A stretch of 64,000 bases of DNA. Origin: Onthophagus taurus. Lineage: Eukaryota > Arthropoda > Insecta > Coleoptera > Scarabaeidae. The notes below the pieces were generated by a model. It searched no databases. It was not told the DNA's origin and worked only from the letters and a program-made list of their open reading frames with translations. The position numbers and the translations under genes are program-made. Location of the stretch: NCBI RefSeq assembly GCF_036711975.1, contig NC_091966.1, positions 21,397,501-21,461,500 on the forward strand. Direction: 5' to 3'. Below, one piece after another: positions 1 through 64,000 of the stretch (its first letter is position 1; every line of letters starts with the position of its first letter).

Positions 1-2542
1 CATGTTTGAACGTTCTATCACTTTTGGTTCCGATAATTCTGCTGACCATATTTGTGATATTCAGGCGTCAAATGACATCTTTGAGCATGTTTTAGATAAA
101 AAACAAAATGTGCCCAAAACGTGATATTATGACGTTATACGCCGTTTTGAGCCATGTTTGAGCTTTCTATCACTTTTGGTTCCGGTAATTCTGTTGACCA
201 TATATGTGATATTCAGGCGCCAAATGACATCTTTGAGCATGTTTTAGATAAAAAACAAAATGTGCCCAAAACGTGATATTATGACGTTATACGCCGTTTT
301 GAGCCATGTTTGAGCTTTCTATCACTTTTGGTTCCGGTAATTCTGTTGACCATATTTGTGATATTCAGGCGTCAAATGACATCTTGGAGCATGTTGGAGA
401 TAAAAAACAAAATGTGCCCAAAACGTGATATTATGTCGTTATACGCCGTTCTGAGCCATGTTTGAACTTTCTATCACTTTCGGTTCCGATAATTCTGTTG
501 ACCATATTTGTGATATTCAGGCGTCAAATGACATCTTTGAGCATGTTTTAGATAAAAAACCAAATGCCCCCAAAACGGGATATTATGACGTTATACGCCG
601 TTTTGAGCCATGTTTGAACTTTCTATCACTTTTGGTTCCGGTAATTCTGTTGACCATATTTGTGATATTCAGGCGTCAAATGACATCTTGGAGCATGTTG
701 GAGATAAAAAACAAAATGTGCCCAAAACGTGATATTATGTCGTTATACGCCGTTCTGAGCCATGTTTGAACTTTCTATCACTTTCGGTTCCGATAATTCT
801 GTTGACCATATTTGTGATATTCATGCGTCAAATGACATCTTTGAGCATGTTTTAGATAAAAAACCAAATACCCCCAAAACGGGATATTATGACGTTATAC
901 GCCGTTTTGAGCCATGTTTGAACTTTCTATCACTTTTGGTTCCGGTAATTCTGTTGACCATATTTGTGATATTCATGCGCCAAATGACATCTTGGAGCAT
1001 GTTTTAGATAAAAAACAAAATGTGCCCAAAACGTGATATTATGACGTTATACGCCGTTCTGAGCCATGTTTGAACTTTCTATCACTTTCGGTTCCGATAA
1101 TTCTGTTGACCATATTTGTGATATTCAGGCGCCAAATGACATCTTGGAGCATGTTTTAGATAAAAAACAAAATGTGCCCAAAACGTGATATTATGACGTT
1201 ATACGCCGTTTTGAGCCATGTTTGAGCTTTCTATCACTTTCGGTTCCGATAATTCTGTTGACCATATTTGTGATATTCAGGCGTCAAATGACATCTTTGA
1301 GCATGTTTTAGATAAAAAACCAAATGCCCCCAAAACGGGATATTATGACGTTATACGCCGTTCTGAGCCATGTTTGAACTTTCTATCACTTTCGGTTCCG
1401 ATAATTCTGTTGACCATATTTGTGATATTCAGGCGTCAAAGGACATCTTGGAGCATGTTTGAGATAAAAAACAAAATGCCCCGAAAACGGGATATTATGA
1501 CGTTATACGCCGTTTTGAGCCATGTTTGAACTTTCTATCACTTTTGGTTCCGGTAATTCTGTTGACCATATTTGTGATATTCAGGCGTCAAATGACATCT
1601 TGGAGCATGTTGGAGATAAAAAACAAAATGTTCCCAAAACGTGATATTATGACGTTATACGCCGTTTTGAGCCATGTTTGAACGTTCTATCACTTTTGGT
1701 TCCGGTAATTCTGTTGACCATATTTGTGATATTCAGGCGTCAAATGACATCTTTGAGCATGTTTTAGATAAAAAACAAAATGTGCCCAAAACGTGATATT
1801 ATGACGTTATACGCCGTTTTGAGCCATGTTTGAGCTTTCTATCACTTTTGGTTCCGGTAATTCTGTTGACCATATTTGTGATATTCAGGCGTCAAATGAC
1901 ATCTTGGAGCATGTTGGAGATAAAAAACAAAATGTGCCCAAAACGTGATATTATGTCGTTATACGCCGTTCTGAGCCATGTTTGAACTTTCTATCACTTT
2001 CGGTTCCGATAATTCTGTTGACCATATTTGTGATATTCAGGCGTCAAATGACATCTTTGAGCATGTTTTAGATAAAAAACCAATTGCCCCCAAAACGGGA
2101 TATTATGACGTTATACGCCGTTTTGAGCCATGTTTGAACTTTCTATCACTTTTGGTTCCGGTAATTCTGTTGACCATATTTGTGATATTCAGGCGTCAAA
2201 TGACATCTTGGAGCATGTGGAGATAAAAAACAAAATGTGCCCAAAACGTGATATTATGTCGTTATACGCCGTTCTGAGCCATGTTTGAACTTTCTATCAC
2301 TTTCGGTTCCGATAATTCTGTTGACCATATTTGTGATATTCATGCGTCAAATGACATCTTTGAGCATGTTTTAGATAAAAAACCAAATGCCCCCAAAACG
2401 GGATATTATGACGTTATACGCCGTTTTGAGCCATGTTTGAACTTTCTATCACTTTTGGTTCCGGTAATTCTGTTGACCATATTTGTGATATTCATGCGCC
2501 AAATGACATCTTGGAGCAAGTTGGAGATAAAAAACAAAATGT
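1..2542. repeat. Divergent satellite subfamily zone at the left end
   Basis: The first 16 or so monomers use variants seen rarely or not at all further right: GCCGTTTTGAGCC instead of GCCGTTCTGAGCC, TTTCGGTTCCG, AACCAAATGCCCCC and ACGGGATATTATG, and many copies have GTTTTAGATAAAA. Two monomer types alternate roughly every 304 bp (ATGTTTGAAC starts near 458, 762, 1978 and 2281 share the CTTTCGG form). No block of this zone is repeated in the rest of the array. It is either an older array edge or a separately homogenised domain. Confidence 0.8.
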
Positions 2543-5500
2543 GCGAAAACGCGATATTATGACGTTATACGCCGTTCTGAGCCATGTTTGAACTTTCTAT
2601 CACTTTTGGTTCCGATAATTCTGCTGACCATATTTGTGATATTTAGGAGCCAAATGACATGTTGAACCATGTTGGAGATAAAAAACAAAATGTGCCCAAA
2701 ACGTGATATTATGACGTTATACGCCGTTCTGAGCCATGTTTGAACTTTCTATCACTTTTGGTTCCGATAATTCTGCTGACCATATTTGTGTTATTCAGGC
2801 GCCAAATGACATGATGAACCATGTTGGAGATAAAAAACGAAATGTGCCCAAAACGTGATATTATGACGTTATACGCCGTTCTGAGCCATGTTTGAACTTT
2901 CTATCACTTTTGGTTCCGATAATTCTGCTGACCATATTTGTGATATTCAGGCGCCAAATAACATGTTGGAGCAAGTCGGAGATAAAAAACAAAATGTGCC
3001 CAAAACGTGATATTATGACGTTATACGCCGTTCTGAGCCATGTTTGAACTTTCTAACACTTTTGGTTCCGATAATTCTGCTGACCATATTTGTGATATTC
3101 AGGCGCCAAATAACATGTTGGAGCAAGTCGGAGATAAAAAACAAAATGTGCCCACAACGTGATATTATGACGTTATACGCCGTTCTGAGCCATGTTTGAA
3201 CTTTCTATCACTTTTGGTTCCGATAATTCTGCTGACCATATTTGTGTTATTCAGGCGCCAAATGACATGTTGAACCATGTTGGAGATAAAAAACAAAATG
3301 TGCCCACAACGTGATATTATGACGTTATACGCCGTTCTGAGCCATGTTTGAACTTTCTATCACTTTTGGTTCCGATAATTCTGCTGACCATATTTGTGAT
3401 ATTCAGGCGCCAAATAACATGTTGGAGCTAGTCGGAGATAAAAAACAAAATGTGCCCAAAACGTGATATTATGACGTTATACGCCGTTCTGAGCCATGTT
3501 TGAACTTTCTATCACTTTTGGTTCCGATAATTCTGCTGACCATATTTGTGATATTTAGGAGCCAAATGACATGTTGAACCATGTTGGAGATAAAAAACAA
3601 AATGTGCCCAAAACGTGATATTATGACGTTATACGCCGTTCTGAGACAAGTTTGAACTTTCTATCACTTTTGGTTCCGATAATTCTGTTGACCATATTTG
3701 TGATATTCAGGCGCCAAATGACATGTTGGAGCATGTTGGAGATAAAAAACAAAATGTGAACAAAACGTGATATTATGACGTTATACGCCGTTCTGAGCCA
3801 TGTTTGAACTTTCTATCACTTTTGGTTCCGATAATTCTGCTGACCATATTTGTGATATTTAGGAGCCAAATGACATGTTGAACCATGTTGGAGATAAAAA
3901 ACAAAATGTGCCCAAAACGTGATATTATGACGTTATACGCCGTTCTGAGACAAGTTTGAACTTTCTATCACTTTTGGTTCCGATAATTCTGTTGACCATA
4001 TTTGTGATATTCAGGCGCCAAATGACATGTTGGAGCATGTTGGAGATAAAAAACAAAATGTGAACAAAACGTGATATTATGACGTTATACGCCGTTCTGA
4101 GACATGTTTGAACTTTCTATCACTTTTGGTTCCGATAATTCTGTTGACCATATTTGTGATATTCAGGCGCCAAATGACATGTTGGAGCATGTTGGAGATA
4201 AAAAACAAAATGTGCCCAAAACGTGATATTATGACGTTATACGCCGTTCTGAGACAAGTTTGAACTTTCTATCACTTTTGGTTCCGATAATTCTGTTGAC
4301 CATATTTGTGATATTCAGGCGCCAAATGACATGTTGGAGCATGTTGGAGATAAAAAACAAAATGTGAACAAAACGTGATATTATGACGTTATACGCCGTT
4401 CTGAGACATGTTTGAACTTTCTATCACTTTTGGTTCCGATAATTCTGTTGACCATATTTGTGATATTCAGGCGCCAAATGACATGTTGGAGCATGTTGGA
4501 GATAAAAAACAAAATGTGCCCAAAACGTTATATTATGACGTTATACGCCGTTCTGAGACATGTTTGAACTTTCTATCACTTTTGGTTCCAATAATTCTGT
4601 TGACCATATTTGTGATATTCAGACGCCAAATGACATCTTTGAGCATGTTGGAGATAAAAAACAAAATGTGCCCAAAACGTTATATTATGACGTTATACGC
4701 CGTTCTGAGACATGTTTGAACTTTCTATCACTTTTGGTTCCGATAATTCTGTTGACCATATTTGTGATATTCAGACGCCAAATGACATCTTTGAGCATGT
4801 TGGAGATAAAAAACAAAATGTGTCCAAAACGTGATATTATGACGTTATACGCCGTTCTGAGACATGTTTGAACTTCCTATCACTTTTGGTTCCGATAATT
4901 CTGTTGACCATATTTGTGATATTCAGGCGCCAAATGACATGTTGGAGCATGTTGGAGATAAAGAACAAAATGTGCCCAAAACGTGATATTATGACGTTAT
5001 ACGCCGTTCTGAGACATGTTTGAACTTTCTATCACTTTTGGTTCCGATAATTCTGTTGACCATATTTGTGATATTCAGGCGCCAAATGACATGTTGGAGC
5101 ATGTTGGAGATAAAAAACAAAATGTGCCCAAAACGTGATATTATGACGTTATACGCCGTTCTGAGACATGTTTGAACTTTCTATCACTTTTGGTTCCGAT
5201 AATTCTGTTGACCATATTTGTGATATTCAGGCGCCAAATGACATGTTGGAGCATGTTGGAGATAAAAAACAAAATGTGCCCAAAACGTTATATTATGACG
5301 CTATACGCCGTTCTGAGACATGTTTGAACTTTCTATCACTTTTGGTTCCGATAATTCTGTTGACCATATTTGTGATATTCAGACGCCAAATGACATCTTT
5401 GAGCATGTTGGAGATAAAAAACAAAATGTGCCCAAAACGTTATATTATGACGTTATACGCCGTTCTGAGACATGTTTGAACATTCTATCACTTTTGGTTC

Positions 5501-8500
5501 CGATAATTCTGTTGACTATATTTTTGATATTCAGACGCCAAATGACATCTTTGAGCATGTTGGAGATAAAAAACAAAATTTATATTAATAAACAATATAA
5601 ACAAACGTTATATTATGACGTTATACGCCGTTCTGAGACATGTTTGAACTTTCTATCACTTTTGGTTCCGATAATTCTGCTGACCATATTTGTGTTATTC
5701 AGGCGCCAAATGACATGATGAACCATGTTGGAGATAAAAAACGAAATGTGCCCAAAATGTGATATTATGACGTTATACGCCGTTCTGAGCCATGTTTGAA
5801 CTTTCTATCACTTTTGGTTCCGATAATTCTGCTGACCATATTTGTGATATTTAGGAGCCAAATGACATGTTGAACCATGTTGGAGATAAAAAACAAAATG
5901 TGCCCAAAACGTAATATTATGACGTTATACGCCGTTCTGAGCCATGTTTGAACTTTCTATCACTTTTGGTTCCGATAATTCTGCTGACCATATTTGTGTT
6001 ATTCAGTCGCCAAATGACATGTTGAACCATGTTGGAGATAAAAAATAAAATGTGCCCAAAACGTGATATTATGACGTTATACGCCGTTCTGAGCCATGTT
6101 TGAACTTTCTATCACTTTTGGTTCCGATAATTCTGCTGACCATATTTGTGATATTTAGGAGCCAAATGACATGTTGAACCATGTTGGAGATAAAAAACAA
6201 ATTGTGCCCAAAACGTAATATTATGACGTTATACGCCGTTCTGAGCCATGTTTGAACTTTCTATCACTTTTGGTTCCGATAATTCTGCTGACCATATTTG
6301 TGTTATTCAGTCGCCAAATGACATGTTGAACCATGTTGGAGATAAAAAATAAAATGTGCCCAAAACGTGATATTATGACGTTATACGCCGTTCTGAGCCA
6401 TGTTTGAACTTTCTATCACTTTTGGTTCCGTTAATTCTGCTGACCATATTTGTGTTATTCAGGCGCCAAATGACATGTTGAACCATGTTGGAGATAAAAA
6501 ACAAAATGTGCCCAAAACGTGATATTATGACGTTATACGCCGTTCTGAGCCATGTTTGAACTTTCTATCACTTTTGGTTCCGATAATTCTGCTGACCATA
6601 TTTGTGTTATTCAGGCGCCAAATGACATGATGAACCATGTTGGAGATAAAAAACAAAATATGCCCAAAACGTTATATTATGACGTTAGACGCCGTTCTGA
6701 GCCATGTTTGAACTTTCTATCACTTTTGGTTCCGATAATTCTGCTGACCATATTTGTGTTATTCAGGCGCCAAATGACATGATGAACCATGTTGGAGATA
6801 AAAAACAAAATATGCCCAAAACGTTATATTATGACGTTAGACGCCGTTCTGAGCCATGTTTGAACTTTCTATCACTTTTGGTTCCGATAATTCTGCTGAC
6901 CATATTTGTGATATTTAGGAGCCAAATGACATGTTGAACCATGTTGGAGATAAAAAACAAAATGTGCCCAAAACGTGATATTATGACCTTATACGCCGTT
7001 CTGAGCCATGTTTGAACTTTCTATCACTTTTGGTTCCGATAATTCTGCTGACCATATTTGTGATATTCAGGCGCCAAATAACATGTTGGAGGAAGTCGGA
7101 GATAAAAAACAAAATGTGCCCAAAACGTGATATTATGACGTTATACGCCGTTCTGAGCCATGTTTGAGCTTTCTATCACTTTTGCTTCCGATAATTCTGC
7201 TGACCATATTTGTGTTATTCAGGCGCCAAATGACATGTTGAACCATGTTGGAGATAAAAAACAAAATGTGCCCAAAACGTGATATTATGACGTTATACGC
7301 CGTTCTGAGCCATGTTATTCTTTCTATCACTTTTGGTTCCGGTAATTCTGTCGACCATATATGTGATATTCAGGGTCCAAATGAGATATTGGAGCATGTT
7401 GGAGATAAAAAACAAAATGTGCCCAAAACGTTATATTATGACGTTATACGCCGTTCTGAGACATGTTTGAACTTTCTATCACTTTTGGTTCCGATAATTC
7501 TGTTGACCATATTTGTGATATTCAGGCGCCAAATGACATCTTGGAACATGTTGGAGATAAAAAACAAAATGTGCCCAAAACGTGATATTATGACGTTATA
7601 CGCCGTTATGAGCCATGTTTGAACTTTCTATCACTTTTGGTTCCGATAATTCTGTTGACCATATTTGTGATATTCAGGCGCCAAATGACATCTTGGAGCA
7701 TGTTGGAGATAAAAAACAATATGTGCCCAAAACGTGATATTATGACGTTATACGCCGTTCTGAGACATGTTTGAACTTTCTATCACTTTTGGTTCCGATA
7801 TTTCTGCTGACCATATTTGTGATATTTAGGAGCCAAATGACATGTTGAACCATGTTGGAGATAAAAAAGAAATGTGCCCAAAACGTGATATTATGACGTT
7901 ATACGCCGTTCTGAGCCATGTTTGAACTTTCTATCACTTTTGGTTCCGATAATTCTGCTGAGCATATTTGTGATATTTAGGAGCCAAATGACATGTTGAA
8001 CCATGTTGGAGATAAAAAACAAAATGTGCCCAAAACGTGATATTATGACGTTATACGCCGTTCTGAGCCATGTTTGAACTTTCTATCACTTTTGGTTCCG
8101 ATAATTCTGCTGACCATATTTGTGTTATTCAGGCGCCAAATGACATGATGAACCATGTTGGAGATAAAAAACAAAATGTGCCCAAAACGTAATATTATGA
8201 CGTTATACGCCGTTCTGAGCCATGTTTGAACTTTCTATCACTTTTGGTTCCGATAATTCTGCTGACCATATTTGTGATATTCAGGCGCCAAATAACATGT
8301 TGGAGCAAGTCGGAGATAAAAAACAAAATGTGCCCAAAACGTGATATTATGACGTTATACGCCGTTCTGAGCCATGTTTGAACTTTCTATCACTTTTGGT
8401 TCCGATAATTCTGCTGACCATATTTGTGTTATTCAGGCGCCAAATGACATGATGAACCATGTTGGAGATAAAAAACAAAATATGCCCAAAACGTTATATT

Positions 8501-11500
8501 ATGACATTATACGCCGTTCTGAGCCATGTTTGAACTTTCTATCACTTTTGGTTCCGATAATTCTGCTGACCATATTTGTGATATTTAGGAGCCAAATGAC
8601 ATGTTGAACCATGTTGGAGATAAAAAACAAAATGTGCCCAAAACGTGATATCATGACGTTATACGCCGTTCTGAGCCATGCTTGAACTTTCTATCACTTT
8701 TGGTTCCGATAATTCTGCTGACCATATTTGTGATATTTAGGAGCCAAATGACATGTTGAACCATGTTGGAGATAAAAAACAAAATGTGCCCAAAACGTGA
8801 TATTATGACGTTATACGCCGTTCTGAGCCATGTTTGAACTTTCTATCACTTTTGGTTCCGATAATTCTGCTGACCATATTTGTGTTATTCAGGCGCCAAA
8901 TGGCATGTTGGAGCAAGTTGGAGATAAAAAACAAAATGTGCGAAAACGTGATATTATGACGTTATACGCCGTTCTGAGCCATGTTTGAACTTTCTATCAC
9001 TTTTGGTTCCGATAATTCTGCTGACCATATTTGTGATATTTAGGAGCCAAATGACATGTTGAACCATGTTGGAGATAAAAAACAAAATGTGCCCAAAACG
9101 TGATATTATGACGTTATACGCCGTTCTGAGCCATGTTTGAACTTTCTATCACTTTTGGTTCCGATAATTCTGCTGACCATATTTGTGTTATTCAGGCGCC
9201 AAATGACATGATGAACCATGTTGGAGATAAAAAACAAAATGTGCCCAAAACGTGATATTATGACGTTATACGCCGTTCTGAGCCATGTTTGAACTTTCTA
9301 TCACTTTTGGTTCCGATAATTCTGCTGACCATATTTGTGTTATTCAGGCGCCAAATGACATGTTGGAGCAAGTTGGAGATAAAAAACAAAATGTGCCCAA
9401 AACGTGATATTATGACGTTATACGCCGTTCTGAGCCATGTTTGAACTTTCTATCACTTTTGGTTCCGATAATTCTGCTGACCATATTTGTGATATTTAGG
9501 AGCCAAATGACATGTTGAACCATGTTGGAGATAAAAAACAAAATGTGCCCAATACGTGATATTATGACGTTATACGCCGTTCTGAGCCATGTTTGAACTT
9601 TCTATCACTTTTGGTTCCGATAATTCTGCTGACCATATTTGTGATATTCAGGTGCCAAATAACATGTTGGAGCAAGTCGGAGATAAAAAACAAAATGTGC
9701 CCAAAACGTGATATTATGACGTTATACGCCGTTCTGAGCCATGTTTGAACTTTCTATCACTTTTGGTTCCGACAATTCTGCTGACCATATTTGTGATATT
9801 CAGGCGCCAAATGACATGTTGAACCATGTTGGAGATAAAAAACAAAATGTGCCCAAAACGTAATATTATGACGTTATACGCCGTTCTGAGCCATGTTTGA
9901 ACTTTCTATCACTTTTGGTTCCGATAATTCTGCTGACCATATTTGTGATATTTAGGAGCCAAATGACATGTTGAACCATGTTGGAGATAAAAAACAAAAT
10001 GTGCCCAAAACGTGATATTATGACGTTATACGCCGTTCTGAGCCATGTTTGAACTTTCTATCACTTTTGGTTCCGATAATTCTGCTGACCATATTTGTGA
10101 TATTTAGGAGCCAAATGACATGTTGAACCATGTTGGAGATAAAAAACAAAATGTGCCCAAAACGTAATATTATGACGTTATACGCCGTTCTGAGCCATGT
10201 TTGAACTTTCTATCACTTTTGGTTCCGATAATTCTGCTGACCATATTTGTGTTATTCAGTCGCCAAATGACATGTTGAACCATGTTGGAGATAAAAAATA
10301 AAATGTGCCCAAAACGTGATATTATGACGTTATACGCCGTTCTGAGCCATGTTTGAACTTTCTATCACTTTTGGTTCCGTTAATTCTGCTGACCATATTT
10401 GTGTTATTCAGGCGCCAAATGACATGTTGAACCATGTTGGAGATAAAAAACAAAATGTGCCCAAAACGTGATATTATGACGTTATACGCCGTTCTGAGCC
10501 ATGTTTGAACTTTCTATCACTTTTGGTTCCGATAATTCTGCTGACCATATTTGTGATATTCAGGTGCCAAATAACATGTTGGAGCAAGTCGGAGATAAAA
10601 AACAAAATGTGCCCAAAACGTGATATTATGACGTTATACGCCGTTCTGAGCCATGTTTGAACTTTCTATCACTTTTGGTTCCGATAATTCTGCTGACCAT
10701 ATTTGTGATATTCAGGCGCCAAATGACATGTTGAACCATGTTGGAGATAAAAAACAAAATGTGCCCAAAACGTAATATTATGACGTTATACGCCGTTCTG
10801 AGCCATGTTTGAACTTTCTATCACTTTTGGTTCCGATAATTCTGCTGACCATATTTGTGATATTCATGCGCCAAATGACATGTTGAACCATGTTGGAGAT
10901 AAAAAACAAAATGTGCCCAAAACGTGATATTATGACGTTATACGCCGTTCTGAGCCATGTTTGAACTTTCTATCACTTTTGGTTCCGATAATTCTGCTGA
11001 CCATATTTGTGATATTTAGGAGCCAAATGACATGTTGAACCATGTTGGAGATAAAAAACAAAATGTGCCCAAAACGTGATATTATGACGTTATACGCCGT
11101 TCTGAGCCATGTTTGAACTTTCTATCACTTTTGGTTCCGATAATTCTGCTGACCATATTTGTGTTATTCAGTCGCCAAATGACATGTTGAACCATGTTGG
11201 AGATAAAAAATAAAATGTGCCCAAAACGTGATATTATGACGTTATACGCCGTTCTGAGCCATGTTTGAACTTTCTATCACTTTTGGTTCCGTTAATTCTG
11301 CTGACCATATTTGTGTTATTCAGGCGCCAAATGACATGTTGAACCATGTTTTAGATAAAAAACAAAATGTGCCCAAAACGTAATATTATGACGTTATACG
11401 CCGTTCTGAGCCATGTTTGAACTTTCTATCACTTTTGGTTCCGATAATTCTGCTGACCATATTTGTGTTATTCAGGCGCCAAATGACATGATGAACCATG

Positions 11501-14500
11501 TTGGAGATAAAAAACAAAATATGCCCAAAACGTTATATTATGACGTTAGACGCCGTTCTGAGCCATGTTTGAACTTTCTATCACTTTTGGTTCCGATAAT
11601 TCTGCTGACCATATTTGTGATATTTAGGAGCCAAATGACATGTTGAACCATGTTGGAGATAAAAAACAAAATGTGCCCAAAGCGTGATATTATGACGTTA
11701 TACGCCGTTCTGAGCCATGTTTGAACTTTCTATCACTTTTGGTTCCGATAATTCTGCTGACCATATTTGTGATATTTAGGAGCCAAATGACATGTTGAAC
11801 CATGTTGGAGATAAAAAACAAAATGTGCCCAAAACGTGATATTGTGACGTTATACGCCGTTCTGAGCCATGTTTGAACTTTCTATCACTTTTGGTTCCTA
11901 TAATTCTGCTAACCATATTTGTGATATTCAGGCGCCAAATAACATGTTGGAGCAAGTCGGAGATAAAAAACAAAATGTGCCCAAAACGTGATATTATTAC
12001 GTTATACGCCGTTCTGAGCCATGTTTGAACTTTCTATCACTTTTGGTTCCGATAATTCTGCTGACCATATTTGTGTTATTCAGGCGCCAAATGACATGTT
12101 GGAGCAAGTTGGAGATAAAAAACAAATTGTGCCCAAAACGTGATATTATGACGTTATACGCCGTTCTGAGCCATGTTTGAACTTTCTATCACTTTTGGTT
12201 CCGATAATTCTGCTGACCATATTTGTGATTTTTAGGAGCCAAATGACATGTTGAACCATGTTGGAGATAAAAAACAAAATGTGCCCAAAACGTGATATTA
12301 TGACGTTATACGCCGTTCTGAGCCATGTTTGAACTTTCTATCACTTTTGGTTCCGATAATTCTGCTGACCATATTTGTGATATTCAGGTGCCAAATAACA
12401 TGTTGGAGCAAGTCGGAGATAAAAAACAAAATGTGCCCAAAACGTGATATTATGACGTTATACGCCGTTCTGAGCCATGTTTGAACTTTCTATCACTTTT
12501 GGTTCCGATAATTCTGCTGACCATATTTGTGTTATTCAGGCGCCAAATGACATGATGAACCATGTTGGAGATAAAAAACAAAATGTGCCCAAAACGTAAT
12601 ATTATGACGTTATACGCCGTTCTACGCCATGTTTGAACTATCTATCACTTTTGGTTCCGATAATTCTGCTGACCATATTTGTGATATTTAGGAGCCAAAT
12701 GACATGTTGAACCATGTTGGAGATAAAAAACAAAATGTGCCCAAAACGTGATATTATGACGTTATACGCCGTTCTGAGCCATGTTTGAACTTTCTATCAC
12801 TTTTGGTTCCGATAATTCTGCTGACCATATTTGTGATATTTAGGAGCCAAATGACATGTTGAACCATGTTGGAGATAAAAAACAAAATGTGCCCAAAACG
12901 TGATATTATGACGTTATACGCCGTTCTGAGCCATGTTTGAACTTTCTATCACTTTTGGTTCCGATAATTCTGCTGACCATATTTGTGATATTCAGGTGCC
13001 AAATAACATGTTGGAGCAAGTCGGAGATAAAAAACAAAATGTGCCCAAAACGTGATATTATGACGTTATACGCCGTTCTGAGCCATGTTTGAACTTTCTA
13101 TCACTTTTGGTTCCGATAATTCTGCTGACCATACTTGTGATATTCAGGTGCCAAATAACATGTTGGAGCAAGTCGGAGATAAAAAACAAAATGTGCCCAA
13201 AACGTGATATTATGACGTTATACGCCGTTCTGAGCCATGTTTGAACTTTCTATCACTTTTGGTTCCGATAATTCTGCTGACCATATTTGTGATATTCAGG
13301 CGCCAAATGACATGTTGAACCATGTTGGAGATAAAAAACAAAATGTGCCCAAAACGTAATATTATGACGTTATACGCCGTTCTGAGCCATGTTTGAACTT
13401 TCTATCACTTTTGGTTCCGATAATTCTGCTGACCATATTTGTGATATTCAGGCGCCAAATGACATGTTGAACCATGTTGGAGATAAAAAACAAAATGTGC
13501 CCAAAACGTGATATTATGACGTTATACGCCGTTCTGAGCCATGTTTGAACTTTCTATCACTTTTGGTTCCGATAATTCTGCTGACCATATTTGTGATATT
13601 TAGGAGCCAAATGACATGTTGAACCATGTTGGAGATAAAAAACAAAATGTGCCCAAAACGTGATATTATGACGTTATACGCCGTTCTGAGCCATGTTTGA
13701 ACTTTCTATCACTTTTGGTTCCGATAATTCTGCTGACCATATTTGTGTTATTCAGTCGCCAAATGACATGTTGAACCATGTTGGAGATAAAAAATAAAAT
13801 GTGCCCAAAACGTGATATTATGACGTTATACGCCGTTCTGAGCCATGTTTGAACTTTCTATCACTTTTGGTTCCGTTAATTCTGCTGACCATATTTGTGT
13901 TATTCAGGCGCCAAATGACATGTTGAACCATGTTTTAGATAAAAAACAAAATGTGCCCAAAACGTAATATTATGACGTTATACGCCGTTCTGAGCCATGT
14001 TTGAACTTTCTATCACTTTTGGTTCCGATAATTCTGCTGACCATATTTGTGTTATTCAGGCGCCAAATGACATGATGAACCATGTTGGAGATAAAAAACA
14101 AAATATGCCCAAAACGTTATATTATGACGTTAGACGCCGTTCTGAGCCATGTTTGAACTTTCTATCACTTTTGGTTCCGATAATTCTGCTGACCATATTT
14201 GTGATATTTAGGAGCCAAATGACATGTTGAACCATGTTGGAGATAAAAAACAAAATGTGCCCAAAGCGTGATATTATGACGTTATACGCCGTTCTGAGCC
14301 ATGTTTGAACTTTCTATCACTTTTGGTTCCGGTAATTCTGTCGACCATATATGTGATATTCAGGGTCCAAATGAGATATTGGAGCATGTTGGAGATAAAA
14401 AACAAAATGTGCCCAAAACGTTATATTATGACGTTATACGCCGTTCTGAGACATGTTTGAACTTTCTATCACTTTTGGTTCCGATAATTCTGTTGACCAT

Positions 14501-16993
14501 ATTTGTGATATTCAGGCGCCAAATGACATCTTGGAACATGTTGGAGATAAAAAACAAAATGTGCCCAAAACGTGATATTATGACGTTATACGCCGTTATG
14601 AGCCATGTTTGAACTTTCTATCACTTTTGGTTCCGATAATTCTGTTGACCATATTTGTGATATTCAGGCGCCAAATGACATCTTGGAGCATGTTGGAGAT
14701 AAAAAACAATATGTGCCCAAAACGTGATATTATGACGTTATACGCCGTTCTGAGACATGTTTGAACTTTCTATCACTTTTGGTTCCGATATTTCTGCTGA
14801 CCATATTTGTGATATTTAGGAGCCAAATGACATGTTGAACCATGTTGGAGATAAAAAACGAAATGTGCCCAAAACGTGATATTATGACGTTATACGCCGT
14901 TCTGAGCCATGTTTGAACTTTCTATCACTTTTGGTTCCGATAATTCTGCTGAGCATATTTGTGATATTTAGGAGCCAAATGACATGTTGAACCATGTTGG
15001 AGATAAAAAACAAAATGTGCCCAAAACGTGATATTATGACGTTATACGCCGTTCTGAGCCATGTTTGAATTTTCTATCACTTTTGGTTCCGATAATTCTG
15101 CTGACCATATTTGTGTTATTCAGGCGCCAAATGACATGATGAACCATGTTGGAGATAAAAAACAAAATGTGCCCAAAACGTAATATTATGACGTTATACG
15201 CACTTCTGAGCCATGTTTGAACTTTCTATCACTTTTGGTTCCGATAATTCTGCTGACCATATTTGTGATATTCAGGCGCCAAATAACATGTTGGAGCAAG
15301 TCGGAGATAAAAAACAAAATGTGCCCAAAACGTGATATTATGACGTTATACGCCGTTCTGAGCCATGTTTGAACTTTCTATCACTTTTGGTTCCGATAAT
15401 TCTGCTGACCATATTTGTGTTATTCAGGCGCCAAATGACATGATGAACCATGTTGGAGATAAAAAACAAAATATGCCCAAAACGTTATATTATGACGTTA
15501 TACGCCGTTCTGAGCCATGTTTGAACTTTCTATCACTTTTGGTTCCGATAATTCTGCTGACCATATTTGTGATATTTAGGAGCCAAATGACATGTTGAAC
15601 CATGTTGGAGATAAAAAACAAAATGTGCCCAAAACGTGATATCATGACGTTATACGCCGTTCTGAGCCATGCTTGAACTTTCTATCACTTTTGGTTCCGA
15701 TAATTCTGCTGACCATATTTGTGATATTTAGGAGCCAAATGACATGTTGAACCATGTTGGAGATAAAAAACAAAATGTGCCCAAAACGTGATATTATGAC
15801 GTTATACGCCGTTCTGAGCCATGTTTGAACTTTCTATCACTTTTGGTTCCGATAATTCTGCTGACCATATTTGTGTTATTCAGGCGCCAAATGGCATGTT
15901 GGAGCAAGTTGGAGATAAAAAACAAAATGTGCGAAAACGTGATATTATGACGTTATACGCCGTTCTGAGCCATGTTTGAACTTTCTATCACTTTTGGTTC
16001 CGATAATTCTGCTGACCATATTTGTGATATTTAGGAGCCAAATGACATGTTGAACCATGTTGGAGATAAAAAACAAAATGTGCCCAAAACGTGATATTAT
16101 GACGTTATACGCCGTTCTGAGCCATGTTTGAACTTTCTATCACTTTTGGTTCCGATAATTCTGCTGACCATATTTGTGATATTCAGGCGCCAAATAACAT
16201 GTTGGAGCAAGTCGGAGATAAAAAACAAAATGTGCTCAAAACGTGATATTATGACGTTATACGCCGTTCTGAGCCATGTTTGAACTTTCTATCACTTTTG
16301 GTTCCGATAATTCTGCTGACCATATTTGTGTTATTCAGGCGCCAAATGACATGATGAACCATGTTGGAGATAAAAAACAAAATATGCCCAAAACGTTATA
16401 TTATGACGTTATACGCCGTTCTGAGCCATGTTTGAACTTTCTATCACTTTTGGTTCCGATAATTCTGCTGACCATATTTGTGATATTTAGGAGCCAAATG
16501 ACATGTTGAACCATGTTGGAGATAAAAAACAAAATGTGCCCAAAACGTGATATCATGACGTTATACGCCGTTCTGAGCCATGCTTGAACTTTCTATCACT
16601 TTTGGTTCCGATAATTCTGCTGACCATATTTGTGATATTTAGGAGCCAAATGACATGTTGAACCATGTTGGAGATAAAAAACAAAATGTGCCCAAAACGT
16701 GATATTATGACCTTATACGCCGTTCTGAGCCATGTTTGAACTTTCTATCACTTTTGGTTCCGATAATTCTGCTGACCATATTTGTGATATTCAGGCGCCA
16801 AATAACATGTTGGAGGAAGTCGGAGATAAAAAACAAAATGTGCCCAAAACGTGATATTATGACGTTATACGCCGTTCTGAGCCATGTTTGAGCTTTCTAT
16901 CACTTTTGCTTCCGATAATTCTGCTGACCATATTTGTGTTATTCAGGCGCCAAATGGCATGTTGGAGCAAGTTGGAGATAAAAAACAAAATGT
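2543..16993. repeat. Satellite macro-copy 1
   Basis: This block opens with a monomer carrying GCGAAAACGCG (at 2543) instead of the usual GCCCAAAACGTG. The same opening recurs at 16994 and 36311. Landmark variants follow in order: AAACGAAATG at about 2837, GAGCTAGTCGG at about 3427, ACAAGTTTGAAC near 3650, the 168-bp monomer at about 5577 and GGTAATTCTGTCGACC at about 7340. The last landmark comes again at about 14330, so the block contains an internal duplication of about 7.0 kb. The boundaries are my choice of phase within a cyclic pattern. Confidence 0.65.
5570..5610. repeat. Satellite monomer with 16-bp AT-rich expansion (copy 1)
   Basis: Here the usual AAAATGTGCCCAAAACG segment is replaced by a longer AT-only stretch containing TTTATATTAATAAA and CAATATAAAC, making a 168-bp monomer. 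The identical replacement occurs only at about 20636 and 39345. It serves as a clean landmark for the macro-copies. TTTATATTAATAAA also occurs in the mitochondrial control-region repeats at about 44600; chance similarity of AT-rich sequence is the likely reason. Confidence 0.85.
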
Positions 16994-19900
16994 GCGAAAA
17001 CGCGATATTATGACGTTATACGCCGTTCTGAGCCATGTTTGAACTTTCTATCACTTTTGGTTCCGATAATTCTGCTGACCATATTTGTGATATTTAGGAG
17101 CCAAATGACATGTTGAACCATGTTGGAGATAAAAAACAAAATGTGCCCAAAACGTGATATTATGACGTTATACGCCGTTCTGAGCCATGTTTGAACTTTC
17201 TATCACTTTTGGTTCCGATAATTCTGCTGACCATATTTGTGTTATTCAGGCGCCAAATGACATGATGAACCATGTTGGAGATAAAAAACGAAATGTGCCC
17301 AAAACGTGATATTATGACGTTATACGCCGTTCTGAGCCATGTTTGAACTTTCTATCACTTTTGGTTCCGATAATTCTGCTGACCATATTTGTGTTATTCA
17401 GGCGCCAAATGACATGTTGAACCATGTTGGAGATAAAAAACAAAATGTGCCCACAACGTGATATTATGACGTTATACGCCGTTCTGAGCCATGTTTGAAC
17501 TTTCTATCACTTTTGGTTCCGATAATTCTGCTGACCATATTTGTGATATTCAGGCGCCAAATAACATGTTGGAGCAAGTCGGAGATAAAAAACAAAATGT
17601 GCCCACAACGTGATATTATGACGTTATACGCCGTTCTGAGCCATGTTTGAACTTTCTATCACTTTTGGTTCCGATAATTCTGCTGACCATATTTGTGTTA
17701 TTCAGGCGCCAAATGACATGTTGAACCATGTTGGAGATAAAAAACAAAATGTGCCCACAACGTGATATTATGACGTTATACGCCGTTCTGAGCCATGTTT
17801 GAACTTTCTATCACTTTTGGTTCCGATAATTCTGCTGACCATATTTGTGTTATTCAGGCGCCAAATGACATGATGAACCATGTTGGAGATAAAAAACAAA
17901 ATGTGCCCAAAACGTGATATTATGACGTTATACGCCGTTCTGAGCCATGTTTGAACTTTCTATCACTTTTGGTTCCGATAATTCTGCTGACCATATTTGT
18001 GTTATTCAGGCGCCAAATGACATGTTGGAGCAAGTTGGAGATAAAAAACAAAATGTGCCCAAAACGTGATATTATGACGTTATACGCCGTTCTGAGCCAT
18101 GTTTGAACTTTCTATCACTTTTGGTTCCGATAATTCTGCTGACCATATTTGTGATATTTAGGAGCCAAATGACATGTTGAACCATGTTGGAGATAAAAAA
18201 CAAAATGTGCCCAAAACGTGATATTATGACGTTATACGCCGTTCTGAGCCATGTTTGAACTTTCTATCACTTTTGGTTCCGATAATTCTGCTGACCATAT
18301 TTGTGATATTCAGGTGCCAAATAACATGTTGGAGCAAGTCGGAGATAAAAAACAAAATGTGCCCAAAACGTGATATTATGACGTTATACGCCGTTCTGAG
18401 CCATGTTTGAACTTTCTATCACTTTTGGTTCCGATAATTCTGCTGACCATATTTGTGATATTCAGGCGCCAAATGACATGTTGAACCATGTTGGAGATAA
18501 AAAACAAAATGTGCCCACAACGTGATATTATGACGTTATACGCCGTTCTGAGCCATGTTTGAACTTTCTATCACTTTTGGTTCCGATAATTCTGCTGACC
18601 ATATTTGTGATATTCAGGCGCCAAATAACATGTTGGAGCTAGTCGGAGATAAAAAACAAAATGTGCCCAAAACGTGATATTATGACGTTATACGCCGTTC
18701 TGAGCCATGTTTGAACTTTCTATCACTTTTGGTTCCGATAATTCTGCTGACCATATTTGTGATATTTAGGAGCCAAATGACATGTTGAACCATGTTGGAG
18801 ATAAAAAACAAAATGTGCCCAAAACGTGATATTATGACGTTATACGCCGTTCTGAGACAAGTTTGAACTTTCTATCACTTTTGGTTCCGATAATTCTGTT
18901 GACCATATTTGTGATATTCAGGCGCCAAATGACATGTTGGAGCATGTTGGAGATAAAAAACAAAATGTGAACAAAACGTGATATTATGACGTTATACGCC
19001 GTTCTGAGACATGTTTGAACTTTCTATCACTTTTGGTTCCGATAATTCTGTTGACCATATTTGTGATATTCAGGCGCCAAATGACATGTTGGAGCATGTT
19101 GGAGATAAAAAACAAAATGTGCCCAAAACGTGATATTATGACGTTATACGCCGTTCTGAGACAAGTTTGAACTTTCTATCACTTTTGGTTCCGATAATTC
19201 TGTTGACCATATTTGTGATATTCAGGCGCCAAATGACATGTTGGAGCATGTTGGAGATAAAAAACAAAATGTGAACAAAACGTGATATTATGACGTTATA
19301 CGCCGTTCTGAGACATGTTTGAACTTTCTATCACTTTTGGTTCCGATAATTCTGTTGACCATATTTGTGATATTCAGGCGCCAAATGACATGTTGGAGCA
19401 TGTTGGAGATAAAAAACAAAATGTGCCCAAAACGTTATATTATGACGTTATACGCCGTTCTGAGACATGTTTGAACTTTCTATCACTTTTGGTTCCAATA
19501 ATTCTGTTGACCATATTTGTGATATTCAGACGCCAAATGACATCTTTGAGCATGTTGGAGATAAAAAACAAAATGTGCCCAAAACGTTATATTATGACGT
19601 TATACGCCGTTCTGAGACATGTTTGAACATTCTATCACTTTTGCTTCCGATAATTCTGTTGACCATATTTGTGATATTCAGACGCCAAATGACATCTTTG
19701 AGCATGTTGGAGATAAAAAACAAAATGTGCCCAAAACGTTATATTATGACGTTATACGCCGTTCTGAGACATGTTTGAACTTTCTATCACTTTTGGTTCC
19801 GATAATTCTGTTGACCATATTTGTGATATTCAGACGCCAAATGACATCTTTGAGCATGTTGGAGATAAAAAACAAAATGTGTCCAAAACGTGATATTATG

Positions 19901-22900
19901 ACGTTATACGCCGTTCTGAGACATGTTTGAACTTCCTATCACTTTTGGTTCCGATAATTCTGTTGACCATATTTGTGATATTCAGGCGCCAAATGACATG
20001 TTGGAGCATGTTGGAGATAAAGAACAAAATGTGCCCAAAACGTGATATTATGACGTTATACGCCGTTCTGAGACATGTTTGAACTTTCTATCACTTTTGG
20101 TTCCGATAATTCTGTTGACCATATTTGTGATATTCAGGCGCCAAATGACATGTTGGAGCATGTTGGAGATAAAAAACAAAATGTGCCCAAAACGTGATAT
20201 TATGACGTTATACGCCGTTCTGAGACATGTTTGAACTTTCTATCACTTTTGGTTCCGATAATTCTGTTGACCATATTTGTGATATTCAGGCGCCAAATGA
20301 CATGTTGGAGCATGTTGGAGATAAAAAACAAAATGTGCCCAAAACGTTATATTATGACGCTATACGCCGTTCTGAGACATGTTTGAACTTTCTATCACTT
20401 TTGGTTCCGATAATTCTGTTGACCATATTTGTGATATTCAGACGCCAAATGACATCTTTGAGCATGTTGGAGATAAAAAACAAAATGTGCCCAAAACGTT
20501 ATATTATGACGTTATACGCCGTTCTGAGACATGTTTGAACTTTCTATCACTTTTGGTTCCGATAATTCTGTTGACTATATTTTTGATATTCAGACGCCAA
20601 ATGACATCTTTGAGCATGTTGGAGATAAAAAACAAAATTTATATTAATAAACAATATAAACAAACGTTATATTATGACGTTATACGCCGTTCTGAGACAT
20701 GTTTGAACTTTCTATCACTTTTGGTTCCGATAATTCTGCTGACCATATTTGTGTTATTCAGGCGCCAAATGACATGATGAACCATGTTGGAGATAAAAAA
20801 CGAAATGTGCCCAAAATGTGATATTATGACGTTATACGCCGTTCTGAGCCATGTTTGAACTTTCTATCACTTTTGGTTCCGATAATTCTGCTGACCATAT
20901 TTGTGATATTTAGGAGCCAAATGACATGTTGAACCATGTTGGAGATAAAAAACAAAATGTGCCCAAAACGTAATATTATGACGTTATACGCCGTTCTGAG
21001 CCATGTTTGAACTTTCTATCACTTTTGGTTCCGATAATTCTGCTGACCATATTTGTGTTATTCAGTCGCCAAATGACATGTTGAACCATGTTGGAGATAA
21101 AAAATAAAATGTGCCCAAAACGTGATATTATGACGTTATACGCCGTTCTGAGCCATGTTTGAACTTTCTATCACTTTTGGTTCCGATAATTCTGCTGACC
21201 ATATTTGTGATATTTAGGAGCCAAATGACATGTTGAACCATGTTGGAGATAAAAAACAAAATGTGCCCAAAACGTAATATTATGACGTTATACGCCGTTC
21301 TGAGCCATGTTTGAACTTTCTATCACTTTTGGTTCCGATAATTCTGCTGACCATATTTGTGTTATTCAGTCGCCAAATGACATGTTGAACCATGTTGGAG
21401 ATAAAAAATAAAATGTGCCCAAAACGTGATATTATGACGTTATACGCCGTTCTGAGCCATGTTTGAACTTTCTATCACTTTTGGTTCCGTTAATTCTGCT
21501 GACCATATTTGTGTTATTCAGGCGCCAAATGACATGTTGAACCATGTTGGAGATAAAAAACAAAATGTGCCCAAAACGTGATATTATGACGTTATACGCC
21601 GTTCTGAGCCATGTTTGAACTTTCTATCACTTTTGGTTCCGATAATTCTGCTGACCATATTTGTGTTATTCAGGCGCCAAATGACATGATGAACCATGTT
21701 GGAGATAAAAAACAAAATATGCCCAAAACGTTATATTATGACGTTAGACGCCGTTCTGAGCCATGTTTGAACTTTCTATCACTTTTGGTTCCGATAATTC
21801 TGCTGACCATATTTGTGTTATTCAGGCGCCAAATGACATGATGAACCATGTTGGAGATAAAAAACAAAATATGCCCAAAACGTTATATTATGACGTTAGA
21901 CGCCGTTCTGAGCCATGTTTGAACTTTCTATCACTTTTGGTTCCGATAATTCTGCTGACCATATTTGTGATATTTAGGAGCCAAATGACATGTTGAACCA
22001 TGTTGGAGATAAAAAACAAAATGTGCCCAAAGCGTGATATTATGACGTTATACGCCGTTCTGAGCCATGTTTGAACTTTCTATCACTTTTGGTTCCGATA
22101 ATTCTGCTGACCATATTTGTGATATTTAGGAGCCAAATGACATGTTGAACCATGTTGGAGATAAAAAACAAAATGTGCCCAAAACGTGATATTGTGACGT
22201 TATACGCCGTTCTGAGCCATGTTTGAACTTTCTATCACTTTTGGTTCCTATAATTCTGCTAACCATATTTGTGATATTCAGGCGCCAAATAACATGTTGG
22301 AGCAAGTCGGAGATAAAAAACAAAATGTGCCCAAAACGTGATATTATTACGTTATACGCCGTTCTGAGCCATGTTTGAACTTTCTATCACTTTTGGTTCC
22401 GATAATTCTGCTGACCATATTTGTGTTATTCAGGCGCCAAATGACATGTTGGAGCAAGTTGGAGATAAAAAACAAATTGTGCCCAAAACGTGATATTATG
22501 ACGTTATACGCCGTTCTGAGCCATGTTTGAACTTTCTATCACTTTTGGTTCCGATAATTCTGCTGACCATATTTGTGATTTTTAGGAGCCAAATGACATG
22601 TTGAACCATGTTGGAGATAAAAAACAAAATGTGCCCAAAACGTGATATTATGACGTTATACGCCGTTCTGAGCCATGTTTGAACTTTCTATCACTTTTGG
22701 TTCCGATAATTCTGCTGACCATATTTGTGATATTCAGGTGCCAAATAACATGTTGGAGCAAGTCGGAGATAAAAAACAAAATGTGCCCAAAACGTGATAT
22801 TATGACGTTATACGCCGTTCTGAGCCATGTTTGAACTTTCTATCACTTTTGGTTCCGATAATTCTGCTGACCATATTTGTGTTATTCAGGCGCCAAATGA

Positions 22901-25900
22901 CATGATGAACCATGTTGGAGATAAAAAACAAAATGTGCCCAAAACGTAATATTATGACGTTATACGCCGTTCTACGCCATGTTTGAACTATCTATCACTT
23001 TTGGTTCCGATAATTCTGCTGACCATATTTGTGATATTTTGGAGCCAAATGACATGTTGAACCATGTTGGAGATAAAAAACAAAATGTGCCCAAAACGTG
23101 ATATTATGACGTTATACGCCGTTCTGAGCCATGTTTGAACTTTCTATCACTTTTGGTTCCGATAATTCTGCTGACCATATTTGTGATATTTAGGAGCCAA
23201 ATGACATGTTGAACCATGTTGGAGATAAAAAACAAAATGTGCCCAAAACGTGATATTATGACGTTATACGCCGTTCTGAGCCATGTTTGAACTTTCTATC
23301 ACTTTTGGTTCCGATAATTCTGCTGACCATATTTGTGATATTCAGGTGCCAAATAACATGTTGGAGCAAGTCGGAGATAAAAAACAAAATGTGCCCAAAA
23401 CGTGATATTATGACGTTATACGCCGTTCTGAGCCATGTTTGAACTTTCTATCACTTTTGGTTCCGATAATTCTGCTGACCATACTTGTGATATTCAGGTG
23501 CCAAATAACATGTTGGAGCAAGTCGGAGATAAAAAACAAAATGTGCCCAAAACGTGATATTATGACGTTATACGCCGTTCTGAGCCATGTTTGAACTTTC
23601 TATCACTTTTGGTTCCGATAATTCTGCTGACCATATTTGTGTTATTCAGTCGCCAAATGACATGTTGAACCATGTTGGAGATAAAAAATAAAATGTGCCC
23701 AAAACGTGATATTATGACGTTATACGCCGTTCTGAGCCATGTTTGAACTTTCTATCACTTTTGGTTCCGTTAATTCTGCTGACCATATTTGTGTTATTCA
23801 GGCGCCAAATGACATGTTGAACCATGTTTTAGATAAAAAACAAAATGTGCCCAAAACGTAATATTATGACGTTATACGCCGTTCTGAGCCATGTTTGAAC
23901 TTTCTATCACTTTTGGTTCCGATAATTCTGCTGACCATATTTGTGTTATTCAGGCGCCAAATGACATGATGAACCATGTTGGAGATAAAAAACAAAATAT
24001 GCCCAAAACGTTATATTATGACGTTAGACGCCGTTCTGAGCCATGTTTGAACTTTCTATCACTTTTGGTTCCGATAATTCTGCTGACCATATTTGTGATA
24101 TTTAGGAGCCAAATGACATGTTGAACCATGTTGGAGATAAAAAACAAAATGTGCCCAAAGCGTGATATTATGACGTTATACGCCGTTCTGAGCCATGTTT
24201 GAACTTTCTATCACTTTTGGTTCCGGTAATTCTGTCGACCATATATGTGATATTCAGGGTCCAAATGAGATATTGGAGCATGTTGGAGATAAAAAACAAA
24301 ATGTGCCCAAAACGTTATATTATGACGTTATACGCCGTTCTGAGACATGTTTGAACTTTCTATCACTTTTGGTTCCGATAATTCTGTTGACCATATTTGT
24401 GATATTCAGGCGCCAAATGACATCTTGGAACATGTTGGAGATAAAAAACAAAATGTGCCCAAAACGTGATATTATGACGTTATACGCCGTTATGAGCCAT
24501 GTTTGAACTTTCTATCACTTTTGGTTCCGATAATTCTGCTGACCATATTTGTGTTATTCAGGCGCCAAATGACATGATGAACCATGTTGGAGATAAAAAA
24601 CAAAATATGCCCAAAACGTTATATTATGACGTTATACGCCGTTCTGAGCCATGTTTGAGCTTTCTATCACTTTTGCTTCCGATAATTCTGTTGACCATAC
24701 TTGTGATATTCAGACGCCAAATGACATCTTTGAGCGTGTTGGAGATAAAAAACAAAATGTGCCCAAAACGTTATATTATGACGTTATACGCCGTTCTGAG
24801 CCATGTTTGAACTTTCTATCACTTTTGGTTCCGTTAATTCTGCTGACCATATTTGTGTTATTCAGGCGCCAAATGACATGTTGAACCATGTTGGAGATAA
24901 AAAACAAAATGTGCCCAAAACGTGATATTATGACGTTATACGCCGTTCTGAGCCATGTTTGAACTTTCTATCACTTTTGGTTCCGATAATTCTGCTGACC
25001 ATATTTGTGTTATTCAGGCGCCAAATGACATGATGAACCATGTTGGAGATAAAAAACAAAATATGCCCAAAACGTTATATTATGACGTTAGACGCCGTTC
25101 TGAGCCATGTTTGAACTTTCTATCACTTTTGGTTCCGATAATTCTGCTAACCATATTTGTGATATTTAGGAGCCAAATGACATGTTGAACCATGTTGGAG
25201 ATAAAAAACAAAATGTGCCCAAAGCGTGATATTATGACGTTATACGCCGTTCTGAGCCATGTTTGAACTTTCTATCACTTTTGGTTCCGATAATTCTGCT
25301 GACCATATTTGTGATATTTAGGAGCCAAATGACATGTTGAACCATGTTGGAGATAAAAAACAAAATGTGCCCAAAACGTGATATTATGACGTTATACGCC
25401 GTTCTGAGCCATGTTTGAACTTTCTATCACTTTTGGTTCCGATAATTCTGCTGACCATATTTGTGTTATTCAGGCGCCAAATGACATGATGAACCATGTT
25501 GGAGATAAAAAACAAAATGTGCCCAAAACGTGATATTATGACGTTATACGCCGTTCTGAGCCATGTTTGAACTTTCTATCACTTTTGGTTCCGATAATTC
25601 TGCTGACCATATTTGTGTTATTCAGGCGCCAAATGACATGTTGGAGCAAGTTGGAGATAAAAAACAAAATGTGCCCAAAACGTGATATTATGACGTTATA
25701 CGCCGTTCTGAGCCATGTTTGAACTTTCTATCACTTTTGGTTCCGATAATTCTGCTGACCATATTTGTGATATTTAGGAGCCAAATGACATGTTGAACCA
25801 TGTTGGAGATAAAAAACAAAATGTGCCCAATACGTGATATTATGACGTTATACGCCGTTCTGAGCCATGTTTGAACTTTCTATCACTTTTGGTTCCGATA

Positions 25901-28900
25901 ATTCTGCTGACCATATTTGTGATATTCAGGTGCCAAATAACATGTTGGAGCAAGTCGGAGATAAAAAACAAAATGTGCCCAAAACGTGATATTATGACGT
26001 TATACGCCGTTCTGAGCCATGTTTGAACTTTCTATCACTTTTGGTTCCGATAATTCTGCTGACCATATTTGTGATATTCAGGCGCCAAATGACATGTTGA
26101 ACCATGTTGGAGATAAAAAACAAAATGTGCCCAAAACGTAATATTATGACGTTATACGCCGTTCTGAGCCATGTTTGAACTTTCTATCACTTTTGGTTCC
26201 GATAATTCTGCTGACCATATTTGTGTTATTCAGGCGCCAAATGACATGATGAACCATGTTGGAGATAAAAAACAAAATATGCCCAAAACGTTATATTATG
26301 ACGTTAGACGCCGTTCTGAGCCATGTTTGAACTTTCTATCACTTTTGGTTCCGATAATTCTGCTGACCATATTTGTGATATTTAGGAGCCAAATGACATG
26401 TTGAACCATGTTGGAGATAAAAAACAAAATGTGCCCAAAGCGTGATATTATGACGTTATACGCCGTTCTGAGCCATGTTTGAACTTTCTATCACTTTTGG
26501 TTCCGATAATTCTGCTGACCATATTTGTGATATTTAGGAGCCAAATGACATGTTGAACCATGTTGGAGATAAAAAACAAAATGTGCCCAAAACGTGATAT
26601 TGTGACGTTATACGCCGTTCTGAGCCATGTTTGAACTTTCTATCACTTTTGGTTCCTATAATTCTGCTAACCATATTTGTGATATTCAGGCGCCAAATAA
26701 CATGTTGGAGCAAGTCGGAGATAAAAAACAAAATGTGCCCAAAACGTGATATTATTACGTTATACGCCGTTCTGAGCCATGTTTGAACTTTCTATCACTT
26801 TTGGTTCCGATAATTCTGCTGACCATATTTGTGTTATTCAGGCGCCAAATGACATGTTGGAGCAAGTTGGAGATAAAAAACAAATTGTGCCCAAAACGTG
26901 ATATTATGACGTTATACGCCGTTCTGAGCCATGTTTGAACTTTCTATCACTTTTGGTTCCGATAATTCTGCTGACCATATTTGTGATATTCAGGTGCCAA
27001 ATAACATGTTGGAGCAGTCGGAGATAAAAAACAAAATGTGCCCAAAACGTGATATTATGACGTTATACGCCGTTCTGAGCCATGTTTGAACTTTCTATCA
27101 CTTTTGGTTCCGATAATTCTGCTGACCATATTTGTGTTATTCAGGCGCCAAATGACATGATGAACCATGTTGGAGATAAAAAACAAAATGTGCCCAAAAC
27201 GTAATATTATGACGTTATACGCCGTTCTACGCCATGTTTGAACTATCTATCACTTTTGGTTCCGATAATTCTGCTGACCATATTTGTGATATTTTGGAGC
27301 CAAATGACATGTTGAACCATGTTGGAGATAAAAAACAAAATGTGCCCAAAACGTGATATTATGACGTTATACGCCGTTCTGAGCCATGTTTGAACTTTCT
27401 ATCACTTTTGGTTCCGATAATTCTGCTGACCATATTTGTGATATTTAGGAGCCAAATGACATGTTGAACCATGTTGGAGATAAAAAACAAAATGTGCCCA
27501 AAACGTGATATTATGACGTTATACGCCGTTCTGAGCCATGTTTGAACTTTCTATCACTTTTGGTTCCGATAATTCTGCTGACCATATTTGTGATATTCAG
27601 GTGCCAAATAACATGTTGGAGCAAGTCGGAGATAAAAAACAAAATGTGCCCAAAACGTGATATTATGACGTTATACGCCGTTCTGAGCCATGTTTGAACT
27701 TTCTATCACTTTTGGTTCCGATAATTCTGCTGACCATACTTGTGATATTCAGGTGCCAAATAACATGTTGGAGCAAGTCGGAGATAAAAAACAAAATGTG
27801 CCCAAAACGTGATATTATGACGTTATACGCCGTTCTGAGCCATGTTTGAACTTTCTATCACTTTTGGTTCCGATAATTCTGCTGACCATATTTGTGTTAT
27901 TCAGTCGCCAAATGACATGTTGAACCATGTTGGAGATAAAAAATAAAATGTGCCCAAAACGTGATATTATGACGTTATACGCCGTTCTGAGCCATGTTTG
28001 AACTTTCTATCACTTTTGGTTCCGTTAATTCTGCTGACCATATTTGTGTTATTCAGGCGCCAAATGACATGTTGAACCATGTTTTAGATAAAAAACAAAA
28101 TGTGCCCAAAACGTAATATTATGACGTTATACGCCGTTCTGAGCCATGTTTGAACTTTCTATCACTTTTGGTTCCGATAATTCTGCTGACCATATTTGTG
28201 TTATTCAGGCGCCAAATGACATGATGAACCATGTTGGAGATAAAAAACAAAATATGCCCAAAACGTTATATTATGACGTTAGACGCCGTTCTGAGCCATG
28301 TTTGAACTTTCTATCACTTTTGGTTCCGATAATTCTGCTGACCATATTTGTGATATTTAGGAGCCAAATGACATGTTGAACCATGTTGGAGATAAAAAAC
28401 AAAATGTGCCCAAAGCGTGATATTATGACGTTATACGCCGTTCTGAGCCATGTTTGAACTTTCTATCACTTTTGGTTCCGGTAATTCTGTCGACCATATA
28501 TGTGATATTCAGGGTCCAAATGAGATATTGGAGCATGTTGGAGATAAAAAACAAAATGTGCCCAAAACGTTATATTATGACGTTATACGCCGTTCTGAGA
28601 CATGTTTGAACTTTCTATCACTTTTGGTTCCGATAATTCTGTTGACCATATTTGTGATATTCAGGCGCCAAATGACATCTTGGAACATGTTGGAGATAAA
28701 AAACAAAATGTGCCCAAAACGTGATATTATGACGTTATACGCCGTTATGAGCCATGTTTGAACTTTCTATCACTTTTGGTTCCGATAATTCTGCTGACCA
28801 TATTTGTGTTATTCAGGCGCCAAATGACATGATGAACCATGTTGGAGATAAAAAACAAAATATGCCCAAAACGTTATATTATGACGTTATACGCCGTTCT

Positions 28901-31900
28901 GAGCCATGTTTGAGCTTTCTATCACTTTTGCTTCCGATAATTCTGTTGACCATACTTGTGATATTCAGACGCCAAATGACATCTTTGAGCGTGTTGGAGA
29001 TAAAAAACAAAATGTGCCCAAAACGTTATATTATGACGTTATACGCCGTTCTGAGCCATGTTTGAACTTTCTATCACTTTTGGTTCCGTTAATTCTGCTG
29101 ACCATATTTGTGTTATTCAGGCGCCAAATGACATGTTGAACCATGTTGGAGATAAAAAACAAAATGTGCCCAAAACGTGATATTATGACGTTATACGCCG
29201 TTCTGAGCCATGTTTGAACTTTCTATCACTTTTGGTTCCGATAATTCTGCTGACCATATTTGTGTTATTCAGGCGCCAAATGACATGATGAACCATGTTG
29301 GAGATAAAAAACAAAATATGCCCAAAACGTTATATTATGACGTTAGACGCCGTTCTGAGCCATGTTTGAACTTTCTATCACTTTTGGTTCCGATAATTCT
29401 GCTAACCATATTTGTGATATTTAGGAGCCAAATGACATGTTGAACCATGTTGGAGATAAAAAACAAAATGTGCCCAAAGCGTGATATTATGACGTTATAC
29501 GCCGTTCTGAGCCATGTTTGAACTTTCTATCACTTTTGGTTCCGATAATTCTGCTGACCATATTTGTGATATTTAGGAGCCAAATGACATGTTGAACCAT
29601 GTTGGAGATAAAAAACAAAATGTGCCCAAAACGTGATATTATGACGTTATACGCCGTTCTGAGCCATGTTTGAACTTTCTATCACTTTTGGTTCCGATAA
29701 TTCTGCTGACCATATTTGTGTTATTCAGGCGCCAAATGACATGATGAACCATGTTGGAGATAAAAAACAAAATGTGCCCAAAACGTGATATTATGACGTT
29801 ATACGCCGTTCTGAGCCATGTTTGAACTTTCTATCACTTTTGGTTCCGATAATTCTGCTGACCATATTTGTGTTATTCAGGCGCCAAATGACATGTTGGA
29901 GCAAGTTGGAGATAAAAAACAAAATGTGCCCAAAACGTGATATTATGACGTTATACGCCGTTCTGAGCCATGTTTGAACTTTCTATCACTTTTGGTTCCG
30001 ATAATTCTGCTGACCATATTTGTGATATTTAGGAGCCAAATGACATGTTGAACCATGTTGGAGATAAAAAACAAAATGTGCCCAATACGTGATATTATGA
30101 CGTTATACGCCGTTCTGAGCCATGTTTGAACTTTCTATCACTTTTGGTTCCGATAATTCTGCTGACCATATTTGTGATATTCAGGTGCCAAATAACATGT
30201 TGGAGCAAGTCGGAGATAAAAAACAAAATGTGCCCAAAACGTGATATTATGACGTTATACGCCGTTCTGAGCCATGTTTGAACTTTCTATCACTTTTGGT
30301 TCCGATAATTCTGCTGACCATATTTGTGATATTCAGGCGCCAAATGACATGTTGAACCATGTTGGAGATAAAAAACAAAATGTGCCCAAAACGTAATATT
30401 ATGACGTTATACGCCGTTCTGAGCCATGTTTGAACTTTCTATCACTTTTGGTTCCGATAATTCTGCTGACCATATTTGTGATATTTAGGAGCCAAATGAC
30501 ATGTTGAACCATGTTGGAGATAAAAAACAAAATGTGCCCAAAACGTGATATTATGACGTTATACGCCGTTCTGAGCCATGTTTGAACTTTCTATCACTTT
30601 TGGTTCCGATAATTCTGCTGACCATATTTGTGATATTTAGGAGCCAAATGACATGTTGAACCATGTTGGAGATAAAAAACAAAATGTGCCCAAAACGTAA
30701 TATTATGACGTTATACGCCGTTCTGAGCCATGTTTGAACTTTCTATCACTTTTGGTTCCGATAATTCTGCTGACCATATTTGTGTTATTCAGTCGCCAAA
30801 TGACATGTTGAACCATGTTGGAGATAAAAAATAAAATGTGCCCAAAACGTGATATTATGACGTTATACGCCGTTCTGAGCCATGTTTGAACTTTCTATCA
30901 CTTTTGGTTCCGTTAATTCTGCTGACCATATTTGTGTTATTCAGGCGCCAAATGACATGTTGAACCATGTTGGAGATAAAAAACAAAATGTGCCCAAAAC
31001 GTGATATTATGACGTTATACGCCGTTCTGAGCCATGTTTGAACTTTCTATCACTTTTGGTTCCGATAATTCTGCTGACCATATTTGTGTTATTCAGGCGC
31101 CAAATGACATGATGAACCATGTTGGAGATAAAAAACAAAATATGCCCAAAACGTTATATTATGACGTTAGACGCCGTTCTGAGCCATGTTTGAACTTTCT
31201 ATCACTTTTGGTTCCGATAATTCTGCTGACCATATTTGTGTTATTCAGGCGCCAAATGACATGATGAACCATGTTGGAGATAAAAAACAAAATATGCCCA
31301 AAACGTTATATTATGACGTTAGACGCCGTTCTGAGCCATGTTTGAACTTTCTATCACTTTTGGTTCCGATAATTCTGCTGACCATATTTGTGATATTTAG
31401 GAGCCAAATGACATGTTGAACCATGTTGGAGATAAAAAACAAAATGTGCCCAAAGCGTGATATTATGACGTTATACGCCGTTCTGAGCCATGTTTGAACT
31501 TTCTATCACTTTTGGTTCCGATAATTCTGCTGACCATATTTGTGATATTTAGGAGCCAAATGACATGTTGAACCATGTTGGAGATAAAAAACAAAATGTG
31601 CCCAAAACGTGATATTGTGACGTTATACGCCGTTCTGAGCCATGTTTGAACTTTCTATCACTTTTGGTTCCTATAATTCTGCTAACCATATTTGTGATAT
31701 TCAGGCGCCAAATAACATGTTGGAGCAAGTCGGAGATAAAAAACAAAATGTGCCCAAAACGTGATATTATTACGTTATACGCCGTTCTGAGCCATGTTTG
31801 AACTTTCTATCACTTTTGGTTCCGATAATTCTGCTGACCATATTTGTGTTATTCAGGCGCCAAATGACATGTTGGAGCAAGTTGGAGATAAAAAACAAAT

Positions 31901-34900
31901 TGTGCCCAAAACGTGATATTATGACGTTATACGCCGTTCTGAGCCATGTTTGAACTTTCTATCACTTTTGGTTCCGATAATTCTGCTGACCATATTTGTG
32001 ATTTTTAGGAGCCAAATGACATGTTGAACCATGTTGGAGATAAAAAACAAAATGTGCCCAAAACGTGATATTATGACGTTATACGCCGTTCTGAGCCATG
32101 TTTGAACTTTCTATCACTTTTGGTTCCGATAATTCTGCTGACCATATTTGTGATATTCAGGTGCCAAATAACATGTTGGAGCAAGTCGGAGATAAAAAAC
32201 AAAATGTGCCCAAAACGTGATATTATGACGTTATACGCCGTTCTGAGCCATGTTTGAACTTTCTATCACTTTTGGTTCCGATAATTCTGCTGACCATATT
32301 TGTGTTATTCAGGCGCCAAATGACATGATGAACCATGTTGGAGATAAAAAACAAAATGTGCCCAAAACGTAATATTATGACGTTATACGCCGTTCTACGC
32401 CATGTTTGAACTATCTATCACTTTTGGTTCCGATAATTCTGCTGACCATATTTGTGATATTTAGGAGCCAAATGACATGTTGAACCATGTTGGAGATAAA
32501 AAACAAAATGTGCCCAAAACGTGATATTATGACGTTATACGCCGTTCTGAGCCATGTTTGAACTTTCTATCACTTTTGGTTCCGATAATTCTGCTGACCA
32601 TATTTGTGATATTTAGGAGCCAAATGACATGTTGAACCATGTTGGAGATAAAAAACAAAATGTGCCCAAAACGTGATATTATGACGTTATACGCCGTTCT
32701 GAGCCATGTTTGAACTTTCTATCACTTTTGGTTCCGATAATTCTGCTGACCATATTTGTGATATTCAGGTGCCAAATAACATGTTGGAGCAAGTCGGAGA
32801 TAAAAAACAAAATGTGCCCAAAACGTGATATTATGACGTTATACGCCGTTCTGAGCCATGTTTGAACTTTCTATCACTTTTGGTTCCGATAATTCTGCTG
32901 ACCATACTTGTGATATTCAGGTGCCAAATAACATGTTGGAGCAAGTCGGAGATAAAAAACAAAATGTGCCCAAAACGTGATATTATGACGTTATACGCCG
33001 TTCTGAGCCATGTTTGAACTTTCTATCACTTTTGGTTCCGATAATTCTGCTGACCATATTTGTGATATTCAGGCGCCAAATGACATGTTGAACCATGTTG
33101 GAGATAAAAAACAAAATGTGCCCAAAACGTAATATTATGACGTTATACGCCGTTCTGAGCCATGTTTGAACTTTCTATCACTTTTGGTTCCGATAATTCT
33201 GCTGACCATATTTGTGATATTCAGGCGCCAAATGACATGTTGAACCATGTTGGAGATAAAAAACAAAATGTGCCCAAAACGTGATATTATGACGTTATAC
33301 GCCGTTCTGAGCCATGTTTGAACTTTCTATCACTTTTGGTTCCGATAATTCTGCTGACCATATTTGTGATATTTAGGAGCCAAATGACATGTTGAACCAT
33401 GTTGGAGATAAAAAACAAAATGTGCCCAAAACGTGATATTATGACGTTATACGCCGTTCTGAGCCATGTTTGAACTTTCTATCACTTTTGGTTCCGATAA
33501 TTCTGCTGACCATATTTGTGTTATTCAGTCGCCAAATGACATGTTGAACCATGTTGGAGATAAAAAATAAAATGTGCCCAAAACGTGATATTATGACGTT
33601 ATACGCCGTTCTGAGCCATGTTTGAACTTTCTATCACTTTTGGTTCCGTTAATTCTGCTGACCATATTTGTGTTATTCAGGCGCCAAATGACATGTTGAA
33701 CCATGTTTTAGATAAAAAACAAAATGTGCCCAAAACGTAATATTATGACGTTATACGCCGTTCTGAGCCATGTTTGAACTTTCTATCACTTTTGGTTCCG
33801 ATAATTCTGCTGACCATATTTGTGTTATTCAGGCGCCAAATGACATGATGAACCATGTTGGAGATAAAAAACAAAATATGCCCAAAACGTTATATTATGA
33901 CGTTAGACGCCGTTCTGAGCCATGTTTGAACTTTCTATCACTTTTGGTTCCGATAATTCTGCTGACCATATTTGTGATATTTAGGAGCCAAATGACATGT
34001 TGAACCATGTTGGAGATAAAAAACAAAATGTGCCCAAAGCGTGATATTATGACGTTATACGCCGTTCTGAGCCATGTTTGAACTTTCTATCACTTTTGGT
34101 TCCGGTAATTCTGTCGACCATATATGTGATATTCAGGGTCCAAATGAGATATTGGAGCATGTTGGAGATAAAAAACAAAATGTGCCCAAAACGTTATATT
34201 ATGACGTTATACGCCGTTCTGAGACATGTTTGAACTTTCTATCACTTTTGGTTCCGATAATTCTGTTGACCATATTTGTGATATTCAGGCGCCAAATGAC
34301 ATCTTGGAACATGTTGGAGATAAAAAACAAAATGTGCCCAAAACGTGATATTATGACGTTATACGCCGTTATGAGCCATGTTTGAACTTTCTATCACTTT
34401 TGGTTCCGATAATTCTGTTGACCATATTTGTGATATTCAGGCGCCAAATGACATCTTGGAGCATGTTGGAGATAAAAAACAATATGTGCCCAAAACGTGA
34501 TATTATGACGTTATACGCCGTTCTGAGACATGTTTGAACTTTCTATCACTTTTGGTTCCGATATTTCTGCTGACCATATTTGTGATATTTAGGAGCCAAA
34601 TGACATGTTGAACCATGTTGGAGATAAAAAACGAAATGTGCCCAAAACGTGATATTATGACGTTATACGCCGTTCTGAGCCATGTTTGAACTTTCTATCA
34701 CTTTTGGTTCCGATAATTCTGCTGAGCATATTTGTGATATTTAGGAGCCAAATGACATGTTGAACCATGTTGGAGATAAAAAACAAAATGTGCCCAAAAC
34801 GTGATATTATGACGTTATACGCCGTTCTGAGCCATGTTTGAATTTTCTATCACTTTTGGTTCCGATAATTCTGCTGACCATATTTGTGTTATTCAGGCGC

Positions 34901-36310
34901 CAAATGACATGATGAACCATGTTGGAGATAAAAAACAAAATGTGCCCAAAACGTAATATTATGACGTTATACGCACTTCTGAGCCATGTTTGAACTTTCT
35001 ATCACTTTTGGTTCCGATAATTCTGCTGACCATATTTGTGATATTCAGGCGCCAAATAACATGTTGGAGCAAGTCGGAGATAAAAAACAAAATGTGCCCA
35101 AAACGTGATATTATGACGTTATACGCCGTTCTGAGCCATGTTTGAACTTTCTATCACTTTTGGTTCCGATAATTCTGCTGACCATATTTGTGTTATTCAG
35201 GCGCCAAATGACATGATGAACCATGTTGGAGATAAAAAACAAAATATGCCCAAAACGTTATATTATGACGTTATACGCCGTTCTGAGCCATGTTTGAACT
35301 TTCTATCACTTTTGGTTCCGATAATTCTGCTGACCATATTTGTGATATTTAGGAGCCAAATGACATGTTGAACCATGTTGGAGATAAAAAACAAAATGTG
35401 CCCAAAACGTGATATCATGACGTTATACGCCGTTCTGAGCCATGCTTGAACTTTCTATCACTTTTGGTTCCGATAATTCTGCTGACCATATTTGTGATAT
35501 TTAGGAGCCAAATGACATGTTGAACCATGTTGGAGATAAAAAACAAAATGTGCCCAAAACGTGATATTATGACGTTATACGCCGTTCTGAGCCATGTTTG
35601 AACTTTCTATCACTTTTGGTTCCGATAATTCTGCTGACCATATTTGTGTTATTCAGGCGCCAAATGGCATGTTGGAGCAAGTTGGAGATAAAAAACAAAA
35701 TGTGCGAAAACGTGATATTATGACGTTATACGCCGTTCTGAGCCATGTTTGAACTTTCTATCACTTTTGGTTCCGATAATTCTGCTGACCATATTTGTGA
35801 TATTTAGGAGCCAAATGACATGTTGAACCATGTTGGAGATAAAAAACAAAATGTGCCCAAAACGTGATATTATGACGTTATACGCCGTTCTGAGCCATGT
35901 TTGAACTTTCTATCACTTTTGGTTCCGATAATTCTGCTGACCATATTTGTGATATTCAGGCGCCAAATAACATGTTGGAGCAAGTCGGAGATAAAAAACA
36001 AAATGTGCTCAAAACGTGATATTATGACGTTATACGCCGTTCTGAGCCATGTTTGAACTTTCTATCACTTTTGGTTCCGATAATTCTGCTGACCATATTT
36101 GTGTTATTCAGGCGCCAAATGACATGATGAACCATGTTGGAGATAAAAAACAAAATATGCCCAAAACGTGATATTATGACGTTATACGCCGTTCTGAGCC
36201 ATGTTTGAGCTTTCTATCACTTTTGGTTCCGATAATTCTGCTGACCATATTTGTGTTATTCAGGCGCCAAATGGCATGTTGGAGCAAGTTGGAGATAAAA
36301 AACAAAATGT
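16994..36310. repeat. Satellite macro-copy 2
   Basis: The same series of variant monomers as macro-copy 1 recurs here: GCGAAAACGCG at 16994, AAACGAAATG at about 17287, GAGCTAGTCGG at about 18639, the 168-bp monomer at about 20636 and GGTAATTCTGTCGACC at about 24226, 28481 and 34105. The copy is longer (about 19.3 kb against 14.5 kb). It contains an additional tandem duplication of about 4255 bp (28 monomers less one base) around 22.7-30.4 kb. Its 34.1-36.3 kb part matches 14.3-17.0 kb, including the rare CGCACTTCTGAG monomer at 15199 and 34972. Confidence 0.65.
20629..20669. repeat. Satellite monomer with 16-bp AT-rich expansion (copy 2)
   Basis: This is the second copy of the 168-bp monomer variant, identical in the replaced segment to the copy near 5577. 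It lies 3642 bp after the start of its macro-copy, which is 608 bp (four monomers) further than in macro-copies 1 and 3. Confidence 0.85.
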
Positions 36311-39300
36311 GCGAAAACGCGATATTATGACGTTATACGCCGTTCTGAGCCATGTTTGAACTTTCTATCACTTTTGGTTCCGATAATTCTGCTGACCATA
36401 TTTGTGATATTTAGGAGCCAAATGACATGTTGAACCATGTTGGAGATAAAAAACAAAATGTGCCCAAAACGTGATATTATGACGTTATACGCCGTTCTGA
36501 GCCATGTTTGAACTTTCTATCACTTTTGGTTCCGATAATTCTGCTGACCATATTTGTGTTATTCAGGCGCCAAATGACATGATGAACCATGTTGGAGATA
36601 AAAAACGAAATGTGCCCAAAACGTGATATTATGACGTTATACGCCGTTCTGAGCCATGTTTGAACTTTCTATCACTTTTGGTTCCGATAATTCTGCTGAC
36701 CATATTTGTGTTATTCAGGCGCCAAATGACATGTTGAACCATGTTGGAGATAAAAAACAAAATGTGCCCACAACGTGATATTATGACGTTATACGCCGTT
36801 CTGAGCCATGTTTGAACTTTCTATCACTTTTGGTTCCGATAATTCTGCTGACCATATTTGTGATATTCAGGCGCCAAATAACATGTTGGAGCAAGTCGGA
36901 GATAAAAAACAAAATGTGCCCACAACGTGATATTATGACGTTATACGCCGTTCTGAGCCATGTTTGAACTTTCTATCACTTTTGGTTCCGATAATTCTGC
37001 TGACCATATTTGTGTTATTCAGGCGCCAAATGACATGTTGAACCATGTTGGAGATAAAAAACAAAATGTGCCCACAACGTGATATTATGACGTTATACGC
37101 CGTTCTGAGCCATGTTTGAACTTTCTATCACTTTTGGTTCCGATAATTCTGCTGACCATATTTGTGTTATTCAGGCGCCAAATGACATGATGAACCATGT
37201 TGGAGATAAAAAACAAAATGTGCCCAAAACGTGATATTATGACGTTATACGCCGTTCTGAGCCATGTTTGAACTTTCTATCACTTTTGGTTCCGATAATT
37301 CTGCTGACCATATTTGTGTTATTCAGGCGCCAAATGACATGTTGGAGCAAGTTGGAGATAAAAAACAAAATGTGCCCAAAACGTGATATTATGACGTTAT
37401 ACGCCGTTCTGAGCCATGTTTGAACTTTCTATCACTTTTGGTTCCGATAATTCTGCTGACCATATTTGTGATATTTAGGAGCCAAATGACATGTTGAACC
37501 ATGTTGGAGATAAAAAACAAAATGTGCCCAAAACGTGATATTAAGACGTTATACGCCGTTCTGAGCCATGTTTGAACTTTCTATCACTTTTGGTTCCGAT
37601 AATTCTGCTGACCATATTTGTGATATTCAGGTGCCAAATAACATGTTGGAGCAAGTCGGAGATAAAAAACAAAATGTGCCCAAAACGTGATATTATGACG
37701 TTATACGCCGTTCTGAGCCATGTTTGAACTTTCTATCACTTTTGGTTCCGATAATTCTGCTGACCATATTTGTGATATTCAGGCGCCAAATGACATGTTG
37801 AACCATGTTGGAGATAAAAAACAAAATGTGCCCACAACGTGATATTATGACGTTATACGCCGTTCTGAGCCATGTTTGAACTTTCTATCACTTTTGGTTC
37901 CGATAATTCTGCTGACCATATTTGTGATATTCAGGCGCCAAATAACATGTTGGAGCTAGTCGGAGATAAAAAACAAAATGTGCCCAAAACGTGATATTAT
38001 GACGTTATACGCCGTTCTGAGCCATGTTTGAACTTTCTATCACTTTTGGTTCCGATAATTCTGCTGACCATATTTGTGATATTTAGGAGCCAAATGACAT
38101 GTTGAACCATGTTGGAGATAAAAAACAAAATGTGCCCAAAACGTGATATTATGACGTTATACGCCGTTCTGAGACAAGTTTGAACTTTCTATCACTTTTG
38201 GTTCCGATAATTCTGTTGACCATATTTGTGATATTCAGGCGCCAAATGACATGTTGGAGCATGTTGGAGATAAAAAACAAAATGTGCCCAAAACGTGATA
38301 TTATGACGTTATACGCCGTTCTGAGACAAGTTTGAACTTTCTATCACTTTTGGTTCCGATAATTCTGTTGACCATATTTGTGATATTCAGGCGCCAAATG
38401 ACATGTTGGAGCATGTTGGAGATAAAAAACAAAATGTGAACAAAACGTGATATTATGACGTTATACGCCGTTCTGAGACATGTTTGAACTTTCTATCACT
38501 TTTGGTTCCGATAATTCTGTTGACCATATTTGTGATATTCAGGCGCCAAATGACATGTTGGAGCATGTTGGAGATAAAAAACAAAATGTGCCCAAAACGT
38601 TATATTATGACGTTATACGCCGTTCTGAGACATGTTTGAACTTTCTATCACTTTTGGTTCCAATAATTCTGTTGACCATATTTGTGATATTCAGACGCCA
38701 AATGACATCTTTGAGCATGTTGGAGATAAAAAACAAAATGTGCCCAAAACGTTATATTATGACGTTATACGCCGTTCTGAGACATGTTTGAACATTCTAT
38801 CACTTTTGCTTCCGATAATTCTGTTGACCATATTTGTGATATTCAGACGCCAAATGACATCTTTGAGCATGTTGGAGATAAAAAACAAAATGTGCCCAAA
38901 ACGTTATATTATGACGTTATACGCCGTTCTGAGACATGTTTGAACTTTCTATCACTTTTGGTTCCGATAATTCTGTTGACCATATTTGTGATATTCAGGC
39001 GCCAAATGACATGTTGGAGCATGTTGGAGATAAAAAACAAAATGTGCCCAAAACGTGATATTATGACGTTATACGCCGTTCTGAGACATGTTTGAACTTT
39101 CTATCACTTTTGGTTCCGATAATTCTGTTGACCATATTTGTGATATTCAGACGCCAAATGACATCTTTGAGCATGTTGGAGATAAAAAACAAAATGTGCC
39201 CAAAACGTTATATTATGACGTTATACGCCGTTCTGAGACATGTTTGAACTTTCTATCACTTTTGGTTCCGATAATTCTGTTGACTATATTTTTGATATTC

Positions 39301-42300
39301 AGACGCCAAATGACATCTTTGAGCATGTTGGAGATAAAAAACAAAATTTATATTAATAAACAATATAAACAAACGTTATATTATGACGTTATACGCCGTT
39401 CTGAGACATGTTTGAACTTTCTATCACTTTTGGTTCCGATAATTCTGCTGACCATATTTGTGTTATTCAGGCGCCAAATGACATGATGAACCATGTTGGA
39501 GATAAAAAACGAAATGTGCCCAAAATGTGATATTATGACGTTATACGCCGTTCTGAGCCATGTTTGAACTTTCTATCACTTTTGGTTCCGATAATTCTGC
39601 TGACCATATTTGTGATATTTAGGAGCCAAATGACATGTTGAACCATGTTGGAGATAAAAAACAAAATGTGCCCAAAACGTAATATTATGACGTTATACGC
39701 CGTTCTGAGCCATGTTTGAACTTTCTATCACTTTTGGTTCCGATAATTCTGCTGACCATATTTGTGTTATTCAGTCGCCAAATGACATGTTGAACCATGT
39801 TGGAGATAAAAAATAAAATGTGCCCAAAACGTGATATTATGACGTTATACGCCGTTCTGAGCCATGTTTGAACTTTCTATCACTTTTGGTTCCGATAATT
39901 CTGCTGACCATATTTGTGATATTTAGGAGCCAAATGACATGTTGAACCATGTTGGAGATAAAAAACAAAATGTGCCCAAAACGTAATATTATGACGTTAT
40001 ACGCCGTTCTGAGCCATGTTTGAACTTTCTATCACTTTTGGTTCCGATAATTCTGCTGACCATATTTGTGTTATTCAGTCGCCAAATGACATGTTGAACC
40101 ATGTTGGAGATAAAAAATAAAATGTGCCCAAAACGTGATATTATGACGTTATACGCCGTTCTGAGCCATGTTTGAACTTTCTATCACTTTTGGTTCCGTT
40201 AATTCTGCTGACCATATTTGTGTTATTCAGGCGCCAAATGACATGTTGAACCATGTTGGAGATAAAAAACAAAATGTGCCCAAAACGTGATATTATGACG
40301 TTATACGCCGTTCTGAGCCATGTTTGAACTTTCTATCACTTTTGGTTCCGATAATTCTGCTGACCATATTTGTGTTATTCAGGCGCCAAATGACATGATG
40401 AACCATGTTGGAGATAAAAAACAAAATATGCCCAAAACGTTATATTATGACGTTAGACGCCGTTCTGAGCCATGTTTGAACTTTCTATCACTTTTGGTTC
40501 CGATAATTCTGCTGACCATATTTGTGTTATTCAGGCGCCAAATGACATGATGAACCATGTTGGAGATAAAAAACAAAATATGCCCAAAACGTTATATTAT
40601 GACGTTAGACGCCGTTCTGAGCCATGTTTGAACTTTCTATCACTTTTGGTTCCGATAATTCTGCTGACCATATTTGTGATATTTAGGAGCCAAATGACAT
40701 GTTGAACCATGTTGGAGATAAAAAACAAAATGTGCCCAAAGCGTGATATTATGACGTTATACGCCGTTCTGAGCCATGTTTGAACTTTCTATCACTTTTG
40801 GTTCCGATAATTCTGCTGACCATATTTGTGATATTTAGGAGCCAAATGACATGTTGAACCATGTTGGAGATAAAAAACAAAATGTGCCCAAAACGTGATA
40901 TTGTGACGTTATACGCCGTTCTGAGCCATGTTTGAACTTTCTATCACTTTTGGTTCCTATAATTCTGCTAACCATATTTGTGATATTCAGGCGCCAAATA
41001 ACATGTTGGAGCAAGTCGGAGATAAAAAACAAAATGTGCCCAAAACGTGATATTATTACGTTATACGCCGTTCTGAGCCATGTTTGAACTTTCTATCACT
41101 TTTGGTTCCGATAATTCTGCTGACCATATTTGTGTTATTCAGGCGCCAAATGACATGTTGGAGCAAGTTGGAGATAAAAAACAAATTGTGCCCAAAACGT
41201 GATATTATGACGTTATACGCCGTTCTGAGCCATGTTTGAACTTTCTATCACTTTTGGTTCCGATAATTCTGCTGACCATATTTGTGATTTTTAGGAGCCA
41301 AATGACATGTTGAACCATGTTGGAGATAAAAAACAAAATGTGCCCAAAACGTGATATTATGACGTTATACGCCGTTCTGAGCCATGTTTGAACTTTCTAT
41401 CACTTTTGGTTCCGATAATTCTGCTGACCATATTTGTGATATTCAGGTGCCAAATAACATGTTGGAGCAAGTCGGAGATAAAAAACAAAATGTGCCCAAA
41501 ACGTGATATTATGACGTTATACGCCGTTCTGAGCCATGTTTGAACTTTCTATCACTTTTGGTTCCGATAATTCTGCTGACCATATTTGTGTTATTCAGGC
41601 GCCAAATGACATGATGAACCATGTTGGAGATAAAAAACAAAATGTGCCCAAAACGTAATATTATGACGTTATACGCCGTTCTACGCCATGTTTGAACTAT
41701 CTATCACTTTTGGTTCCGATAATTCTGCTGACCATATTTGTGATATTTTGGAGCCAAATGACATGTTGAACCATGTTGGAGATAAAAAACAAAATGTGCC
41801 CAAAACGTGATATTATGACGTTATACGCCGTTCTGAGCCATGTTTGAACTTTCTATCACTTTTGGTTCCGATAATTCTGCTGACCATATTTGTGATATTT
41901 AGGAGCCAAATGACATGTTGAACCATGTTGGAGATAAAAAACAAAATGTGCCCAAAACGTGATATTATGACGTTATACGCCGTTCTGAGCCATGTTTGAA
42001 CTTTCTATCACTTTTGGTTCCGATAATTCTGCTGACCATATTTGTGATATTCAGGTGCCAAATAACATGTTGGAGCAAGTCGGAGATAAAAAACAAAATG
42101 TGCCCAAAACGTGATATTATGACGTTATACGCCGTTCTGAGCCATGTTTGAACTTTCTATCACTTTTGGTTCCGATAATTCTGCTGACCATACTTGTGAT
42201 ATTCAGGTGCCAAATAACATGTTGGAGCAAGTCGGAGATAAAAAACAAAATGTGCCCAAAACGTGATATTATGACGTTATACGCCGTTCTGAGCCATGTT

Positions 42301-43340
42301 TGAACTTTCTATCACTTTTGGTTCCGATAATTCTGCTGACCATATTTGTGTTATTCAGTCGCCAAATGACATGTTGAACCATGTTGGAGATAAAAAATAA
42401 AATGTGCCCAAAACGTGATATTATGACGTTATACGCCGTTCTGAGCCATGTTTGAACTTTCTATCACTTTTGGTTCCGTTAATTCTGCTGACCATATTTG
42501 TGTTATTCAGGCGCCAAATGACATGTTGAACCATGTTTTAGATAAAAAACAAAATGTGCCCAAAACGTAATATTATGACGTTATACGCCGTTCTGAGCCA
42601 TGTTTGAACTTTCTATCACTTTTGGTTCCGATAATTCTGCTGACCATATTTGTGTTATTCAGGCGCCAAATGACATGATGAACCATGTTGGAGATAAAAA
42701 ACAAAATATGCCCAAAACGTTATATTATGACGTTAGACGCCGTTCTGAGCCATGTTTGAACTTTCTATCACTTTTGGTTCCGATAATTCTGCTGACCATA
42801 TTTGTGATATTTAGGAGCCAAATGACATGTTGAACCATGTTGGAGATAAAAAACAAAATGTGCCCAAAGCGTGATATTATGACGTTATACGCCGTTCTGA
42901 GCCATGTTTGAACTTTCTATCACTTTTGGTTCCGGTAATTCTGTCGACCATATATGTGATATTCAGGGTCCAAATGAGATATTGGAGCATGTTGGAGATA
43001 AAAAACAAAATGTGCCCAAAACGTTATATTATGACGTTATACGCCGTTCTGAGACATGTTTGAACTTTCTATCACTTTTGGTTCCGATAATTCTGTTGAC
43101 CATATTTGTGATATTCAGGCGCCAAATGACATCTTGGAACATGTTGGAGATAAAAAACAAAATGTGCCCAAAACGTGATATTATGACGTTATACGCCGTT
43201 ATGAGCCATGTTTGAACTTTCTATCACTTTTGGTTCCGATAATTCTGTTGACCATATTTGTGATATTCAGGCGCCAAATGACATCTTGGAGCATGTTGGA
43301 GATAAAAAACAATATGTGCCCAAAACGTGATATTATGACG

Positions 43341-43345
<5 letters not shown>
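36311..43345. repeat. Satellite macro-copy 3, truncated by the mitochondrial segment
   Basis: It opens with the GCGAAAACGCG monomer at 36311 and reaches the 168-bp monomer at about 39345. That distance, 3034 bp, is the same as in macro-copy 1. GGTAATTCTGTCGACC follows at about 42935. The copy then stops abruptly within a monomer at 43345, where (TA)n and mitochondrial control-region sequence begin. It therefore appears cut off rather than naturally ended. Confidence 0.65.
39338..39378. repeat. Satellite monomer with 16-bp AT-rich expansion (copy 3)
   Basis: This is the third copy of the 168-bp monomer variant, with the same replaced segment. Its distance from the opening monomer of its macro-copy is 3034 bp, equal to that in macro-copy 1. 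Confidence 0.85.
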
Positions 43346-43374
<29 letters not shown>

Positions 43375-43501
43375 AATTTATTATATATATATATATTTAA
43401 ATATAATAAATTTATTATATATATATAAATAAATATAATAAATATATATATATATATATTAAATTTATTATATATATATAAAATAAATATAGCTATTATA
43501 A
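43346..43501. repeat. (TA)n and AT-palindromic tract at the satellite/mitochondrial junction
   Basis: A TA dinucleotide run starts directly at the broken satellite monomer. It continues as repeated AATAAATTTATT palindromes separated by TA runs. Similar TA runs occur at about 44035-44062 inside the mitochondrial control-region duplication, so this tract is probably control-region sequence expanded at the junction. No gene is visible. Confidence 0.7.
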
Positions 43502-44005
43502 TAAATTTATTATATATAAATATAAGAAATTTATTATATATATATAGATCATATAATGTTTCTTTTTCTTTTTCTAGTATCCATTTATTTTTTTATGTAT
43601 AAAAATTTTAATTATTAATCCTCACATATTAGGTTAATATTATTAATTAATAATATTTATTAATTAATAAATTCTCCTTATATATATTCATTAAATATTT
43701 ATTGAAAAAAAAAAAATTTTTTTTTTTTCATTTCTACACATTTTACCATAATACCAAAAATCAAAAAAAAAAAAAATCCGGAAAAAAAAATTTTTCAATT
43801 TTTACTGATACACATTTTTCCATAATACTAAAAATTAAAATTTCTAAATTTTTCATTTTTTTTTATTTTTAATTTAACTGAAAAATATAAATAAAAATTA
43901 AATTAAAGTAATTTATATTTAATTTTTTATAAATAAAATTTTAATTTTTATTATATATTTAAATATTTATATTAAAATTTAATTTAAATATAAAATAAAT
44001 AAATT
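43502..44005. repeat. AT-rich control-region duplication, copy 1
   Basis: This block of about 505 bp is repeated almost base for base at 44064-44568 (for example GATCATATAATGTTTC at 43547 and 44109). It includes an A-run followed by a T-run that could fold on itself (about 43703-43728). Near its end it carries CTGAAAAATATAAATAAAAATTAAATTAAAG-like sequence that also occurs in the repeats right of rrnS. That shared sequence marks it as mitochondrial control region and not satellite. Confidence 0.8.
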
Positions 44006-44027
44006 TTTTTTTTTTTTTTTTATTAAC

Positions 44028-44063
<36 letters not shown>

Positions 44064-44065
<2 letters not shown>

Positions 44066-44568
44066 AATTTATTATATATAAATATAAGAAATTTATTATA
44101 TATATATAGATCATATAATGTTTCTTTTTCTTTTTCTAGTATCCATTTATTTTTTTATGTATAAAAATTTTAATTATTAATCCTCACATATTAGGTTAAT
44201 ATTATTAATTAATAATATTTATTAATTAATAAATTCTCCTTATATATATTCATTAAATATTTATTGAAAAAAAAAAAAATTTTTTTTTTTTCATTTCTAC
44301 ACATTTTACCATAATACCAAAAATCAAAAAAAAAAAAAATCCGGAAAAAAAAATTTTTCAATTTTTACTGATACACATTTTTCCATAATACTAAAAATTA
44401 AAATTTCTAAATTTTTCATTTTTTTTTATTTTTAATTTAACTGAAAAATATAAATAAAAATTAAATTAAAGTAATTTATATTTAATTTTTTATAAATAAA
44501 ATTTTAATTTTTATTATATATTTAAATATTTATATTAAAATTTAATTTAAATATAAAATAAATAAATT
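44064..44568. repeat. AT-rich control-region duplication, copy 2
   Basis: This direct repeat of 43502-44005 differs by small homopolymer changes. A TA run of about 26 bp lies between the two copies. The copy ends at a short C-rich spacer (about 44569-44585, CCCCAACCCCCTCCCC), after which the 194-bp repeats start. Confidence 0.8.
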
Positions 44569-44588
44569 CCCCAACCCCCTCCCCATTA

Positions 44589-45590
44589 GAGTAATTTATA
44601 TTAATAAAATCAAGTTAAATCCCCATTAACTTTATTTACCCAATATAAATTATTTTAATTTAATCTTTATTTATATTTTTCAGTTAAATTTAAATTTGAT
44701 TTTATTACCTAACTGAAAACTTCCAATATAAGTAATAATATAAATTATTTTAGCTTTGATTTAATATAAAGAAGCTAAATTAGAGTAATTTATATTAATA
44801 AAATCAAGTTAAATCCCCATTAACTTTATTTACCCAATATAAATTATTTTAATTTAATCTTTATTTATATTTTTCAGTTAAATTTAAATTTGATTTTATT
44901 ACCTAACTGAAAACTTCCAATACAAGTAATAATATAAATTATTTTAGCTTTGATTTAATATAAAGAAGCTAAATTAGAGTAATTTATATTAATAAAATCA
45001 AGTTAAATCCCCATTAACTTTATTTACCCAATATAAATTATTTTAATTTAATCTTTATTTATATTTTTCAGTTAAATTTAAATTTGATTTTATTACCTAA
45101 CTGAAAACTTCCAATATAAGTAATAATATAAATTATTTTAGCTTTGATTTAATATAAAGAAGCTAAATTAGAGTAATTTATATTAATAAAATCAAGTTAA
45201 ATCCCCATTAACTTTATTTACCCAATATAAATTATTTTAATTTAATCTTTATTTATATTTTTCAGTTAAATTTAAATTTGATTTTATTACCTAACTGAAA
45301 ACTTCCAATATAAGTAATAATATAAATTATTTTAGCTTTGATTTAATATAAAGAAGCTAAATTAGAGTAATTTATATTAATAAAATCAAGTTAAATCCCC
45401 ATTAACTTTATTTACCCAATATAAATTATTTTAATTTAATCTTTATTTATATTTTTCAGTTAAATTTAAATTTGATTTTATTACCTAACTGAAAACTTCC
45501 AATATAAGTAATAATATAAATTATTTTAGCTTTGATTTAATATAAAGAAGCTAAATTAGAGTAATTTATATTAATAAAATCAAGTTAATA
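44589..45590. repeat. 194-bp control-region tandem repeats, trnI side (5.2 copies)
   Basis: AATCAAGTTAA recurs at 44608, 44802, 44996, 45190, 45384 and 45578, a constant 194-bp spacing. Each unit has two modules. Module A runs from GTAATTTATATTAATAAAATC to AAATTATTTTAATTT and has the small hairpin AGTTAA...TTAACT around a C-run. Module B contains TTTTCAGTTAAATTTAAATTTG and TAACTGAAAAC. Module B here is the reverse complement of module B in the array right of rrnS, while module A has the same orientation in both. The copies are nearly identical (one substitution noted near 44923). This is the control region adjoining trnI. Confidence 0.9.
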
Positions 45591-45711
45591 AAAACTTAAC
45601 TTAATTTTATTAACATAAATTATTCTAACTTTAATTTAATATAAAGAAACTAAATTAAAATTTAATTTCATTATTTTATTAAGAAAGTTAAATAATTATA
45701 GTAACAAAATA
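45591..45711. other. Control-region remainder before trnI
   Basis: This is a non-coding AT-rich stretch between the last 194-bp repeat and trnI. It includes degraded repeat sequence (AACATAAATTATTCTAACTTT, AAAGAAACTAAATT) and no open frame of note. By position it is the end of the mitochondrial control region. Confidence 0.7.
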
Positions 45712-45778
45712 AATGAAGTGTCTGATAAAAGAATTATTTTGATAGAATAAAAAATGTAAATTAAATTTACCTTCATTA
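45712..45778 (+). tRNA. trnI: tRNA-Ile (GAT)
   Basis: The acceptor stem AATGAAG pairs with CTTCATT at the other end, and the anticodon loop contains GAT (TTTTGATAG). It closely matches the conserved insect trnI and stands first in the I-Q-M cluster next to the control region. Confidence 0.92.
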
Positions 45779-45781
45779 AAA

Positions 45782-45850
45782 TTATAATTAATAGAATTAA
45801 ACTATTTCTTTAAATATCAAAAATTTATGTACATCTTATACTAAACTATA
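45782..45850 (-). tRNA. trnQ: tRNA-Gln (TTG)
   Basis: On the minus strand the acceptor halves TATAGTT and AATTATA pair with one G-T wobble, and the anticodon loop holds TTG (CAA on the plus strand within ATCAAAAATT). It is located between trnI and trnM on the opposite strand, the usual insect arrangement. Confidence 0.85.
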
Positions 45851-45918
45851 AAAAGATAAGCTAATTAAACTACTGGGTTCATACCCCAATCATAAAGGTT
45901 CTAATCCTTTTCTTTTTA
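45850..45918 (+). tRNA. trnM: tRNA-Met (CAT)
   Basis: The acceptor stem AAAAAGA pairs with TCTTTTT. The anticodon arm CTGGGTTCATACCCCA carries CAT at 45880-45882. It ends directly at the nad2 start. Confidence 0.92.
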
Positions 45919-46316
45919 ATCTCCCTACATAAAATTATTTTTATATTTACTTTAATATTTGGAACTATTATCTCTATTTCATCATATTCTTGAATAAGAA
46001 TATGACTAGGATTAGAAATCAATCTCTTAGCCATTATTCCTTTAATAAGAAACACTAAAAATTCTATAGCTTCTGAAGCAGCAATAAAATATTTTATTAC
46101 ACAAACTCTTGCATCCATAATTCTATTAATATCTTTAATTATTATATCTATTAATTTTAACCCAATTATTGATTCTTCTTTAACTTTAATTTATACATCA
46201 GCTTTATTTATTAAAATAGGAGCTGCCCCATTTCATTTTTGATTTCCAGAAATTATTCAAGGATTATCATGAACTAATTCTTTTATTATACTTACATGAC
46301 AAAAAATTGCCCCTAT

Positions 46317-46326
46317 AACATTAATT
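46317..46326. repeat. Target-site duplication, left copy (AACATTAATT)
   Basis: This 10-bp sequence is repeated exactly at 48442-48451 and brackets the retrotransposon. It is part of the original nad2 reading frame (codons for T-L-I). The last TT adjoins the poly-T run, so its right edge is ambiguous by a base or two. Confidence 0.85.
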
Positions 46327-46705
46327 TTTTTTTTTTTTTTTTTTTTTTTGCGCAGAGGAGGGAAAAATGCTTTTACGCACTCCGGCCTACTGTTGGCGCC
46401 TAAAGGTGTTCGTAAGGTGTGTTTCGGCCGGGAGTCTGGGACTCACAGTGTCTACCCAGTAAAAAACCCCCCTCTCTTCTCCGGTACCACCCTTCTGGGT
46501 ATTTCTTCGGAGGGATCATCGTTTAGGACGTCGTCTTTGGTTTTAGCTCCACCGGGTGCCTCCACCCCCGTCCTCTTACTGTAGGTCTCTCACCGCGCTG
46601 TCATCTCGGTACATCACCATCCCGTTGCAGGTAAGTATTATAGAATACATCAAAAACTCCATTTACTTTTTGTTTCACACATTAACATAAAGACTTACGT
46701 CGCTA

Positions 46706-46740
46706 GGAGGGGGCTCTTCATCCTTGCGGGTTCCCCCTCC
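46706..46740 (-). other. Predicted hairpin 1 in retrotransposon 3' UTR
   Basis: GGAGGGGG at 46706-46713 is perfectly complementary to CCCCCTCC at 46733-46740, with a 19-nt loop. It is the first of three related hairpins. Confidence 0.7.
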
Positions 46741-46930
46741 TCTATCCCATCCGGTGTCGTAGGGAGCATGTGTCCACCAAACAGGGTCGCGATGGGGGCT
46801 GTCATCGGGTATCCTCCGTCGCTGTCATCGGTGGTCGCATCGGTCTCAGGGAAGTATAGGGAACAAAATAAAAACAAAAGGTCCCTCACTCTTTTTGAAA
46901 GAACTCTTAATTTCAGACTTACGTGGCTGA

Positions 46931-46964
46931 GGAGGGGCCCTTGCACCCATAGGGTGACCCCTCC
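46931..46964 (-). other. Predicted hairpin 2 in retrotransposon 3' UTR
   Basis: GGAGGGG at 46931-46937 pairs with CCCCTCC at 46958-46964. The inner CACCC and GGGTG can also pair. Compared with hairpins 1 and 3 both arms are shortened together, so pairing is kept although the sequence differs. Confidence 0.65.
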
Positions 46965-47105
46965 ATCTACTCCTTCCCAATGGCCTCACCCAGGGTTGTG
47001 GTCACGGTGTATCATCGTCTCGATCCAGGTAAGCATTTTAAGAACACACAAGAATTACTCTTTAACTTTTTGTTTCAGATTTTAGCATTAGGACTTACGG
47101 CGCTA

Positions 47106-47140
47106 GGAGGGGGCTCTTCATCCATACGGGTTCCCCCTCC
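47106..47140 (-). other. Predicted hairpin 3 in retrotransposon 3' UTR
   Basis: GGAGGGGG at 47106-47113 pairs with CCCCCTCC at 47133-47140. The sequence is nearly identical to hairpin 1, with two changes in the loop (TTG to ATA). Confidence 0.7.
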
Positions 47141-47192
47141 GCCACCTTCTTTTCGTCCACTGGTAACGAGGAGAGCATTCCGCCACCAACTT

Positions 47193-48443
47193 TCACTCTT
47201 CAGCTCGTACGGCAGCGTCCATTTCCCTTTTTTTGGTCTTTAGGACCGTGGCAATAAAGGTATTTATTTTGTCCCACGCTTCTTCTGTGCTCATCATCAG
47301 TGTGACGATAGTTTCTGGCGCTATGGGGCCCACGACACCTATCAATCTTTCCCTTAATTCCCCCCATCTTACACAGCGGAAAAAAGTGTGCTCGGCGTCG
47401 TCGGTAGCCGAGTCCGAATAAAGACACGCGGGGCTCCCTGTTTTGCCTATGGTATATAGGAACTTATTGAAGTAGCCGTGGCCGGAGAGGAATTGGGTAA
47501 GGAAGTAGTTGACCTCCCCGTAGCTTCTGTCTTTCCATGACGCGATGTCAGCTATTAAGCGCGCCGTCCATCGTCCCCTCGTCTCTCGATCCCATCTATG
47601 CTGCCACTCTTGGTGCGTTCGGGCCCTATTCCGGTCTCTTTCCTGAGCTCCTCCCTTCGAGGACCAGTTGCGTCTTCTTTCCAGGGCCATGAGGTCTATC
47701 GGGATTATGCCGGCCACCACGAGGACCGCCGGGCCAGACACGGTTCTGTAGGCGTTGGCAACTCGGAGTGCCCCCCTGCGCTGCACAGCCGCCAAGCGTC
47801 TCCACTTATCGTTGGTAATTGATTTTGACCATGCCTCGCTTCCGTATAGCATAATTGCATGGGCGGTCTCCATCAATATCCGGCGTTTTGTTGTCGTTGG
47901 ACCACCAATGTTGGCCATTAACCGCGCCAGTGATGCTACAACTCCCGCGGCCCTGCCGCACACCAACTGAATCTGTTGCCCAAAGGTGACTTTGTTGTCT
48001 ATAACGACTCCGAGGTATTTAACGGCCTTTCCAGCAGTGATTTCCGTATCGTTGATCGTAAGAGGGATTTGCACCGGGATCCTACGTCTCGTGAGGAGGA
48101 CAATCTCGGTCTTTTCGGCTGCTAGTGTCAGTCCCCGATCAGACGTCCAGGAATGTATCCTTCGCATGACTCTGTTGATTTTTATTTGCAACTCACGCGG
48201 TTCTCTACCTAAAACGATGGCGGCGAGGTCGTCGGCGTATCCTACCAAATAGGCACCTTCTGGCATAGGCATCCTCAGTACCCCATCGTAAAAGATGTTC
48301 CACAAGACTGGGCCCAGGACGGAGCCCTGGGCCACGCCGCATGTCATCTTTCGGCTTTGTTTTCCTTCACTGGTATTATACACGATAGTTCTATCCCGCA
48401 AGTAGTCATCGAGCATTCTCATGAGATATTCCGGCGTAGAGAA
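47193..48443 (-). CDS. ORF2 C-terminal fragment: reverse transcriptase and Cys-His motif
   Basis: This is an open frame of about 416 codons. The first half is a reverse transcriptase missing its N-terminal motifs. It has GVAQGSVLGPVLWNIFYDG (around residues 37-55) and the catalytic YADDLAAIV (about residues 70-78), so two of the three catalytic aspartates are present. The thumb region follows, with KYLGVVIDNKVTF. The C-terminal region has the GHGYFNKFL and AEHTFFRC pattern typical of R1/Jockey-type ORF2 proteins, a zinc-binding Cys-His motif. Its second cysteine appears replaced by serine (CLYS). The endonuclease domain is absent because of the 5' truncation. An apparent ATG at 48444-48446 belongs to the duplicated nad2 target and is not the element's own start. 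The frame is otherwise uninterrupted, which suggests a recent copy. Confidence 0.88.
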   Translation of the reverse strand, partial: FSTPEYLMRMLDDYLRDRTIVYNTSEGKQSRKMTCGVAQGSVLGPVLWNIFYDGVLRMPMPEGAYLVGYADDLAAIVLGREPRELQIKINRVMRRIHSWTSDRGLTLAAEKTEIVLLTRRRIPVQIPLTINDTEITAGKAVKYLGVVIDNKVTFGQQIQLVCGRAAGVVASLARLMANIGGPTTTKRRILMETAHAIMLYGSEAWSKSITNDKWRRLAAVQRRGALRVANAYRTVSGPAVLVVAGIIPIDLMALERRRNWSSKGGAQERDRNRARTHQEWQHRWDRETRGRWTARLIADIASWKDRSYGEVNYFLTQFLSGHGYFNKFLYTIGKTGSPACLYSDSATDDAEHTFFRCVRWGELRERLIGVVGPIAPETIVTLMMSTEEAWDKINTFIATVLKTKKREMDAAVRAEE

Positions 48444-48451
48444 CATTAATT
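48442..48451. repeat. Target-site duplication, right copy (AACATTAATT)
   Basis: This is an exact copy of 46317-46326 at the 5' truncated end of the element. The nad2 frame resumes through it. Confidence 0.88.
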
Positions 48452-49049
48452 AGATATTCAAATTTTAATAATATTAATTTTCTTATATTTATCGTTATCA
48501 TAAGAAGAATAATTAGAGGAATTATAGGAATAAACCAAACAAATATAAAAAAAATTTTAGCATACTCATCTATTAATCATATTAGATGAATATTAACATC
48601 CATATTATTTTTTGAAAAAATTTGAATATACTATTTCATTATTTATTCAATTATTTCATTAAATATTATTGTCATTCTAAAAAAATTAAACATTTCCCAT
48701 ATAAACCAACTATTCTCATCTTTAAATAATAATCCTTTAATTAAATTTTTCTTTATATTAAACTTTATATCCTTAGGAGGATTACCCCCATTTTTAGGAT
48801 TTTTACCAAAATGATTAACAATCCAAATTTTAATTAAAATACAATTATTCTCCTTATCTTTTATTATTATTATCATAACATTAATTACTTTATTTTTCTA
48901 TATACGAATTATTACTTTAGGAATAATTATAAATACAAATAATACTAATTTAAAAAATTCTTATATAAAACAATTTAATAATATCTATTTATTTAATTTT
49001 ATTATTCTAATAAGACTTCTTTTAATCACAATTTCATTCAATATATTCT

Positions 49050-49118
49050 AAGGATTTAAGTTATAAACAAACTAGAAACCTTCAAAGTTTCAAAAAAAGA
49101 GAGGTTCTTTAAGCCTTA
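49050..49118 (+). tRNA. trnW: tRNA-Trp (TCA)
   Basis: AAGGATT at the 5' end pairs with AAGCCTT at the 3' end with one mismatch. The anticodon TCA is at 49082-49084 and reads UGA and UGG as Trp. It overlaps trnC on the other strand by about 9 nt, as in other insects. Confidence 0.9.
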
Positions 49119-49178
49119 AAATTATAAATTTATCTTTAAATTTGCAATTTAATATCTCTTAATTAGACTATAAAGCTT
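49110..49178 (-). tRNA. trnC: tRNA-Cys (GCA)
   Basis: The minus-strand acceptor AAGCTTT pairs with AAGGCTT, and the anticodon loop TTGCAAA carries GCA. It overlaps the 3' end of trnW. Confidence 0.88.
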
Positions 49179-49183
49179 ATAAA

Positions 49184-49249
49184 TAGTAAAAGAAATTATT
49201 TTTCGTAAATAAATTTACAATTTATCGCCTAAAACTCGGCCATTTTACT
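49184..49249 (-). tRNA. trnY: tRNA-Tyr (GTA)
   Basis: The minus-strand acceptor AGTAAAA pairs with TTTTACT, and GTA lies in the anticodon loop (TTGTAAA). It is between trnC and cox1, as in the ancestral order. Confidence 0.88.
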
Positions 49250-49254
49250 TTTTA

Positions 49255-50791
<1,537 letters not shown>

Positions 50792-50796
<5 letters not shown>

Positions 50797-50856
50797 TATG
50801 GCAGAATAGTGCAATGAATTTAAGCTTCATATATAAAGTTAAACCTTTTTTTAGAA
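50792..50856 (+). tRNA. trnL2: tRNA-Leu2 (TAA)
   Basis: TCTAATA pairs with TTTTAGA with one T-T mismatch. It has the conserved TGGCAGA box and the anticodon TAA at 50821-50823. Located between cox1 and cox2, the arthropod hexapod/crustacean signature position. Confidence 0.9.
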
Positions 50857-51538
50857 ATAGCTACTTGAAAAAGAATTACTTTACAAGATGCTGCCTCACC
50901 ACTAATAGAACAACTAATTATATTCCATAATCATGCATTATTAATTTTATTAATGATTACAGTTATAGTTGGTTATCTAATAAGAACTTTATTTTTTAAC
51001 AAATTTAATTATCGATTTCTATTAGAAAATCAAATAATTGAAATCATTTGAACTATTGCTCCTGCTGTAACATTAATTTTTATTGCTTTACCCTCTTTAC
51101 AACTTTTATATCTATTAGACGAAATTAATAACCCAATAATTTCCCTAAAATCAATTGGACATCAATGATACTGATCCTATGAATATTCTGATTTCAAAAA
51201 ATTAGAATTTGATTCTTATATAATCCCTATTAATGAAATAAAATTAAATAGATTTCGATTATTAGATGTTGATAATCGAACAATTTTACCTTACAATTCT
51301 CAAATTCGTATACTAATTACAGCCGCAGATGTAATTCACTCCTGAACTATTCCAGCTTTAAGAGTAAAAATTGATGCTACACCTGGTCGATTAAATCAAA
51401 TTAGATTTTTAATAAATCGAACAGGATTATTTTTTGGTCAATGTTCTGAAATTTGTGGAGCAAATCATAGATTTATGCCTATTGTTGTAGAAAGAATTCC
51501 TATAAAATATTTTATTAAATGAATAAATTCTAATAATT
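50857..51538 (+). CDS. cox2: Cytochrome c oxidase subunit II
   Basis: This complex IV subunit has two N-terminal membrane helices and a periplasm-side CuA domain that accepts electrons from cytochrome c. It begins at ATA 50857, directly after trnL2 ([15 protein letters not shown]), and has 227 codons. Visible motifs are GHQWYWSYEYSDF (aromatic electron-entry region), DVIHSWTIPAL and [17 protein letters not shown] (the CuA ligands Cys, Cys, His, Met). The frame ends with an incomplete T at 51538, completed to TAA by polyadenylation in mitochondria, and trnK starts at the next base. No lesion is seen. Confidence 0.95.
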
Positions 51539-51610
51539 CATTAGATGACTGAAACGCAAGTATTGGTCTCTTAAACCATATAATAGTAAATTAGCAATTA
51601 CTTCTAATGA
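51539..51610 (+). tRNA. trnK: tRNA-Lys (CTT)
   Basis: CATTAGA pairs with TCTAATG, and the anticodon loop CTCTTAA gives CTT, the usual insect form. Confidence 0.92.
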
Positions 51611-51677
51611 AAAATTTAGTTAAATTTATAACATTAGTTTGTCAAACTAAAATAATTTCTATTAGAAATAATTTTTA
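51610..51677 (+). tRNA. trnD: tRNA-Asp (GTC)
   Basis: AAAAATT pairs with AATTTTT. The anticodon GTC is at 51641-51643. It overlaps the last base of trnK and ends immediately before atp8. Confidence 0.9.
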
Positions 51678-51833
51678 ATTCCACAAATAGCCCCATTAAG
51701 TTGATTAACCCTAATGATTTATTTTTCCTTAATTTTCATAATTTTTAATACTATAAACTATTATTCATTTAATTATAATATTAAATTTTTCTCTTTTAAA
51801 AAAAAAAAAAATAATTTAAATTGAAAATGATAA
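51678..51833 (+). CDS. atp8: ATP synthase subunit 8
   Basis: This is a small single-helix protein of the ATP synthase Fo stator, 51 residues. It starts at ATT 51678, directly after trnD, with IPQMAPLSWLTLMIYF, the conserved PQM...W start of insect ATP8. One hydrophobic segment (about residues 8-25) is followed by a basic, lysine-rich tail with W-K-W at the end. TAA is at 51831-51833. The 13-A run near 51798-51811 keeps the frame. It overlaps atp6 by 7 nt (ATGATAA), which is standard for the pair. Confidence 0.93.
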
Positions 51834-52501
51834 CAAATTTATTTTCTTCTTTTGATCCAGGAACTTATCTAAGAACATCTTTAAATTGAATAAGAACATT
51901 TTTAGGATTACTATTTTTACCTTCTATATTCTGACTAATTCCTTCACGTTATAGATATTTATGAAATAAAATTATTATTACTCTTCATAATGAATTTAAA
52001 ATTTTATTAGGAAATAATTCTATCAAAGGAAGAACACTAATCTTTATTTCTATTTTTTCTATAATCATATTTAATAATTTTTTAGGATTATTCCCATATA
52101 TTTTTACTAGATCTAGTCATATAGTAATAACTCTTACTCTAGCTTTACCAATATGATTAAGTTTTATAATTTATGGATGAATTAATAATACTATACATAT
52201 ATTTGCTCATTTAGTTCCCCAAGGAACTCCCCCTGTTTTAATACCTTTTATAGTTTGTATTGAAACTATTAGTAATATTATTCGACCAGGAACTTTAGCT
52301 GTCCGATTAGCAGCTAATATAATTGCTGGACACTTATTATTAACACTTTTAGGTAATACAGGATCTTCATTAAATTTTATTTTAATTAATTTTTTAATTA
52401 TTACTCAATTTTTATTACTTTTACTTGAATCAGCAGTTTCAATTATTCAATCATATGTTTTTGCTGTATTAACAACTCTTTACTCTAGAGAAGTAAATTA
52501 A
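51827..52501 (+). CDS. atp6: ATP synthase subunit 6 (subunit a)
   Basis: This is the proton-channel subunit of ATP synthase, an inner-membrane protein with several helices, 224 residues. It starts at ATG 51827 ([15 protein letters not shown]). The conserved helix [16 protein letters not shown] contains the essential arginine that faces the c-ring. The protein ends [23 protein letters not shown] with TAA at 52499-52501. The frame is intact. The gene is followed after 12 nt by cox3. Confidence 0.95.
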
Positions 52502-52513
52502 ATAATTTATTAT

Positions 52514-53298
52514 ATGTCAAAAAAAAATCATCCATTTCATTTAGTAGATGTTAGACCTTGACCTTTAATAGGAGCTCTAGGAGCTATAATTACTATAATT
52601 GGTATTATTAAATGATTCCATTTCTTTAATAATAATTTATTTCTATTAGGAACATTAATTACAATTATAATTATATTCCAATGATGACGTGATATTGTTC
52701 GGGAAGGAACTTTCCAAGGTTTACATACTTATATCGTAACTATAGGACTTCGATGAGGAATAATTTTATTTATTACATCAGAAATTTTTTTTTTATTTCA
52801 TTTTTTTGAGGATTTTTCCACAGAAGTCTATCTCCTTCTATTGAAATTGGTATAATATGACCCCCTAAAGGAATCATACCCTTTAATCCCTTACAAATTC
52901 CTCTTTTAAATACTTTAATTTTATTAACTTCAGGCCTTACAGTAACATGAGCTCATCATAGATTAATTGAAAATAATTATAATCAAGCTCTACAAAGTTT
53001 AATTTTAACTGTAATTTTAGGAATTTATTTTACAATCTTACAAGCTTATGAATATATCGAAGCTCCTTTCACTATTGCTGATAGAGTTTATGGATCTTCA
53101 TTTTTCATAGCTACAGGATTTCATGGAATTCATGTAATTATTGGAACAACATTCCTACTAACTTGTTTAATTCGTCATTATTTTAACCATTTTTCCTGTA
53201 TTCATCACTTTGGATTCGAAGCAGCTGCATGATACTGACATTTTGTAGACGTAGTCTGACTATTTCTATATATTTCTATTTACTGATGAGGTAGATAA
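52514..53298 (+). pseudogene. cox3: Cytochrome c oxidase subunit III with one-base frameshift
   Basis: This is the third core subunit of complex IV, with seven membrane helices. It starts at ATG 52514 (MSKKNHPFHLVDVSPWPL) and runs well through WWRDIVREGTFQGLHT to the T-run at 52785-52794. There the run has 10 T where 11 (or 8) are needed. Reading on in the same frame loses the conserved sequence. One base over, the expected FFHSSLSPSIEIGMMWPP follows, then [10 protein letters not shown] and YWHFVDVVWLFL, ending TAA at 53296-53298. The total is 785 nt, one short of 262 codons. The single missing T could be a real lesion of a nuclear copy or a homopolymer error of sequencing. Confidence 0.92.
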
Positions 53299-53308
53299 TT
53301 CCTTATAA

Positions 53309-53374
53309 ATTTATATAGTATAATAATTATAATTGATTTCCAATCAAAAGATCTAATAAAATTTAGTATAAATA
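53309..53374 (+). tRNA. trnG: tRNA-Gly (TCC)
   Basis: ATTTATA pairs with TATAAAT, and the anticodon TCC is at 53339-53341. It is located between cox3 and nad3. Confidence 0.9.
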
Positions 53375-53728
53375 ATTAAAATAATTTTTTTCATAAGATC
53401 AATAATTTTTATTATTTGCAATATTTTAATTATTCTTTCTTCTATTATTTCAAAAAAAAGTTTTTTTGACCGAGAAAAAAGATCCCCATTTGAATGTGGA
53501 TTTGACCCTAAAAGATCAGCTCGAACCCCATTTTCATTACATTTTTTTTTAATTGCAGTAATTTTCTTAATTTTTGATGTTGAAATTACATTATTAATTC
53601 CTATTATTATAACTTTAAAAATTTCTAATATAATTAATTTTAATTTCATTATTTTTTTTTTTATTTTTATTCTTTTATTTGGACTTTATTATGAATGAAA
53701 TCAAGGAGCTTTAACTTGAACAAAATAA
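53375..53728 (+). CDS. nad3: NADH dehydrogenase subunit 3
   Basis: This is a small complex I membrane subunit of 117 residues. It starts at ATT 53375, directly after trnG. The conserved loop FECGFDP, with the redox-sensitive cysteine of the active/deactive switch, lies at about residues 43-49. It is followed by [20 protein letters not shown] and the C-terminal YYEWNQGALTWTK. TAA is at 53726-53728. The long T-runs near 53541 and 53651 keep the frame. Confidence 0.95.
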
Positions 53729-53733
53729 TCTTT

Positions 53734-53803
53734 AGGGTAATAGTTAATTATAACATTTAATTTGCATTTAAAAAGTATTGATAATTTAAATCAATTTACC
53801 TTA
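53734..53803 (+). tRNA. trnA: tRNA-Ala (TGC)
   Basis: AGGGTAA pairs with TTACCTT, including one G-T pair. The anticodon TGC is at 53763-53765. It is first in the A-R-N-S1-E-F cluster. Confidence 0.9.
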
Positions 53804-53812
53804 TTTATAATT

Positions 53813-53880
53813 AAATAAGAAACAAAATATTGTATTTAGTTTCGACCTAAAATTTTGATGAAAAATATCATCCTTATTTA
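53813..53880 (+). tRNA. trnR: tRNA-Arg (TCG)
   Basis: AAATAAG pairs with CTTATTT, and the anticodon TCG is at 53842-53844. Confidence 0.9.
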
Positions 53881-53908
53881 AATTAAATTTTAATATAAAT
53901 ATTTTAAA

Positions 53909-53973
53909 TTAATTGAAGCCAAATTAGAGGCATATCACTGTTAATGATAACATTGGATTATATCCCAATTAAA
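53909..53973 (+). tRNA. trnN: tRNA-Asn (GTT)
   Basis: TTAATTG pairs with CAATTAA. The anticodon GTT is at 53940-53942. A 28-nt AT-rich spacer separates it from trnR. Confidence 0.9.
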
Positions 53974-54041
53974 AAGATAGGGAACTCAAGAATAAGCTTC
54001 TAACTTAATTCTTTAGCAGTGAAAATCTGTTAATATCTTTA
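53973..54041 (+). tRNA. trnS1: tRNA-Ser1 (AGN), anticodon TCT
   Basis: AAAGATA pairs with TATCTTT. The anticodon loop CTTCTAA gives TCT where most insects have GCT. The D-arm is reduced, as usual for this tRNA. It overlaps the last base of trnN. Confidence 0.85.
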
Positions 54042-54046
54042 AAAAA

Positions 54047-54112
54047 AATTTATTAGTTTAATAAAAACATTACATTTTCAATGTAAAAATAAATTAATTT
54101 ATTTATAAATTA
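54047..54112 (+). tRNA. trnE: tRNA-Glu (TTC)
   Basis: AATTTAT pairs with ATAAATT, and the anticodon TTC is at 54077-54079. Confidence 0.88.
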
Positions 54113-54176
54113 CTTAAAAATAAAAATTATTACCCTAATATCTTCAATATTATACTCTTATTTAAGCTATTTAAGT
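54111..54176 (-). tRNA. trnF: tRNA-Phe (GAA)
   Basis: On the minus strand ACTTAAA pairs with TTTAAGT, and the anticodon GAA lies in ATTGAAG. It overlaps trnE by about 2 nt and provides the 3' boundary of nad5. Confidence 0.88.
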
Positions 54177-55890
54177 AAATTAATATTATTAAAAATATAA
54201 TTCACATAATAGTTAATAATAAAAAAATTTTTAAATTATTATTATGTAAAAATTGCATATATATAGATATATTTTTAATATTTAAATAAATATTTTGAGC
54301 TCCCAAAAATTCAGATCAACCTTGATCAATATTTTTATAAATTTGATTTCCCATAATTAAAGGATAAAAATTAACACCAAAAGTTCTTAAATAAGGTATA
54401 TTTCATATTGAAGAAAAAAATAAACTTCTATTTAAATTATTTAAAGAATTTAAAGAATAATTCAATTTTAATTTAGAAAATTCATATCCTAAAAATATTC
54501 CCATTAAAATAACAAATACAACTATTATCTTTATTAAAAAAGATAAACAAATAAAATATGGGATTGGAAATATTAACCATATTAATATTCTACCGCCAAA
54601 AATCACAAATATAATTAAACCAGATATTCCTTTTAATATGATAAAATTATTATTATCAGAAATTAAATGTAAAGAAAAATGATTAAAATTTCCAATAATT
54701 ACATAATAAATTAAACGAAAAGTATAAGAAACAGTTAACCCTGTAGAAATAAAAAAAATTAAATAAATATAAATATTTAAATAATTTATTGAAACAACTT
54801 CTAAAATTAAATCCTTAGAATAAAATCCTGATAAAAATGGCAATCCACACAAAGCTATATTAGAAATAATGAAAAAAGAACATGTTAAAGGTATTAAATT
54901 AATCAAATTTCCTATAAAACGAATATCCTGACAATTTCTTAAATTATGAATTATACATCCCCCACATATAAATAACAATGCCTTAAATAATGCATGAGTT
55001 AATAAATGAAAAAAAGCCAATTTATATTCCCCTAAAGATAAAATACTCATTATTAATCCTAATTGACTTAAAGTTGATAAAGCAATAATTTTTTTTAAAT
55101 CAAACTCATAATTAGCCCCTAATCCTGCTATAAATATTGTTATTCTTCCAATAAATAATATAAATATTATACAATTATAATTTAATGATATATTAAAACG
55201 AATTAATAAATAAACCCCCGCAGTTACTAATGTAGAAGAATGAACTAATGAAGAAACTGGAGTAGGGGCAGCTATCGCAGCAGGTAACCAAGAAGAAAAT
55301 GGAATTTGAGCTGATTTAGTTATAGCTGCAATTATTACAAATAAACCAATAATAAAAATTTCATCTCTTTTTATATAATCAACATAAAAATAATAATTAA
55401 ATCCCCCATAATTTAATATTCAAGCAATTGATAATAATAAAAATACATCCCCAATTCGATTACTTAATGCTGTAATTATCCCTGCATTATAAGATTTTAC
55501 ATTTTGATAATAAATTACTAAACAATAAGAAACTAATCCTAATCCATCTCATCCTAGTAAAATTCTAATTAAATTTGGACTAATAATTAACAATATTATT
55601 GATAAAACAAATATACAAACTAATATAATAAAACGATTAATATTTAAATCACCTTCTATATATCTATTTCTATAATAAATTACTATAGAAGAAATAAATA
55701 AAACAAATCTTATAAATAATAAAGATATTCAATCTAATAATAAAGTTATTAAAATTTGACAAGAATTAATATTAATTAATTGAAATTCTAATATCAATCT
55801 ATAATCTAATACTATAAAATTTAATCTTAAAAAAAAAAATAAAATTCTAATTAATAAAAAAAATACATAATAAATTAAACAAATTGAAAT
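54177..55890 (-). CDS. nad5: NADH dehydrogenase subunit 5
   Basis: This is one of the proton-pumping, antiporter-like subunits of complex I, with many membrane helices, 571 codons. It starts at ATT 55890, directly after trnH ([13 protein letters not shown]). Conserved segments are [58 protein letters not shown] and [15 protein letters not shown]. The whole frame was followed and contains no internal stop under the mitochondrial code; TGA tryptophans (for example in the MWNMPYL segment near 54400) would be stops in the nucleus. It ends with an incomplete T at 54177, completed at the trnF boundary. Confidence 0.95.
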
Positions 55891-55955
55891 TATTTAAAAC
55901 AAATAATTTGTATCTTTGACACCACAAATCAAAATTTTTAATAAACTATTTAAAT
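55891..55955 (-). tRNA. trnH: tRNA-His (GTG)
   Basis: The minus-strand acceptor halves ATTTAAA and TTTAAAT pair. The anticodon GTG lies in TTGTGGT (CAC at 55923-55925 on the plus strand). It is located between nad4 and nad5. Confidence 0.88.
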
Positions 55956-57292
55956 TAAATTCATAAACAAAAAATTTCTCTTTTTAAAATTAAAATATTT
56001 AAAGGTAATCAATGCAACATTAATAATAAATATTCTCGTACTATACCAGTAAAAAAAGAAAATAAACCTGAATACACTATCCCATGTTGAGTATAAGAAT
56101 ATAAATATAAAGAATAAACAGCTCTAAAGAAAGATAAAAATATTAATATTAATATTCTTAATCTATTTCATCTAACTAATCTATTAATTAATATAATTTC
56201 TCCTAATAAATTTAATGAAGGGGGGGCTGCTATATTTGATCTTCTTAATAAAAATCACCATAATCTTATTCTAGGAATCAAATTAATTATTCCTTTATTT
56301 AAATATATTCTTCGTCTAGAAAATCGTTCATAATTAATATTTGCTAAACAAAATAATCCTGATGAACATAAACCATGAGCTAATATTATTACTAAAGCCC
56401 CACATATGCCTCAATAAGTTAAAGTTATAATTCCCCCCAATACCATACCTATATGAGCCACTGAAGAATAAGCAATTAAAGATTTAATATCAATTTGACG
56501 AATACAAATTAAAGAAACTAATAACCCCCCATATAATCTAATTAAAATAAATATAATATTAATTTTTACACCAATTCTTAAAAAAATTGATATTAAACGT
56601 ATTAACCCATACCCCCCTAATTTTAATAAAACACCTGCTAAAATTATTGAACCAGAAACAGGAGCTTCAACATGAGCCTTAGGTAATCATAAATGAACTA
56701 AATATATTGGTATTTTAACAAAAAAAGCCATATTCATACATATATATATATAAATATTTCTAACTATATTTCTTATAAAATAGAAATCTAAATTAAAAAA
56801 TTTCTCATAATAATAAAAAATAGAAATTATTATAGGTAAAGATACTAACAAAGTATAAAATAATAAATAAATTCCCGCCTGTAATCGTTCAGGTTGATAC
56901 CCCCAACCTACAATTAAAATTAATGTAGGAATTAATCTTATTTCAAAAAATAAATAAAATAAAAATAAATTCATAGAAGAAAAAGCTATATATAAAAAAA
57001 ATATTAAACATAATAATACAAAAAAAAATATATTTATAAAATAATTTTTATAATTTAATGACTCTCTAGCTATAATTATTAAAATACAAATTCATAAACT
57101 TAATAAAATTATACAATATGATAGTAAATCACAACCTAAAAAATATCTTAAATTTTTAAATAAATAATTATAACTATTAACAAATATAAATAAAAAAAAT
57201 ATTAAAAAATATATACATTGATTTAATCAAAATCTTTTCAATTTAAAACTCATAGGGATCATAAAAATTATTATTAAACTAAATTTTATCAT
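55955..57292 (-). CDS. nad4: NADH dehydrogenase subunit 4
   Basis: This is an antiporter-like proton-pumping subunit of complex I, 445 residues. It starts at ATG 57290-57292 within the ATGATAA overlap with nad4L. Conserved parts are [16 protein letters not shown], the helix [20 protein letters not shown] with the key Glu and Lys, [11 protein letters not shown] and [12 protein letters not shown]. The frame is open throughout. TAA is at 55955-55957, overlapping trnH by 1 nt. The position, upstream of nad5 on the same strand, is standard. Confidence 0.95.
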
Positions 57293-57576
57293 AAAATTCT
57301 AAATGTATTAAAATAATCATTTCCATGTGTACGAACTATAGAAACTAAAATCCCTAATCCCAAAGCACCCTCACATACTCTTATAGTTAAAAAAACTATT
57401 CTAAAAAAATATTCATAATAAAAAAATGATAAATAAATAAATAAATTAAAAAATAAACTTAAAATAATAAATTCTAATCTTAATAATATTAATAATAAAT
57501 GTTTACGTTTAATTACAAATGAAATTAAACCTGAAAAATATATAAATACTGAAAAATATAAATAAAAAATTAACAT
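57286..57576 (-). CDS. nad4L: NADH dehydrogenase subunit 4L
   Basis: This is a small complex I membrane subunit with three helices, 96 residues. ATG is at 57576. It contains the conserved [11 protein letters not shown] segment (around residues 69-79) and ends with W followed by TAA at 57286-57288. It overlaps nad4 by 7 nt; the pair is normally translated from one transcript. No lesion is seen. Confidence 0.94.
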
Positions 57577-57579
57577 TAA

Positions 57580-57645
57580 GTTTTAATAATTTATAAAAAA
57601 TATTGGTCTTGTAAATCAAAAAAAAGAATTTTTTCTTTTAAAACT
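57580..57645 (+). tRNA. trnT: tRNA-Thr (TGT)
   Basis: GTTTTAA pairs with TTAAAAC. The anticodon TGT is at 57610-57612. Confidence 0.9.
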
Positions 57646-57714
57646 TCAGAAAAAGAAAACTTATATTTCCATCTTTAATCTCCAAAATTAAAATTTTATT
57701 TAAACTATTTTCTG
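57646..57714 (-). tRNA. trnP: tRNA-Pro (TGG)
   Basis: On the minus strand CAGAAAA pairs with TTTTCTG, and the anticodon TGG lies in TTTGGAG. It directly adjoins trnT on the other strand. Confidence 0.9.
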
Positions 57715-57721
57715 TTCTGAT

Positions 57722-58219
57722 ATTTTAACTATAATAATATTAATAATTACTTTATCTTCATTAATTATATGAATTAAACACCCATTAACTATAGGAATAA
57801 TTCTTTTAATTCAAACTATTAACTTATCTTTATATATAGGATATTTAAATCTTAACTATTGATATTCTTATATTTTATTTTTAATTATAATTGGAGGTAT
57901 ATTAGTACTTTTTATTTATATAACTAGAGTAGCATCTAATGAAAAATTTTCCCCTTCAATCAAATTATTTATATTTATTATACTAATAATATTTATATTT
58001 CTAAATTTATTTATTTTAATCGATCCTTTTTATCTTACTATTAATAATAATTATGTAAATTTAGAATATAATAATCTTAATCTATCTTTAAATAAATATT
58101 TTAATTTTCCTAACTTAATAATTATATTAATATTAATTATATATCTATTAATTAGACTTTTTGCTATCGTAAAAATTACAAGATTCAAAAAAGGATCATT
58201 ACGATCCCAATTAAAATAA
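57722..58219 (+). CDS. nad6: NADH dehydrogenase subunit 6
   Basis: This is a poorly conserved complex I membrane subunit, 165 residues. The most recognisable part is HPLTMGMILLIQT near the N-terminus and MIGGMLVLFIYMTSVASNEKF in the middle. TAA is at 58217-58219. The start is uncertain: ATT 57722 is the first in-frame start after trnP, and ATA codons at 57731-57737 are alternatives. The frame is intact and lies 3 nt upstream of cob. Confidence 0.92.
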
Positions 58220-58222
58220 ATA

Positions 58223-59364
58223 ATGATAACTCCTATACGAAAAATATCTCCTATATTAAAAATTATTAATAATTCTTTAATTGATTTACCTTCTCCTTCT
58301 AACATTTCAGCTTGATGAAATTTTGGATCTTTATTAGGATTATGTTTAGGAATCCAAATTATTACCGGAATTTTTTTAGCTATACACTACACATCTAATG
58401 TAGATTTAGCATTTAATAGAGTAATTCATATTTGTCGAGATGTAAATTATGGGTGATTAATTCGAACTTTACATGCTAATGGGGCAAGATTCTTTTTTAT
58501 TTGTTTATATATACACGTAGGACGAGGTATGTACTATGGTTCATACAACTTACATATAACTTGAACAATTGGAGTATTAATTTTATTTCTTGTAATAGCA
58601 ACAGCCTTTTTAGGATATGTTTTACCCTGAGGACAAATATCTTTTTGAGGTGCTACAGTAATTACTAATTTAGTTTCAGCTATTCCTTATATAGGTAATA
58701 TAATTGTTCAATGACTTTGAGGAGGATTTGCCGTTGATAACGCTACTTTAACTCGATTTTTTGCCTTACACTTTCTTCTTCCTTTTATTGTAGCCGCTAT
58801 AATCATAATTCATTTACTTTTTCTTCATCAAACAGGATCTAATAATCCTTTAGGAACTAATAGAAATATTGATAAATCACCTTTCCATCCCTATTTTTCT
58901 TTAAAGGATTCTGTTGGATTCATTACTATAACTATAATTTTAATATTATTAGTTTTAATTAATCCTTATATATTAGGAGATCCAGATAATTTCTCCCCAG
59001 CTAATCCTCTAGTAACCCCAATTCATATTCAACCAGAATGATATTTTCTATTTGCTTATGCAATTTTACGATCTATTCCTAATAAATTAGGAGGAGTAAT
59101 TGCTCTAGTATTATCAATTGCTATTCTATTTATTATACCTATCATTAATAAAAAAAAATACAAAGAACTCAATTTTATCCAATTAATAAAATTTTATTTT
59201 GAACATTTTTGAATATTGTAATTCTTTTAACCTGAATTGGAGCACGACCTGTTGAAGATCCTTATATTATAATTGGACAAATTTTAACAATTACCTACTT
59301 TTTATATTTTATAATAAATAGAATAATATCTATACTTTGAGATTCTATTATATTCAAAAATTAA
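58223..59364 (+). pseudogene. cob: Cytochrome b with one-base frameshift
   Basis: Cytochrome b is the haem-bearing core of complex III with its two quinone sites. The gene starts at ATG 58223. Visible are [18 protein letters not shown], the haem histidines in [19 protein letters not shown] and [19 protein letters not shown], the Qo-site PEW segment in IHIQPEWYFLFAY, and LGGVIAL. After INKKK, at the A-run 59150-59158, the frame shifts by one missing base. The expected [13 protein letters not shown] and [11 protein letters not shown] continue in the next frame to TAA at 59362-59364. The length is 1142 nt, one short of 381 codons. The missing base is an A, either in the 9-A run or in the AAA at about 59162. 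It may be a lesion or a sequencing error. Confidence 0.92.
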
Positions 59365-59368
59365 ACTA

Positions 59369-59436
59369 AATTAATGAACTTGTTATAAGTGTATATTTTG
59401 AAAATATAAAAAAGAAGTCAATCCTTCTATTAATTT
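59369..59436 (+). tRNA. trnS2: tRNA-Ser2 (TGA)
   Basis: AATTAAT pairs with ATTAATT. The anticodon TGA is at 59399-59401. It is located between cob and nad1. Confidence 0.9.
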
Positions 59437-59456
59437 ATTATACTAAATTTTATTCA

Positions 59457-60407
59457 CTATAATAATAAGGAAAATAAAAATAATTTTAAACCTATAAAAA
59501 ATATCAGATAATTTAAAGAAACAGGTAAAAATCCCTTTCAACATAAATATATTAATTTATCATACCGATATCGAGGTAATGTCCCTCGAACCCATACTCA
59601 TAAAAAAGATATAAATACTAATTTTAAAAAAAAAAAAAATCTTATTAAATTAGCACCTAAAAATAAAACTACACATAATAATCTTATAAATAAAATTCTT
59701 GAATATTCAGCTAAAAAAATTAAAGCAAATCCACCTCTTCTATATTCAACATTAAATCCAGATACTAATTCGGATTCCCCTTCAGCAAAATCAAATGGTG
59801 TACGATTTGTTTCAGCTAATCTTGAAACAAACCATATCATACATAAAGGATAACATAAAAATAAAAATCATATAAATTCTTGATATTTCATAAAATCAAT
59901 TAAATTTAATCTAGAAATTAAAAGTAAAAAAGATAATAAAATTAAAAATAATCTAACTTCATAAGAAATAGTTTGAGCAACAGCACGTAATCCCCCTAAC
60001 AATGAATAATTTGAATTTGACGATCAACCTGCTATCATAATTGTATAAACACCTAATCTAGAACAACATAAAAAATACAAAATACCCAAATTAAATCTAA
60101 ATAAAAATGTCATAAAAGGAACACACAATCATAACATTAAAGATAGAAATAATCTTATTACCGGAGATAAATAATAAATAAAAAAATTAGCTATATAAGG
60201 AAATGTTTGTTCCTTAGTAAATAATTTAATCCCATCTCTAAAAGGCTGCAAAATTCCCATAAATCCAACCTTATTAGGGCCCTTACGAATTTGAATATAA
60301 CCTAAAACTTTACGTTCTATTAAAGTCAAAAAAGCTAATCCAACTAAGACTATAACTACTATAATTAATACCATAACCAACCTTAAAATTAAATCTAAAA
60401 TAAATAT
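59457..60407 (-). CDS. nad1: NADH dehydrogenase subunit 1
   Basis: This complex I subunit forms part of the quinone-binding chamber, 316 residues. It starts at ATA 60407, immediately after trnL1 (MFILDLILSLVMVLI). Conserved parts are [38 protein letters not shown] and [24 protein letters not shown] with its acidic quinone-channel residues. It ends with TAG at 59457-59459. The A/T-run near 59626-59639 keeps the frame. A 20-nt spacer precedes trnS2. Confidence 0.94.
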
Positions 60408-60474
60408 TATTACTTGTATATATTATTATACATAATTAAATTCTAAATTTAAAACACTATTCTGCCAAAGTAAT
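60408..60474 (-). tRNA. trnL1: tRNA-Leu1 (TAG)
   Basis: The minus-strand acceptor ATTACTT pairs with AAGTAAT in all seven positions. The TGGCAGA box is present and the anticodon is TAG (CTA at 60443-60445 on the plus strand). It lies between rrnL and nad1. Confidence 0.9.
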
Positions 60475-61800
60475 TAATATTAATAATATTCCTAAATTAA
60501 TAATTATTATAAATATTTGATCCTTTCGTACTAAAATATTTTTATTTTTTAAAGATAGAAACCAACCTGGCTTACACCGGTTTAAACTCAGATCATGTAA
60601 AATTTTAAAGGTCGAACAGACCTAACAATTTTAGCTTCTACACCAAAAGTTAATTTTAATCCAACATCGAGGTCGCAAACTTTTTTTTCGATAAGAACTC
60701 TCAAAAAAAATTACGCTGTTATCCCTAAGGTAATTTAATCTTATAATCATAAATAATGGATCACTTAATCATAAATCAATGATTTATTATTAAAAAAAGT
60801 TTATTAAATTTTTTAGTCACCCCAACTAAATACTTTTAATTAAATTTTAAAATTAAATTCTTAAACTAAAAAAAATAACAAAAATATTAAACTCTATAGG
60901 GTCTTCTCGTCTTTTAAAAATATTTAAGCTTTTTTACTTAAAAATAAAATTCTAATTAAATTTAAATCGAGACAGTTTTTTTCTCGTTCGACCTTTCATT
61001 CCAGTTCTCAATTAAAAAACTAATTATTATGCTACCTTTGCACGATCAAATTATCGCGGCCATTTAATAAATTCTATCATAGGGCAGGTCAGACTTTAAA
61101 TTATAATCAAAAAGACATGTTTTTAATAAACAGGCGGAAAAAAAATTTGCCGAGTTCCTTAACTTAACCTTTCAAAAATAAAATTTTCCAACATTAAATT
61201 ATACTAATTTTATCATTATTACATTAATTATAATATTAAATTAATAATTTTAATAAAAAATTTAAAATATTATAAAAATTAAATTTAATATAAAATTTGT
61301 TATAACACACTAAATTATTAAATACTTCCACTCCTATAAATTTTATACTTTAAATATTTATTTTTAAACTATTTATTTTAAAGCTTATCCCTTAAAATAT
61401 TAACTATTATTTTTATTTAAATAATTAATTATAAAAATAAAAAATAATAACTGAATTAAATTCATTTCTTAAAAAACTAGATAAATTTAAAAACGAATAA
61501 CGTTTCATTTCCAAAAAATTATTTTAAATATTTATTTCACAATAAAATATATAATTTCTTAGCTCTTTTAAATTCGAGAAAATTATAATATATAATTTTT
61601 ATTTAATAAACCCTGATACACAAGGTACAATAAATTAAATTTTCTTTTAAAAATATAAATTTTTCAAAACCTATTTAAATATTCTATCTCTATACTAATA
61701 AACTATAATTATAAATAATTTTATCTAAGTAAATAAAAAAAAAAAATTATTTTTATTAAAAATTAAATTAAAAATTAAATTAAAAAATAAATTTATATAC
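60475..61800 (-). rRNA. rrnL: Large subunit ribosomal RNA (16S)
   Basis: The gene is bounded by trnL1 and trnV, which set its ends. The plus strand shows the complement of universally conserved LSU segments: CGCTGTTATCCCTAAGGTAA near 60713 (peptidyl-transferase region), TACCTTTGCACGATCAAA near 61033 and GAGTTCCTTAACTTAACC near 61152. The length of about 1326 nt is normal for insects. I see no large insertion or deletion. Confidence 0.95.
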
Positions 61801-61870
61801 TCAAATTAAATTGATTTACACAATTAACTTTTTAATGTAAATAAAATACTTTATCACAAGCTCTAATTTG
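61801..61870 (-). tRNA. trnV: tRNA-Val (TAC)
   Basis: The minus-strand acceptor CAAATTA pairs with TAATTTG, and TAC lies in the loop TTTACAT. It is located between the two rRNA genes. Confidence 0.88.
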
Positions 61871-62662
61871 AACAAACTAGGTACACCTTCCGGTACACCC
61901 ACTATGTTACGACTTATTTCAATTTAATTTTCAATGAAAGCGACGGGCGATATGTACATATTTTAGAGCCAAAATCATTAATTTTAAATAAAATTAATTA
62001 CCTTCAAATCCAATTTCAATAAATATTTTAAATACTATATCCATTTAAATAAATTTATTGTAACCCATCTCTCCTTAATTATAAGCTACATCTTGATCTG
62101 ATTTCCTTTATTATATTTTAAATCATGAATATTCATTCTTTTTAAAGATATTCAAACTACGACGATATATAAACTATTAAATTAAGTAAAATTAATCGTG
62201 GAATATCAATTACAGGACAGGTTCCTCTGAAAGGACTAAAATACCGCCAAATTCTTTAAATTTCAAGACAATAACTATTACTCCCCTAACATTAAATATT
62301 TACATTCCTTATAATAGGGTATCTAATCCTAGTTTAATATTAGAATTTCATAACTTCATAATCTTTATATTAACTTTATTTAAATTTATAATTTCACCTA
62401 ATAAATTTAATTGTAAATTAATAATAAACTTATTTATTATTATTAAATAAAATTTAATTATATCATCTGTTTAACCGCGATTGCTGGCACAAATTTTATC
62501 AATATTATTATATATTCCTATATCAAAATTTCTTTTATTGTATAAAATTTATTATTGCTATTATAAATAAATAAATTACTATTTTAAATAACTTATTCCA
62601 CAAAAATTTACATATAATAAAAATATAAACTAAATTTAAAAACTAGAATCAAATTTTTTTTA
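61871..62662 (-). rRNA. rrnS: Small subunit ribosomal RNA (12S)
   Basis: The plus strand carries complements of conserved SSU segments: GGTACACCCACTATGTTACG near 61893, AAAGCGACGGGCGATATGTAC near 61936, ATAGGGTATCTAATCCTAGTTT near 62314 and AACCGCGATTGCTGGCAC near 62473. The 3' end is fixed by trnV. The 5' end near the control region is an estimate, where GATTCTAGTTTTTAAATTTAG-like sequence begins on the minus strand. Confidence 0.93.
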
Positions 62663-64000
62663 ACATTTAATTTTAAATAAAAATTAAATTAAAGTAATTT
62701 ATATTAATAAAATCAAGTTAAATCCCCATTAACTTTATTTACCCAATGTAAATTATTTTAATTTAGCTTCTTTATATTAAATCAAAGCTAAAATAATTTA
62801 TATTATCTTATATTGAAAGTTTTCAGTTAAATAATAAAATCAAATTTAAATTTAACTGAAAAATATAAATAAAAATTAAATTAAAGTAATTTATATTGAT
62901 AAAATCAAGTTAAACCCCCATTAACTTTATTTACCCAATGTAAATTATTTTAATTTAGCTTATTTATATTAAATCAAAGCTAGAATAATTTATATTATTA
63001 CTTATATTGGAAGTTTGAAGTTAAATAATAAAATCAAATTTAAATTTAACTGAAAAATATAAATAAAAATTAAATTAAAATAATTTATATTGATAAAATC
63101 AAGTTAAACCCCCATTAACTTTATTTACCCAATGTAAATTATTTTAATTTAGCTTATTTATATTAAATCAAAGCTAGAATAATTTATATTATTACTTATA
63201 TTGGAAGTTTGAAGTTAAATAATAAAATCAAATTTAAATTTAACTGAAAAATATAAATAAAAATTAAATTAAAATAATTTATATTGATAAAATCAAGTTA
63301 AACCCCCATTAACTTTATTTACCCAATATAAATTATTTTAATTTAGCTTATTTATATTGAATCAAAACTAGAATAATTTATATTATTACTTATATTGGAA
63401 GTTTGAAGTTAAATAATAAAATCAAATTTAAATTTAACTGAAAAATATAAATAAAAATTAAATTAAAATAATTTATATTGATAAAATCAAGTTAAACCCC
63501 CATTAACTTTATTTACCCAATGTAAATTATTTTAATTTAGCTTCTTTATATTAAATCAAAACTAAAATAATTTATATTATTACTTATATTGAAAATTTTC
63601 AGTTAGATAATAAAATCAAATTTAAATTTAACTGAAAAATATAAATAAAAATTAAATTAAAGTAATTTATATTGATAAAATCAAGTTAAATCCCCATTAA
63701 CTTTATTTACCCAATGTAAATTATTTTAATTTAGCTTCTTTATATTAAATCAAAGCTAGAATAATTTATATTATTACTTATATTGAAAGTTTGCAATTAG
63801 ATAATAAAATCAAATTTAAATTTAACTGAAAAATATAAATAAAAATTAAATTAAAGTAATTTATATCGATAAAATCAAGTTAAACCCCCATTAACTTTAT
63901 TTACCCAATATAAATTATTTTAATTTAGCTTCTTTATATTAAATCAAAGCTAGAATAATTTATATTATTACCTACATTGGAAATTTGAAATTAAATAATA
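62663..64000. repeat. Control region with 194-bp tandem repeats, rrnS side (at least 6.7 copies)
   Basis: AATCAAGTTAA recurs at 62711, 62903, 63097, 63291, 63485, 63679 and 63873. The spacing is 194 bp, except for 192 bp in the first unit. Each unit has module A (GTAATTTATATTGATAAAATC to AAATTATTTTAATTT, with a hairpin around a C-run) and module B (AGCTT...TTCAGTTA...AAATTTAACTGAAAAATATA). Module A has the same orientation as in the array near trnI; module B is reversed. These copies vary more among themselves than those near trnI. The array continues beyond the window. Confidence 0.9.

Follow-up and report, generated by a model that had tools for sequence, protein, structure and literature searches.

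A LINE-type retrotransposon in the nad2 gene of a complete mitochondrial genome embedded in nuclear satellite DNA of Onthophagus taurus

Results

Mitochondrial sequence within a 152-bp satellite array

The window, i.e. the whole stretch of 64,000 nucleotides analysed here, corresponds to C1:21397501-21461500 and lies within a contig of 44.24 Mb, in an assembly of 290.8 Mb in 33 contigs. It begins with an array of a 152-bp satellite, followed by mitochondrial sequence that runs past the end of the window into the adjoining stretch, L009, where the satellite restarts at position 6327 (Table 1). Nuclear DNA was therefore joined to mitochondrial sequence at both ends, and no N was found within the 104 kb read around the locus, junctions included. 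When 20 stretches of 1 kb were sampled between 20.0 and 22.5 Mb of C1, the satellite was present in 15, one of them partial, and absent from five, one of which (at 21.30 Mb) was located inside the array. The array thus probably extends over more than 1 Mb and is interrupted at least once.

Table 1. Features of the locus, in window numbering unless stated otherwise.
Feature	Position	Strand	Remarks
152-bp satellite array	1..43345	.	TRF: 284.9 copies, 95% matches
Left copy of 38-bp duplication flanking the NUMT	43308..43345	+	Identical 38-mer
NUMT: complete mitochondrial genome, 26,981 bp	43346..64000, continuing to L009:6326 (70326 in window numbering)	+	
Control-region array, 194-bp repeats, 5.2 copies	44585..45588	+	Inverted vs long array after 62633
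nad2, 5' part, 136 codons	45919..46326	+	Pfam PF00361 profile positions 1-133 of 294, E=5.1e-18
Left copy of 10-bp target-site duplication AACATTAATT	46317..46326	+	
5'-truncated non-LTR (LINE-type) retrotransposon copy, 2,115 bp	46327..48441	-	100% identity to C11 copy
Poly(A) tail, 23 T read on + strand	46327..46349	-	C11 copy likewise 23
Element 3' untranslated region, with internal repeat	46350..47192	-	
ORF2, 3' part, broken off within reverse transcriptase domain	47193..48441	-	418-aa frame, RVT_1 E=2.9e-15
Right copy of 10-bp target-site duplication AACATTAATT	48442..48451	+	
nad2, 3' part, 200 codons including stop	48452..49051	+	PF00361 profile positions 148-294 of 294, E=3.4e-22
cox1, open	49255..50796	+	Sole full-length match in assembly
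cox3, two frames, one frameshift in T homopolymer	52514..53298	+	PF00510 positions 1-98 and 85-258
cytb, frame lost near 59150 in A homopolymer	58226..59364	+	
Control-region array, 194-bp repeats	62633..64000, on to ~5493 in L009	+	~35 copies in all
Right copy of 38-bp duplication	70327-70364 (= L009:6327-6364)		Identical 38-mer

Mitochondrial gene content and reading frames

The mitochondrial sequence contained 13 protein genes, an LSU rRNA and a long control region, with rrnS assumed from its place. ARAGORN, in mitochondrial mode, made 24 calls covering 22 mitochondrial tRNA identities, the two additional tRNA-Ser calls being likely spurious, and the tRNA order was what we take to be the ancestral insect order. 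In an Rfam scan, the only matches were one tRNA and a portion of the LSU rRNA.

No internal stop was present in 11 frames or frame parts totalling 10,155 bp, a count that leaves out atp8 and nad4L, both of which looked open, as well as the parts of cox3 and cytb located after their frameshifts. In cytb, the C-terminal part resumed in another frame, with a stop at 59362-59364. The two frameshifts may correspond to NUMT decay or, both being in homopolymers, to consensus errors. Since 3.7% of single substitutions in the 10,155 bp would give a stop, the absence of stops places the neutral divergence of the mitochondrial sequence below about 0.8%, a bound that derives from stop counts.

Both ends of the mitochondrial sequence fell within the control region and were alike over 666-700 bp (99.4%). 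A similar unit was repeated inside the left end (43377-44005 and 43947-44568), so that a molecule opened within tandem control-region units explains this likeness just as well as a copy extending beyond one full turn of the circle. The control region also contained tandem units of about 570 bp, and was long (some 10 kb) and partly palindromic. Elsewhere in the assembly, at C7:29281475-29287368, a more diverged NUMT of the 194-bp control-region array was observed, with 93-95% identity to the array in the window.

A duplicated 38-mer and uninterrupted copies of the broken site

The 38-mer found on both sides of the mitochondrial sequence is a rare variant of the satellite monomer, with six occurrences in 77,019 bp (about 507 monomers), both junctions included. 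The other four occurrences, at 7715, 14705 and 34478 in the window and at 75343 beyond it, were uninterrupted and were considered to be empty sites; in all four, the 30 bases upstream were those of the left flank and the 53 bases downstream those of the right flank. The pre-insertion site is thus recognisable, in four copies of the same array that are paralogous rather than allelic.

The flanks were compared with these sites over 700 bases, without gaps. The left flank showed no mismatch at 14705 or 34478 and five at 75343, and the first 175 bases of the right flank were exact at all three; the site at 7715 was out of register on both sides. Over the full 700 bases, the right flank differed in register from the sites at 14705, 34478 and 75343 by 27, 27 and 25 mismatches, respectively, and by only 15, 15 and 13 when compared one monomer further on, its best 700-base match elsewhere being at 71125 (12 mismatches). 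Short of proof, we take the drift past 175 bases to be the gain or loss of an array monomer. The two flanks were also joined; of 410 full-length alignments of this sequence, the best two covered 1,438 bp, ungapped, at 98.1%. One broken monomer with 38 bp duplicated is what genuine integration, with a staggered break filled in, would leave, and would be hard to obtain from a misjoin.

The insertion in nad2

The original prediction described a retrotransposon in nad2, antisense to the gene, with a poly(A) tail, a 5' end lost within the reverse transcriptase and a clean 10-bp target-site duplication, and every one of these features was recovered. The sequence AACATTAATT was present on both sides of the insert, next to 23 T on the + strand at the left junction, and the reverse transcriptase frame was located on the minus strand. 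The RVT_1 match was limited to profile positions 94-205 of 205, which indicates that the element is 5'-truncated within the reverse transcriptase; its 418-aa open frame extended into nad2 as far as 48449. The nad2 frame was also intact, as had been claimed: removal of the element and one copy of AACATTAATT gave 1,008 bp, an uninterrupted frame of 336 codons, the last of which is the stop. The two parts of the gene matched a common Pfam family, PF00361, at neighbouring profile positions. The G+C content of the insert (0.526 over 47001-48000) was above that of the surrounding mtDNA.

A chance origin of the AACATTAATT repeat was rejected, as identical 10-mers were obtained in only 9 of 200,000 random pair draws from the mitochondrial sequence at the locus. 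The AA at the start of the right copy was also present in the element on C11, and the TT at the end of the left copy merged into the T tail; the duplication could therefore be 2 bp shorter at either end.

The 3' untranslated region of the element contained an internal repeat (46589-46740 versus 46985-47140, 77.7% identical). By eye, motifs resembling the splice motifs GTAAGT and TTTCAG were observed on the antisense strand of this repeat region.

Relatives of the element in the assembly

The element was 100% identical to C11:6414812-6416928 over 2,117 aligned bp, of which 2 bp were the first AA of the right AACATTAATT copy, common to the C11 copy and to the duplication by chance or microhomology. 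Zero differences put the divergence of the two copies under about 0.14% (three over 2,117, the 95% bound). The C11 copy ran on 5' past the truncation point of the nad2 copy (about 5,980 bp versus 2,115). This full-length element, at C11:6414812-6420791, was located between 13-bp duplications (AAATGTAAACCTA) and contained two open ORFs, one of 561 aa with a CCHC knuckle, and one of 997 aa with endonuclease and reverse transcriptase, whose RVT_1 match was E=3.9e-31 versus 2.9e-15 in the nad2 insert. It adjoined a frame that, by eye, resembled an LTR-retrotransposon gag with zinc knuckles.

A further copy of the family, in L015, had (A)ATATATCGC(TT) on its two sides by visual inspection, a duplication of roughly 9-12 bp; when target-site duplications were looked for by eye around a copy in L014, none was seen. 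The length of the duplication thus varied, from 10 bp in nad2 to 13 bp at C11 and roughly 9-12 bp in L015. Together with the reverse transcriptase ORF, the poly(A) at the primed end and the 5' truncation, this is the pattern of a LINE that inserts by target-primed reverse transcription (TPRT). The identity of the nad2 copy to a longer copy with open ORFs suggests that it is a 5'-truncated product of nuclear TPRT.

The element may belong with the R1-like LINEs of arthropods. Its family resembles them in an ORF1 with a CCHC knuckle and an ORF2 with endonuclease and reverse transcriptase, and the nad2 copy in its poly(A) and 5' truncation. The family differs from them in being inserted at three unrelated sites (nad2, C11 and L015), which argues against rDNA specificity.

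The last 177 bp of the element (46337-46513) had many short, separate matches in the genome (approximately 75-95% identity) among the matches listed (40 of 110 candidates scored), many of which ended at query position 493 or 513-514. These matches correspond to truncated copies or to a short derivative family.

Other mitochondrial sequences in the assembly

In a search of the assembly for separate mtDNA, cox1 gave one full-length match, that of the locus itself, and three matches of less than 50 bp (4 of 4 candidates scored), and the 3' half of nad2 gave one full-length match and one of about 120 bp (2 of 2 candidates scored). As neither had a second full-length match, the assembly appears to be without an mtDNA either carrying or lacking the element. 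Against plasmid sequences, a tblastn with cox1 matched 929 records, those listed being bacterial oxidases. A search with the whole 18.4-kb stretch produced at least 80 matches (39 of 135 candidates scored); the window's own place was oddly absent, and the other mitochondrial-like matches were at most 96% identical, among the matches listed. Two of the NUMTs observed in the assembly (C16:883343-884167 and C3:23457004-23457533) were mosaics, in which many short pieces from different places of the mtDNA adjoined one another in both orientations.

Discussion

The location of the mitochondrial stretch within a 44.24-Mb contig, with satellite on both sides, the 38-bp satellite duplication at its ends and the empty sites in the same array together indicate that it is a NUMT. 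Nuclear residence, which the original prediction had preferred, is thereby strengthened; the outer duplication, the empty sites, the full-length relative of the element and the frameshifts go beyond that prediction. We consider it very probable that the locus results from two successive nuclear events, namely the capture of mtDNA in the satellite and, later, the insertion of a LINE into its nad2 gene.

In this course of events, a complete mtDNA molecule would have opened among its control-region tandem repeats and become trapped where the 152-bp satellite array had a staggered break, presumably during repair, with fill-in of the stagger giving the 38-bp duplication. Subsequently, a non-LTR element would have used its endonuclease/reverse transcriptase to nick the + strand of the nuclear nad2 at 5'-AACATTAATT/AGATATTC-3'. 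The junctions suggest that the T-ending 3' end (...AATT) then primed on the poly(A) of the element RNA, that reverse transcription ended early, inside the reverse transcriptase gene, and that a second-strand cut 10 bp away led to the AACATTAATT duplication. The template RNA would have been transcribed from a copy with few or no differences from the full-length C11 element. These steps are those of the general model of TPRT.

A real NUMT could also look intact and recent only because mtDNA reads, at polishing, had overwritten part of its interior in the assembly. This is unlikely, though it would agree with the zero stops in 10,155 bp, which limit neutral divergence to about 0.8%, set beside other mitochondrial-like matches that are at most 96% identical among those listed. 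The retrotransposon, its duplication and two frameshifts are still in the consensus, so that any overwriting was at most incomplete.

An assembly chimera, in which an mtDNA contig was misspliced into nuclear satellite and a retrotransposon was also misjoined into nad2, would explain why cox1 and the nad2 3' half have no separate mtDNA match in the assembly, why the 11 counted frames or frame parts are open, and why the right flank is out of register after 175 bases; satellite arrays are, moreover, prone to misassembly. We nevertheless regard it as very improbable: accident would have to account for both the 38-bp duplication and the 10-bp one nested inside it, together with a poly(A), one rare satellite variant is common to the left and right flanks, and the surroundings of the junctions contain no N.

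That capture preceded the LINE insertion is our inference, as the sequence by itself gives no relative date for insertion and transfer, and no element-free nad2 copy across the insertion point was present among the matches listed. These two points leave room for a LINE that inserted into real mtDNA inside mitochondria, the altered mtDNA then moving to the nucleus, which would mean that a nuclear-type retrotransposon had acted on animal mtDNA. Non-LTR elements target nuclear DNA, however, and an mtDNA lineage should not survive without nad2. Given also that the nad2 copy matches a full-length copy in the nucleus without a difference and that published NUMTs carry later retrotransposon insertions (as described in part of PMC4632043), such an origin is hardly credible. 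Most likely, therefore, real mitochondria were not invaded; the original prediction had kept this alternative in view, and no support for it was found here.

Since the interrupted nad2 is nuclear, its use as mtDNA in annotation or barcoding should be avoided. The locus, a complete NUMT that is nearly intact and has ends resolved to the base, is a good natural example for ordering and dating the capture of mtDNA in satellite DNA, and the outer 38-bp duplication and the inner retrotransposon with its full-length relative add to its value in this respect. It also points to a recently active LINE family. No literature on this locus was found in titles or the openings of abstracts, which does not imply its absence from print.

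The processes involved are known from other genomes. In rice, chromosome 12 reportedly contains a 190-kb mitochondrial fragment with four retrotransposons, according to the title of a 2005 report by Ueda; by that title, the likeness is that retrotransposons integrated after the NUMT, and the difference is that the host is a plant. In maize, the passages available of PMC4632043 describe a NUMT on chromosome 9L of B73 with recent Gypsy LTR retrotransposons inside, four of them with 5-6 bp duplications of mtDNA on their flanks; once the retrotransposons are taken out, the mtDNA is continuous. A recent retrotransposon with an mtDNA duplication inside a NUMT is what was observed here in nad2; however, the maize insertions are plant LTR elements with duplications of 5-6 bp, in contrast to a LINE-type element with a 10-bp duplication in mtDNA of animal type.

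The tarsier nucleus also contains an entire mitochondrial genome whose ends overlap; this complete-mtDNA NUMT of 17,866 nt overlaps in the 12S rRNA/D-loop and is 88% similar to mtDNA; in the part of the report available, the authors favour recombination between pre-existing numts as likely (PMC5059674). The NUMT described here differs in that it has a satellite duplication at its ends and is nearly intact. Among insects, the NUMTs of fig wasps are likewise fragmented by transposable elements, the longest being 12.1-14.9 kb in the four species named (PMC7600805, in part), but no complete mtDNA with a base-resolved LINE insertion was found in the portion of that report concerned. The available text of a survey of insect COI NUMTs (PMC10249859) has nothing on retrotransposons, 'transpos' occurring 0 times in its main text. 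Compared with these systems, the locus adds another case of processes already known, and an unusually clean and recent one.
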